64,000 nucleotides of DNA, from assembly GCA_002104905.1 (NCBI GenBank), contig MCFE01000141.1, forward strand, positions 92,973 to 156,972. The letters run 5' to 3'. The notes beneath the pieces are model-generated. The model made no database searches. It saw only the letters and a program-made list of their open reading frames with translations, and was not told where the DNA came from. Positions 1 to 64,000 of the stretch are shown in pieces; the stretch's first letter is position 1, and each line of letters opens with the position of its first letter. A program made the position numbers and the translations under genes. The stretch comes from Basidiobolus meristosporus CBS 931.73 (taxonomy: Eukaryota; Basidiobolomycota; Basidiobolomycetes; Basidiobolales; Basidiobolaceae).

Positions 1-369
1 AATCAAGAGAGCTTGGTGCCACCTGCAAGCCCTGACTTTCCTTATTTATTGATGGCCAACCATCTGGGTATATTATGCCTAGAACATGCTCAGATTTCCT
101 ATATTTGGTGGGTGTTGTCAGCCCTCAGAATTACAACTATGGATATAATCATATTGCAGTTGTTAGGCAGATTTTTAGAAACCTGAAAGGAGCTGTTGAT
201 ATCTGCTTAAGGTACACCTATGAGGATTCCTATCAGGTTCTTTGGGACTCTCTGATGCTGATTGGTTACAAAGCTTAGAAGTCAAAAGATTCACCACAGG
301 TTACGCCTTTCTATACTGTAAAGGAGAATTTTTGTTTGAATCAGGAAAGCAGCCAACTGTAGCACTTTC
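1..369 (+). pseudogene. Copia pol tail (RNase H) fragment
   Basis: This is a broken piece of the RNase H end of a Ty1/copia polyprotein. It matches the better preserved copy at about 7676-8050 at the DNA level (the same 'aatcaagagagcttggtgcca' opening and the later 'gcagccaactgtagcactttctg' stretch) but is cut by stops and frame changes. It runs directly into the LTR that starts at 370, so an older copy was truncated here. The left part of this copy lies outside the window. Confidence 0.75.
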
Positions 370-719
370 TGTTGCAAAAATTTGTATTTCTACCTAAATA
401 TTCACCTAGCTTAGTCACTTAGATTGTCATCTTCAAATCCTAGAGAATACTGACCAAAATTCCTTGTCAGGATTTACTTGGAATATTTTCACCAAAATAC
501 CAGGTACCCAGAACATGAAAATTCTCAAAGTTGTCCAAACAGCCCCAAACTTTGCACACATGTTCTTGGGACCTTCCTTAGCCTATTCTACATGCTTATT
601 ATGCCAAGACGAGGTAAAAGTATAAATACTACTTTTACATTCAAAAAATCATTAAGTGAAAACCACATAATCTACTTGCCCTCCCAATCACATCCAATAT
701 CTCCAAGACTATTACAGAA
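370..719 (+). repeat. 5' LTR of copia element A
   Basis: 350-bp LTR, diverged at its ends from the family consensus TGTTGTAA...TTACAACA. It contains the family's promoter-like block with a TATA element (tataaata near 620) set in an imperfect palindrome 'gtaaaagtataaatacta'/'cttttac'. The primer-binding site follows directly at 720, although it is mutated compared with the copies at 6312 and 32994. Confidence 0.85.
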
Positions 720-750
720 GGTTAAGAGCCCCAAGCTGTCACTCTCTGCA

Positions 751-1347
751 ATGTCTACTACTGCTATTACTGCAATTCCTCTCTCTGCTGAAAATTTGGA
801 TGGATCTAACTACCAAGTGTGGAACGTGAAGATGAAGATGCTGCTACAAGAAAGAGGCCTTTGGGATATTGTTATGGAAGAAGAATACCCTCCTAAAAGT
901 GTGGGAGAGGAAGCCTTAAAGTACCAGAAGAAAGAACAAAGTGCCTTTAACTGCATTTGCCTTAATGTCAAGGACAAATTGCTGATTCAATGCTCAAGAG
1001 CAAAAACAGCAAAGAATGCCTGGAAAGCATTAGAAGACACCTACCAGTCATGTTCAGCTGCCAAGAAAATGTATCAGAGACAAAAATTCTTTACTACAAA
1101 GATGCTGCCAGGAGAAGAAATGAAAAATCCAATTAACAGAATTACCCAGCTGGTAGATGAGATGGAATCTGTGGGCGTACCAACTATTGATGAGAATGTG
1201 AAAGCTATCATTGTGAATAGCCTGACAGACAAGTTTCAGGGCCTTGTATCAGCCCTAGAGTCCAGAACTGAAGATTTGACCTTAAATTATGTATATGAAA
1301 GGCTCCTGGATGAAGAATTAATAAAATCAAGTGCCATTAAGAAGTAA
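751..1347 (+). pseudogene. Copia Gag, element A
   Basis: 198-codon gag region starting at the ATG of 'ctgcaatgtctacta', the start shared by the other copies. It carries the copia gag-polypeptide signature: DGSNYQVW followed by KMKMLLQERGLWDIV near the N-terminus and a DEMESVGV helix later. A stop after SSAIKK (1345-1347) ends this frame, whereas in the copy at 6387 the frame continues into a CCHC zinc knuckle (CNYCKRKGHTSDRC). Here that knuckle lies just downstream and has lost its last Cys (SDHSLKK). Gag packages the RNA into virus-like particles in the cytoplasm. This copy cannot make a full Gag-Pol. Confidence 0.75.
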
Positions 1348-1369
1348 GAAGAAAATGCTCTAATAAGCA

Positions 1370-3947
1370 ATGATAACCAACAAAGGAGGTACCCAAGACC
1401 CTACAAAGGTAACAGCAACCTGTTTTGCAACTACTGCAAAAGGAAAGGACACACATCAGACCACAGTCTCAAAAAGAAAGATAATCAGCAAAAGAAGTCT
1501 AAATATGAAAATGCTGCAACAACTGAAGATAGACTATTCATATCTGCACTAACTATGACCACAAACAAGGATTCTCAGATGTGGTATATTGACCCTGGAG
1601 CATCTCAATGCTTTCCACACCAAAAGGACTTTTTACCCAATATCAAGAAATTCCAATTAAGAAGGTTTTCATGGGTTACAATAGAACAGTTGATGCAGTG
1701 GGAGAAGGAACTATCCAAGTAAACATAAGAAGCAGAGAAGGAAGCCATACACCGACTTTTGAAGAAGTTCTATATGTACCAGAAATAGCCAAGAACCTAC
1801 TATCTGTAAGCAAGGCCACTGCAGAAGGACTCAGTTTCATCTTTGACAATTCTGGATGCAAGATCACTGATCAAAATGGTGCCCATATTGCTTTGGGTAT
1901 CAGAGATCAGAATCTATACAAGCTGACTTATATTCCATCATATTTGGAAGCCAATATAAGTAACTTAAATGAAGAAACACCAATGCTTTGGCACAGAATA
2001 TTTGGGCACATGAATTTTGATTATTTGTGCAAAATGATCAAAGATCAGCTAATTACTGGAGTAAAAATTGATCCCCCAGCCAATTTGGAGCACTGTGAAG
2101 CCTGCCTATATGGGAAATAAGCCAGACAATTGCTCAAGAGCTCTGGGTTAATCAAAACTAAGAAAAAATTAGATCTAATTCACTCAGATTTGTGTGGACC
2201 TATGCAAAATTTACCCTTAGGCAGGATGAAGTATTTGATCACTTTTATTGATGATTAAACAAGATACACATGGGTTTACTTCATGGAGAGAAATGAAGAA
2301 GCTCTGTCTTAGTTCAGGGAGTTTAAAGCTATGGTGGAGAGAGAAACTGGTGAAAAAATCAAGAAAATACGCTTTGACTATGGGGGAGAATATACCTCAA
2401 AACTCTTCATCCAATTCTGCAAAATCCATGGGATAAAGCAAGAAGACTTGTTCCATTGTGCCATTGATCATAGTGCCAGAATGTGCTGTATATTTTGTTA
2501 TTAATTTGATATTTTAGGGTCATATGCATGTCAATTTTGATCCCAAATAGGCACTGTATGGCACCATCTGGCACTCTGTGACATGATCAGGCACCATCTG
2601 GCATGCTATGGCACTATTGGGCCCTATGATCAGCTGGAATGATGGAACAAGTCCAGAGACTACTGTTCCATATTCCCCACAGAAAAATGGAGTAGCAGAA
2701 TGTGCTAACAGATTAATAATTAGTACGGCAAGATCTATAATCCATGATCAAAAATTATCCTATAATTTTTGGGCGGAATCAGTTGCCACTGCTGTATACC
2801 TTAAAGATAGGAGTTATAACAGAATACCTTGTGATTCTACTCTATTTGAAGCATGGTATGGATACATACCAAGTGCAGAACATCTAAGAATATTTGGGTG
2901 TATAGCATATGCCAAAAACTGCCCAGAAATCAGTCAAAATTTAAGCCAAAAAGTGTAAAATGCATATTTTTGGGCTGGTGCAATGAGAGTAAAGCCTACA
3001 GACTCTACAATATCAAAGCAAAGAAGCTAATCAAGTCCAGGAATGTGTTGTTTAATGAAAATTCAAAATTTTCACAAAAAATGACATCAAATGATGACAA
3101 AAATTTGATCTCAGTTCCACCAAAAGTCAGGTTTGAATCAGAGCAAAACAATGAATATTTTTTCACTCCAGAGGACTCTACAATGGTGGTTTTGCCAGAA
3201 TTGGTGCCCAGGAATATCCCAGAAGTGATCATTCCAGTATCAAATGCCTGGAGATCCAATCAGACAAGAAATAGCCCAAATTACTATATCAATGAGGGTA
3301 AACTTAGCCTATGCCAATTGAGTCCATATCGATGAACCCCAGACTGTAAAAGAGGCCCCAAATAGCCCTCAGACAAGGTTTTGGAGATCTACAATGACTG
3401 AGGAATATCAGGCCCTGATGGAAAATCAAAAATGGGACTTAGTCAAATTACCAATCAATTGAAAATCAATTGGATGCAGATGGGTCTTCAAGACAAAATA
3501 CAAGGCTGAAGATACAATTGAAAGATACAAAGCAATACTTGTAGCCAAAGGATACTCTCAAAGAACAGGACTTGACTATACTGAGACATTTGCACTGGTG
3601 GCCAAGTTTAATCCCATCAGATCAATATTGGCTATTGCAGCTAAATACAAGTTTTTTATTCATCAAATGGATGTAAAAGTTGCTTTTTGAATGGAGAGCC
3701 TGATGAGGACCTGCATATGGACCAGCCTGATGGGTTTGTTGACCAAGATAACCCCCATTTGGTCTGCAAGCTTAAGAAGTCATTATATGGTCCCAAACAA
3801 TCACCAAGAGCCTGGAATTGCAGGATAGATTCTTATTTGGAATCTTTGAGTTTCAAACAGAGTAATGCTGACTATAGTATATACTATGAGCCAGATAGAG
3901 CAAATCCGGTTCTATTAGCCCTATATGTGGATGTTCTTACTATAGCC
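1370..3947 (+). pseudogene. Copia Pol remnant (PR-IN-RT), element A
   Basis: Decayed pol in all three frames. Recognisable in order: zinc knuckle remnant (~1425-1480); protease active-site region WYIDPGAS (~1580), where the usual Ser is Pro; GAG-pre-integrase with MLWHRIFGH and CEACLYGK (~1985-2118); integrase core with a stop in FIDD-TRY (~2255) and a GGEYTS block (~2385); the integrase C-terminal part after the inserted element (PYSPQKNGVAE, ~2670); VKCIFLGW (~2957); and the reverse transcriptase N-terminal half up to LYVD (~3925). The usual YVDD is changed to YVDV. The sequence stops abruptly at about 3947. Confidence 0.75.
2446..2652. mobile_element. MITE-like element with terminal inverted repeats
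   Basis: A 207-bp insertion splits the integrase region of copia copy A; the homologous stretches at 27850-27960 and 34660-34730 lack it. Its ends are inverted repeats: 'acttgttccat' at the left is exactly matched by 'atggaacaagt' at the right, and further in 'tgatcatag' pairs with 'ctatgatca'. The interior has short repeats of 'gcaccatctggca' and no ORF. This is the architecture of a non-autonomous DNA transposon. I could not define a target duplication with confidence, and I see no second copy in the window. Confidence 0.6.
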
Positions 3948-3949
3948 GC

Positions 3950-5040
3950 TGTAGTGGGGTGACAGTGACACCCACTGACAGATGTGCTCATTCCCTTATT
4001 TTCTACTCCCCATATCTCCACTACACTTATTTTAGTTTTATCCCATTTGTCTTACCCAATCAGTACTATCCCATAAGCCGGTTGACTATCACACCTGCTT
4101 AACTTATTGCATAAGTTACCCCTCACTTTATGTAAGATTACTAGCTATAAGTACTTCTATATTAGGCAAGTACCCGCGCCAGTACCCGTGACACATGATC
4201 AGCCCGTGTCACCATCCCTACCATTTCCATACCATATATGGTATCCCCATGTTACACAGGTTTCAGAATACTGATTCCTGATTGGTTGGATGTGCTGTGC
4301 CTCTTAGAACCTTCCGGCACCTACTTAGAACATTCTTAGGTCATTCTGATGTCATTAAGATTTCTATTGATCTCTGGAACCTTCTGGAGCACCATGATTA
4401 GTAATCACTTAGCCAGTGAGAAAAGTATATAAAGGAGGCTATCCCTCAACAATAAATCATCATCCCTTTTATCAATATACCAACTTGTTGATTAGTGTGA
4501 TCACTGCTACCTGCTGCTACCTGAACTTCCAACCCTAGACCACAGGACACTCCCAGGAGACCACGCTGACAGCCAACTGACCTTGGAGGCACTACTTGTG
4601 AGGAATACTCAGAGTAGGTATCTTTTATTATATTTGATTCTTTCCCAAGTTTGTTCTTGTACAGGCAAAGATACTTTTCTGTCTTTGTAACTATTGACCA
4701 CAGCTGCATTCTTATCAAGTCCCTGCTGGTGGAGTTTACAGTTGTTTTGACTTTGGAAGCTTTAGTACATTGTCATCTCAAAGGACGCTGAACCCAGCAC
4801 ATACTTTTGTTAAGACACCAACTAAGTTGGGGATTGTAGCTCAATAGTTTTCCCTTGACAAGCTTGTGGCTTTATTCCCCTTTACATTAGATTAGAAACA
4901 GAACCCAAGTATTCCTAGCAAGCGTTTGCCAGAGGTTATCGCACCCAGTGAACACCCCACACACAAAACACTTGAAAAGTGTTGGACCTATCTCTCCCTT
5001 GGACCTATACACCACCACACCGCCAATACTCTAGAAACAG
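3950..5040 (+). mobile_element. Ty3/gypsy-like LTR sequence
   Basis: About 1.1 kb unrelated to the copia family replaces the distal pol of copy A. It opens with TGTAGTGGGGTGACAGTGAC, a TG start typical of LTRs, has a TATA box (agtatataaagg) near 4423, and contains no coding ORF of note. The right end is uncertain, because the sequence runs into the copia polypurine tract at 5051 without a clear CA terminus or target duplication. It may be a solo LTR plus flanking DNA. The gypsy assignment rests only on style and length. Confidence 0.4.
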
Positions 5041-5064
5041 TATGAACATTTTGCTGAGTGGGAG

Positions 5065-5413
5065 TGTTGTAAAAGCTTGTAATTCCACCTAAATATGCAC
5101 CTTACTTAATCACTTGGGTCATTATCTTCAAATCCAAGAGAATACAGACCAAATTCCTTGTTGGGATTTACTTAGTACATTTTCACCAAAATACCAGGTA
5201 CCCAGAACATGAAAAGGCTTAAAGTTGTCCAAAGAGCCCCAAACTTTGCACATATGTTCTTGGGACCTTCCTCAGCTTATTCCTTGTGTTTGTAATGCCA
5301 AGACTATGTAAGAGTATAAATACTACTTTTACATTCAATAAATCATTAAGTGAAAACCACATAATCTACTTTTCCTCTCAATCACTTCCAATATCTCCAA
5401 GACTCTTACAACA
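5065..5413 (+). repeat. 3' LTR of copia element A
   Basis: 349 bp with intact TGTTGTAAAA start and CTCTTACAACA end, preceded by the polypurine tract (gctgagtgggag). It is followed immediately by further LTR relics rather than by a target duplication. Confidence 0.85.
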
Positions 5414-5862
5414 CTTAGATTATTGCCTCTCAATCTTGTAGAATACCCACCAAATTCCTTGTTTAGATTAACTTTGAATATTTTCACCAAAACATTGGCT
5501 ACCCAGAACATGAAAATTCTAAAAGCTATCCAAACAGCCTCAAGCTTTGCACACATCCTCTTGGGACCTTGCTGAGCCTATTCTGCATGCTTGTTATGCC
5601 AAGATTATGTAAAAGTATAAATACTACTTCTGCATTCAATTAATCATTCAATGAAAACCACATAATCTACTTTTTCTTCAAATTTACTTCCAGTATCTGC
5701 AAGACTCTTACAGCACTTGGGACCTTCCAGAACACAATATATGTATTTGTAATGCCAAGATCATGTAAAAGTATAAATACTCCTTTTACACTCAATGAAT
5801 GTTGAAGTGAAAGCCACATAATCTAATTATTTTTGCAATCACTTCCAATACCTCCAAGACTT
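5414..5862 (+). repeat. Two tandem copia LTR relics
   Basis: 5414-5715 is an LTR lacking its first ~30 bp, with a TTACAGCA end. 5716-5862 is the promoter and right half of another LTR (TATA at ~5776). Both are more diverged than the flanking LTRs, which suggests repeated recombination or insertion at the same place. About 100 bp of unassigned sequence follows up to 5963. Confidence 0.7.
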
Positions 5863-5963
5863 GAGCAGGAACAAAAAACTCTTGAAAAGAAAGCTAGGTA
5901 ATAGATATTCTAAATATCTTTCCAATCAATGCAGGTTCCTTTGGCATCTTACAATGTAAATGT

Positions 5964-6311
5964 TGTTGTAAAGATTTGTGATTCCACCTAAATATTCACC
6001 TAACTTAGTCACTTAGATCATCACCTTCAAATCCTAGAGAATACTGACCAAATTCCTTGTTGGGATTTACTTGGAATATTTTCACCAAAATACCAGGTAC
6101 CCAGAACATGAAAATTCTCAAAGTTGTCCAAACAGCCCCAAACTTTGCACACATGTTCTTGGGACCTTCTTATACCTATTATACGTGATTGCTATGGCAA
6201 GACCAGTAAAAGTATAAATACTACTTTTACTTTCAATTAATCATTAAGTGAAAACCACATAATCTACTTGTTCTCCCAATCACTTCCAATATCTCCAAGA
6301 CTCTTACAACA
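5964..6311 (+). repeat. 5' LTR of copia element B
   Basis: 348 bp with TGTTGTAAAG start and CTCTTACAACA end. A TATA-like tataaata motif lies at about 6213. Confidence 0.9.
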
Positions 6312-6324
6312 GGTTATGAGCCCC
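6312..6324 (+). other. Primer-binding site, initiator tRNA-Met anticodon arm
   Basis: GGTTATGAGCCCC sits directly after the LTR. Its reverse complement GGGGCTCATAACC matches the anticodon stem-loop of eukaryotic initiator tRNA-Met (CAT anticodon), not the tRNA 3' end. This is the half-tRNA priming mode known for Drosophila copia and yeast Ty5. The same site follows the LTRs at 25145 (GGTTATGAGTCCC) and 32994. Confidence 0.75.
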
Positions 6325-6386
6325 AAGCTGTCACTCTCTGCAATGTCTACTACTGCTATTACTGAAATTTTTCCTCTACTGAAAAG

Positions 6387-7403
6387 TTGGATGGCTCTAA
6401 CTACCAAGTGTGGAAGGTGAAGATGAAGATGCTGCTACAAGAAAGAGGCCTTTGGGATATTGTCATGGGAGAAGAATGCCCTCCTAAAAACGTGGGAGAG
6501 GAAGCCTTAAAGTACCAGAAGAAAGAACAAAGTGCCTTTAACTGCATTTGCCTTAATGTCAATGACAAATTGCTGATTCAATGCTCAAGAGCAAGAACGG
6601 CAAAGAATGCCTGGAAGGCATTAGAAGACACCTACCAGTCATGTTCAGCTGCCAAGAAAATGTATCTGAGAAGAAAATTCTTTACTACAAAGATGCTGCC
6701 AGGAGAAGAAATGAAAAATCTAATTAACAGAATTACCCTGCTGGTAGATGAGATGGAATCTGTGGGCGTACCAACTACTGATGAGGATATGATAGTTACC
6801 ATCCTGAATAGCCTGACAGACAAGTTTCAGGGCCTTGTGTCAGCCTTAGAGTCCAGAACTGAAGATTTGACCTTAAATTACGTATATGGAAGGCTCCTGG
6901 ATGACGAATTAAGAAAATCAAGCGCCAATAAGAAGGAAGAAGAAAATGCTCTAATAAGCAATGATAACCAACAAAGGAGGTACCCAAGACCCTACAAAGG
7001 CAACAGCAACCTATTTTGCAACTACTGCAAAAGGAAAGGACACACATCAGACCGGTGTCTCAAAAAGAGAGATTATCAGCAAAAGAAGCCTGAATATGGA
7101 AATGCTGCAACAACTGAAGATAGACTATTCATATCTGCACTAAATATGACCACAAACAAGGACTCTGAGATGTGGTATATTGACTCTGGAGCATCTCAAC
7201 ACTTTACACACCAAAAAGAACTTTTTACCAAATACCAAGAAATTCCAATTGAAAAGCTTAAAAAGTCACTATATGGTCTCAAACAATCACCAAGAGCCTG
7301 GAATTGCAAGATAGACTCTTATTTGGAATCTTTGAGTTTCAAAAGGAGTAATGCTGACTATAGTATATACTATAAGCCAGATAGAGCAATCCAGTTCTAT
7401 TAG
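6387..7403 (+). pseudogene. Copia Gag-protease fused by deletion to RT
   Basis: A 339-codon open frame (no ATG; the true gag ATG at 6345 is separated from it by a small frameshift near 6370). It contains the gag-polypeptide domain, a perfect CCHC knuckle CNYCKRKGHTSDRC, and the aspartic protease motif WYIDSGAS. Then, after EIPIEKL, it reads directly into RT sequence KKSLYGLKQSPRAWN. The gag half is intact in frame, unlike all other copies here. A one-base deletion at ~7390 ends the frame just before the YVDD box. Confidence 0.8.
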
Positions 7404-7411
7404 CTCTATAT

Positions 7412-8428
7412 GTGGATGATCTTATTATAGCCACCAATAACCTAGAAACATTGGAAGAGACTAAATCCAGCCTATCTAAGGAGTTCAAGATGTCTGATCT
7501 AGGAGAACTTAGTTACTACTTAGGGATTAAGTTCTCCATAGACAGAAGTACCCAGACTATTACCCTAAGCCAATCCAAGTATATTCAAGATATACTAAAG
7601 AAGTACAAAATGGAAGACTGTAAACCGGCAGCTACCCCAATGGAGACAAACCTTAACTTGGTCAAAACTCAACCAAATCAAGAGAGCTTGGTGCCATCTG
7701 AAATCCCTGACTTTCCTTATCAATCTATGGTTGGCAGTCTGATGTATATCATGCTTGGAACACGTCCAGATATCTCATATTCAGTGGGAGTTGTCAGCCA
7801 ACATAATCAGAACTATGGATCTGATCATATTGCAGCAGTTAAGCAAATTTTTAGATACCTAAAAGGAACTGCTGATATCTGCTTAAGATACACATATAAG
7901 GACTCAGAACAGGACCTTGTGGGATACTCTGATGCTGATTGGGGACAAAATTTGGAAGACAGAAGATCCACCACAGGATATACCTTTCTTCACTGTAAAG
8001 GAGCAATTTCATGGAATTCAAGAAAGCAACCAACCGTAGCACTTACTACTACAGAGGCAGAGTATATGGCAGCCTGTGAAGCTACAAAAGAAGCAATGTG
8101 GTTAAGAAAACTCTTTACAGATTTAGGCCTATGTCAAAAAACGCCTATTACTTTATTTCAAGATAATCAAGGATGTATACAATTAGGTAGAAATCCAACT
8201 TTTCATGCTAGAACCAAGCACATAGATATTAGACATCATTTCATACGTGAAGCTATAGAGAATGACTTAGTTAGCTTAGTTTACTGTCCTACAGATGAAG
8301 TGATTGCAGACATATTTACCAAACCATTAGCTAGAGACAAGATTGAATATCTTAGGTCAAAATTAGGACTAGTCAGTGTGAACATTCAGCTGAGTGGGAG
8401 TGTTGTAAAAATTTGTAACTCCACCTAA
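7412..8428 (+). pseudogene. Copia RT C-terminal half and RNase H
   Basis: Open frame of 338 codons beginning inside the RT catalytic box (VDDLIIATNN) and continuing through the Ty1/copia RNase H domain, with SDADWGQN, TEAEYMA, DNQGCIQL and TKHIDIRHHFIRE motifs, up to a stop inside the 3' LTR. It was originally one frame with the preceding ORF. RT/RNase H copies the element RNA into cDNA inside cytoplasmic particles. RNase H looks undamaged, but the polyprotein as a whole is not functional. Confidence 0.85.
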
Positions 8429-8718
8429 ATATTCACCTAACTTAGTCACTTAGATCATCACTTTCAAATCCTAGAGAATACTGACCAAATTCCTTGTCGG
8501 GATCTACTTGGAATATTTTCACCAAAATACCAAGAACCCAGAACATGAAAATTCTCAAAGTTGTCCAAACAGCCCCAAACTTTGCACACATGTTCTTGGG
8601 ACCTTCCTTAACCTATTTTACGTGTTTGTAATGCCAAGACCAGGTAGAAGTATAAATACTACTTTTACATTCAATAAATCATTAAGTGAAAACCACATAA
8701 TCTACTTGTTCTCCCAAT
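8401..8718 (+). repeat. 3' LTR of copia element B, truncated
   Basis: Starts TGTTGTAAAA right after the polypurine tract and follows the consensus to 'ctcccaat', where it is abruptly replaced by an inverted LTR piece. Confidence 0.85.
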
Positions 8719-8974
8719 AAGGAATTTGATTGCAATTCTCCAAGATCTGTAGGTAACAAGTGAAGTGCTTAAGTTATATGAGTATTTAGGTGTGATTGCT
8801 AAATTTGCAATACAAAAGTGGCACTGAAGACCCTGTAATGAGCAAACCAAACTTTCTTGTTGCTACTGCCAAAGTATTGGACACTCTTCACCCTGGTGCT
8901 TCAGAAAGAGCAATAGCAAGCAAAAAAGGCAAGGGCTTAAAATGCCCAATCATTGAAGATGTATCACTCATATC
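8719..8974. repeat. Inverted LTR fragment plus gag remnant
   Basis: 8719-~8811 is the reverse complement of the first ~90 bp of the LTR. ~8812-8974 is, on the + strand, a heavily mutated copy of the gag zinc-knuckle region; it aligns with 6961-7140 by shared words such as 'caagaccct/gaagaccct' and 'caactgaagat/cattgaagat'. The gag remnant resumes after the solo LTR at 9323-9360 (aatatgaccacaa...caaggattctcaga). Confidence 0.6.
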
Positions 8975-9322
8975 TGTTGTAAGAGTCTTGGAGATTTTGG
9001 AAGTGATTTGGAGAACAAGTAGATTATGTGGTCTTCACTTAATGATTAATTGAAAGTAAAAGTAGTATTTATACTTTTACTGGTCTTGCCATAGCAATCA
9101 CGTATAATAGGTATAAGAAGGTCCCAAGAACATGTGTGCAAAGTTTGGGGCTGTTTGGACAGCTTTGAGAATTTTCATGTTTTGGGTACATGATATTTTG
9201 GTGAGAATATTCTAAGTAAATCCCGACAAGGAATTTGGTCAGTATTCTCTAAGATTTGTAGGTAATGATCTAAGTGACTAAGCTAGGTGAATATTTAGGT
9301 GGAATTCCGAATTTATACAACA
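8975..9322 (-). repeat. Solo copia LTR, inverted
   Basis: 348-bp LTR in reverse orientation (TGTTGTAAGAG at its left, ATACAACA at its right) inserted into the gag remnant. The five bases on either side, atatc and acatc, are a one-mismatch target duplication, so this is a separate insertion that later lost its internal part by LTR-LTR recombination. Confidence 0.8.
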
Positions 9323-9387
9323 ACATCTACAATCAATATGACCACAAGCAAGGATTCTCAGACATAGTATCACCACACAATAGGCAT

Positions 9388-9510
9388 GTCCTTTGGACAA
9401 CTTTGATATACTTTCATGTTCTGAGTACCAGATACTTTAGTAAAGTATTCACTGTGCATACTAACAAAGAATGAGGTCCCAGTATTTTATGGTTTAAAAG
9501 CTATGACCTA
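9388..9510 (-). repeat. Old inverted LTR relic
   Basis: Degenerate match to the central part of the inverted LTR (ttggacaactttgata..ctttcatgttctgagtacc). It marks the edge of the copia mass; further right the base composition shifts to that of the gene island. Confidence 0.5.
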
Positions 9511-11290
9511 AGTGACAACAATAATGAAGCATCTACATGTAGTGACAACAGCTAGGAATAGTTTATATTAGTACCAGGAAGTAGTGAACGAAGATTGAGT
9601 TTTTGAACTGGTGGCTCCAGTATTACGAACTAAATCTCAGGTTAATATTCTATAAACCAGCCAGAAGCTTATAGAACCCCAAGATATACGGATAATTTCG
9701 GTGTAAACTAAATAGTTACTGCCGACTCTGGTGTCCGAACCTGACTATTTTCGGATCAAGTTCACTGCTGGGATTCACTTGAATTATTCTTGCTCCGAGA
9801 GAGTTCGAAATATCACAACTCTTCGCCATTTAGATCAAGGGTCCAAGTGGTTTATGATCGATAAGTCTATACCACTCTTCCTTCCAAAAATCCCAAATAG
9901 TTCCATGTTGGGGGAAGTTTGAAGATGGGCATGATATGCACCTGCCGATTTCCAACACCTCTAGAAGAGCTTCAAGCTGACGCCACATATCTTTCAAGAA
10001 TGGGCCTAGGATAGGGATGGCTTGGCGACCACCAAGTCTTGGCCAATTCTTTCAATTAGCCAATATTCTAGGAACCAAGTCTTCTATCGACAATCCACAA
10101 TCTAGCAATCAGTCGAGCGGAAACTTCGAGCATACGAATAGCGCAAACTGAATAATCTCAACCATTTCAATCCATAGCTTCCTTGGGGGGGGGGTCCGTA
10201 TACTCTGCCTCAGTTATGGAAGGTGACACAACATAGGTTGATTCATTGATTGTCAGGAAATCGTCGCACCATAATAAAGGATGACCATCCAGCTCTTGAG
10301 CCAATTGGTGGTTACCCAGAACACTCCACCCACCGCCACCACTAGTCCCAAGTCTGTTCTCTGGCTGGGGCCCAAATCCGCAGGAATAGGGATAAGAAAC
10401 CTGGCTGGCTTGGGATCGAAACGGATGGCGCCATCGTCACTGCTACAAGCACAATAGCCAGGTGGGATTTTTGGCCAGCCACTGGAACGGTTCAAATTCA
10501 GGCTCAGGCTCAGGCTCAGACTCGGCAGGGGGCACAGCCGCAGCACTGGGTGTTAGGATCGAGATCAGGATCCGGGATATCATGAGAGGGATATACTCCG
10601 AAGGGATCCATCAACCCCAACTTACTACAGTCAAATGGGCTCGAACCGGATAGGACTCAATCAAGCACCCACCTCCTTCGAAGGGCCAGCTAGGTGGACC
10701 AGATGGGAACCATACGAAACCGATGGTGTGGGTCACCTGGTGGCAACCCCACCACCCACACCAATCGACATCTGCAGAGTGAGCTTGGCGCATTTGCCCA
10801 AGCATCCTACCCGATCCCAATGATATCATGTCCAAGGACACCAAGTGTGGTCACAAGCCAACATGGATATGGGTTTGCTCGACCTAGTCCGCTGGCCAAG
10901 CTAGCCAAATGGCGAATTTCTCGACGAACCGATGGATCCGTCCAAATCGTGACTACGGGGTGTTTCGAATCCCCAGGTGAGCTCCGGGAAGCTCCGTCTT
11001 CGCCATCCCAGCGAACCCACCTCACGGTGTGCCGGTGCGAAGGATTCGGATTAGTCAGCAGTGGATGGTGTGAGGAATCGGATTGGTGGGGTCAACCACG
11101 GGATTTTATTAGGTTCTTTGGACATCTCCACTGAGAAATTTTATGCAAAGTAGTGGCAGAACGAATAGAAAAAAATATACAAAAGAAACAGGCCCCTCGC
11201 GGACGAAGCGGACTGATTACTGATATGAGCCGGGGATTTTGGTGGGCGTGGGGTGCTACGGGCATCCCCAGTTGATAAAAAAGCGATCGC
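9511..11290. other. Island edge, no recognised gene
   Basis: About 1.8 kb of higher-GC sequence. Open frames exist on both strands. One minus-strand frame at 10253-10546 ends in a hydrophobic stretch (LGLVVAVGGVFWV), and a Glu-Pro run (EPEPEPEPEFEP) is readable in another minus frame near 10500. I could not join these into a convincing gene. A G9 run lies at ~10186. Confidence 0.4.
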
Positions 11291-11295
11291 CAGGA

Positions 11296-12088
11296 TTATT
11301 CGGATTTCGTTTGCGTGGAGTCGGCATCTTTCTGGGTGAAGTTAGGAAGATGCTCGCCTTTCGACAGGAACAGGCTTCTTAACCAAACGATCTTAAGTAG
11401 GGGAAGGAAGGATCGGATGAGTACGCTGTGATAGGTGTAGATAGGCAGACGCCATCGGGTTAGTACTTACTTCATTCTCCAGCATTTTCACCTTATCCAG
11501 GGAGTTCTGCTTTTCCAGACGCACCTGATGGAGCTCGTTTTGAAGGGCGGACATTTGTTGTGCGAATGGGTTCTCCTGCTCCAACTCCTTAACCCTCTGC
11601 TCCAACAACTGGCACTTCTCCAACGCCTCCTTCTCCCGCTGCTTTCTACGGTCGCGGAATCTGGCCGAAGCTGTAGCGTTTCTACGTCTCTTCTCGTCCA
11701 GGATTTTCCCAGCATGTTCCTCGTACGACGAAAGCCCGCTGGAGGCAGGATATGGCTGATACCGTGTGGTGGTGGTTGTGGGAGGAGTGGTGCTTTCGGG
11801 GGAGTATGGGTGTACACCTCTTGACGGGACGACGGCGGTGGAAACCACAGGGGCGGGAATGGCTTTTGGCAGTATCGAGACGTGCTTTCCATTGATCTCG
11901 GGGGAGTTTTTGGTGAATGGGTGGGGAATGGAAGCAGTGGTGACCAGTGGGTTGGTGGTTTCCGGTATGGTGGAGTATGTCACAGGCACATGAGGGTTGC
12001 TGGTGTATGTGTAGGCGGGAGTGGGCTCCTCGGGGGAGCCAGAGATAAGCGAAGTAAGCGGAGGGAGTTTGAGGTGAGTCGAGTACAT
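11296..12088 (-). CDS. bZIP transcription factor, Cys3/Met4-like (2 exons)
   Basis: Predicted nuclear DNA-binding regulator of 237 aa. Exon 1 is 12088-11471, intron 11470-11392 (79 bp, GTAAGT...AG with CTAAC), exon 2 is 11391-11296. The first 120 residues are Pro/Thr-rich and disordered (likely activation region). The basic region RRRNATASARFRDRRKQRE (about 134-152, N137-x7-R145) is of the N-x-x-A-S-A-R-F-R type seen in fungal Cys3/MetR/Met4 sulfur regulators, and a leucine zipper follows. Exon 2 supplies the end of the zipper (LENE then IVWLRSLF), matching the 'ENxWLRxL' ending common in these factors. Reading through the intron instead gives an unrelated tail and a premature stop. The sulfur role is inferred from family only. 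Confidence 0.8.
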
Positions 12089-14086
12089 CGTTAGTGTATC
12101 TAGGTGGAGTGGACGACTACGAGGTACTCTGGGATCAAGAAATCAGCTAAATTAGATGAATGTTGAAAAATACAGAAAAAATTGATCTCTGACTCTCTCG
12201 CATTGGGGGGAACCTTGAATCATTTATAGATGCTGGTGTGAAGGGTGATATTGGCGCAAAATGGCGCGATTTCCATGAGCTTTGTTCATTGGATGTCAGC
12301 TATATATGTGACACAGACCCAACGAGATCTTGCTAAAAGAGGATGCTCAAGCCTATGCAATCGAGATCATACTCTCAAGTGGATATCGGCAAAAGATGGG
12401 ATTTCGGCGCTGGGGTGGTGTTCACCACGGTGATTGGCGGTGCTTCCTGGCTTCCCATCGGCCTGAGCAGCGAGCAGATGAACGGCTCAGCCAATGGGCG
12501 GCTAAGGAGGGCAAATCCATTGCTTGGTAATTTTTAGATAAGCCGAAGGCCTCGCAAGCAGAGTAAGTGATATGCAGCAGCACCCGGTTTTGCAAAACTC
12601 GTCAAAAGGTATAATAATCACCCAAAATGGAGCAATCGCAGTGCTGTAGTCCATGCAAAGATTGGTGTTTCACTCGCGGATGATTAGTAATTGTGGATCT
12701 TGCTCCGTGGCATTTCCATTGGGATCCGCTCTCCTTGATTTATCATGGCATCTGTATTGTTCCTTCTGATGCAAGAGAAGGACGTCACGCACTTGATTGA
12801 ATGTTACTCCGTATTGACGCTTTTGCAAGAGAAATTGCGCAATCGGGGATTTGGATCTCATTGGCTGTCGATGCTGGGTGTACTACGGACACTTCTTCCA
12901 TTGTTGGTCACAGAAATGACCAATTTGTTGATATCATTTCGATGGCATTTCCGACCAATCAGTGACCTTCCAGGAAATGACGCACAAAGTTAGCTTTTAG
13001 GCTATTGATTTTCCGTGAGTAAAATCTCCAAGATCCAACCATAGCTTCGGATCCGATTGCAGGAGCACTTGCACGTGTCAAGTCTATAAACCGACTAGGC
13101 CATGGCTGGGATGGTTCACAAAGCAACCGTGAGGTGTGCGGTGGGAGTGAAGGCTGGTATGGCCAGTGGGCCGTAAGCAAGTTGGGGGGGGGAGCGAATC
13201 GTGCCGAGAGCAATGAGTGGTACGGTGCGTATGGGCGCCGTCAGTACTGAATCGTACCAGGCGTAGGCTCACGCCACGCCCGAGGCATATGAAATTGCAT
13301 CGAAGGTTTGCAAAAGACAGGAGAAGATTTCTCATCATGATGCACCATGATGTGCAATAATCAGTGAACTCATCAACGCCAATGGCCCATAGAGAAGGCC
13401 CCCATCGGGTTTGTTTTGAGGCTATGTTAGATATGTGAACCCCTGCCTCGCATAAACCTTGGCCTGTCTTCCACCGACACAGGGTGATGGCAACAATCAG
13501 CACAAGCTGAGACTCGTTGCTAGCCACTCCACTTGTATATACTGTTTGGATCGGCCTTCAGATACATGTGCAGAAACAGTTCAGCCCTTTGATAAGATGC
13601 AACATCAGCTAGAAAGGCCCCAGTCCAATTGAGTGCAGTAGTTACCAAACAATCCAGATGGATGAATGGCAGGGCCTGTTTGTTCGTGATTGGGCATGGA
13701 ATTCGGAACTTACTCATTCTTTTATGCTGGTTGAATCTTCCTGCCACTATTCATTATTTACTCACCTACAATTGGTTACTCCATTGTGAGTGGCTCCTTC
13801 ACCCATTCATTGTCAAGTCACACGCCATTACACCAGACACGTTGTCTATGCCTTTTCCCTGAGGCACGCCTATTAAATATCGCAGCGGTCCCCAAAATCC
13901 CCATCTCCAATTCACTGCTGTGGATTAATTTCGCGCCCTTGTCAGCCCTCTGTCGACTCATTCCCTCCCCTCCTCTCTCTCTCTCTCCTCTCCTTCCCTC
14001 CTGCTGTGCCACACGTAGATCGATATCGATTGGTCGCATAGTCATCCAAAGTCAAATTCTCGTCGAGCGTCCAAAGAGCTGCCAGC
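12089..14086. other. 2-kb stretch without a recognised gene
   Basis: Short open frames occur on both strands (for example 12745-12993 + with a Leu-rich helical look, and 13084-13527 -), but none has a recognisable domain, a clear splice structure or strand-specific codon bias. A pyrimidine-rich tract (CT repeats, 13965-14010) precedes the FAM72 start and is probably part of its promoter or 5' leader. Confidence 0.5.
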
Positions 14087-14732
14087 ATGGTTTCCATATT
14101 GGTCCCGGAACGGTTTTCCACGCGTGTGCTACGTCTCCGATGCCGTCATTGCCATTCGATGTTTACCGAGCGTGGTATGAAGGTAAGCGTTTCTGTTCCA
14201 ATCCTTGGGAGCCCACACTCACCGGACTCCACCCATACCATGGAAGGCTAAGCTTGTCGCCCAACCGGGCACTTTTCGTTACTCCACTGACGTGCAGCCG
14301 TATAACTGCGCATTGATCTCCTCCGGCCACAACGAGAGCACATCCAACATACTGAACAAGGCGTGTGCATGCTTTGCCCAAGAGGTCGGATGCTTAGGAT
14401 GGTAGGGCTAGCGCGTGCTTGATCTATGTCGAGAGATGGGGGCCCTAACTATCACCCAGTGGAAATGTTGTAGGCTATTACGTGGTTCATCCTTGCTCCA
14501 CGTGCAATACGCGAAATACCAATGGCCACCTATGGGTCTTCTATTTGGAGAATATCCACGAGATGTTTCGGTTGCGAGCAGATGGTAACTTGCTCAGAAC
14601 CAGTCGACAACCCTCACCTTCACCTCCACTCATCCATTTGTTTGTTTTCAAGGCAAGGATTACATACACTGGCACCAATTGGGGGACGAAACCGCTTCTG
14701 AGGGCCTTAATTCCGAAGACGCCATCCGCTGA
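14087..14732 (+). CDS. FAM72 family protein (4 exons)
   Basis: Small cysteine-rich protein of 151 aa built from exons 14087-14182, 14247-14401, 14460-14584 and 14653-14732; introns are 64, 58 and 68 bp, all GT..AG, the second with CTAAC. The spliced protein follows animal FAM72 along its whole length (human about 149 aa): CRHC then ERGMKA at the same distance from the start, FSTD-like RYSTDV, ACACF..GCLGCGNVVGYYVV, HPCSTC, and NGHLWVF. The Cys pairs probably bind zinc. Human FAM72A binds the uracil-DNA glycosylase UNG2 and lowers its level; whether the fungal protein does so is unknown. The splice joints restore codons exactly (the Cys of CGN is split by intron 2), which strongly supports the model. 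Confidence 0.88.
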
Positions 14733-17389
14733 CTCCGATCGGCCTATCCCGCACCTGATCTGACCAATCGGCCGTATGGAAGCCAGATCTGTACTTCAAA
14801 TATGTAGAATACTTATCCCCCTCCTGCCCATAAATCCTAACCTGCCAACTGTCACTCTTTGTGGTGTTCTGGTCCACCTAGCTGTTGGCCAACCCTCATA
14901 TCTAGATAAGCCTCCATCAAAGATGTACTTGGGTAAATGTAAAATAGAAGCTCTCTTCATAGCCACCAGGACTTGACACACGATTTGTTGTTTGACCAAA
15001 GCCATCATTTGGACTCGGCCTTGAGCAGTGAGCACCACAAGTCCCACATACATATCAAGTCCAGCCTCACAGAGCATTCACTTCTCTATTGGATTAGGGA
15101 ATTTGCCACTTGCCACTTGCACCCTAGGACACTATCCAGAGATGAGATTGAGGCTGGTCTGTTTCATGGGGCTCAGCTCATGATTTCCATCCCAATTGAA
15201 GAATCCAGAATAATCATGTTTGTGGGAGAATTGTCAATGTGCCATTGGGTTTTTTCCTTGTGCTGTATAGAGTGGGGATGATCCAGGTGGAGTGACAGCA
15301 ATACAGTATAAGTGGGTTGGCACGGGTGATGGTGTGGATCTCCACATGCATGGGGACTCACAACAGCACACTGCCATCAGCAGAAACCACCAAAAATTCA
15401 ACTCGAAGAAAATGACAACTAGGATGGAGGATCCATACAATATGTGCTGAATCCGATTAGTATGGGCATGGTTCCCTAAATATTGCTCCAATCCCACCAC
15501 ACGTCCACCCCACCCACCGAGGTCGTTCTAGATGCTGCAGCATCGACCACCGCTTTTACCACGACCAAACCATTGCCCATACACGAGCAAGTGCAAATCC
15601 ATGGTGACAAATTTCCTAAACTGCATCCATTTTCACCGATTTGCTCGTGGTGGGTGCCGCGAGGCCTAGGATGCCCCTTGGCATTGCCAATCCCCGTCGA
15701 TCGATCCTCCAGGTGGGATGATCCCTCATGTTGGGAGTTGACGCAGTACAATCGGATCCTCCTCCTTCCATCCTTTCACCCATCTGCGCGAACGCCGCTC
15801 CCTGGGTATCTCAAGGTTGACCAAGCCTACCGCGCACCCATTGGTATGCCATCCGTATTGCCTCATCCTCTCCCATCATCCAGATACCAGGCACGCCCAG
15901 CTCATCGGATCACCAAGGTCACTTCCAACAGCCATGTGATTCTTCGTGGGACAGCGCTGGTTTCCGGAAAACCCTGGGAGAATGTTCATGGTTGTTTAGT
16001 AGCGGTGCCAGATTCAACCACAAAAATCCCCCAGGAAAAGGCCGCTGATTGGCCCATACGAGATGCAGTACCACCAGGGATCGTAGCGCCAGTGCTTGAT
16101 CGGTAGAATAGATGGGTTGTCGAGATAAAGGCCAACATTTCGATGTCCAAAAGCGGGATTCTGCCTACTCTGCCACTGGAAAAAGAAGCCCCCTAAGCAC
16201 GAGTCATGCGATGGATTCATTTGACTGCTGCGCTCTGGTTACACCTCACCAATCGAGGGCGGCCATGAGTATGAGGAGCCGTATATGGGAATCCACTGTG
16301 GGATACCATGATGGCAGCTGATTCAGTGCAATTAGCCGCCGCGCCCGATACGTCTTTGTGGCAGGTGAGGGTGATTTGTTTTCTGGTATTCAGGTGGGCG
16401 CATTCTTCCAGGGAATGTAAGGCAAACTTGGTTGAGGGGGGGTGCGCGGATTACCCAGAAAGTAGGTCCGCTGATCACAGGAGCTGGCCCCTCTTCATCA
16501 AGCCCCTGATCTCCATCCACTGGATCAAAGACGCTGGGTAACAGAGGGTATATTCCGTGCAGAGCAAAAGCATCTGTTTCAGCGAACTGGTGGTGACCTT
16601 GCCAAATATGACTCAGCGGGCAGTGAGATCGGGAATGGGAATGTAATGCTTGGGGGGATGCCATGGTCCTGATTTTGCAGGATGGTTGATTGTGTCCACC
16701 CACTCATGCTCTCACACATAGCAAGAGCCTTGGTTTCAAGAACCGGATATACTGCCAGACATCTAGCTGGAGGTTGCTACGCTGTAGAGCTCGCCGCGTA
16801 GGGGAAGCCCGTAGCAGGAGGTCCCTGCCCTTGAATACCACTAGAGCATGCAGTATGACCTAGCGATGCAGCATACATCAGCACCTCATGTGAGTCCCTT
16901 GTTTCGCCCCCTGGGATGAAAAAACAAATTGGTTTCCCAATTGCCCTGCCGCCCAGTACTCACGCGGGCCATTTTCTGGATATGGGTGCCCCCATGCCAT
17001 CCCGCAGCTGGATTTGGCCGAGCCGAAGTTCCATTTGTCTTTGTGTCTCCTCGCGCCATGATCCCCCGGTTGGCAATCAATCGACAGGGCGTGATTTCCA
17101 GGGTTTCTAGGATTCAACATCGGTTGTTTATTTACAAACATGCTTATTCAACGAGGCAATGATTGTTCTTACTAAATGGTCAACATCATTGTGATGTAAG
17201 ATATCGCAAATGAGAGTGGGGATCAACCTTGTCACTTGGCTGGCAAATCATCTCTCGCGCATGCGATTGATCAGTAGGCTCAGTCCCGTTTGGCCGAGAT
17301 GGATTAGAATTATCGGGGTGGTCACTCTGGACATCAGGTAGAAATACAGTTATTTTACATCAGGCTTGGCAAGCCCTCGGAGGATACCG
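14733..17389. other. 2.6-kb stretch, no gene resolved
   Basis: GC near 50%, so long open frames arise on both strands. A plus frame at 15483-16106 (207 codons) and several minus frames (15476-15751, 16014-16220, 16886-17080 with a GTGAGT donor after HIQKMAR) are possible exons. I tried splicing the minus-strand pieces; several alternatives give stop-free joins, but none matches a family I know, and the three frames near 16050-16250 look equally protein-like. A real multi-exon gene may be here. I cannot choose its structure. Confidence 0.35.
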
Positions 17390-18226
17390 CTAATTCGCAG
17401 TATCCCAGGTACTAAAGTGGTGGGAGAGTAGGGAGGGTCTGTTGGCAGTGTAGAAATCGTCGCGTCGCGGGAGGTAGTAACGCTGCTTTAACGGGCGTAG
17501 AATCTTGTTGGCCTTGATCATACTGGACTCGGCGAGGCTGATTCGCAGATATTCCTGGTTAGAGCGGATGTTCCGTGGCCCCGATAGGCGAGGTGGAAGG
17601 AGCTCCTCAAAATCGTACTTCCGCTCCTTGATTCGGCTCGAGGGATCGGTGGATGGGCAGATGCCGTAGCTGTCCGGGGTTTCGTAGTTGCCCGCAAATC
17701 CCTGGCAGTGCGGGCCTTTCCCATGCCGACATAACAGTTCGTTGGTGTATTTGATAAAGAGTGCTTTGGTGGGGTGAACCATCGCTACGAGCGTTTCCCG
17801 AGCTCGTTTCAATATCGTATCTGGTCGAGGCTCTCGTCGGTTGACCCCAGGGCATGCGTCAAGTGGGTTGGCGGACAGGGTTACACACAAGATGTTGGAG
17901 ACGCCATCATCTTTGATGGGTAGCTCCGTGTAGGAGAATGGACATACGGAAACGGTTCCATGGAGGGCAGCCTCGTTCGAAAAGTCCGGGTGCTGTCCAC
18001 CTAGGCTGGTCGAATTAGATATGTATACAGGGGAGTTCAGCTTGCTCCAGCACTCGGAAGATACCGTCAGCACGGGTAGCACTGGGGAGGCTTTGGCGCT
18101 GATGGAGTCTCGAAATATGGTGGGTTGGGGGGTGACTTTGGGCGGGGTGGATCTACGCTGCTTTTTGGATTTACTAGCGCTACTACTTTGATTCTTCGAC
18201 TTGAGGAACAAACGACCGCGGTCCAT
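17390..18226 (-). CDS. Hypothetical protein, 278 aa
   Basis: Single-exon ORF with an ATG about 75 bp downstream of a minus-strand TATA box (tataaata near 18297-18306). The N-terminal 35 residues are rich in Lys, Ser and Arg (SKSKKQRRS), a plausible nuclear localisation signal. The middle contains several Cys residues without a recognisable zinc pattern. The C-terminal ~70 residues look folded and basic (SSMIKANKILRPLKQRYYLP). I do not recognise the family. The absence of stops over 837 bp, the TATA placement and a start codon next to the leader make it a likely gene. Confidence 0.6.
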   Translation of the reverse strand: MDRGRLFLKSKNQSSSASKSKKQRRSTPPKVTPQPTIFRDSISAKASPVLPVLTVSSECWSKLNSPVYISNSTSLGGQHPDFSNEAALHGTVSVCPFSYTELPIKDDGVSNILCVTLSANPLDACPGVNRREPRPDTILKRARETLVAMVHPTKALFIKYTNELLCRHGKGPHCQGFAGNYETPDSYGICPSTDPSSRIKERKYDFEELLPPRLSGPRNIRSNQEYLRISLAESSMIKANKILRPLKQRYYLPRRDDFYTANRPSLLSHHFSTWDTAN

Positions 18227-18295
18227 GATGTACTAGGCGGAGAGGATAGGAGGTGGTGAGGTGTGGGAGAATTTCTGTCCATGGCAGGGCTGTGG

Positions 18296-18306
18296 CTATA
18301 TTTATA
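18296..18306 (-). promoter_or_regulatory. TATA box of the 278-aa gene
   Basis: Reads 'cgcatataaatatag' on the minus strand, about 70-80 bp before the ATG at 18226, the only TATA-like motif in this AT-poor leader. Confidence 0.45.
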
Positions 18307-20831
18307 TGCGCAGACCAGGCCTGATTTCGCTTCTCACGAACTATTATTTACCTATCTTGTAGGGACCCACTCATGCCTGGTGAGCCCATTGGCTGGCTTA
18401 TATTACATTCAATTGAATCGTGATGGTTAATGTTGGGAGGATTGAATTGAATTCTTAAATAGGCGTACGATAAGGGTGTGCGTTTCGGGTCCGGCTTTTC
18501 TTCAGAGGGCAGCTTCGATCAGATATATTAGTCGATGTGTACTCTATATGTGCCCATGGATGTCACCAACAGATTTGGTGAAGCTGCATGGTGGTGGTAA
18601 CCACTTGAACCCTCGATAGCACAACATGAAGTGTCTGGCAACCCGTATCAGTGAGCGCTTGGAATCGCCGACAATAGGCTGGTGTATGGGCTGTGTACCG
18701 TCATGACCCATATGGCACCACTGCTCCAACATCAACAGACATGCTCCAAATATCCAGGGTCCACAAGAATCCGATATCCCGTCTGGTGCTATGTGTATTT
18801 CCCGAACTGATAGGGTCTGAGGTGTTTCATTGTGTTGCGCGTGTTTCCTGATTATGTGATCACAGATCCCGGGGATCGCTCAGCTTCTATCTGCTGTTTC
18901 AAAGCGGTGTTCAGCAACAGCCATTAGGAGCAGCTGACACGGTGGGTGCTGCCCACTGAAGATATATGTGAGATACATCCTGCATGAAGATGCTCATTCA
19001 ATTTTCAGACCTTCGCTTCACACCACGGATGCCGATGCGTGGTGTTCCAGATCAGTTTGAGCATAAGCTCGGAGCTCAAGCATCGATGAGTTTATCTCGC
19101 ATCGACAGATCACAAAAGCTTATTCTGCATGAGTCGTGTAGCCACCAAGCCAGCATACCTCACAAACACCTCTGACCTATCCTAGTGGAGTAGCTGAGCA
19201 CCGCTGGTGTTGTCCGCCTTCCCTTGTGATGCGTTACGTCATGGGAATCTCCCTCCAGCTAATCCTATTGCGTCGTGGCAAGTGAACAGCAACCAGGCAT
19301 CGGTTGTTTGGCTAGTCAACTGGTATGTTGACTAAGAGTCACCACAGAGAACAATCCCATGGAGGTAGACCGACGCTGTGCTCCAGTCAGATCGGGTTCT
19401 CACACCTCCATTCCATTCTCAGGGTTGATAAGCATTCAATTGCAACATTAACCAAGCATATTCGCACCCACAGCATATGGATTCCTGCTGCATACCCATC
19501 CAATTTGAAATCAAGCAGCCAGATGTCAGTCATTTGCGTAATATGTTCTCAGCATAGTCAGGTGCTCGTATCCAGATCCCGCATCCATTCCCTTCATGCC
19601 TTATCGTTAGCACGGGCAAACAGTGTGGATGCTGCAGAAGCTGGGGGCAGATGTAAACCTCGCTTGTTGCCAAGTTTCAAGCCATGTCAGGTGATGCTCC
19701 GCTCTACTGAATGGGATGCATCGGAGATTTCTTCCATGAGTTCTGAACGAACCCTGACTGACTTGAAACCGAGCCACATCGTAAGCCCGTCATCGATCCT
19801 CTGCGCTGCGCGACCTTCTGGTCTAGCCCGAGAACTAGCTCAACAGTAAGTTTGGGTTTGCACGCTATCTTGCATCCAGAACTCCGGAATATCTCGTAAC
19901 CCTATTCCCAGGGTGACAATCGAGTGGTCATGTGGTCAACCAGATTCCCTATTCAAAACCCCAGTTTGAATCATTCAGTGGATCAATAAACAGAGAGAAT
20001 AAAGGGTGTTCAGGATCGTTTTCTATCCACAGTTGATAGAGGAATGTGAAACGGTGCCTACACCAATTGACACGAGTCTCTAGCTATCTGGGCTGCGATA
20101 CCGTCTAACTCTTCGGGATCCTATTATCAGCGCGCTGCAAAGGCTTCATCTGTATCTGGTGTAGCACTTCCCGCCGCAAATGCTGGATAGGTTTCTAGTA
20201 GAGAAACAGAGGTTTCAGTCCGAATTCCCTCCTTCGTGTGCTGAACAACCATCTTTAGAATAGCTGAGCTTGTTTGTATGCAATATTGGCCCATTCGAGG
20301 GTTTCGTGGAGTTCTCCACTGGTCCAGAACGAGGATGGCTTTAATGTCAACAGATGAGCTGGCTGTTGTGCCCCATCACATTGGCGAAGTCAGTGCTAAC
20401 AGGATAAAGATAAACAGCTGTCCCTGGCAAAGCTTGATTTTCGTAAATATCTCAAACCAGCTCAAGGGAGTAAGGGGCGACTATATTTAACTGCAAATTC
20501 GGTTGGCTACTCTTGGATGCTGCTGACGTCCGACCCGGCATTTGATAGAGAACTGACGGCGAGACTCGGTTACGAAACAAGCATACCAGCCATCGCGTAT
20601 CTAAACAACTTTATTGTATGGTTCTGTGAACACAGCTAGATCTGAGCAGCTGATAAATCGAGAGGCTGCTCAACAAGCACTTCTACGAACAGCACCGATC
20701 ACCCAATTAACAATACATTAATGATTCCATCTGTGAGTGTTTGCGGGAATTACTGGTCTGTAGAACTGCTAGAGCAAAACAGGCTGGCTCTGGGGAACTG
20801 CGGAGATTCTATCGGTGCGAGCTGAAGGATA
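18307..20831. other. 2.5-kb stretch, mostly unassigned
   Basis: No recognised gene. One plausible but unidentified two-exon frame on the + strand is listed separately (19325-19969). The rest has only short scattered frames. Confidence 0.4.
19325..19969 (+). CDS. Possible two-exon gene, unknown
   Basis: A 174-codon frame ends at 'caacag|taag'. Treating this as a donor (exon 1 ends 19845, GTAAGT) and splicing to the AG at 19911 gives a 66-bp intron with a TAAC branch-like motif and a further 18 codons to a TGA at 19967. Intron size and signals match the validated genes here. The protein has no recognisable domain, and the start codon is unsure (19325 is the first ATG). Treat as a weak candidate. 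Confidence 0.25.
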
Positions 20832-22059
20832 TCAGGGGGAAAGCCCTTCAGAGTTCAATTGCCTCATGTTGGCTTCTGTCACTGTCACCCCTTCCATTCT
20901 CGCCCAGTCCTGGCTGTTACTCCCTGGGACTTCTACCTTCCTGGCTATCGGACGAGGTATTCTTGGTGAGAAAGGCTTGTGACACTCAGGTGAGCCTAGC
21001 TGAGGGTAATACTGTCTATAGGAGAAGTAGGCACAGCAGATTCCTGGCATGATGGGGTAAGTAGGGTCATGATGATGGCTAGGAGGTTTAGGAGTGCATA
21101 CCAATAAGCGCACCTACTGTCACATCCTGCCAATGATGACGATAGTCGCATATTCTTGACACGCCTATCAAAGCCGCACCGACCATTGGCCCGATTGAAA
21201 CGAAGCTTTTATATGTGTGACCTCTTTCGTCGAACAGGTGCAGTTTTCCGGCCAGGAAGCATGAGAGAAAAGTCAAACCTGCGAAGCTTACTGAAACAAG
21301 AGAATTAGATGAAGAGTTAGTTAGACACCTGAAGTACGCACTCACAGGAGGTGTGGCCGCTTGGGAAGCTTTTCATCCCGTCGGTAAACACATACGCGTT
21401 CGTTTGAGTGCACACGTCGACAGAGGTTAATCCCAACGGCGGGTCTTTTGGCTCTTGCCCATTCTCCAGCATAGGCTGACAGCGCGAGATGAAATCAGGA
21501 CGGTGTCTGCCGACGGTAACCTGAGAGGCGTATGAATAGTGAGCAAATGGAGCTATATGAGTGATAGTAACGCTTGCTAACCTTGAGCACATGTGTTATC
21601 ATTAATGTTAGGGTCATGGCCAAGCACAATCCTAAAATGACAGATTAACGGGGGTTCCATCACAATAAACGGGCTTTCCTCACCAAGCATTGAATTGTGG
21701 CAGTCGTAAGGACTTCTTCGAATCAGCAGCGAGACAAGTGCCATCAGAATGAGCGGGAGGACAAAGACTAGGACCTGTGGATGGGCCCTGGTTAGTAACC
21801 AGCTCGAAGCAAAATCAGGAGCAAAGGGAACCCTTCTTACAGCAGCCAAGCTCATCGGAATGGTGTCATACTGCTTGTGTGGAAAGCTTATTGACTTGTT
21901 GTCGAGAGAAAACAGGCGGTGGAACGGGGGGATTTTGTCCACCAAGAAAAACCCCAAGGCAAGAAGCCCGACGATCACCCAATCGACAAAGTATGACAAA
22001 ATCAGGGTCTTCAGATGGCCCGGAGGATAATCATTCTTGAAAATTGGATTTTTAGCCAT
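20832..22059 (-). CDS. Lipid phosphate phosphatase, PAP2 family (6 exons)
   Basis: Integral membrane phosphatase of 311 aa that dephosphorylates lipid phosphates such as phosphatidic acid or diacylglycerol pyrophosphate (yeast Dpp1/Lpp1, animal LPP). Exons: 22059-21841, 21774-21684, 21631-21582, 21520-21346, 21290-21102, 21043-20832; introns 52-66 bp. The spliced protein has all three catalytic motifs: K120-x6-RP (KVTVGRHRP), SFPSGHTS with His176, and SR-x5-H-x3-D (S223 to D234). The hydrophobic segments fit the usual six-helix topology, and YFSYRQYYPQL is the typical post-helix tail. I chose the ATG at 22059 because an upstream in-frame ATG (22215) would add an unrelated stretch and a pyrimidine-rich leader sits just before 22059. 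Donor GTTAGC of intron 3 is unusual. Confidence 0.88.
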
Positions 22060-23161
22060 CGCAAGAAGGGTAAGGAGAGAGGCGACAAGAGCGCTTGTGC
22101 TGCATGGGACATATTTAAGTGGCGGCGTAGGGAGTGGCCAATGTGTAGATCTATTGATGAAGCAATTTGTCTCAGGCATCGGGCTGTTTAACTCCTTCAT
22201 GAAATGGCCAAACAAATATGCCGAGTAGGACAGGCCACATCATAGCCTATTGATTACTGGAGACCATTCATAGTCGCCGGGAATGTGGATGGGATTTGTA
22301 GAGGCTCTCCTGCATCATGAAATCAGTTGTTTGAATCGTGCAGCACCTAATCAACTATAAGGCACCAGTGATGGCTTGAAGCCTAATGCTGAGATGACTA
22401 GCCAACCATTTTTGGCTTAAGCGGAGGTGGGGATGATTGGCCACTAAGCTGGATAGACGAATAAACACCATAGCCAATCATCTCCATCAATTTGCTTATC
22501 CAGGGCAGCTCCGCATTCATGGCAGCAACCAGCCTTGCTTTCAACAGAAATATTGCCAACAATCCGCCGTTCAATGGATGGCCCTGCGTCTTGACAGGAG
22601 CGCATGATCGGACTAATGAGGCTACCCCCAGCACTATGCCCCAATGTTGCTATCCTGCGATCGTCTCCTTGCCACTGGCAGCTACAACCCACACCTTGAA
22701 ACAGGAAGCAGCCTCCGCCCAAAGGTACAGATGCCCGGTTGCCATACAGACATTGGCCCATGTCTATAGTTAGCCTGGCCCCACACAAGCGCCTATCAAA
22801 TGATGAGACATCGGCCATCCCGACACTCAATCTGTTAAATTTACCCAGCAAGAGCCTAACTCAAGCCGCTTACTGCGGTGGATTTGGACTATGTCCTTAT
22901 TTGGAAGCTATGGCTAAATACATCGATGGTTGATCAGAAGCTGGGCAGTTAAGGGAAAACGGTGCATGTAGTTTGATTGATCCTACCCAATGGAATTTGA
23001 TTGGATATCATGGGGGTTGGTTAGGCTTGCTTTGTGGGCCCTTGTTGAGTGCAATGGCTACCGAACGATTGGCCATCTCTATCCTTGTTTATGCTGGTGT
23101 GCTCTCGGTGGCTCTTTAAATTGTGCAGGGTTACGAGAAACAATATTCACAGCCCGAAAGT
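22060..23161. other. Intergenic region with weak frames
   Basis: 1.1 kb between divergent PAP2 and methyltransferase genes. Minus-strand frames at 22398-22634 and 22444-22851 overlap in different phases. The first ends in a mildly protein-like tail (ELPWISKLMEMIGYGVYSSI), but there is no domain match and no convincing upstream exon. It probably holds both promoters. Confidence 0.4.
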
Positions 23162-24084
23162 ATGACAGTTATCCCCACTGTAGAGAGAAATCGGACCAAG
23201 AGAAAGGTGGTCTACGTCCCTCAAATGGATGAGTTCTATAACCAGTGGTCAGAAGTGTGTTAACTATGCCTTCAGTTCGACTTACTCGATGCCATTTACT
23301 AACCAAAGCATCGCTTCTCCAGGTGTATGATAATGATGGAAACGTCCTTCAACAGCTAGATGACTATCGCTTCAAATACACCTTGCCTAGGCTGATGGAA
23401 GAAATGGCTCTTAGTTCTTCTAAGAAAAAGATTCGCATTTTGGATTTTGGGTGTGGAACTGGTAGAAATCTTACAAGTTTCATGGGAATGCAGAAAGACA
23501 TCCCCGGTTCAACATTTGCCAACCAAGGTGGACTCTGGACCGAGGTTGAGCTGGTGGCGATGGACATTTCTCAAGGCATGATGTCTAAAGCTCAAGCGAA
23601 AATAGCCGAGCTAAACTCACTTCCTAGCCGGCCTGACTGCAACTGTCACCTATCCTTTACCTGGCTGCTTTATGATATATTGTCGCAGCTTCCTGTTCCA
23701 CCGATGGCCAAAAACATTGACATCATATATAGCACTCTTGTCCTGGAACATTTGCCCGAGCCTTGTCACTTTTTCAAATTCGCCAGACAATGCATCAACC
23801 CAGAGACCGGAAAGCTGTATATCTCCAATATGCATCCAGATATGGGAGAAGGTACAAGTGCTGGCTACTACAATACTGATACGGGTGAGAAGGTCGTGGG
23901 ATATTCTGCCAATCATCCGATTGAAAACTTGATAGAGTTAGCCGAAGAGCACGGTTTCAAACTTTTAGAGAGGATTGAAGATGAGGTGAGAGATGCTGAC
24001 CACGTGGGGCAATTGGGCCACAGAGCACAGAAGTGGATTGGTGTTAGATTGTTGGTCATGCTGGTTTTCGGGATTGGTAAATAA
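23162..24084 (+). CDS. SAM-dependent methyltransferase (2 exons)
   Basis: Class I methyltransferase of 284 aa. Exon 1 is 23162-23254, intron 23255-23322 (68 bp, GTGTGT...AG with CTAAC), exon 2 is 23323-24084. Starting at 23162 joins VVYVPQMDEFYNQWSE to VYDNDGNVLQQLDDYRF, the N-terminal motif of small fungal/bacterial methyltransferases of this type; reading through the intron loses it. Motif I is ILDFGCGTGRN (about residues 70-80), with the acidic motif II region VELVAMDIS, motif IV IIYSTLVLEHLP and motif VI GKLYISNMH following. The substrate is unknown; the layout resembles small-molecule or protein carboxyl methyltransferases rather than nucleic-acid ones. It is probably cytosolic. Confidence 0.85.
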
Positions 24085-24708
24085 GCTGTCTTGATGCAAA
24101 GTTTACATATCAACTATCAATTAAAATATTAAGCCCTAAATAATTTCCTAGTTGCTGGCCGCCGTTGATAGAATCCATGATTTAGTAATTGGTCTAGATA
24201 TTCGCCAATTGTTTGAGTTAGCCCCGAAAATTAGCAATGCTTTCAAACTCGTCTAAATATGCTTGGGGTTTGCAACATTCTGTGATCTTTTTTGGCAGAC
24301 TCCTGCTAAAAACTCAGTAAATCTCATCTAAAAAGAGTGCAATTTTTGCTGTCTACCTTGTAAATCCACAAAATCTAGCCCTACATGTTGTAAATTTTGT
24401 AGTTACATAACAAAATTTCTGTGAGAAAATCCAAGCATGGATTTCATTTAGTATTTTACTGGTATCTCTCAGTCTATTCTTCATGTGTGAGTATCTCTGA
24501 GGCTGGTTACCATATTTGGCATGAGAATTACTCAGGCACAATCCCTTTGAGGATATATGGCTACTTGTCCCCAAGGTGGTTAGGATGTCAGATAGTGAAG
24601 GCAGACACTTTAGAGAAAATTGGATTTCCAATGATACTGTGCTAGGTGTGGCAATTTTTCCATATGGTGTACAGTTAGAGCTTGTGCTTGGATAAAACAC
24701 AATATGCT
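24085..24708. other. Transition to transposon mass, no gene
   Basis: AT-rich 620 bp between the methyltransferase and the next copia block. No ORF or repeat family is recognised, except for an LTR-like opening 'tgttgtaaattttgtagtta' near 24387 that does not continue. Confidence 0.4.
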
Positions 24709-24781
24709 GTCAAAGTTTTGGAGATATTGGAAGTGATTGGGAGAACAAGTAGATTATGTGGTTTCCCTTAATGATTAATTG
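24709..24781 (-). repeat. Truncated inverted copia LTR
   Basis: Right-hand ~70 bp of the LTR in reverse orientation (gttttggagatattggaagtg onward), abutting the forward LTR that starts at ~24797. Confidence 0.65.
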
Positions 24782-24796
24782 CATATTATAGTAATA

Positions 24797-26639
24797 TATT
24801 ATAAAAGTTTATATTTCCATCTAAATATTCACTCTACTTAGTTACTTAGATCATTACCTACAAATCTTAGAGAATCCTCACCAAATTCCTTGCTGGGATT
24901 TACTTAGAATATTCTTGCCAAAATATCATGTACCCAAAATATGAAAGTTCTCATAGTGGTCCAAACAGCCCCAAACCTTACCCACATGCTCTTGGGATGT
25001 TCCCAAGCCTATCTTACATGCTTTTATGCCAAGACCATGCAAAAGTACAAGTACCACTTTTACATTCAATCAGTCATTGAGTGAAACCCATATAATCTAC
25101 TTGTTCTCACAATCACCTCTAGTATTTTCAAGACTATTACAACAGGTTATGAGTCCCAAGCTGTTACACCCTGCAATGTCAAATACCGCAATCACTGAAT
25201 TTTCTCCCTCTGCAGTAAGTTGGATGGATCTAACTACCAGGTATGGAAGGTGAAGATGAAGATACTGCTACAAGAAAGAGACCTTTGGGACATTATTATG
25301 GGAGATGAATGCCCTCCTAAAGATGTAGGTGAGGAAGCCTTCAAGTCTTGGAAGAGCAATCAAAGTGCCTTTAACTGCACTTGCCTTATTGTTAGAGACA
25401 AAATGTTAATTCAATGCTCATGAGCAAAAATGTCAAAGAATACCTGGAAGGTACCAGAAGAAGCCTACCAGCCATGTTCAGCTGCCAAGAAAATGTATTG
25501 TAGCCAAAGATGCTTTACTACAAAGATGCTGCCAGGAGAATAAAAGAAAAATCCAATTAATAGAATTGCCCTGCTTGTGGATGAGATGGAATCTGTGGGC
25601 ACACCAACTACTGGCAAAGATGTGATAGTTACCATCCTGAATAGCCCAAGAGACAAGTTCCAGGGCATTGTATCAGCCCTAGAGTCCAGAATTGAAGATT
25701 TGACCTTAAATTACATATATGGAAGGCTCCTGGATGAATTGAGTATCACAGAATCTTTATAAGTTTATTGATTTTCATCATATCTGGAGGCCAACATAAG
25801 TCCCTATAAAATGTAATAGTAACCTATTTTGCAGCTATTCCAAAAGGAAAGGACACACATCAGACTGGTGCATCAAAAAGAGAGATAGTAAGCAGAAAAG
25901 GCCTGAATATTGAATTGCTGCAACAGCAGAAAATAGAATATTCATATCTGCACTGAATATGACCACAAACAAAGTTTCTTCAACATGGTATATTTACTCT
26001 GGAGCATTGCAACACTTTACATAACTAAAAGAATTTTTTACTCAATATCAAGAAATTTCATTCAAGAAGGTTTTCAATGGCGACAATGGAACACATGATA
26101 CAGTGTGAGAAGGAACTATCCAAGTAAACCTTACTAGCAGTGAAGGAAGCTGTATACTGACCTTCAAAGAAATACACTATATGCCAGAAATAGCCCAGAA
26201 CCTCTATCTGTAAGCAAGGCCACAGCAGAAGGACTTGTTGTTAGCTTTGAAAATCTTGGATGCAGGATCACTGATCAAAATGGCTCCCATTGTTGTAAGA
26301 ATTTGTAATTCCACCTAAATATTCACCTAAATTAGTCACTTAGATCATTACCTTCAAATCCTAGAGAATACGGACCAAACTCCCTATTGTAATATACTTA
26401 GAATATATTCACCAAAATACCAGGTGCCCAGATAATAAAAATTCTCAAAGTTGTCCAAACAGCCCCAAACTTTGCACACATGCTCTTGGTACCTTCCTTA
26501 GTCTATTCTATAAGCTAGTAGTGCCAAGACCATGTAAAAGTAGAAATACTACTTTTACATTCAATAAATCATCAATTTATAGCTATATAATCTACCTGTT
26601 CTCCCAATCACTGCCAATATCTCCAAGACTCTTACAGCA
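24797..26639 (+). mobile_element. Copia element C, deleted and degenerate
   Basis: 5' LTR 24797-25144 (first bases mutated to TATTATAAAA), primer site GGTTATGAGTCCC, gag from 25176 with stops, zinc-knuckle and protease remnants (~25830-26040), then the region before the GAG-pre-integrase is joined directly to the 3' LTR (26291-26639). Integrase, RT and RNase H are missing. There is no target duplication. Inactive. Confidence 0.75.
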
Positions 26640-28107
26640 TTCTACATGCATTCTATGCCAGGATCATATCAAAGTAGAATTATTTCTTATTCATTCATTG
26701 AATTATTAAGTGAAGACCTTATAAAATACTTATTCTCCCAATCATGTTTAATACCTCCAAGTCTCTTACAACAGGTTATGACCCCCAAGCTGTCACTTGC
26801 TGCTATGTCTTCCACTGCTATTACTGTAATTTTTCCCTTTGCTGAAAAGATGGACAGATCTAACTCCCAAGTGTGGAAGGTGAAGATGAAGATGCTGCTA
26901 CAAAAAAGAGGCCTCTAAGATATTGTCATGGGACAAGAATGCCCTCCTAAATATGTAGGATAGAAAGCCTCAAAGTAATAGTAGAGAGAACAAAGTGCCT
27001 AAAACTGCATATGCCTTAATGTTAAAGACAAATTGCTAATTCAATGCTCAAGAGCAATAGCAGCAAAGAATGCCTGAAAGGCATTAGAAGAAGTATACTA
27101 GTCATGCCCAGCTACCAAGAAGATGTATCTTAGACAAATATTTTCTACTACAAAGATGCTGCCAGGTTAGGAAATTAAAAATCTAATTAACAGAATCACA
27201 CTGTTTGTCAATGAGATGAAATCTATGAGCATACCAACTACTGATGAGGATGAGATATTTACCATCCTGAATAGCCCAAGAGACAAGTTCCAGGGTATTG
27301 TATCCGCCCTAGAGTACAGAATTGAAGATTTGACCTTATATTATGTATATGGAAGGCTCCTGGATGAATTGAGTATCACAGAATATTTACAAGTTTACTG
27401 ATTTTTTATCATATCTGGAGGCCAACATAAGTAGCTTAAGTGAAGAAACACCAATGCTTTGGTACTGGAGATTTGGACACACCAACTATGATTATCAGCG
27501 CAAGATGATCAAAGATCAGTTAATATCTGTAGTCAAAATTGATTCCCCAGCTAATTTGGAGCACTGTGAAGCCTATATATAAGGGAAGCAAGCCAGACAA
27601 TTGCTTAAGAGCTCTGAGCTAATTGAAACAAAGAAACAATAAGATATAATACATTTAGTTCTGTGTGGACCTTTAAAATAATTATCCTGAGGTGGGATGA
27701 GGTATGTAGTGAATTTATTGTTGATCATACAAGACACATGTGGGTCAACTTCCTGAAAAGAAACAAAGAAGCTCTGTCTAAGCTCAGGGAGCTTAAATCC
27801 TGGGTGGAAGAGAAACTAGTGAAAAATCAAGAAAATTTACACTGATAATGGTGGAGAATATACTTAAAGACACTTCATGCACTTCTGCAGAATTCATGGG
27901 ATATAGCAAGAGACTACTGTACCAGACTCCTTACAGCAACATGGAGTATCAGAATGTACAAACAGATCAATAACTGACATGGCAAGACCTATTATCTTTA
28001 ATCAGATAATAATCCTAAGATTCTGGGCAGAATCATTTGCTATAGCTATTTATCTCAAAGATAGGAGCTATAGCAGAGTACTTTGCTATTATATTTCATT
28101 TGAGAGA
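26640..28107 (+). mobile_element. Copia element D, 3'-truncated
   Basis: Starts with the right part of an LTR (26640-26773) placed directly after the LTR of element C, followed by a primer site (GGTTATGACCCCC), a stop-rich gag, and GAG-pre-integrase plus integrase core that keeps the DNGGEY motif at DNA level (gataatggtggagaatat, ~27845). Homology stops at about 28107 inside integrase ('catttgag'), where the DNA-transposon region begins. Confidence 0.75.
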
Positions 28108-29820
28108 TTTAAATCCACCACTCAATAAGCACTTCTGCTGCAACACTCTATATCCACAACTTTGGCAGGAACTCTAAGGCTCTATGCCATTGCTCATTCA
28201 CTGGTTCCTATACATTCTAGTCTTCAGTCAGCACTGTAATGTCTAGCTCCTCATCTGCCAGTTTTTGCAACAAGTCCTTGTATTATTCAAGTGCATTTTC
28301 TTGAGTACTGCTCCTGAAGAAGTGCTGCAACCTCTTGGTGTGCCTATTAACGTTCCAAAATTTCACCAAAGGCATTGTGATAACCTTTTGAGTTCTTGAC
28401 ATTGTTACTTTGTCTGTCAGTGGGATCTCCACTTTGTTAACATTGGAGGATGTGGAGGCTGTGGTAGACAAATTGCCTTTCTCTGCAAACTCATCTACCT
28501 TGCTGGAGTGTAGCTCAACTGGCAGCACTTCCAACTCTTGTGAAAACAGCTGTTTTTTTGTTGGTAATTCTTCTTGGCTATGATGCAATTCAGTCTGTTT
28601 GGGGCTTATGGTGTTCATTGGCAAGACCAGCAGCTTTTTCTCATACTTCCCTGTCTCTGGCTTGGGTAGATTTTTTCCCCTTTACTCTTTCCTTTATCAC
28701 TGCCAGGTCTTCCACTGCTACTTTGTCAGAGTGCTTCTTGCATTGAACTGCATTTTCTGCGTGATATATACTGCTCTGATGCATCTGTTCTGGTTTACTT
28801 GTCCCTTGCTGGCACCCTGCTGGCAACCTACACTTCTTTCCTGCTTGTTTGAAGTTCTCAGTCCATGCTATGATGGGCTCCTGAGGTAGCTGCTTGTTTT
28901 TATCACTGCCAGGTCCATCACTACTACTTTGACTGAGTGCTTCCTGAGTAGAACTATCCTTTTTCTTTGGTAAATGCTGTGCTGGTGCATCCATGTCTGC
29001 CTGCTTTTCCCTTATTGGCACACACATACCTATTGATCTTTGGCTTTAGTATATACACTGCATTTTCTCCCTCCAATGCTGTGATAGGTTTTTCTGTGGG
29101 CATTGTCTCTGGGCACTGTTGTTGTGCTTCAAAAACTGTGTAATGTTCCTTTGCTGTTACATTGGGAAGTGGCTCAATTCTTGGCTATGACATTCAGCTA
29201 CTTGAGTTTCTTCTTTGCAGCAAAGACACTGCTTTCTCTACCTGGGATATTGATTGCTCTACACCTTTTGTCTGCTCATCCTGTTTATGGACTATTTCTG
29301 GATTTCTTTGGGCCATTGCATCTATTGTATCAGCCACTGCACCTAATTGCCTCATTAATGCTTTGGTATAAGCTGACAACATACTTGATAATACAGGTGG
29401 TGGTGATGTTAAGATGACCACTTGCCGGTCCTCAACTAAAGGCACTGCATTTGCTACATTCTCATCAGCCTCAACAATATGGTTAGCTAGCAGCTCTGCA
29501 GAGATTCTCAGTTGCCTTCTTGACTGAGAGCCTGAGGAGTCTGCATTATTACCATAAGTGGGCGCACTTTCCACAGGGCCTTTTTTTGGTGGTAGCCCTA
29601 CTTATTGCACTGAATGCCAAAGCAAGCTGTTGTCCAGCTGCTCTTCTACTGCTGTCAATTGCAGGGTTTGGTTAGGAACTAGACAACTTTGCTTTATTTC
29701 TAGGAGGCATATATATGGAAGTGGGCCAAACCAAAGGGGAAATGGTGTTACATATTCATGTGTGTGTGGTGAAACAGCTTTTTTTATAATGCTTACTATG
29801 GCAGGTGATCACTGAATCTT
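28108..29820 (-). pseudogene. Unknown low-complexity protein remnants
   Basis: Minus-strand frames at 29194-29574, 28641-29027 and 28283-28624 look like pieces of one protein broken by frameshifts: Ser/Gln/Lys-rich, with HSSK, QEALSQSSS and 'KKSTQARDREV' segments. A homologous block occurs at 37770-38263, also on the minus strand. No domain is recognised. Position beside a Tnp2-type transposase suggests an accessory gene of the same element, or its host-derived cargo. Confidence 0.4.
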
Positions 29821-30142
29821 ACATTCATGTATGTTCAATGTTGCAAATACAAGACTGTCTTAAACTCACATGAGTATTGACAAAAACATGGTATAAGTGC
29901 ATTGCATTGTTGAGTGTCAAACTGTTTGCCCCATGGGCAAGACAACTTTGATTCAATGCTGTAAGAGGAGAGAAAAAAGACCATGTAGCTATTATAATAA
30001 GCCTGTCAGCCATGAAGTATGCAGACAGCATAGGAAGCACTACAATGATGATGGCCAGTGTTTTGCCACACAAGTCATATTTGACCATTGACCTGTCACT
30101 ACCGTACCAGTAATATCTTGCCAGCTACTTAATACTGCTTTA

Positions 30143-32165
30143 ATGGCATCTGGCCATACTTGTCACTTTGTGCAAGCTGAGTCAGGAGAGTCTGTGATGC
30201 CTTTAGGCTCACCCCAGCTTTCTGAATATGGCATGCAGAGTGATAGCTCTGAAGAAGCAGGCTCTCAGATGGATTTTGAGCCTATCTTCCCTAACAACAG
30301 TTCCCTGCATGAGTCCAGCAAAATCCTATTATGCAATGAGACAACACCCATAGAAAAAAATGCCAAGGATACTTTATGGAGTCAAGTGAGCCCCATAATT
30401 CATCTACTGTTGAAAGATGTGATGCTGTGGCTAGAGAAGTGGCACATTCCCACTAATATCAGTAATGGGGGCTTTGAGGACTTACTTGTACTTCTTGCCA
30501 AACTCATACTGGCATGCAACTTACAATGTACATGGTATAAATGGAAAGCTATCATGCTGCTGGCAACATATGACCCAGAGACCATCCTGATACCAGCATA
30601 TGTTAGCAGTTGCATGGTGTTCACATCCAAAAATGCCACCATTGCAAGGTGTCCAACTTGTCAGGAATCCACCACTACTGTAGGAAAGCATAGTTCACAC
30701 TCCAGATATATTCTGGTAATACCCTATTTAAAGAAGCTCATGTAGTCCAACAAATATAGTGAAGCTACAAAGTACAGCACTCAGTATCAATCAGGCACAA
30801 AAATATCTGATATATTTGATGGCAAACATTACAAATAGCTAAGAAGCAAGAGCTATCTTGAAAGTATGATGACCATGCCTTTGCCTTAGCACTTGACAAA
30901 TTCTCATTAAACCAATACTTTACCAGCAGATCCTGCTGGCAACTGATTCTTGTTAACCTGAATCTGCCACCTATCTCTTAGTATCAGAGCAGAAGTTTGA
31001 TGATAGTCTCACTGGTATCTGGGCCTAAGTCACCATCCAACCTGGATAGCTACCTGTATTCATTGCTGGATGAATTTTGTATGCTTTCCAGCAGGATAAC
31101 AGTAAATGGCCATCATTTAAAAGTGCATATTATATTTGCCTTGGAGATACCCTAGCCTTCAGCAAGACAGCTGGCTTTTCTGGGCACAATGGAAGGTATT
31201 ACTGTTGAATATGTGAGATCCATGGGGCTTACTCCATTACTCACACCCATTATTATTACCCAAGCACCAGCACAAAGAATGTCATCTTTCCACAGACAGA
31301 ATGTACAGAAGTCAACATGCAATTGCAGCAAAGCTGGCAAGCTATTAGCCATTGGCTGGAATGTGGAATAAATTGGAAACTAGAGATACCTAAGATAGAG
31401 GGTATCTGTTGGAGCAAAAGCTTTCCACTGGGAGCAAAGCATTTGCTTTTCAACAATATCCCTATACTGATGACCAAGTTGTACATGGGGCATTTCAAGC
31501 TAAATGAGCCATTTGAGATACTGGAGAGATTTGAAAGAGTTGGCAAGATATTACAGAGTATCCACTACCTTAAGTACTTCTCACAGGCTCTAATCAAGAT
31601 TTATACACATATGCAACAATACAAGTGCAAAGACTGGATGAACTGTTTATGTATTTAATCAAGTAGCCTTCTGAAGCCATTTCTACCAATAGTACATCAA
31701 TAGCATTGGAAGTCATATGTGGACATTGTGGGAATATTAGTCCAGAAGCACATGACCAATGCCAACTTGATGCATCTGCAGCTTTTGTGCAAAGAGTTTG
31801 TGACAGGATTTGAGTGGCTATACTACAAACATAAAGTTGAATGTGTGGATCTCTGCCACTACTTTATCCATTCTCTACTCCATCTTGCATGGTGTGTGGA
31901 GAATATTGGGCCTTGCTTCACCTTTTGGGAGCTTCCTATGGAGTAGATGTGTGGGGAGATAGGAAGACAAGTCAAGTTGCAGGTACTACCATATCTCAAT
32001 CTCATCAAGAATATTACCTTTGAGTCTGTCATGGATGTGATGAGTTGGCACATGGAGGACAGCCAGGAAGAGTTGGAAAATACTGAGGATCAATGTGCAC
32101 ATGGAGAAACCTATGCCTATGGCATTGAGAAGCTAGGCAGCCCCAATGCATGGGTAATCAGTTGA
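30143..32165 (+). pseudogene. Tnp2/Plavaka-type transposase, decayed
   Basis: Remnant of a CACTA-like Tnp2 transposase (DNA cut-and-paste). Seen in order, across several frames: a CPTC motif followed by SRYILVIPYLKKL (~30645-30740); SDIFDGKHYK (~30810); CWQLILVNLNLPPIS (~30940); GPKSPSNLDSYL..LDEF (~31025); and a long C-terminal part with FEWLYYKHKVECVDLCHYFIHSLLHLA then GPCFTFWELPME-MCGEIGRQV (~31810-31980). These match the fungal Tnp2/Plavaka transposase order. Stops and frameshifts are frequent. Terminal inverted repeats were not found. Confidence 0.7.
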
Positions 32166-32643
32166 GTAATGCAAAGTTGGGTTGTGTGCAACAAGCAACT
32201 AATTTTATCAGGAAAACTCTACCAAGGTATGCCAGATTTCTCACAGCCACAAACCAATTTTGACACCATTCAGTATGGAGCTCAAACAAACAAAAGCCAG
32301 AGCATACCTATAAGGGGGACTACAATCCTGTAGGGAAAAGGAATATATTGGCTAAGTACCAAAAAGTTCTTTGTAGATATTCAGGAGGTATTCATGGCAG
32401 AAGTGGCGGCAACCAAGCATATGTTTGCAAGATGCACATGTTACCAGCAAAACAAGGTATATGGCAGCTTTGCAAGCATCTCACTGAAAAGCCATAAAGC
32501 TGAGGTTTATAGAAATATGTCAATTGCAGCAGGTGTGCATGTTTGTAGAGGTTAGTAAGCAAGAGGCCATAGTGTTTTTTGATTCAAGTTATATGCAGAA
32601 TACCCAAGGTAGTAGTGGGTGAGCAAATACAGAGGGGTGATTC
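32166..32643 (+). other. Tail of the DNA transposon region
   Basis: About 480 bp after the transposase remnant with short frames only. The copia copy E is inserted at 32643/32644; the sequence interrupted there resumes at 37305. Confidence 0.4.
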
Positions 32644-32993
32644 TGTTGTAAAAATTTGTAGTTCCACCTAAATATTCACCTAACTTAGTCACTTGGATCA
32701 TTATCTTCAAATCCTAGAGAATACTGACCAAATTCCTTGTTGGGATTTACTTACAATATTTTCACCAAAATACCAGATGCCCAGAATATGAAAATTCTCA
32801 AAGTTGTCCAAACAGCCCTAAACTTTGCACACATGCTCTTGGGACCTTCCTTGACCTATTCAATCTGTTTGTAATGCCAAGACCATGTAAAAGTACAAAC
32901 ACTACTTTTACATTCAATAAATCATTAAGTGAAAAACTACATAATCTACTTGTCCTCCCAATCACTTCCAATATCTCCAAGACTCTCACAACA
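32644..32993 (+). repeat. 5' LTR of copia element E
   Basis: 350 bp, TGTTGTAAAA start, CTCTCACAACA end, preceded by target duplication gattc. Confidence 0.9.
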
Positions 32994-33024
32994 GGTTATG
33001 AGCCCCAATTTGTCACTCTCTGAG

Positions 33025-36000
33025 ATGTCTACTACTGCTATTACTGGAGTTTCTCCCTCTACTGAAAAGTTGGATGGATCTAACTAACAAGTGTGGAATG
33101 TGAAGATGAAGATGCTACTACAGGAAAAAGGCCTTTGGGATATTGTCATTGGAGAAGAATGCCCTCCTAAAAACATTGGAGAGTAAGCTTTCAAGTACTA
33201 GAAGAAAGAACAAAGTGCCTTTGAATGCATTTGCCTTAATGATAAGGACAAATTGCTAATTCAATGCTCAAGAGCAAAAACAGCAAAGAATGCCTGGAAG
33301 GCATTAGAAGACACCTGCCGGTCATGTTCAGCTGCTAAGAAAATTCATCTGAGACAAAATTTCTTTACAACAAAGTTGCTGCCAAGAGAAGAAATGAAAA
33401 AATCTAATTAACAGAATTAGCCTGCTGGTAAATGAGATGAAATCTGTGGGCATACCAATTACTGATGAGGATGTGATATTTACCATCCCAAATAGCCTGA
33501 AAGACTAGCTTCAGGGCCTTGTGTCAGCCTTAGAGTCCAGAACTGAAGATTTGACCTTAAATTACATACAGGGCAGGCTCCTGGATAAAGAATTAAGAAA
33601 ATCAAGTGCCATTAAGAAGGAAGAAGAAAATGCTTTAATAAGCAATGATAACCAAAAAAGAAGGCACCCAAAACCCCAAAAAGGCAATAGCAACCTGTTT
33701 TGCAATTACTGCAAAAGGAAAGGACACACATCACACCAGTGTCTCAAAAACCAAGATAATCAGCAAAAGTAGCCTAAATATGGAAATGCTGCAACACCTG
33801 AAGATAGACTATTCATATCTGCACTAAATATGACCACAAACAAGGACTCTGAGATGTGGTATATTGACTCTGGAGCATCTCAACACTTTACACACCAAAA
33901 AGAACTTTTTACCAAATACCAAGAAATTCCAATTGAGAAGGTTTTCAGGGGGACAATAGAACAGTTGATGCAGTGGGAGAAGCAACTATTAGAGTAAACC
34001 TAGGAAGTAGTGAAGGAAGCCATACACTGACCTTTAAAGAAGTGATCTATGTACCAGAAATAGCCAAGAACCTACAATCTGTAAGTAAGACCACTGCAGA
34101 AGTACTCAGTTTCAGCTTTGACAATTCTGGATGAAAGATCACTGATCAAAATGGTGCCCATATTGCTTTGAGTATCAGAGATCAGAATCTATACAATTTG
34201 ACTTATATTTCATCATACTCGGAAGCCAATATAAGTAACTCAAATGAAGAAACACCAATGCTTTGGCACAGGAGATTTGGGCACATCAATTTTGATTTTT
34301 TGTGCAAAATTATCAAAGATCAGCTAATTTCTGGAGTAAAAATTGATTCCCCAGCTAATTTGGAGCACTGCAAAGCTTGCATATATGGGAAACAAACCAG
34401 ACAATTGTTCAAGAGCTCTGGGTTAGTCAAAACTAAGAAAAAATTTGATCTAATTCAATCAAATCAGTGTGGACCTATGCAAAATTTATCCTTAGGCGGG
34501 ATGAAGCCTTTAATCACCTTTATTGATGATTATACAAGATACATATGGGTCTACTTCATGGAGAGAAAGGAAGAAGCTCTGTCTAAGCTCAGGGAGTTTA
34601 AAGCCATGGTGGAGAGAGAAACCGGTCAAAAATCAAGAAAATACACTCTGACAAAACTTTTTATCCACTTCTGCAAAATTCATGGGATTATGCAAGAGAC
34701 TACTATACCATACTCCCCACAGCAGAATGGAGTAGCAGAACATGCAAACAGATCAATAACTCATATGGCAAGACCTAGGATCCATGATCAAAATTATCCT
34801 ATGATTTTTGGGCGGAATCAATTGCTACAGCTGCATACCTCAAAAATAGGAGTTATAGCAGAATACCTTGTGATTCCACACCATTTGAAGCATGGTATGG
34901 CTACAGACCAAGTGCAGAACATCTAAGAATACTTGGGTGTACAGCATATGCCAAGAAACTGCCCAGAAATCAGTCAAAATTTAAGCCAAAAAGTGTAAAA
35001 TGCATATTTTTGGGCTAGTGCAATCAGAGTAAAGCATACAGACTTCAAAATACCAAAGCAAAGAAGCTAATCAAGTCCAGGGATGTGTTGTTTGATAAAA
35101 ATCTCAAATCTTCACAAAGAATGACATCAGATGATGACAAAAATCAGATCTCAAGTCCACAAATTGTCAGAATTGAATCAGAGCAAAACAATGAGAACTT
35201 TTTCACTTCAGAGGACTCTAAAGCTGTGGTTCAGCCTGAATCAGTGCCCAGGAATATTCCAGAAGTGATCATTCCTGTATCAAATGCCAGGAGATCCAAT
35301 TGGACAAGAAATAGCCCAAATTACCATATCAATGATGGTTCAAACTTAGCCTATGCCTATTCAGTCCATATTGATGAACCCCAGACTGTAAAAGAGGCCC
35401 TAAATAGCCCTCAGACAAAATTTTGGAGATCTGCAATGACTCATTAATATCAGGTCCTGATGGAAAATCAAACTTGGGACTTAACCATATTACCAATCAA
35501 CCAAAACCAATTGGATGCAGATGGGTCTTGAGGACAAGATACAAGGCTGATGGTTCAATAAAAAGATACAAAGCAACACTTGTGGCCTAAGGATACTCTC
35601 AAACAAAAGGACTTGACTATACTGAGACCTTTGCACCGGTAGCCAAGTTTAATTCTATCAGATTAATATTGGCTATAGCAGCCAAATATAGGCTTTTTAT
35701 TCATCAAGTGGATGTAAAAACTGCATTTCTGAGTGGAGAACTTGATGAGGATGTGTATATGGACCAGCCTGATGGGCTTCTTGACCAAGAAGACCCCCAT
35801 TTGGTCTGAAAACTTCAAAAGTCTCTATATGGGGTTAAACAATTGCCAAGAGCCTGGAATAGCAAGATAGATTCTTATTTGGAATCCTTGAGTTTCAAAA
35901 GGAGTAATGCTGACAATAGTATATACTATAAGCCAGATAGAGCAAATCCAGTTTTATTAGCTCTATATGTGGATGATCTTATTATAGTCACCAATAACCT

Positions 36001-36920
36001 AGAAACATTGGAAAAGACTAAATCCAGCCTATCTAAGGAGTTCAAGAAGTCCAAACTAGGAGAACTCAGTTACTAATTGGCAATTAAGTTCTCCATAGAC
36101 AGAAGTACACAGACTATCACCCAAAGCCAATCTAAGTATATTCAAGATATACTAAAGAAGTACCAAATGGGAGACTGTAAACTGGCAGCTACCCCAATGG
36201 AGACAAACCTTAACTTGGTTAGAACTCAACCAAGTTAAGAGAGCCTGGTGCCATCTGAAAGCCCTGATTTTCCCCATCAATCTATGGTTGGCAGTCTGAT
36301 GGATATCATGCTTGGAAAATGTCCAAATATCTCATATTCAGTGGGAGTTGTCAGCCAACATAATCAGCACTATGGATCTGATCATATTGCAGCAGTTAAG
36401 CGGATTTTTAGATACTTAAAAGAAACTGCTGATATCTGCTTTAGATACACTTATAAAGATTCAGAACAGGATCTTGTGGGATACTCTGATGCTGATTGGG
36501 GACAAAATTTGGAAGACAGAAGATCCACCACAGTATACACCTTTCTTTACTGTCAAGGAGCAATTTCATGGAATTCAAGAAAGCAACCAACTGTAGCACT
36601 TTCTGCTGCAGAGGCAGTCTATGGCAGCCTCTGAAGCTACAAAAGAACCAATATGGTCAAGAAAGCTTATTACAGATTTAGGCCTATGTCAAAAAACACT
36701 TACTACTTTATTTCAAGATAATCAAGGATGTATACAATTAGGTAGAAATTCAACTTTTCATGCTAGAACCAAGCACACAGATAATAGACGTCATTTTATA
36801 GGTGAAGCTGTGGGGAATAACTTAGTTACCTTAGTTTACTGTCATTCAGGTGAAATGATTGCAGATATACTTACCAAACCATTAGCTAGAGGCAAGTTTG
36901 AATATCTAAGGTCAAACTAG
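33025..36920 (+). pseudogene. Copia Gag-Pol remnant, element E
   Basis: Gag starts at 33025 but has stops in DGSN-QVW and later. The zinc knuckle CNYCKRKGHTSHQC and protease WYIDSGAS (~33855) are intact at motif level. GAG-pre-integrase (MLWHRRFGH, CKACIYGK) and integrase (FIDDYTRYIWVYFM) are continuous from 34168 to 34926, except that the DNGGEY block is deleted. RT retains [11 protein letters not shown] and YVDDLIIVTNN. RNase H retains SDADWGQN and TKHTDNRRHF but is split into two frames. Confidence 0.8.
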
Positions 36921-36954
36921 GACTAGTCAGTGTGAACATTTAATTGAGTGGGAG

Positions 36955-37304
36955 TGTTGTAAAAACTTGTAATTCCACCTAAATATTCACCTAACTTAGT
37001 CATGTAGATCATTACCTTCAAATCCTAGAGAATACTGACCAAATTCCTTGTTGGGATTTACTTAGAATATTTTCACCAAAATACCAGGTACCCCAAACAT
37101 GAAAATTCTCAAAGTTGTCCAAACAGCCCTAAACTTTGCACACATGTTCTTGGGACCTTCCTTGACCTATTCTATCTGCTTGTAATGCCAAGACCATGTA
37201 AAAGAACAAATACTACTTTTACATTCAATCAATCATTAAGTGAAAAACTATATAATCTACTTGTCCTTCCAATCACTTCCAATATCTCCAAGACTCTTAC
37301 AACA
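36955..37304 (+). repeat. 3' LTR of copia element E
   Basis: 350 bp, TGTTGTAAAA start, CTCTTACAACA end, followed by target duplication gattc. Confidence 0.9.
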
Positions 37305-38263
37305 GATTCTACAGTAAAATACATGAATTCCCAAGGGGAGGTAGAAAAACAAAATACCATTTGGTAAATTGGTACAGTAGCATTGTATAGAACTAGCTGT
37401 AGGACACCATAGTGCTATGATAATGTCATCAGAGGCTGGTAAAGAGGCCAACAAAACACCATCAAGTTTTTAGCCATATAAGGCAATTGGATGTACTGGC
37501 CAGTTAGATCCACTCAAATAATTGTAAAGCGCACTTAAACTGCAACAATGCTATGCCACCCTTGGCAAAACACCATACAAATACTGTTATATTTTATCAA
37601 CTTTATTAGACTGTAAGATTAGCAAAACACCATTGTGATCCAATCATAAGATTGTGAAGATGGTCATTAATTCCAAGCTGCTGGGATTATAGCAGTCTCC
37701 TGACAGATCTTGAAAGCTGATCTGGATTGGATCCACCTGCAGGACCAAACTATTTTTCATAGGGCACATCTACCTCACTGGAGTGTAGCTCAACTGGCTG
37801 CACTTCCAACTCTTGAGAAGGCAGCTGTTATCTTGTTGGTAAATCATCTAGGCTATGATGCAATTCAGCCTGTTCTGGGCTGACAGCATTAATTGGTGAG
37901 TAGTGCAGCTTTTTCTCATGCTTCCCTGTCTCTGGCTTGGGTAGACTTTAATTTCTTTACCTTTACCTTTATAACTACAAAGTCTTGCACTGCTACTTTG
38001 ACTGAGTGCTTCTTGTATTGTACTTTGTATTCTCCCTGATGAATACTGCACTGGTGCATCTGTTTTTTCCTGCTTGTCCCTTGCCAGCACTTGCCTAGCA
38101 ACCTGAAGTTTCTTTGCTGCTTACTTAGAACTTTCAACCCTGCTTGTGACAGGCTCCTGAGAAAGCTGCAGATTTTTATCACTGTCAAGTTCTTCACTGC
38201 TACTATGACTGAGTGCTTCTGGGAATGGAAACCAAGTTTGGGGCTGTTTAGGTAAGTTTCCAA
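37305..38263 (-). pseudogene. Second copy of the unknown minus-strand block
   Basis: From about 37770 the DNA matches 28490-28960 with moderate divergence and in the same orientation, with shared words such as 'ggagtgtagctcaactggc' and 'cttccctgtctctggcttgg'. Minus-strand frames 37848-38090 and 37916-38263 encode the related Ser/Gln/Lys-rich pieces (TIQEALSQSSS; LKSTQARDREA). The two copies sit on opposite sides of the transposase remnant and the copia E insertion. Confidence 0.45.
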
Positions 38264-39735
38264 AATTTCATGTCTTGGGTACCTGATGTTATGGTGAAAT
38301 TATTCCAAGTAAATCCCAACAAGAAATTTGGCCAGATAGTTTCTAAGACCTGTAGGTAATAACCTAACTGACTAAGCTAGACTAATAGTTGGGTGTAAAT
38401 ACAAAATCTACAATACAATAAGCTATATGTAGAACCTGATCATGGACATCTCCATCTAAGATACAAGCAATGCTACTTGATCTTTTGGAATCCAATGAGC
38501 AATAAACAATCATGTGGTCAGTGCTGAGAATATACCACAAGAAACTTGTAAGAATATGTGGACCATGTTATTTTGACTTTTGGAAGCAGCATTTGTACTT
38601 TACAAGATTTTGATAAAAGAATCAAGTGCTTGAGATGGCCCCATGCATCAGTGCACAAGCTCTGGGTGTATTGGACAGCCTTGAGAACTTTTATGCTCTT
38701 AAGACTTGTAATATTGACCAAAAGTTTACAAAGTAGCAAATCATTGTAAGTATACATGCAAGAATCCCCAATAAGGTGACTAATGAGTATTTAGTCAGAA
38801 GAGAGTTTAGTTCTTGAGCTTTGATTTTGGTGGCTATACAATTGTAAATACTCAAGTCTGGACACAAAACCTGCATCATTGAGAAATAGGATGCTAAAGG
38901 TGTAACATGGTTTTATAGTGTAATGAGAGTGATCCAGGGGCTGGCAAAATATGTTTAGCTTTATAAGAATCTAGAGAATATCTGCACATTAAGAAGTTCT
39001 TTAGGCAGCAGATGGCTGACTGCAACCAATGCAGTGATTGCATTTACATTTTCTTAGATATCTACTAAATCATCAGCATGGTAGGAAAACCAGAGGTTAT
39101 CAAGATCTTAAGGCTAACTCAGGATATTGGGAGAGTTTTGGAGATATTCAGAGTCATTGAGCAAGCTGGTAGATCACATTATCTTCACAATATGATCAAT
39201 TGTGTGCAAGAGTAGTACTTGTACACAAATGAGAAAAAACTATCAAAAATCACTCCATTGCTAACAGAAAAATAACAGAAAACCAAGTTTGTTTAAATTA
39301 GAACTCTCAGTATCTGAAGCTCCAGCCTTCTTGAGAACAGGTAAACACATTTACTAGAAGGTGTTATGCCCAATCAATCCTCATACTAAGCTCAGTGACA
39401 GCAAGCTCCCTGATTCTTGAGATATCTACACCTGGGATATTGATTGACAAACACCATCAGAATATCATATGAAATCCAAGTGTGATACATTGCATAGGAT
39501 ACATTGACAAGGTTGTCAAAAAAGAAACACTGAACAAGTTTGAAAAGATCCTATACATGCAAAGTCTGGAGGCTTTTGGCAGATTTAAGAATTTTGATGT
39601 TCTAGGCAGCGGACATTTTGGTGAAAATATTCGAAGTGAATCCCAATGGAGTTTTCCCAGGAAATAGACAGTTCCTAAGCTAGGATCCAAGTAGCCAAAT
39701 CAATGTAAGTATAGAGGTGTAAATACGAAATTCAG
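38230..39735 (-). repeat. Series of old inverted copia LTR relics
   Basis: At least four diverged reverse-orientation LTR pieces: ~38230-38412, ~38640-38760, ~39120-39230 and ~39530-39735, recognised by fragments such as 'gtttggggctgttta', 'tttggtgaaaatattcgaagtgaatccc' and 'gttttggagatattc'. Sequences between them have no recognisable coding content. Confidence 0.5.
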
Positions 39736-39759
39736 ACGATGGATAATGTACCTCAAAAC

Positions 39760-40092
39760 TGTTGTAAAAATTCGTATTTCCACCTAAATATTCACCTAAC
39801 TTAGTCACTTAGATCATCACCTTCAAATCCTAGAGAATACTGACCAAAATTCCTGGTCGGGATTTACTTAGAATATTTACCCAGAACATGAAAATTAGAT
39901 AAGTTGTCCAAACAGCCCCAAACTTTGCACACATGTTCTTGGGACCTTCCTTAACCTATTCTACGTGTTTGTAATGCCAAGACCAGGTAAAAGTATAAAT
40001 ACTACTTTTACATTCAATAAATCATTAAGTGAAAACCACATAATCTACTTGTCCTCCCAATCACTTCCAATATCTCCAAGACTCTTACAACA
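39760..40092 (+). repeat. Solo copia LTR with perfect target duplication
   Basis: 333-bp LTR (TGTTGTAAAA...CTCTTACAACA, with a small internal deletion around 'accaaaataccaggt') flanked by aaaac at 39755-39759 and 40093-40097. It is a clean product of LTR-LTR recombination and marks the right edge of the copia mass. Confidence 0.9.
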
Positions 40093-43000
40093 AAAACCAC
40101 TTGTCACTGATATCGGTTTCAAGCTTGACCAACTGCTGTTTACTATGGATTATCACAAAACACTGTTGCGTTTGTTTACTGACCTGTACACTTTGTGACA
40201 TATATGATAAAGAGTTGAAAAGTTTCAAGGATCTGTTCATTAGTTTCTGCTTGTCTGTAGAGTGCCAACAATGGGGCTGAGCAATAACCAAGTCTTATGA
40301 CTGTATCTACACACTTGCACTAATCTGAAACTTTCCATCAAATCAAGACAATACTCCCGGAAATACAAGAGGACCAACGCACCATGTATCCTGAAATACC
40401 AGGTCCTTAAATTCATACGATATATTACTGAACCATGTCTAATGTCAACAGCACAAAGGGTGCCGACTTTTTATGGGTTGTTTGCACATTCGGTTAAGTA
40501 ATCGACAAGCAAACCACAGTAGTCTTGTTGGATTTCATCGGATAGGTCATCTCGATCTCGGCAGGACGTTGTGTTTCCTCGGTGCTCTTTGTCCTGGATA
40601 TACACCACCATCGAGCAAACAATCGACAAAGGGCCACGCGTGCTCAGTAAATTATTACTGGTAGACTTGAGTGCACCATCATATACTAGCGTCAAGCAAA
40701 ATCAATCGCCTTTTGCGCCACACTTGCAAGGTGTAGAAATGTCCGTCAATCCAGCATGGAGATGTACTTGCCCACCTCTCTGGAAAAATCCTCGGCTCCG
40801 GAGTCCTCCTACCACTAGTGGCCCACTGCTAGTAATCTACATAAATTATTATCATTCTACGGAACGACAGAAGCGGAGTCTGCGATCCATTTCGAACCGA
40901 CCACGGTATTTGGCTTTGCATTTTCTGTGGAGCATGCTCTGGGGAAGGCATCGATACCGATATGTAGGAAAGTGATTCCGGTGGCGAATGAAATTCAGGG
41001 AAACTTGGCAATTTCTAAAGCGCCCTTTCATCCAATGACAACCACGATCCGATCGTAAAAGGCAGTAATTTACCAGGTTGGGAATAGAAAGAAACGTAAA
41101 GAACGGTGCTCACTTGCGTCATTGGTGGTAGGGTGGTATGGCCGCGTAAAATATCAATTGCTCAAATAGTGATGATGCTCACATTTGATTTGTTTAGATC
41201 AGTGGTCATGGCTGAAATAACAAGTGATTTCGCACCTGGCACCAATGTCTGGGAGAGAATTCAATGGCCACAGATTCGCCTGGACAACAACGGAGTGCAT
41301 TAGAGTCCATTGGAGCGTGTCGACTACACATTAGTTGAAAATGACCCAAGTATTATCCAGCAATCTTGTGGCATAGAACATAATCCACGAGAATGGGCAA
41401 ATGGTCTAAACGGCCAGGATATGAAAGCTGCCCGGCAAAATAGGTCGTTGGAGGCAATCGCCACACCCCATTGTGACAGGAATGCGTCAAATTAGCAGTA
41501 GAATTTTGCTCTCGCAAGCCAGGGCCAGGGTACAGGGTGTCTGCGCAACATTCAAACCATCTCTACATTTCCACAATTCGGAATCCCATCAAAGGTTGCC
41601 CGATGAATTTCAACCCTACCAACGGATGCGCGAGGGGTAGCTAGGTGCTTAGCTAATAGTTTGCTACAACGCCCAACACTGTAAATCTTTCACTTGGGGT
41701 GGTGGATGCTCAAATCGATATTGATGAACCCTTTGGTGTCTTTATCGAGTTAAAGAACTATCTGCGAGTGGGTAACATATCAAGGAAATTCCAGAATCCA
41801 GAGAATATCCAACAATAATTTCCAAAGTTGAACGACTGATTGTGGCCCGTGAAATAGAAATTGGTTCATAGGGCCTGTCTAATACAGGTTCACAAAACGC
41901 TCGGTTGCCTGAATGCTGGCACGCTCCTGGATCCATCATCGCCGATTAAAAATGAAGGAATGGACCAGTGTGGCACTTCTTAAGCTTTCGGTGGTGTTGC
42001 TTGGGAGCACCCATGCTGACTGCACGCTATTCTTCGAGCCTCCCTCTCATTTCAACGTAGGTAGACCTTCTGTCAGCATACAGTAGTGTGTTGCATCGAC
42101 TAGAAGGCGATATCTGGAACACTGAATAGAAATCCAACGTATTGATGCAATGTAGCATTTTGTATTTTCGTTACCTGACTGGCTTAATGCAAAAATATGG
42201 TCTGGATTTTGACATGATAAGGCTGTCTATGGAATCCTCAGTTGCTCCTTCCAGATAGATTCTTGACATCAACGCAGGCAGTGCCCAGTTAACCTGATTA
42301 TCCCACTTATAGGTATACCGTACTGCTGATTATGGCAATCGGAAAATAATGGATCGTGCCATTGCGTATCTGGGAGCAGGTGCCACCTACTAATCATTAG
42401 GGCTCATTAATCCAGTATTTGGTTAATTGAGGTAGAATATAAAAAATCACCCAAATCAAATACGTATGATCCTTATCTAAATGGAGCCGGGTTCTTGTTA
42501 AACAGATGTGTCCGTGCACTGCTTAATTTAGAAGGTTTGTACTACCTACGATTACTTCGGAGATTTGCAAAATTTACTCCGGTTGATTCAATGCGATACC
42601 TTCCACTTATTCCGCGAATGAAGGTACCAGTAGATTTTCTAAAAAGAATGCACATCGTTAGCAAAGTACTATGTGATTGCAGTTGCTTCTGCCCGTTTCG
42701 TCTCTTACATCTGTAGTGAGTGAATTGGCATTGTTTGCAATAGGTACGTGCTTGGTTTTTCTTAACGCAACTACGTTGAAGTAGCAAACAAAGGCCCCAA
42801 ACCAGCTAGACTCCTGATAATATTTCTTGGCTAGTCCTGATTAGTTAGGCATCTGAAACATCTTCATTATGAAAAGTCCCTATAGGTCGCACTATTTGTT
42901 AGAATTAAATATTAATATAGATCGCCAAGTAAATTTCATCAAGCATCAATTGTCCGCCAGGCTACAGAAAGATTTCTAATCCCTGACAGGATAATCCTTC

Positions 43001-43976
43001 ACCTTTACAAATCAGCTGATCGAGGGATCTCCACCACTGGCTGTATCACTATATTACTATTTTGGCTACGCAAGTCTAGGTTCGCTTGGTGGCAATTTTG
43101 CTTGGTTGGATCAATGGCTTATGATCTCTCACCTTATGTTGAATCCTATGTTTCTGAATTATTCCGATGAGGCTAAAATAGTCAGCTTTGTGATCGGTGA
43201 TCGAAGTCACAAATTTTCTTAGAAAATCGAGCCTAACTATATAGCCACTATCCCTCCATCAGCTGATACGTGGCCTTAGCAGAGATGTCAAACACAATTT
43301 TGTTAAGATTCCAACCCGGTTGCAATTACTTTATCTCTTTCAGGTGCACCCGACTCACTATAGCGTATGCCAAACCCCAAACCCCTTGTTGCCGATTGCA
43401 GTATTAAAGAACTCGGCAAGTCAAGGTATGCGTTGAAAGCATCGACGAATGTATAAGAATATTTTCATAAAACTCGAATACATCCGCACATGGGCAGTGC
43501 CAAGCAGCCCCTACTATCACGCTTTCCCTCTGCTTTCGGCTAGAGTGTAATCCAAAGCTATAACCCTGTATAATTGGCTCCGGATCGAGCATAAAGTGTG
43601 TGCATTATTCTATTTCTGCCATGATCTTCAACATTAGGTTGGGGCTCGGTGTCGTTTTAAAACAATTAAAATATCCACTGAAATATCAGCGAAGAATGAC
43701 ATCTACGCTCGTATTCTTAATGAGTTTTTGCGCTACTTCTAGAGAAATATAGCAATATAAACTATTGTGGAGGCTCGATAATGTCACTTGATATGACTAT
43801 CGGTACAGTTACATGACAGTGCGATCATTCTCTCTGTGCCTAGAGCATATAGGGTTTAGCCTCTTCGAGATAAAATTGGATCGTAGATACTTGCCAATGG
43901 TAATATTGACGATCCTATTCCTCCAGAGATTAGTGCCACCGAAGCTTGAGATTCAAATTCTAGATGTTGTAAGTAG
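40093..43976. other. 3.9-kb stretch without a recognised gene
   Basis: AT-moderate DNA with many short frames on both strands. Minus frames at 40471-40695 and 40829-41011 have a mildly protein-like composition (DEIQQDYCGLLVDYLTEC; PEFHSPPES) but no recognisable domain or start, and could be relics. No transposon family of this window is visible. Confidence 0.45.
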
Positions 43977-43983
43977 TATATAA
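43977..43983 (+). promoter_or_regulatory. TATA box of the giant secreted protein gene
   Basis: TATATAA lies 36-42 bp before the ATG at 44019, implying a very short 5' leader. Confidence 0.55.
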
Positions 43984-44018
43984 GCACAGGTTTAGGATGG
44001 TGAGAAAAGCATAAACTG

Positions 44019-47000
44019 ATGATGCATTTTGTGCTCAAAATACTTGCCATTGCTGGTGTAGTTACCGCCTATACGATTACTGACAAATGCATTAACCAGT
44101 GTATTAGTACAGTTGGGGACGAATATGTTCCAGGATTCTCATTGGAGCAGGACAGTGATACGTTCAAAGAGAGTCAGTATTATTATTGCGATAAGAGCTT
44201 CCCCGATAACGCAAAGATCAACCAAGATATGACAGACTGTTTTTTGGCGAATTGCAATCCTATGGCAATGATGGATTTCATAATGTTGAAGCCATTAATC
44301 TGCGATATGATTGCAACCACTACAGAAGCACCGACTTCAACAAAAACAATCGAGACAACTGTGGCCACTACTACTACTGCAGTACCAACTACCAGTTCTA
44401 GAACAACGCAACCGCCGTTGACCACAGATGCCTCAACATCTACGGAGATGAGCCAGTCTTCACCTACCACAGACACTGCCGACACCTCGACATCACCATC
44501 GGCCGAGACCACAAACACCGCCTCCCCTACAGAATCAAGTGAGACGGCTACAACCCCTATGCCAACCACAGAAATTACGAACACTTCCACAACAGAGCCA
44601 ACAGAGACGGTTACTCCTAATGAATCTACCGATACTACAACCACTTCAGATCTACCTACTGACTCGGAAACCGTAACTCCGCCAACTACCCATACCACTG
44701 ATGCTCCTACCACAACAACAACTGACGCCACTGACACTCCCACACCCACAGAGTCAAGTGAGACGGTTACCACACCAGAACCAACCACTGAAACTACGGC
44801 CTCCCCCACAGCAACAGGACCAACAGAGACAGTTACTCCAACGGAATCTACTGACGCTACTACTACTTCAGGACCATCCACTGATTCTGAGACTGTCGCT
44901 CCACCAACTACCGGCACTACTGATGCTCCTACCACAACAACAACTGACACCACTGACACTCCCACACCCACAGAGTCAAGTGAGACAGTTACCACACCAG
45001 AACCAACCACTGAATCTACGGGCACGCCCACAACAACAGTCCCAACAGAGACAGTCACTCCTACGGAATCTACCGACACAACTACTACTTCAGAGTCATC
45101 CACGGATTCTGAAACTGTGACTCCACCAACTACCGATTCTACCAATGCTCCAACCACAACATCCACTGACACCACTGACACTACCACACCTACGGAGCCA
45201 AGCGAGACAGTTCCAACCCCCGTACCAACCACCGAAACCACGGCCACCCCCACAACAACAGAACCAACAGAGACAGTCACTCCTACGGAATCTACTGACA
45301 CAACTACTACTTCAGAGTCATTCACGGATTCTGAAACTGTAACTCCACCAACTACCCATTCTACCAATGCTCCAACCACAACATCCACTGACACTGTCAC
45401 ACCCACAGAGCCAAGTGAGACAGTTACCACCCCGGTGCCAACTACAGAAACCACGGACACCCACACAGCAACAGAACCAACAGAGACAGTCACTCCAACG
45501 GAATCTACTGACGCTACTACTACTTCAGGACCATCCACTGATTCTGAGACTGTGGCTCCACCAACTACCGGCACTACTGATGCTCCTACCACAACAACAA
45601 CTGACACCATTGACACTCCCACACCCACAGAGTCAAGTGAGACGGTTACCACACCAGAACCAACCACTGAAACTACGGCCTCCCCCACAGCAACAGGACC
45701 AACAGAGACAGTTACTCCTACGGAATCTACGGACACAACTACTGCTTCAGAGTCATCCACGAATTCTAAAACTGTGACTCCACCAACTACCGATTCTACC
45801 AATGCTCCAACCACAACATCCACTGACACCACTGACACTACCACACCCACAGGATCAAGCGAGACGGTTACCACCCCAGAGCCAACCACTGAAACCACGG
45901 CCACCCCCACAACAACAGAACCAACAGAGACCGTTACTCCTACAGAATCTACTGATGCTACTACTACTTCTGAATTGCCAACTGACTCGGAAACTGTAGC
46001 TCGACCCACTACAGATACTACTGTTGCTCCAACCACAACATCCACTGACACCACTGACACTACCACACCCGCAGGACCAAGCGAGACGGTTACCACCCCA
46101 GAGCCAACCACAGAAACCACGGCCACCCCCACAACAACAGTCCCAACAGAGACAGTTACTCCTACAGAATCTACTGACGCTATTACTACTTCTGAACTGC
46201 CAACTGATTCGGAAACTGTATCATCGCCAACTACCGATACTACTGATGCTCCAACCACAACATCCACTGACACCACTGCCACTGCCACACCCACGGAGCC
46301 AAGTGAGACGGTTACCACCCTAGAGCCAACCATAGAAACCACTGACACCCCCACAGCAACAGGACCAACAGAGACGGTTACTCCTACAGAATCTACTGAC
46401 GCTACTACTACTTCTGAACTGCCAACTGACTCGGAAACTGTATCATCGCCAACTGCCGATACTACTGATGCTCCAACCACAACCTCAATTGACACCACTG
46501 GCACTCCCATACCTACAGAGTCAAGTGAGACGGTTACAACCCCCGTACCAACCACAGAAACCACTGTCACCCTCACAACAACAGGGCCTACAGAGACAGT
46601 TACTCCTACGGAATCTACTGACGCTACTACTACTTCAGAACTACCCACTGACTCAGAAACTGTATCATCGCCAACTACCGATACTACTGATGCTTCAACC
46701 ACAACAACTGGTATCACTAACACCGTCACACCCACAGAGTCTAGTGAGACCTCTACAACCCCAGAACCATCCACCGAAACTACGGACACACCTACAACAA
46801 CAGAGCCAACAGAGACAGCTACTCCTACGGAATCTACTGACGCTACTACTACTTCAGAACTACCCACTGACTCAGAAACTGTAACTTCGCCGACCATCGA
46901 TACTACTGATGCTCCAACCACTACATCAACTGGCATCACTAACACCACCACACCCACAGAGTCTAGTGAGACGGTTACAATCCCAGAACCAACCACAGAA

Positions 47001-50000
47001 ACTACGGATTCCTCCACAGCAACGGAAACAACAGAGACTGTAACTTCTATGGAATCTACGGACACAACTACTGCTTCTGAACTACCAACTGACTCGGAAA
47101 CTGTAATACCGCCAACTACTGACTCTACTATTGCTCCAACCTTTACATCAACTGACACCACTGCTAGTGCCACAGTCACAGAGTCGAGTGAGACGGTTGC
47201 AACCCCTGTACCAACCACTGACACTACGGACACCCCCACAACAATAGAGCCGACAGAGACTGTTTCTTCTGCGGAATCTACTGACGCTTCTACTACTTCA
47301 GAACTACCTACCGATTCAGAAACTGTATCTCTACCAACTACTGATACTACTGATGCTCCAACCACAACAACTGGCACCACTAACACCGCCACACCCACAG
47401 AGTCTAGTGCGACGGTTACAACCCCAGAACCGACCATCGAAACTACGAACACACCCACAACAACTGAACCAACAGAGACAGTGACTTCTATGGAATCTAC
47501 GGACATAACTACCACTTCAGAGCCATCCACTGATTCAGAAACTGTAACTCCGCCAACTACTGACACCACTGTTGCTCCAACCTCTACATCAATTGACACC
47601 ACTAGCACTGCCACAGTCACAGAGTCAAGTGAGACGGCTACCACCCCAGAACCGAGCACAGAAACTACGGACTCCCCCACAGCAACAGAAACAACAGAGA
47701 CCATAACTCCTACCGAGTCTGGGGATGCCACTACCTCTTCGGAATCATTCATTGACTCAGAAACTGTAACCCCGCCAACTACCGATACTACTGATACTCC
47801 AACCACAACAATAAGTGGCACTGCGACGCCTACAGAGCCAAGTGAGACAGCAACAACCCCGGTACCGACTACAGAAACTACGGACACAACTACTGCTTCA
47901 GAATCATCCACCGGTACTACAACTACTTCAGATCTACCTACTGATTCGGAAACCGTAACTCCGCCGACTACCGATACCACTGATGCTCCAACCACCACAT
48001 CAGCCGACACCACTGACCCTGCTACACGTACAGATTCAAGTGAGACGTTTACCACCCCAGAACCGAGCACAGAAACCACGGACGCCCCCACAACAACAGA
48101 GCCAACAGAGACAGTTACTCCAACGGAATCTACGGACACAACTACTACTTCAGAATCATCCACTGATTTTGAAACTGTGACTCCACCAACTACCGCCACG
48201 CCTACCGAATCAAGTGAGACGGGTACAACCCCGGTACCAACCACCGAAACTACGGACACTCCCACACCAACAGAGACCATTACTCCTACGCAATCTACTG
48301 ACACAACTACTACTTCAGGACCATCCACTGATTCTGAGACTGTGGCTCCACCAACTACCGGCACTACTGATGCTCCAACCTCAACATCGGCAGAGACAAC
48401 GAACACTGCAACACCTACAGAGTCAAGTGAGACAGCAACCACGCCGGTACCGACTACAGAAACTACGGACACAACTACTGCTTCAGAATCATCCATTGGT
48501 ACTACAACTACTTCAGATCTACCTACTGATTCGGAAACCGTAACTCCGCCGACTACCGATACCACTGATGCTCCAACCACCACATCAGCTGACACCACTG
48601 ACCCTGCTACACGTACAGAGCCAAGTGAGACAGTCACCACCCCAGAACCAACTACAGAAACCACGGCCACCCCCACAGTAACAGAACCTACAGAGACAGT
48701 TACTCCAACAGAATCTACGGACACAACTACTAGTTCTGAACTACCAACTGACTCGGAAACTGTATCTCCGCCAACTACCGATAGTACTGATGCTCCAACC
48801 ACAACAACAACTGACGCCACTGATACTCCCACATCCACAGAGCCAAGTGAGACGGCTACCACCCCAGAACCAACCACTGTAACTACGGACACCCCCACAA
48901 CGACAGAACCAACAGAGACAGTTACTCCCACGAAATCCACTGACACAACCACTGCTTCAGAGTCATCCACTGATTTAGAAACTGCGACTCCGCCAACTAC
49001 CGATACCACTGATGCTCCTACCACAACAACAACTGACGTCACTGACACACCCACACCCACAGAGTCAAGTGAGACGGTTACCACCCCAGAACCAACCACA
49101 GAAACCACGGCCACCCCCACAGCAACAGAACCTACAGAGACAGTTACTCCTACGGAATCTACGGACACAACTACTAGTTCTGAACTACCAACTGACTCGA
49201 AAACTGTATCTCCGTCAACTACCGATACTACTGATGCTCCAACTACTACATCAACTGACACCACTGCTAGTGCCACAGTCACAGAGTCGAGTGAGACGGT
49301 TACAACCCCTGTACCAACCACTGACAATACGGACACCCCCACAACAATAGAGCCGACAGAGACTGTTAATTCCACGGAATCTACTGACGCTTCTACTACT
49401 TCAGAACTACCTACCGATTCAGAAACTGTATCTCTACCAACTACCGATACTACTGATGCTCCAACCACAACAACTGGCACCACTAACACCGCCACACCCA
49501 CAGAGTCTAGTGAGACGGTTACAACCCCAGAACCGACCATCGAAACTACGAACACACCCACAACAACTGAACCAACAGAGACAGTGACTTCTATGGAATC
49601 TACGGACATAACTACCACTTCAGAGCCATCCACTGATTCAGAAACTGTAACTCCGCCAACTACTGACACCACTGTTGCTCCAACCTTTACATCAACTGAC
49701 ACCACTGCTAGTGCCACAGTCACAGAGTCGAGTGAGACGGTTGCAACCCCTGTACCAACCACTGACACTACGGACACCCCCACAACAACTGAACCGACAG
49801 AGACTGTTTCTTCTGCGGAATCTACTGACGCTTCTACTACTTCAGAACTACCTACCGATTCAGAAACTGTATCTCTACCAACTACCGATACTACTGATGT
49901 TTCAACCACAATATCAACTGACACTGCCACACATACAGGGCCAAGTGAGATGGTCACCACCTCCTTACCAATTACTGAGCCTACGAGCACTTCCAAAGTA

Positions 50001-52571
50001 ACAGCAACTACAGGAACTGTTACTGCTACTGAATCTGTGGACACCACCACTTCTTCAGAACTATCTAGTGACTCTGAAACCGTAACGCCGTCAACTACTG
50101 GTTCGACTGGTGCTCCAACCACATCATCAACAGAGACTATGGTCACTGCCACATCTATGCAACCAAGCGAGACAGTTACCGCACCGGTTCCAACTACAGA
50201 AACTATCGACACTCCTACGACTACGGGCACAACAGAGACTGTCACTCCAACAGACTCTATGGACATCACCACTTCTTTGGAATCATCCACTGATTCAGAA
50301 ACTGTAATTCCGTCAACCACTGACACTATTGATAATCCATCCGCAACATCTACAGAAACAAGCGAAACGGTTACCACCCCGGCGCCAACCGCAGAAACTA
50401 CGGAAACTACCACATCACTGAAGCCAACTACTGATTCAGAGACCACTCTAACTCCGACAAAAACGGATACAGCAACCGAAACCACCGAGATCATCGCATC
50501 AACTGAATCGGCATCAACCACAGTGGACGAAACTACTCAATCTGCTCCTATCACAGTAACCTCGGCATCGACGGGAACCACACTGACTGAGTCAATGGAG
50601 ACTACTGCTACGTCGGTTACTACTACTGGCACTTCAATATCTACTGACACTTCAGGCACAGTCACGACTACTGAGTCCACAGAGATTATAACTACCGATA
50701 TCCCAATATCAACATCAACCGAGACTACAGACACTGCCACACAAACAGATCCAGCTGAGACGGTTCCAGTGCCAACCACAAATACTTCGGATCTATCTGC
50801 ATCGACGGAAACCACGGACACTACTACGCCTACCGAGCCAACGGAGACTACCGTCACATCAGTTCCAACTACCGCTTCAGAAACTGCCCACCCACCACCC
50901 ACAACAGACATTACAGACATTCCAACATCAACAACAGAGACTACAGACACGGCTACACCTATTGAATCTACAGAGACTACCATCAATTCAACATCAACAG
51001 CAACTGTGGACACAATCACACCTGTTGAATCTACCGAGACTACCACTTTACCTTGCACATCAAACACTACTGATAACCCGTCCTCCATAGAAACTGCTAA
51101 CACTAACACACCCACCGATACTGTGACAACCATTATCACGTCAGTGCCTTTACCTGACTCTGAAAGTACTCAAGCTCCATCTACCACAGACACTGCTGGG
51201 AACTCTGTATCGACGGAATGTACGGAGGTTGTGACACCTACAGAGCCAACAGAGGCTAATTCCACAGCATCGCCAACAGTTACTCAACCCCCGCCAAATA
51301 CAGACACTATGGGCACTTCAACATCAACTGAAACTAGAGATACAATGGCGTCCACCACTTCTAAAACTACTGTCACGACAGATAGTCCAGCATCCGAGTC
51401 AATGAATGCCACTACCCCACCAGCGCCAACTAGTAGTTCTGAACCTACTCAGCCTACAACAACAGTGGTTACAAGCGACACCAATACCTCAACAGAAACA
51501 GAGTCAACAGAGGCTACTCAGACTGCTGAAACCACCGGAACAGAAACAATTGGCACACCAGCATCATCTATTGATTCAACAGCTACTCAGTCTGCATCTA
51601 CTCCAGACACCACCAAGACAATAGAGTGCTCGACATATTCATCTGACTCTACTGTTACTGAAGAGAGTTCCAGAACCATAGGAACCGTAGAGAACAGCCA
51701 GACCCCTCAATGCTCCAAAACTACTGATACAGTGGCTACCACAGATATTTTTGAAACGTCGTGTACGACTGGGACTTTCGTAACTGTTTCCACGGACACT
51801 TCTTCGTTCTCGCAGAGTACAAAGACTGTACAATGTACCGATAATACCAAAACTAGTGAGACCTCCAAACACACACAAACCCCAGACTCCACATTCGTCA
51901 CGGTGTCCTCGCAGGCAACCAACCCGACCGGTACTACAGAATCAGCATCAAACACGCTCGAAGTTACCGGCTGCACATCCCAACCCACCGGTACGATGAT
52001 TGCCACATGTACCTTAAAGCCCACGATAACTGCTGATACTCAAAAGCCTTCGGATACGGCTACTATGAAGCCTACAATCACTACTATGACTTCATGTACA
52101 ACCAAGACTACTGCGATCACCGACGCTCAGACAACTGAGTTAACATCAACCGGATGTGTGGATCCTACCGACTCTCCCAAGACAACCGTGGAGTGTGAAA
52201 AGCCCACCACGACTTACAAGCCTTCCGACTCTTTCGCCACTGGGACTCGTACCCCTGCTGAGGGAGGGAAATGCACAGAGACTATTAGCACCACGATTAC
52301 CAGTGTATCTTGTGAAGGGTATAAGTCTACAACATGTAAGCGCCCAACAGCTACGATCACAGTCACATCCATCTTCACTGTAACCGTCACCACCGAGTCC
52401 CTCCCGGAATCCACCGAATCCTCATGTGAGCACGGAGCCTACAAATGTGTCAACTCTGGAGAGACCGGCGAATTCACAATATGCTCTCATGGCAAACTAT
52501 TCAAGCAGAACTGTGCTAGAGGTACAGTCTGCCGAGCATTCCAAGACTCGATCATCTGTGATTGGGCATAA
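44019..52571 (+). CDS. Giant secreted Thr/Ser-rich repeat protein with chitin-binding domain
   Basis: A single-exon, 2,850-aa secreted mucin-like protein. Residues 1-~18 are a signal peptide (two adjacent ATGs; either may be used). Residues ~19-110 form a small domain with six Cys (DKCINQC, YYYC, MTDC, ANC, LIC). Then come about 27 tandem repeats of ~74 aa (typical core SETVTTPEPTTETT, PTETVTPTESTD, TDSETV), running to about 50,350, followed by ~700 aa of irregular Thr/Ser-rich sequence with scattered Cys. The last ~48 residues (CEHGAYKC, CSHGKLFKQNC, GTVC, IICDW) have the six-Cys spacing of CBM19 chitin-binding modules. The Thr-rich part is presumably O-mannosylated, giving a stiff rod. Likely role: cell-wall adhesin or matrix protein holding chitin. 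No GPI signal or transmembrane segment is seen. Confidence 0.85.
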   Translation: MMHFVLKILAIAGVVTAYTITDKCINQCISTVGDEYVPGFSLEQDSDTFKESQYYYCDKSFPDNAKINQDMTDCFLANCNPMAMMDFIMLKPLICDMIATTTEAPTSTKTIETTVATTTTAVPTTSSRTTQPPLTTDASTSTEMSQSSPTTDTADTSTSPSAETTNTASPTESSETATTPMPTTEITNTSTTEPTETVTPNESTDTTTTSDLPTDSETVTPPTTHTTDAPTTTTTDATDTPTPTESSETVTTPEPTTETTASPTATGPTETVTPTESTDATTTSGPSTDSETVAPPTTGTTDAPTTTTTDTTDTPTPTESSETVTTPEPTTESTGTPTTTVPTETVTPTESTDTTTTSESSTDSETVTPPTTDSTNAPTTTSTDTTDTTTPTEPSETVPTPVPTTETTATPTTTEPTETVTPTESTDTTTTSESFTDSETVTPPTTHSTNAPTTTSTDTVTPTEPSETVTTPVPTTETTDTHTATEPTETVTPTESTDATTTSGPSTDSETVAPPTTGTTDAPTTTTTDTIDTPTPTESSETVTTPEPTTETTASPTATGPTETVTPTESTDTTTASESSTNSKTVTPPTTDSTNAPTTTSTDTTDTTTPTGSSETVTTPEPTTETTATPTTTEPTETVTPTESTDATTTSELPTDSETVARPTTDTTVAPTTTSTDTTDTTTPAGPSETVTTPEPTTETTATPTTTVPTETVTPTESTDAITTSELPTDSETVSSPTTDTTDAPTTTSTDTTATATPTEPSETVTTLEPTIETTDTPTATGPTETVTPTESTDATTTSELPTDSETVSSPTADTTDAPTTTSIDTTGTPIPTESSETVTTPVPTTETTVTLTTTGPTETVTPTESTDATTTSELPTDSETVSSPTTDTTDASTTTTGITNTVTPTESSETSTTPEPSTETTDTPTTTEPTETATPTESTDATTTSELPTDSETVTSPTIDTTDAPTTTSTGITNTTTPTESSETVTIPEPTTETTDSSTATETTETVTSMESTDTTTASELPTDSETVIPPTTDSTIAPTFTSTDTTASATVTESSETVATPVPTTDTTDTPTTIEPTETVSSAESTDASTTSELPTDSETVSLPTTDTTDAPTTTTGTTNTATPTESSATVTTPEPTIETTNTPTTTEPTETVTSMESTDITTTSEPSTDSETVTPPTTDTTVAPTSTSIDTTSTATVTESSETATTPEPSTETTDSPTATETTETITPTESGDATTSSESFIDSETVTPPTTDTTDTPTTTISGTATPTEPSETATTPVPTTETTDTTTASESSTGTTTTSDLPTDSETVTPPTTDTTDAPTTTSADTTDPATRTDSSETFTTPEPSTETTDAPTTTEPTETVTPTESTDTTTTSESSTDFETVTPPTTATPTESSETGTTPVPTTETTDTPTPTETITPTQSTDTTTTSGPSTDSETVAPPTTGTTDAPTSTSAETTNTATPTESSETATTPVPTTETTDTTTASESSIGTTTTSDLPTDSETVTPPTTDTTDAPTTTSADTTDPATRTEPSETVTTPEPTTETTATPTVTEPTETVTPTESTDTTTSSELPTDSETVSPPTTDSTDAPTTTTTDATDTPTSTEPSETATTPEPTTVTTDTPTTTEPTETVTPTKSTDTTTASESSTDLETATPPTTDTTDAPTTTTTDVTDTPTPTESSETVTTPEPTTETTATPTATEPTETVTPTESTDTTTSSELPTDSKTVSPSTTDTTDAPTTTSTDTTASATVTESSETVTTPVPTTDNTDTPTTIEPTETVNSTESTDASTTSELPTDSETVSLPTTDTTDAPTTTTGTTNTATPTESSETVTTPEPTIETTNTPTTTEPTETVTSMESTDITTTSEPSTDSETVTPPTTDTTVAPTFTSTDTTASATVTESSETVATPVPTTDTTDTPTTTEPTETVSSAESTDASTTSELPTDSETVSLPTTDTTDVSTTISTDTATHTGPSEMVTTSLPITEPTSTSKVTATTGTVTATESVDTTTSSELSSDSETVTPSTTGSTGAPTTSSTETMVTATSMQPSETVTAPVPTTETIDTPTTTGTTETVTPTDSMDITTSLESSTDSETVIPSTTDTIDNPSATSTETSETVTTPAPTAETTETTTSLKPTTDSETTLTPTKTDTATETTEIIASTESASTTVDETTQSAPITVTSASTGTTLTESMETTATSVTTTGTSISTDTSGTVTTTESTEIITTDIPISTSTETTDTATQTDPAETVPVPTTNTSDLSASTETTDTTTPTEPTETTVTSVPTTASETAHPPPTTDITDIPTSTTETTDTATPIESTETTINSTSTATVDTITPVESTETTTLPCTSNTTDNPSSIETANTNTPTDTVTTIITSVPLPDSESTQAPSTTDTAGNSVSTECTEVVTPTEPTEANSTASPTVTQPPPNTDTMGTSTSTETRDTMASTTSKTTVTTDSPASESMNATTPPAPTSSSEPTQPTTTVVTSDTNTSTETESTEATQTAETTGTETIGTPASSIDSTATQSASTPDTTKTIECSTYSSDSTVTEESSRTIGTVENSQTPQCSKTTDTVATTDIFETSCTTGTFVTVSTDTSSFSQSTKTVQCTDNTKTSETSKHTQTPDSTFVTVSSQATNPTGTTESASNTLEVTGCTSQPTGTMIATCTLKPTITADTQKPSDTATMKPTITTMTSCTTKTTAITDAQTTELTSTGCVDPTDSPKTTVECEKPTTTYKPSDSFATGTRTPAEGGKCTETISTTITSVSCEGYKSTTCKRPTATITVTSIFTVTVTTESLPESTESSCEHGAYKCVNSGETGEFTICSHGKLFKQNCARGTVCRAFQDSIICDWA
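44740..50350 (+). repeat. ~222-bp coding tandem repeat array
   Basis: About 27 in-frame units, mostly 222 bp (74 codons), with a few shorter units (for example near 47,830-47,900 and 48,190) that keep frame. Multi-unit blocks recur: the pair of units near 47,160-47,580 is nearly repeated at 49,260-49,690, and a short-unit motif at 47,870 recurs at 48,450. This indicates unequal exchange or gene conversion. Confidence 0.85.
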
Positions 52572-55500
52572 CTCATAAATCATATCCACCACCATCACAC
52601 ACGTCAATAAATCATATTCAGTGAAACGTATTTCCCAAGCTAGATCGATTATCGAACGATGATTTTTAGTGATTCCGGGATGTTTCCAATGGAGATCCCT
52701 CTTTGGAAATGATCTGGATAATACAAGATACGAGATTGCTTGTTCAACAACTGGTGGCGTATTTCGCGATCACCCAATGCTCATCAACTTGATTAACCCC
52801 AAACACCATTAGTTGGAATTTTGGTTACTGATCCCGCCCGCAGCCTCTCAATATTCGTGTATAAAGCCTTCATTTGGCTGGTTTTTGGCCATCATTGGTT
52901 CCACTCTCCACCTTCTGGGTAAATCGAAGTTCTCTGTGAAATGATGGAATTCTCGTGTGATAAGCTAGAATGACAGATTGCTGATCCGGTGCGTAGCTCG
53001 TCATTGACACACTACTCCATGCGGCTATGGATATGTATCACTCTTACAAGTGCTAGAACGCCAAAAGGTTATTTTGTTCTTGTGCACCCTTACACGAGTT
53101 AGCTGGATGCACAGTTTTTTGGATCAAAAACTCACCGCCAAGTTTATGTTGTTGCCAGACAATCGGCAATAGCCAATTGATGAATGAGCATTATCGCGAT
53201 AAATCAAGCCGGTTATATCAAACGGGCCAGATTGTTGATCTATATCTGGATACTTTGATAAGCAGCAGATCAGCATTGTAGTAATCCTTTACGCAAGCGA
53301 TCGGTTTGCATGAAGTGAATAGCTGTATCTCCTATTTTTCTCCTAACCCTTACTACACTCACAACAGAAAATATGTTCAGTGTCATCATCGCTGACGCCA
53401 CAGGTACAGCTCAGACAACTCGGGGTAGTTATATTAAAGCTACAAGGTCATCAGGTCACACGTGCCCAAGTGTTCATACAGTAGTGATAACAACAGCTGG
53501 TATGAAAAATGCTAAATTTCTCCAATACCCACGACAAATATCACAAGAGATGCAATCAACCCTGCTCTAAGGACCGGGATTTAAGATGCTGCTGCGGTGG
53601 CTTCGGACATTACACTCACCAACAAAAGGGATGCAGCTTTACTCATTGATTTTCCGATGCTCAGACGGAGGTATAAACCTATCGTCCCGGACCATGCGAA
53701 TCTCCCGAATAGAGAACACACTGCCATGGCTTCGCTGATCTGGAATTGGAACAATACACCAGCATTCTAATCCATCTAAAACCAACACCTTCTCTATACT
53801 ACCACACGGCAATGCTATTCCTTGAATCGCTATCCTTCAATCAACAAATAGTAGTGATCATGGAAACGCTGCCTGCATGAGCCTCGGTAAATTCTGGTAT
53901 ATTAACTTTGGGAATATTCGAATCATGTTCATTGTTTATGGAACGGAATGCTGAAATAAAATCTATTTGGTAGACAGTGTTGTCCTAATCCTAACCGGTA
54001 AACGTGAATCCATATTCCCAAAATAAGACTTGCAGCTGATTGGTTGACCAGGTACAAGTATGCCCAGGAATGCATTCTTGGATTCAGCCTGTAATGAATC
54101 TTATTTGCCAGCTTCCGATCAGTAAATGGCAATCTATACTAGTCTAGCTACTTTTGGACATCTATCCCATAACAATGACGGATTTCAGAATGGTGTTCGT
54201 AGTAAGAAATCTCAATAGTGGCATTGCGGGAATCTCCTCCAATCTACTAGATATGTATAAAGAACTAAGGTGCGATACCCAAGTGATGTGACATGGGAAG
54301 GTCTCACACTCAAAATCTTTCTTCAGTGAATTCCAAATAATGGTGCCTTACCATGTGCTCGAGTGTAGTAGTTAGCCATGCTCAGGATCTATGCTGGGGT
54401 ATCAGAGATACCAAGATACATGACTTTGCCTTGCTGTACAAGAATATGATGACTGCCTATTGTTTCTTTAATTGATCCAGCCAATGAAGATCCACAACAT
54501 CAATCTAATCTGTTGGTAACTTACATCAAGAATCAAGAACACTCATAGGAAGACCCCTCTTGTGATTTACAGTGATTTTGCGCTTTCCCAGCCTGCGGTA
54601 ATAGCCTGATCCAAGTCTCGGTCCAACTTGACAATCATTGAAATCCAGTAACGTGCTCTTTATATACAACGTGCGAAACATTGTCACTGATAATATCTCA
54701 AGTGGTGAAAAATTCAAGATATATGAAAGTTAGTAGGCATGCCAGTAAGAAGAGTGTAACGGAGATTTTCACTAGAGCCAAATCCGATGCCCAGATTCTG
54801 AAGTCTGGTTAGCACAACCTCATTGCCAGTTAGACATGGGATAATTTTATAGCTTTGCTCAAAGTCTTCTTCAATCTTTCAATTTAGTTATTTATGTGAT
54901 ATTCGTTGTTTCTAAATCCACTCTTTTCAGCTGCTGGCATTGATCAGGATGAGGCAATGAATCATTTGGTGCCATGCTAAACGCATGGGACAGAGTTAAT
55001 TCTTACAATAGTCCAATCGGCCTTTACTTGATTTAGAGCCCACATCAATTGGTTGGTGGCTTCGTTAAGATGTAAATGCCAGTTCCTTTGGGAATCTCTT
55101 CTGTTCAGCAATATGTGATTAATCATCTGGATCAATGCTTACTAATTATACATTTTCGTCATCTTGCGTGCCAAAGTACGTAGCGCTATTTGGTAGCAGC
55201 ATTGAATTGATGGAATTAATGGTCTCGATGAACCACCCTTGGGTTCTTAGATCAAGTCCGAAATTTCCCCGAGTGGCAATCCTCTACACCAGAATCATCC
55301 GCAATTCAGGTTACTCTTTCAGCACGAGTCATGTTTACCGTGAAGGAGATAGGATAGATTGTTTGGGAAGATGATTGGACAAGATTGACGCGCTTGGGAG
55401 ATGGCTATTTATTAGTGGGCATATTGATTGGTACGTGGGTTTTCCACTGCGGGTAATGCGTGCACCCATGACCAGTCGTGAGCGGGAGAAAATCATGACT

Positions 55501-55682
55501 AGCTAAGCCTGTTCGACATGAATATTGTCGATTTGCCCAAACCAAACAACCTTCTTGCTTAATAATCCTAGCCTTTGATGCTGTTTGGCCCGGCTCTTTG
55601 AAGTAGCAGATTATCCTACCACTCATTGACCATGTCAGTTTCAGCTAACAAGAAGCCTTTCTCCCAAGGGATTTGTCAATTC
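52572..55682. other. 3.1-kb intergenic stretch
   Basis: AT-rich with only short frames; none has a domain, splice structure or repeat relation to the rest of the window. It separates the giant protein gene from the amidohydrolase. Confidence 0.5.
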
Positions 55683-55690
55683 TATATATA
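55683..55690 (+). promoter_or_regulatory. TATA box of the amidohydrolase gene
   Basis: TATATATA about 72 bp before the ATG at 55762. Confidence 0.45.
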
Positions 55691-55761
55691 CAGGTCTAAA
55701 CACGCACAGTGTTCTTCAGTTTTTACCACGTCCCTTCTGAAACCGTAGAATCTTGATCCAA

Positions 55762-57441
55762 ATGCTTAGGTTACTAGCTTTATTTCACTCAATACTGGTG
55801 CTCTTTCCTGGAACAACGCAGGCTTCTCCAATAGTGAAGAGGCAGGATTTTTCTGACAACACCGCCATCCTACTGCAAGGGGGAACGTTTATTACCTATA
55901 ATGAGACAACAGCTTCTCTCGAGGTAATTAATGGTTCTATGCTAATCATTAATGACACGATAGTCGAAATTGGAGCCAATCTCCCAAATCTCCCACCCCA
56001 CATCGAAATCGTCAACGTTACTGGCCGAATTATCACTCCCGGGTTCGTTGATACTCATCGTCATGGTTGGCAGACTGCGTTCCGCACACAGGGGGAAGAT
56101 CTCACTTTGGGCCGATATTTCTACACATTTGCTAATTTTGGTGCAGCTGCGCAAATATTCGATGCAGAAGACGTCTACATAGGACAGCTCATGGGCTTGT
56201 ACGAGGCCATCGATGCTGGTGTGACCAGTATCGTAGATCACGCACACCACACCTGGTCAAAAGAAACGGCTCAGGCGGGGCTTCAAGCATCTATTGATAG
56301 TGGAAATCGGGTTTGGTGGTGCTACGCAGTTCAACCCGTGCCTATTCAGAGCGACCCGTATGTATTGGACAAAAATACTACATCGTGGCAACTAGCTCAG
56401 ATTGCAGAAATGGTCACCAACAGGCCCTTGACCGGTGATCGAGTGAATATCGGCCTCGCGTATGATCAGTTGAACCTTCCGGAGGAGGAGGTTGCCAGCA
56501 TATTCGAGTTCGTCAAGTAAGATATCACAGAATGCCCCCTCGTGGTTCACCCAATAACTCGTATTCACAGAAAGCAAAATCTGTCGCTCATCACAACCCA
56601 CTACCTAGGGGGAGTATTTCAAGGTATGTTATAGTTCCCTGACGCCAAATAGTTCACTATGTTTACACACACGCGCTTGCTAGGCGAGTTTCATTCGATC
56701 GAAGTGCTAGACAAATACAGGCTGCTGGATATCGACACTCCTATTATTGTCTCTCATGCCTCATATATCACGCCGCAGGAAATAGAACTTCTTCGAAAGG
56801 CCAACCAGTATATATCCATCACCTCGGAATCAGAGATGCATTATGGCCATGGACATCCATATAGCTACAGTATTCAGGACCAGGGGTCCCTCGGGATAGA
56901 TACACACTTTACTTTCTCCTCTGATATTATCACCCAGATGAGAATGAACATGCAAACCACCAGGCTCACCATGTACAAAATGACTATTGAGCAAGGCCAT
57001 TTGCCGTCAAATACCGGTATGACCGTCAACCAAGCCTTTTTGATGGGGACTAGGAATGGTGGGCTTGCACTGAGAAGGGACGATATCGGCGTCTTGAAGG
57101 TCGGTGCGAAAGCTGACATAGTAGTCTTCGATACCAATCGACCAGGCCTGTTGGGATGGAAGGATGCTGTCGCCGCCATTGTATTGCACGCGAACACTGG
57201 GGATATCGAGCATGTTATAGTGGACGGAAAATTTCGAAAGAGAGACAGGAGACTGGTTGATGTTGATTGGATCACTTCTCAGGACCGCTTCCTGCGCAGT
57301 GCCGCTAAGATCTCAACCGCAATGGGAAAGGTTAACTTTGCAGCAATAAAGGATGGCGTTTTTGGACAAGTTCTTGGATATACTGACAGCCTTTTTGCAA
57401 AGACCCCCGAGGTGAACGTTACACGTGGCCCTTCTACTTGA
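55762..57441 (+). CDS. Secreted amidohydrolase, TRZ/ATZ-type (3 exons)
   Basis: Metal-dependent hydrolase of 521 aa. Exons 55762-56516, 56571-56623 and 56684-57441; introns 54 and 60 bp. The ATG at 55762 begins a clear signal peptide (LLALFHSILVLFPGTTQA), followed by a Kex2-like KR site at residues 26-27. The amidohydrolase fold signatures are present: GRIITPGFVDTHRH with metal ligands H99 and H101, a middle His in LITTH (encoded by the small exon 2), a further His in IVSHAS (H294), and a late Asp in TFSSD. The C-terminal GAKADIVVFD is the typical second half of the composite beta domain. Relatives include guanine/cytosine deaminases and s-triazine hydrolases; most are cytosolic, so secretion is unusual. 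The substrate is not predictable. Confidence 0.85.
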
Positions 57442-57939
57442 TGCTCTATCATTATCTGCGAATTCAATGCTTCATGTAAATCATTATTGTTAATTAAAAA
57501 GATCCTTGTGTCAGAATATTTAGCCATCCATGTCATAGTATGGCATGGACATGACCAAGCAGACCGTAATTAGCATTGATGCAAGCAGTTAGTGGGATCC
57601 GGAAAGGGCTGTTATTTAATTTAGAATATTGTCAAATTTTAAAAAGTGGTTCTTATGGCGTGAATATAAATCATCACCGGAATTCTAATTATCTACACTG
57701 AGGATGAATAATAAGTACCAGAGGTTAACCGTAATCGTAATATTGTGAATCCGCACGCATTACATATGGGCCGGTGTAGCAATACCAAGTGCGAGTAGTG
57801 AGTTTATAGCACATGGCGTTTATTCAGGAAGGGGTAAGGGGTGACTAGTTTTATGCTATTTTAACAAATGCGCGAACAAACCTTCCAAGCATATACACTT
57901 GCAGGCACTGGAACTGAGGCTTGATGCGTAAGCTGTCAA
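57442..57939. other. AT-rich spacer before the LINE array
   Basis: About 500 bp with no ORF or recognised repeat. It marks the last ordinary chromosomal DNA before the telomere-seeded units. Confidence 0.5.
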
Positions 57940-58181
57940 TTAGATTTAGGGGAGGAAAAGTCACCAAGTTGGTGAAATTTTTATGTGCTTTTAAGAACTA
58001 ATCGAAGTACAAACAAAGAAGCCAATTAAGAGGTAGAGAACCTCTCTAATAAGTAATCTAATTATGCTTTGATTCATGTCCAATTATGGTGTCAATAAAA
58101 TAAAGTTCATCAGGTGTAAATATGCAAATAATAACCTTAAGTAAGTCCTAAGATGCAATCCCCCATGCAACTCCCATATTC
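57940..58181 (-). mobile_element. Terminal LINE-related unit 1 (short)
   Basis: Begins (+ strand) with a TTTAGGGGAGG seed and the shared 3'-end sequence 'aagtcaccaa...ggtgaaat'. The remaining ~200 bp have no ORF. It is probably a 5'-truncated copy of a diverged family member, and is the most internal unit of the array. Confidence 0.6.
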
Positions 58182-59170
58182 TTTAGTTTAGGGGGAGGGA
58201 AAGTCACCAAGGTAGGTGAAATCTTTATTTGATTTCAGACAAGTCTAACTACAAATAAAGAAGCCAGCTGGGAATAGAAGATTCCCAAAGTAAACACTAA
58301 GTTGAATATGAATAAATCTAAGCTAAAGTTAAGGCAGTATCCCAGTGTACACTGGAGTTCAGGTTCATGGGGGAGTGAAGTAGATAAGCTTGAGAGATAT
58401 AATAATCTTTTAGGAAGTGGGTAACAGCAGGTGAAGGGGAGTTTTTGATAAGTGAAGTAAATCTGGAGAGCAGAGATTCCCTTAATGAGAAGGTCTCATA
58501 AACTGGAGAATCAGGAAACTCTTTAAAGGCATGGTCAGTAGGTTCCCAGAAAAACTGATCAGAGATATTTTGAGAGAATTGTTTAGCAATACTTTTGTCA
58601 AGTACTACCTCCACAATGTGATGGTTGATAAATCTCATGTTAACAATCTTGGATAAATTATAACCTTGTTGCTTGAGATACATCCTATGCTCAGATATAG
58701 GAATAAGCTCCACATTGGCAAAGTAGCAGACAGCCCAGTCAGTAGCAGGAGGCAAATCAGAAGTGGCAGGAAACTTTCTTTTAGTCTTGGGAGGAGCAGC
58801 AGGGTGTCTTGAGGAAGCACGAACAGACTTTTTGACAGTTTCAGAGTAGGAAGAGTGAGCAGGAGCAGATGGTACTTGTGGAGTCTTGTTGACAGGAAGA
58901 GTTTGCACAGGGACAATAGATTCTTGCAGATCAGAGAAGGCAGAAAACAGCTTTTGAACTTGTTTATTAAGTAGAGCATTTTCAGCTTCAACAAGTGCAA
59001 GCCTTTCTTCAAGGAAAGAAATCTGAAGGGAATGGAGTGAAGGCATAAGATATAAGAAAAGAGGGTAGGATGGGGAGGGTGGGTGGGAATGTTAGCAGGG
59101 AGATGAGAAGGAAGGAGCAAAAATTCAAGAAGTCAGAATTTATAGATGGATGGACAAGGGTAGATGGAGA
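58182..59170 (-). mobile_element. LINE-related unit 2, ORF1-only element
   Basis: Begins with a degenerate telomeric seed (tttagtttaggggg) and the shared hairpin end, and carries one complete ORF1-like gene but no reverse transcriptase. Upstream of the ORF (toward 59170) is a pyrimidine-rich ~120-bp leader, so this may be a full-length non-autonomous element of ~990 bp rather than a truncated LINE. The next seed follows at 59171. Confidence 0.65.
58318..59046 (-). CDS. LINE ORF1-like RNA-binding protein
   Basis: Intact 242-aa ORF with an ATG. The N-terminal ~35 residues form a coiled coil (FLEERLALVEAENALLNKQV), followed by a Ser/Pro/Lys-rich linker. From ~95 comes a small folded domain (LPPATDWAVCYFANVELIPI, then LSKIVNMRFINHHIVEVVLD) that aligns with the ORF1 region of the long LINE copy (LPPASTWTVVYLKQVPWTPI; LSRIVNLAWRKGKILEVILD). 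It is probably a nucleic-acid chaperone that coats element RNA, like ORF1p of other LINEs. The domain resembles an RRM by pattern only. The frame is undamaged, in contrast to ORF1 of the outermost copy. Confidence 0.65.
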   Translation of the reverse strand: MPSLHSLQISFLEERLALVEAENALLNKQVQKLFSAFSDLQESIVPVQTLPVNKTPQVPSAPAHSSYSETVKKSVRASSRHPAAPPKTKRKFPATSDLPPATDWAVCYFANVELIPISEHRMYLKQQGYNLSKIVNMRFINHHIVEVVLDKSIAKQFSQNISDQFFWEPTDHAFKEFPDSPVYETFSLRESLLSRFTSLIKNSPSPAVTHFLKDYYISQAYLLHSPMNLNSSVHWDTALTLA

Positions 59171-59530
59171 GTTAGGGGGGAGGAAAGTCACCAAGTGGTG
59201 AAATCTTTATTTACTTATGACAAGTATTTAAAGTAGCCAATTTAATCTGAAGTAATACCTAGTAAGCTAGGTCTGAGAGATATCTTCCTGGTAAGCCAGG
59301 TCTGAGAGTTGAGAAGCTGAGTGGTACTGTATTTCCTAGTTAGCTAGGTCTGAGAGATATCTTCCTGGTAAGCCAGGTCTGAGAGTTGAGAAGCTGAGTG
59401 GTACTGTATTTCCTAGTTAGCTAGGTCTGAGAGAGGTTTCCTGAAAAGCCAGGCCTGAGAAGTGAAAATCTGAGTATATCTGAGGTCAGTTGTACTTGTT
59501 TGCGGTAGCTGAATTGTGGCTGTTGTGGCC
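59171..59530 (-). mobile_element. LINE-related unit 3 with tandem repeat
   Basis: Starts with GTTAGGGGGG seed and the shared 3' hairpin (59188-59201). The body is mostly a tandem repeat of 77 bp with no ORF. It ends where the next seed (AGGGTTGGGG) begins at 59531. Confidence 0.6.
59265..59460. repeat. 77-bp tandem repeat
   Basis: Copies start at 59265, 59342 and 59419 (the third is partial and diverged). Each contains two versions of the short motif 'aagcYaggtctgagag'. The first two copies are essentially identical, which suggests recent duplication. Confidence 0.85.
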
Positions 59531-60147
59531 AGGGTTGGGGGGGGGAGACAGTCACAAACAGGTGAAATCTTTATTCTGGTTGAAACAAAGAAGCTAGCAC
59601 TACTGTTGTGGCTTTGATACAAGAGTGTGTAGCTGAGGGGAATTTGTAGGTAAGCTTACAAGAAGTGATGATAGTTCTTCAGTGCTCAAGACACTGTTCA
59701 GTGGGAAGGGGGGTAGCAAGAGGGGTAAGAATGATTTGTGAACAACATTAATGAGGGGAACATGATATGGATTGATATTCATCATAAAGGGAGTGTGCTG
59801 CTGCAGATATTGCTGCCAAAGGTCTGTCAAGTACTTCAGGTAGGCCAGTTTGGGTTTTTCTGACTGCAGAATATAGTGAGCAAACTTCTTGACTTCAGGA
59901 TCTCCAAGTATAGTTCTCCAGCAGGAGCCAGGTGTAGTGTGGTGTGTTCTCTTCCAGGCCTTGACTAGTGGGCTGTTGAGTGGTGAAGTATGAGATATAA
60001 TCTGGTTCTGAGGTAGAATAGTCTGATCTTGTAGGGCATAAAACCAAAAGCACCAAGAATAGCATGTCTGTAGGGGCATTCAGGCAGATGAGGCACCAGA
60101 GATGTAATGCACCAGACTGCAAACTTGTCAAGTTTAGTGCAGTCTCT
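59531..60147 (-). mobile_element. LINE unit 4, 5'-truncated copy
   Basis: Nearly the same sequence as the last ~600 bp of the long LINE copy (60150 onward), with shared hairpin and 3' UTR. The ORF2 C-terminus (59600-~60147, minus) is frameshifted near 59985. Homology to the long copy stops at 'agtctctag' (60148-60149), where telomeric GGTTAGGG follows. This is a classic 5' truncation. Confidence 0.85.
59600..60147 (-). pseudogene. LINE ORF2 C-terminal fragment
   Basis: C-terminal part of the LINE ORF2 (KAWKRTHHTTPGSCWRTILG ... LHTLVSKPQQ stop) with one frameshift. It lacks endonuclease and RT domains because of the 5' truncation. Confidence 0.8.
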
Positions 60148-60180
60148 AGGGTTAGGGGGGAGACAGTCACCAACAGGTGA
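60147..60180. other. Telomeric seed and 3' hairpin of the long LINE
   Basis: TAGGGTTAGGGGGGAGAC is followed by TCACC-AACA-GGTGA (60167-60180). Equivalent hairpins occur at 57961-57975, 58204-58219, 59188-59201 and 59552-59565. Confidence 0.8.
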
Positions 60181-60214
60181 AATCTTTATTTCAGTTGAAA
60201 CAAAGAAGCCAGCG

Positions 60215-62983
60215 CTACTGTTGTAGCTTTGATACAAGAGTGTGTAGCTGAGGGGAATTTGTAGGTAAGTTAATAAGAAGTGATGATAGTTCTTCAGTGC
60301 TAAACACACTGTTCAGTGGGAAGGGGGGTAGCAAGAGAGGTAAGAATGACTTGTGAACAACATTAATGAGGGGAATGTGATAAGGATTGATATTCATCAT
60401 AAAGGGGGTGTGCTGCTGCAGATATTGCTGCCAAAGGTCTGTCAAGTACTTCAGGTAGGCCAGCTTGGGTTTTTCTGACTGCAGAATATAGTGAGCAAAC
60501 TTCTTGACTTCAGGATCTCCAAGTATAGTTCTCCAGCAGGAGCCAGGTGTTGTGTGGTGTGTTCTCTTCCAGGCCTTAATCAGTGGGTTGTTGCAGTTGT
60601 GAAGTCTGAGGTATAATCTGGTTCTAAGGTAGAGAAGTCTGATCTTATAGGGCATAAACCCAAAAGCACCAAGAATAGCATGTCTGTAGGGGCATTCAGG
60701 CATATGAGGCACCAAGGAGGTAATGCACCATACTGCAAACTTGTCAAGCTTAGTGCAGTCTCTAGAAGTAAGAGAGAGAAGTGGTAAGCCAAATTCCAGG
60801 ACAGGGAAGACAAACTGCTTGAGTAGAAGGAGGCAGCTTGGAGCTGAAGTTGTAGGAGGAGTAACAGCCAGTAGCTTGTGGAGTGCCTGTCTTGCCAGGA
60901 TAATTCTCTTCTTCAGGTGTGCTCCAGAGTCTAGTCCAGTAGGAAGGAAAGGAAAGCCAAGATATGTAGCAGAAACCTGAGCAGGTAGAGTGGAGTTCTC
61001 CAAGTTGATGGGAGAGCCCAAAGGTACTGTCTTTGCAATGGAAAGCTGGAGATTATTCTTCTGCAGATACTGGTGGATGGTCTGGGAGTCTTGTTGCACA
61101 TTGGAGGAGGATATTCTGATGTCATCAGCAAAGAGAGTAACCAGGCAGTCAGCTGAGAGTCTTGGGAAATCATTCAGGAAGATGGCAAACAGTATAGGAC
61201 CAAGCACAGAGCCTTGAACCACTCCATTAGGAACTGAGAACACAGCTGATTGCTCACTTGGGTGCAGAATTCTTGCTTGTGGATCCAGAAACAGAGACCT
61301 GACAAGGAGGGTGAGAGAGGTATTGGAGAAGCATTGCAACTTGGACCAAAGCAGATTTCTGTCAACTGAATCAAAGGCCTTAGTAATATCAAACAGTACT
61401 GAGGGATACTTGCACTGGAGAGAGTGATCTTGGCTAAGTATGACTGCATATTCCAAGGAGAGGCCAGGAACAAAGCCAAACTGTGCAGGATGAAACTTGA
61501 GGGAGTCAGAGTAGAGCTCCTGAGCAAGCAGAAGCTCAAACACCTTTCTGCAGGTGGGCAGCAGAGATATTGGCCTGTAGGAGCTAGGATCCAGGTGCTT
61601 TCCTTTACCCTTGTACAGTGGCAGAACATTTGCAAAGGACCATTCCTCAGGAGTAGAAAGCTGGGCTGAGCATTGCTGAAACAGTGGAAGCAGAAGTGCA
61701 GACATGGCCTTGGTACTAGTCTTCAGAAGCTCATAAGAGATTGTGTCCACACCTGGAGCAGTAGAGTTGGGAAGCCTCTTGAGCACATTATGGATTCTCC
61801 TTTGATCAAGTGCAAGTGGGATGGGCAGAGTCTTGAAGTCAGGATGAAAGCCAGGAGTTGAGTACTGCTTTGTAGAGAAGAAGATGTTAGCCAGCTGTTC
61901 TGTTGAAGGTAACTTCCTGGAAGAGGGCCTCATTGCCCTGTAGAGTCTTGATACTGTTCTTGTTATAGAGTTGGAAGATTGCAGAGGCAAAGAACTCATA
62001 ATATGATCCCAGAGCTGAGTATGCAGAGTGTGGTGAATTGCCTTGGAGTGGTGTATTGCTGTCAGGAGGAGTTTCTCTGTTTTTGGGTTAGGGAAACTCA
62101 GGTAGCTTTGTTGCAGGGCTGAAACAATAGATTCCCATTTTCTTGAGGTAACAGCAGTAGTCTTGCATGGCAGTGAGAGGGAGGCAGACACCAGAATCAG
62201 ATGCTTCACAAAGAGCCAGGCATAGTTGAGATCATCTGGCAGAGAAAGTAGCAAACTGGCAAGCTTCAAGTAGTTCCCAAAGTCTTTCTTCTGAGTCTTG
62301 GTAGCTTTGTGGGTGAGCACAGTAAGTTTTGGCAGCTTCTTCTTCACAACTGGTTCCATAGAAAGGGACCAGGCTGGGTGGTCAGAGGCTCTCAAGGATC
62401 CTAACTCAGCTCCAGAGAATTGCTTAACTTCATTCACAAAGTAGAGGGCAGCAGCAGAAGGGCAGATCCAGTCAACACATCTTTTCTCAGATTGAGCACC
62501 TAGTGCTAGCAGGTGGCTTTCTCTCAGGAAGTTCAGTAGGAATGTAGACCTTGGCTTCATTCTTGCAGTCAGAGTAGTCTTGTTCTCAGGATGGGGAATG
62601 TTGAGATCTCCAAGCAAGATAACAGGTGTTGATATAGATTGCTGGTATTGCTGAACCTTCTGGCATATAACTTGCACTTCCTGAAGGGCAAGACTTGGAG
62701 GCAGATAGCAGAGCACCAGACTGATAGTTGGCAACTGGAGAGCAGCACAGTAAGGGGAGTAAAGAGGAACACAGAGCTGAGGAGTATTGATGGTAGAAGA
62801 GATGAAGCAGATAGAGGAGGTATTCTTTGTTCTAGGAGTAGAAAAGCAATATAGATTAGTCAAAAGTATAGAAGGTAGCTGAACATCAATCAAACACAGG
62901 AGGGAAAATCTTGAAAGAAGTCTCTCTAGAGTTGGTCTTGATGGCTGTATGCTGTTGCAGTTAAGCAACAGAACTACAGGTAG
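60215..62983 (-). CDS. LINE ORF2: endonuclease and reverse transcriptase
   Basis: Open frame of 922 codons with no stop. The N-terminal ~210 aa resemble an APE-type endonuclease (NCNSIQ; ILLGDLNIP; CVDWI; RASDHPAW), but where these enzymes have a Gln-Glu pair (QET/QEP) the sequence reads VQLP, so the catalytic Glu appears absent. RT follows: KGKGKHLDPSSYRPISLLP, DITKAFDSVDR, GVVQGSVLGP and the catalytic LFADDI, all present. No RNase H or zinc knuckle is seen. The frame has no ATG near its start; it is in the same frame as the end of ORF1 and separated from it by one TGA (62986-62984), so expression by readthrough or reinitiation is likely. The product makes cDNA in the nucleus. Confidence 0.82.
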   Translation of the reverse strand, partial: LPVVLLLNCNSIQPSRPTLERLLSRFSLLCLIDVQLPSILLTNLYCFSTPRTKNTSSICFISSTINTPQLCVPLYSPYCAALQLPTISLVLCYLPPSLALQEVQVICQKVQQYQQSISTPVILLGDLNIPHPENKTTLTARMKPRSTFLLNFLRESHLLALGAQSEKRCVDWICPSAAALYFVNEVKQFSGAELGSLRASDHPAWSLSMEPVVKKKLPKLTVLTHKATKTQKKDFGNYLKLASLLLSLPDDLNYAWLFVKHLILVSASLSLPCKTTAVTSRKWESIVSALQQSYLSFPNPKTEKLLLTAIHHSKAIHHTLHTQLWDHIMSSLPLQSSNSITRTVSRLYRAMRPSSRKLPSTEQLANIFFSTKQYSTPGFHPDFKTLPIPLALDQRRIHNVLKRLPNSTAPGVDTISYELLKTSTKAMSALLLPLFQQCSAQLSTPEEWSFANVLPLYKGKGKHLDPSSYRPISLLPTCRKVFELLLAQELYSDSLKFHPAQFGFVPGLSLEYAVILSQDHSLQCKYPSVLFDITKAFDSVDRNLLWSKLQCFSNTSLTLLVRSLFLDPQARILHPSEQSAVFSVPNGVVQGSVLGPILFAIFLNDFPRLSADCLVTLFADDIRISSSNVQQDSQTIHQYLQKNNLQLSIAKTVPLGSPINLENSTLPAQVSATYLGFPFLPTGLDSGAHLKKRIILARQALHKLLAVTPPTTSAPSCLLLLKQFVFPVLEFGLPLLSLTSRDCTKLDKFAVWCITSLVPHMPECPYRHAILGAFGFMPYKIRLLYLRTRLYLRLHNCNNPLIKAWKRTHHTTPGSCWRTILGDPEVKKFAHYILQSEKPKLAYLKYLTDLWQQYLQQHTPFMMNINPYHIPLINVVHKSFLPLLLPPFPLNSVFSTEELSSLLINLPTNSPQLHTLVSKLQQ

Positions 62984-63803
62984 TCAGGCAGAGGTTGTAG
63001 CTTCTTCAGAGGCAGCATTGATAATGTGACCTGCAGAGTCCCAGAGCTCTTCAAATGGTGCATCACTTAAGTCAGCAAGGAGGGAAATGGCATGGTTCTT
63101 GAGGAAGTATGCCACATCATAGGAGGGGGCTTGTCTCTTGATGGCAGCAAAGAAAGACAGAATGGCAACATGCGCTGGAGGCTTGTTGAACAGTAGAGAG
63201 TAGAGGATTCAGATTCTTCAGGCACTATCTTGAAGTCAGTTTCAGCCAGTTAAGGTTCTTCTCCACAAAGGCAACAAATGGGTCAGCAATGTTTTGGTCT
63301 AGGATAACCTCCAGAATCTTCCCTTTTCTCCAGGCCAGGTTGACAATTCTTGAGAGCTGAATATTGCATGCCTTGAGTGCTTTCCTGATGTTGGAAATGG
63401 GAGTCCAGGGAACTTGCTTCAAGTACACCACAGTCCAGGTAGAAGCTGGTGGTAGGTTTGCTGGGGGCTTGTAAGTCCTTCTGTGTTGCAATGGAGCTGC
63501 AGTAGTCAGATTGGAGTCCACATTCTCAGTAGAAGGTTTTCTTGATGTGTCTTGCTGAATAGTACTGGAGCTGGATGTGCTGATAATTCTTGCTAGAACC
63601 TTGCCTGCATAAGTCTGAGGTATAGCTGAGGTGACTGTAGAGGTGTTGGCAGCTGGTGCAGGTGGAGAGGCAGAAACTGAAGCAGGAACTGAGGTCACCT
63701 GGGAGAAGGCAGTGGAAGCAGGTTTTCTGGGAGGAACAGAGTTCACTATCCAGTTGTTCTGTAAAGCACTGGAGTAGCTTTTCTGTGGAACAGGATCTTG
63801 CTC
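62984..63803 (-). pseudogene. LINE ORF1 of the outermost copy, frameshifted
   Basis: The open frame from the telomere junction (EQDPVPQKSYSS...) runs through a Pro/Ser/Thr-rich region to the conserved ORF1 domain and stops at 63225. Alignment with the intact ORF1 at 58318-59046 shows that the true C-terminus continues in other frames (DFKIVPEESES, then LLFNKPPAHVAILSFFAAIK, ending EEATTSA at 62987), implying two small indels near 63235 and 63200. No ATG exists before the telomere. The final segment ends at the TGA that separates it from ORF2. Confidence 0.65.
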
Positions 63804-64000
63804 TTAGGGTTTAGGGTTAGGGTTAGGGTTAGGGTTAGGGTTAGGGTTAGGGTTAGGGTTAGGGTTAGGGTTAGGGTTAGGGTTAGGGTTAGGGTTAGGG
63901 TTAGGGTTAGGGTTAGGGTTAGGGTTAGGGTTAGGGTTAGGGTTAGGGTTAGGGTTAGGGTTAGGGTTAGGGTTAGGGTTAGGGTTAGGGTTAGGGTTAG
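63804..64000 (+). repeat. Telomere, TTAGGG repeats
   Basis: One TTAGGG, one extra T, then an uninterrupted (TTAGGG)n array from 63811 to the window end (about 32 repeats). Orientation (G-rich strand 5' to 3' toward the right) shows that this is a chromosome right end. Confidence 0.97.

What the first reader, a model, noticed from the sequence alone, without database searches (positions are those of the whole stretch)
57940..64000. Chromosome end built from head-to-tail, telomere-seeded LINE units
Seen: five consecutive units, all with the RNA 3' end toward the centromere, each starting with a TTAGGG-like seed (TTTAGGGG, TTTAGGGGG, GTTAGGGGGG, AGGGTTGGGG, TAGGGTTAGGGG) and the same hairpin-containing 3' end; at least one unit is 5'-truncated, and the outermost is capped by true telomere. 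Known parallels: Drosophila HeT-A/TART, Bombyx TRAS/SART, Chlorella Zepp, Magnaporthe MoTeRs. Inference: cDNA synthesis is primed from the telomeric 3' end, alternating with telomerase, so this element family extends or repairs chromosome ends. The element's domain set and ORF1-only partner look distinct from the families I know.
Basis: partly seen in the sequence, partly recalled or inferred. Interest (0 to 1): 0.92.

Follow-up and report, generated by a model that had tools for sequence, protein, structure and literature searches.

The report
Chromosome ends built by fungal LINEs
In the fungus Basidiobolus meristosporus, assembled chromosome ends carry head-to-tail retrotransposon copies that face the same way and mostly start on a very short TTAGGG seed, which likely means that each copy was reverse-transcribed straight onto an exposed chromosome end.

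Summary
Confirmed and extended. The window is a contig end of Basidiobolus meristosporus CBS 931.73. Five head-to-tail units, RNA 3' end inward, each start on a TTAGGG-like seed; a ~200-base telomere caps the outermost. A 20-base piece of the 3' end occurs 693 times genome-wide. Of the first 100 listed, all 38 on contigs of at least 50 kb lie within 18.3 kb of the contig end on the RNA-5' side. Of 163 distinct junctions in the DNA I fetched, 149 have T(n)A directly before the G-run and 143 hold at most two telomere repeats. One interior array was found.

At least five unit types share little beyond an AATAAA-hairpin-C-tract 3' module: a ~4.6-kb two-ORF LINE, an ORF1-only element under purifying selection, a ~0.53-kb short unit and two more. 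The LINE has an APE-type endonuclease domain (catalytic Glu replaced by Asp) plus RT. The fungal telomeric LINEs in the papers I read are of the MoTeR/CRE type with another endonuclease. A single in-frame TGA CTA separates ORF1 from ORF2 in 20 of 20 copies examined. Telomerase is encoded too. Priming from chromosome ends is the best inference, not shown. New variant of a known kind.

The parts
57945..58186 (-). Unit 1: short unit with E-type 3' end (seed TTTAGGGG at 57945; 3' module 57949-57985)
58187..59170 (-). Unit 2: ORF1-only element (C type), seed TTTAGGGGG at 58187, 3' module 58192-58228
58321..59091 (-). ORF1-like frame of unit 2 (257 aa stop to stop; predicted coiled coil and the conserved 'LPP..W' region shared with ORF1 of the LINE)
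59171..59530 (-). Unit 3: 5'-truncated B-type short unit (seed GTTAGGGGGG; 3' module 59176-59212; 77-bp tandem repeat 59258-59475). Complete-looking copies elsewhere are ~527 bp.
59531..60146 (-). Unit 4: 5'-truncated copy of the two-ORF LINE (A type; seed AGGGTTGGGG...; 3' module 59540-59576)
60147..63803 (-). Unit 5: 5'-truncated A-type LINE (seed TAGGGTTAGGGGGG; 3' module 60155-60191), capped by telomere
60218..62983 (-). ORF2 of unit 5, 922 aa open frame: N-terminal APE-type endonuclease domain (E to D at residue 33; D126, N128, D171, H202 kept), reverse transcriptase (FADD), C-terminal domain
62984..62986 (-). In-frame TGA followed by CTA between ORF1 and ORF2 (the same in 20 of 20 copies examined)
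62987..63803 (-). 3' part of ORF1 of unit 5, in two frames (62987-63208 and 63228-63803)
63804..64000 (+). Terminal (TTAGGG)n, 197 bases, to the end of the contig

Best explanation
The window ends in five head-to-tail units of a telomere-restricted family of APE-type LINEs and their non-autonomous partners, which were likely laid down one after another by reverse transcription primed from the 3' end of a very short telomere seed on a truncated chromosome end. Shown by sequence: orientation, seeds of mostly one or two repeats, 5' truncations of many lengths, a shared 3' module (AATAAA, 5-bp hairpin, C-tract) in at least five unit types, a telomere cap on the outermost unit, near-exclusive location at contig ends, and a telomerase gene in the same genome. 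Inferred steps: (1) an end that is broken, eroded or left by an incomplete cDNA gets a few bases of TTAGGG, probably from telomerase; (2) the RT encoded by the two-ORF LINE binds the 3' hairpin of any family RNA, whose C-tract (and following UAA) would pair with the G-rich 3' overhang; (3) copying runs outward and often stops early, leaving a new 5'-truncated end; (4) telomerase caps that end with ~140-240 bases, or a further unit is added. ORF2 is predicted to be made by reading through TGA CTA, or by restarting at a non-AUG codon.
For: Location and orientation: 38 of 38 family-A 3' ends on contigs >=50 kb within 18.3 kb of the contig end on the RNA-5' side, where about 10% would fall by uniform placement (the 100 first-listed of 693); ORF1-only copies 58 of 59, D type 28 of 28, A-type ORF1 region 14 of 14 within 20 kb. 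Seeds: 149 of 163 distinct junctions carry T(n)A directly before the G-run, 143 of 163 hold at most two telomere-like repeats. The junctions differ from copy to copy, so they record many separate additions. Caps: 15 terminal arrays of 141-242 bases in the fetched DNA, 14 of them next to sequence from loci fetched for a unit. Shared 3' module in five unit types. APE+RT protein, predicted to fold like LINE-1 ORF2p over its length. Telomerase RNA-binding domain present, two pieces over Pfam's cut-off. G-run length varies (4-12, mode 6 in 51 of 102 A-type junctions), as expected if a G-rich primer slips on a C-tract.
Against: No insertion was observed; all is read from one assembly. The endonuclease domain is kept at 48-80% ORF2 identity between relatives, which a purely end-primed element would not need. 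Short inter-element seeds are also known for MoTeR, which carries its own endonuclease, and tracts of three or more repeats break there (passages of PMC7367193): short seeds may therefore be what survives, not what was there. A few junctions have long seeds (8 repeats at one in L132) and 14 of 163 lack T(n)A. 11 of 87 copies lack TTAGGG within 25 nt. The seed register starts with TTA most often, as in the caps (49 of 134 against 8 of 15), but this does not tell telomerase-made seeds from RNA-templated ones. The stem never covaries (0 of 5 pairs). At least one tandem duplication (1430 bp, L017/L018) shows that recombination adds units too.
Confidence: 0.68

Rival explanations
1. Endonuclease-dependent insertion into telomeric repeats, as described for SART/TRAS and MoTeR: the APE domain nicks a TTAGGG array and primes there. 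The distal array is later lost and re-formed, and long interstitial tracts are trimmed by breakage, leaving at most two repeats.
For: The APE domain is kept, with most catalytic residues. MoTeR arrays look alike in layout: stable inter-element tracts of at most (TTAGGG)2 although MoTeR has a REL endonuclease (passages of PMC7367193).
Against: 143 of 163 junctions have at most two repeats, while caps are 141-242 bases: insertion into caps should leave many long inner tracts unless nearly all were trimmed. The catalytic Glu is Asp in 4 of 4 clade members that reach the column, Glu in 21 of 21 others. Many seeds sit directly on truncated unit sequence.
Confidence: 0.2
2. The arrays grow mainly by recombination or break-induced replication among ends; reverse transcription happened rarely.
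For: Identical repeated units occur (1430-bp spacing in C476, L017/L018; 120-bp spacing at C2:259992-260232).
Against: 163 distinct junctions remain after removing identical ones among 198 matches, with truncation points spread over the element; five unit types are interleaved in varied order.
Confidence: 0.08
3. Ordinary LINEs that insert anywhere and merely survive near telomeres, or an assembly artefact that gathers repeats at contig ends.
For: The assembly is a draft of 1311 contigs; some contigs end inside a unit (L045, L048, L050, L051, L059); one interior array exists (C558 around 97.9 kb); 644:49 strand bias shows that contigs are mostly oriented telomere-right.
Against: Repeat-broken contigs would carry units in both orientations at their ends; 38 of 38 and 100 of 101 agree in orientation. 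TTAGGG at the junction is not expected from random insertion. Of 17 contigs between C1 and C269 that carry a telomere array of the kind searched, at least 13 carry a unit (the other 4 could not be read).
Confidence: 0.04

Closest known systems
MoTeR1/MoTeR2 (Magnaporthe oryzae)
   Same: Telomeric LINE plus shorter partner sharing the 3' end; 5' end toward the chromosome end; head-to-tail arrays with short TTAGGG tracts; 5'-truncated copies capped by telomere (passages of PMC7367193).
   Different: MoTeR1 has a REL (restriction-enzyme-like) endonuclease; here APE type, two ORFs, at least five unit types, hairpin 3' module.
FoTeR (Fusarium oxysporum) and Cnl1 (Cryptococcus)
   Same: Fungal, chromosome-end arrays, telomeric motifs at junctions, 5' tandem repeats (PMC12857005 abstract and sections 3, 16, 18, 19; PMC12810828 passages).
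   Different: Both group with MoTeR1/CRE; FoTeR has a REL domain and 3.0-8.0 TAACCC copies at its 3' end. Cnl1 also inserts into a gene with 0-13 bp duplications.
SART1/TRAS1 (Bombyx, R1 clade)
   Same: APE-type two-ORF LINEs in telomeric repeats of a host with some telomerase (recalled; passages of PMC10088271).
   Different: SART1 couples its ORFs by UAAUG (passages of PMC5972666); here one in-frame TGA and no nearby AUG. SART/TRAS lie within longer arrays and carry poly(A) (recalled).
HeT-A/TART/TAHRE (Drosophila)
   Same: Head-to-tail addition with RNA 3' end inward; an ORF1-only element (HeT-A) next to RT-bearing ones; truncation and re-extension (recalled; listing of PMC5537684).
   Different: No TTAGGG and no telomerase in Drosophila; oligo(A) junctions. 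Here telomere seeds, C-tract, telomerase present.
Zepp (Chlorella), GilM/GilT (Giardia), endonuclease-independent L1 at mammalian telomeres
   Same: LINEs at chromosome ends; L1 can use uncapped telomeres as primer without its endonuclease (reference titles seen; rest recalled).
   Different: Zepp has poly(A) tails (recalled); GilM/GilT belong to the CRE clade; L1 events are occasional, not a genome-wide end structure.

Membership tests
APE-type LINE (non-LTR retrotransposon) | N-terminal AP-endonuclease-like domain and RT in one ORF2 | tested here: met
   RVT_1 3.6e-25; Exo_endo_phos_2 3.5e-4, below its cut-off; model like LINE-1 ORF2p E 1.5e-28, AP endonuclease 8ka5 E 1.7e-6; D126, N128, D171, H202 kept but E to D at residue 33
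MoTeR / FoTeR / CRE clade | REL endonuclease (CCHC + RHD/N motifs) C-terminal of RT | tested here: not met
   no C-x-C-H-C pattern, RHD/RHN or R/KPD in ORF2; APE domain instead
MoTeR / FoTeR / CRE clade | RT groups with MoTeR1, Cnl1, SLACS, CRE | not tested
   no labelled reference RT sequences on hand
SART/TRAS (R1 clade) | Two ORFs with coupled translation at UAAUG | tested here: not met
   TGA CTA, first ATG of ORF2 at codon 142
SART/TRAS (R1 clade) | Inserted inside long telomeric arrays | tested here: not met
   143 of 163 junctions hold at most two repeats
SART/TRAS (R1 clade) | RT belongs to the R1 clade | not tested
   no labelled reference RT sequences on hand
HeT-A/TART-like telomere elements | Head-to-tail, RNA 3' end inward, at chromosome ends only | tested here: met
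   one interior array as exception
HeT-A/TART-like telomere elements | Replace telomerase (no telomeric repeats, no telomerase) | tested here: not met
   TTAGGG caps; telomerase RBD match
LINE/SINE-like pair sharing a 3' hairpin | Non-autonomous unit shares only the 3' tail with the LINE | tested here: met
   alignment of A-E 3' ends; 5-bp stem without covariation, so the hairpin itself stays a prediction
Telomere-end-primed retrotransposition | cDNA primed by the chromosome's 3' overhang | not testable with these tools
   needs new insertions or an in vitro assay

The most novel reading that the evidence does not exclude
In this early-diverging fungus, telomere upkeep is shared between telomerase and a guild of retroelements: one APE-type LINE supplies the RT, an ORF1-only element supplies a Gag-like protein kept by selection, and short units ride along, all recognised by one 3' module and added to ends that have lost all but one or two TTAGGG repeats. 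That would be an independent invention of a HeT-A/TART-like end-repair system working beside telomerase, with ORF2 made by TGA read-through.
Probability: 0.3. Interest if true: 0.85.

Novelty: new variant of a known kind. Interest (0 to 1): 0.62.

Why it matters
LINEs that build chromosome ends are thought to mirror how telomerase and retrotransposons are related. The fungal cases I found in print belong to one lineage with a restriction-enzyme-like endonuclease. An APE-type, two-ORF lineage doing the same in Basidiobolus would be a separate origin in fungi, beside a working-looking telomerase gene. With hundreds of copies and a short defined 3' module it is a system in which seed length, primer use and the need for the endonuclease could be tested directly. 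The cut-off of two repeats agrees with what was reported for stable MoTeR junctions, which hints at a general limit on interstitial telomere length.

Tried and rejected
Considered and set aside: (a) a CRE/MoTeR-type element, rejected because ORF2 has an APE domain and no REL pattern; (b) loss of telomerase, rejected by the telomerase RBD match; (c) target duplications at interior loci: the only interior place that turned up, C558, is a seeded array of three units, so a former end, a fusion or a misassembly; (d) RNA-templated against telomerase-made seeds: the register comparison with caps does not separate them; (e) covariation of the hairpin: none; (f) ORF1 structure: mean pLDDT 57 and no PDB match at E <= 0.001, only a coiled coil and a beta-alpha-beta-beta-alpha stretch are readable; (g) RT clade: not resolved, because no labelled LINE reference set was available and homologs beyond the first five are 20-39% identical.

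Limits: copy counts are exact-match lower bounds; alleles and haplotigs are not separated; the 62 of 100 places on contigs under 50 kb were left out as uninformative; I gave 78 of 152 matches (those with contig lengths on hand plus two of unknown length), 33 of 40 and 14 of 40, and contigs under 40 kb or of unknown length were dropped there. The dN/dS figures are 17 of 91 possible pairs among 14 best-scoring copies, a choice that favours open frames.
Full report
What the sequence is. A methyltransferase encoded in the window matches a protein of Basidiobolus meristosporus CBS 931.73 at 100% over 91% of the query, on a contig of 156972 bases, the length of the contig that holds the window. The window is the last 64000 bases of that contig, and the contig ends in (TTAGGG)n. 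The genome held is 89.0 Mb in 1311 contigs.

The five units. Going outward from 57945, five units each begin with a telomere-like seed and a related 3' end. The body of the units differs: E type (57945-58186), an ORF1-only C type (58187-59170), a truncated B type with a 77-bp repeat (59171-59530), a truncated A type (59531-60146), and a longer but also 5'-truncated A type (60147-63803) capped by 197 bases of telomere. The A type is a LINE: ORF2 of 922 aa with RVT_1 at 3.6e-25 and a weak endonuclease match below Pfam's cut-off. The AlphaFold2 model (mean pLDDT 80.8, pTM 0.68) matches human LINE-1 ORF2p best (E 1.5e-28, TM-score by query length 0.45) and, for the endonuclease, an Arabidopsis AP endonuclease (E 1.7e-6). 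In an alignment of 29 proteins the endonuclease Asp, Asn, Asp and His positions (126, 128, 171, 202) are kept, while the metal-binding Glu is Asp in the 4 members of this clade that reach the column and Glu in all 21 others that do (that these are the catalytic positions is recalled from LINE-1).

Complete copies elsewhere. A search with the ORF1 region found 40 scored matches among 132 candidates. In 20 of 20 fetched loci ORF1 is followed by TGA CTA. In copies L062 and L064 both ORFs (523 and 922 aa, stop to stop, same frame) are open except for this TGA; three other copies that I read (L061, L063, L065) carry a further stop or frameshift. ORF2 has no ATG before codon 142, that is, after the endonuclease motifs. 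Relatives differ: P0001 (62% identical) starts with Met close to the ORF start, whereas P0002, P0003 and P0004 are predicted to begin further in. Read-through of TGA is thus predicted (that TGA CTA favours it is recalled), and restarting at a non-AUG codon is not excluded. The element is about 4.6 kb in L062. Its 5' end recurs as ...aatttaaagagg before the next seed, with ~100-bp repeats in several copies, and its 5' UTR holds TTAGGGTTAGGGTT on the + strand.

Where the copies are. One 20-mer of the A-type 3' end has 644 forward and 49 reverse exact copies, control 0; the B-type 20-mer has 404 and 27, control 0. Of the first 100 A-type places listed, 38 are on contigs of 50 kb or more; all 38 lie 0.3-18.3 kb from the contig end on the RNA-5' side. 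Using contigs of at least 40 kb with known length, 58 of 59 ORF1-only copies, 28 of 28 D-type 3' ends and 14 of 14 A-type ORF1 regions lie within 20 kb of that end (parts of the lists). The exception, C558 at 98 kb of 218 kb, is a head-to-tail array of three seeded units, which looks like a former end, a fusion or a misjoin. In a sample not chosen by the element, 17 contigs among C1-C269 carry a telomere-array start of the kind searched; 11 have the A motif, two more a C or D unit, and four (C35, C81, C208, C249) show no exact A or B motif and could not be read.

The junctions. In all DNA fetched, 198 3'-end matches reduce to 163 distinct junctions. T(n)A stands directly before the G-run in 149; 143 hold at most two telomere-like repeats in all; 20 are scored as longer, some of them because the flank is GT-rich. 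By exact matching, seeds of 3 (30), 7 (24), 9 (19) and 6 (17) bases before the G-run are commonest among 162. Terminal caps are 141-242 bases (15 caps). The G-run in A-type junctions is 6 long in 51 of 102, range 4-12, with two at 0. The seeds lie on truncated unit sequence as well as on other DNA. Passages of the MoTeR paper PMC7367193 report that stable inter-element tracts there reach at most (TTAGGG)2 and that longer ones break, so the same bound here may reflect survival.

The shared module. The A, B, C, D and E 3' ends share AATAAA(G/A)ATTTCACC, a 4-6 base loop, GGTGA(C/T)T and a C-tract, and little upstream. RNAalifold gives a 5-bp stem with no covarying pair and one broken cell. The units therefore look like one recognition group: a LINE, an ORF1-only element, and short units. 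In 14 of 14 fetched ORF1-only copies the same 242-aa frame from the MPSLHSLQ start is open, with dN/dS 0.17-0.41 in the 17 pairs printed; these were the best-scoring copies, so open frames are favoured. A stretch of ORF1 aligns between the LINE and the ORF1-only element (29% overall).

Telomerase. Two adjacent pieces of the telomerase RNA-binding domain score 40.5 and 34.7 bits, cut-off 25, at C880. Whether the gene is intact was not tested.

How it most likely works. Shown: arrangement, orientation, seeds, module, location, protein domains. Inferred: an exposed end with one or two TTAGGG repeats pairs with the C-tract of an element RNA, ORF2 protein copies it outward, stops early or at the 5' end, and telomerase or another unit follows. 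I put end priming at 0.68, endonuclease-dependent insertion with later trimming at 0.2, growth mainly by recombination at 0.08, and ordinary LINEs or artefact at 0.04.

Comparison with print. Seen: FoTeR paper PMC12857005 (abstract and sections 3, 16, 18, 19), passages of PMC7367193, PMC8381367, PMC12810828, PMC10088271, PMC5972666, PMC4700185, PMC10234402; the rest only as search listings. FoTeR, MoTeR1 and Cnl1 group with CRE-type elements, and FoTeR and MoTeR1 have a REL domain. My searches for Basidiobolus with telomere and retrotransposon terms and for telomere-specific non-LTR elements in fungi or Mucoromycota listed no paper that by title or abstract start describes a telomeric LINE in Basidiobolus; subscription papers and preprints outside the library were not searched. 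Five close relatives of ORF2 (48-80% identity) come from sources without organism names, and an ORF1 relative at 55% over 68% is from B. ranarum.

Verdict. A real, genome-wide, telomere-restricted LINE system: new variant of a known kind, with an independent lineage and several unusual traits. The mechanism remains inferred.

Noticed in passing
window 44004-52571 (+): 2855-aa open frame rich in Thr/Ser/Pro with ~222-bp tandem repeats, starting with a hydrophobic stretch after its first Met: looks like a mucin-like surface or wall protein.
   Followed up: no
window 454-1347, 6366-8428, 34135-34926 (+): Pieces that look like Copia-type gag-pol (recalled motifs such as YVDD, integrase-like and RNase H-like stretches); not searched.
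   Followed up: no
window 55741-57441 (+): Two open frames that look like an amidohydrolase gene (one or more introns), about 500 bases inside the first unit: the innermost clear gene next to the array.
   Followed up: no
whole genome: Telomere repeats and units are almost all on the + strand of contigs (8002:103 for the TTAGGG 18-mer), so contigs seem oriented telomere-right; probably an assembly convention, unexplained.
   Followed up: no
L061-L065 5' UTR; loci: A-type 5' UTR holds TTAGGGTTAGGGTT, the B-type 5' end AGGGTTAGGGATAACC and the C-type 5' monomer CCTAACCCAGG: telomere-like motifs near the start of three unit types, perhaps binding sites for a telomere-repeat protein in their promoters.
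   Followed up: partly
G000:C558 around 97.9 kb (L180): Interior head-to-tail array of three seeded units: a candidate former chromosome end, fusion or misjoin.
   Followed up: partly
G000:C476 108484-109914 (L017, L018): Two A-type 3' ends with identical upstream flank spaced exactly 1430 bp, i.e. a tandem duplication inside an array.
   Followed up: no
G000:C979 (both ends) and C370 (both ends): Units at both contig ends in opposite orientation, candidates for near-complete chromosomes or large terminal-to-terminal contigs.
   Followed up: no
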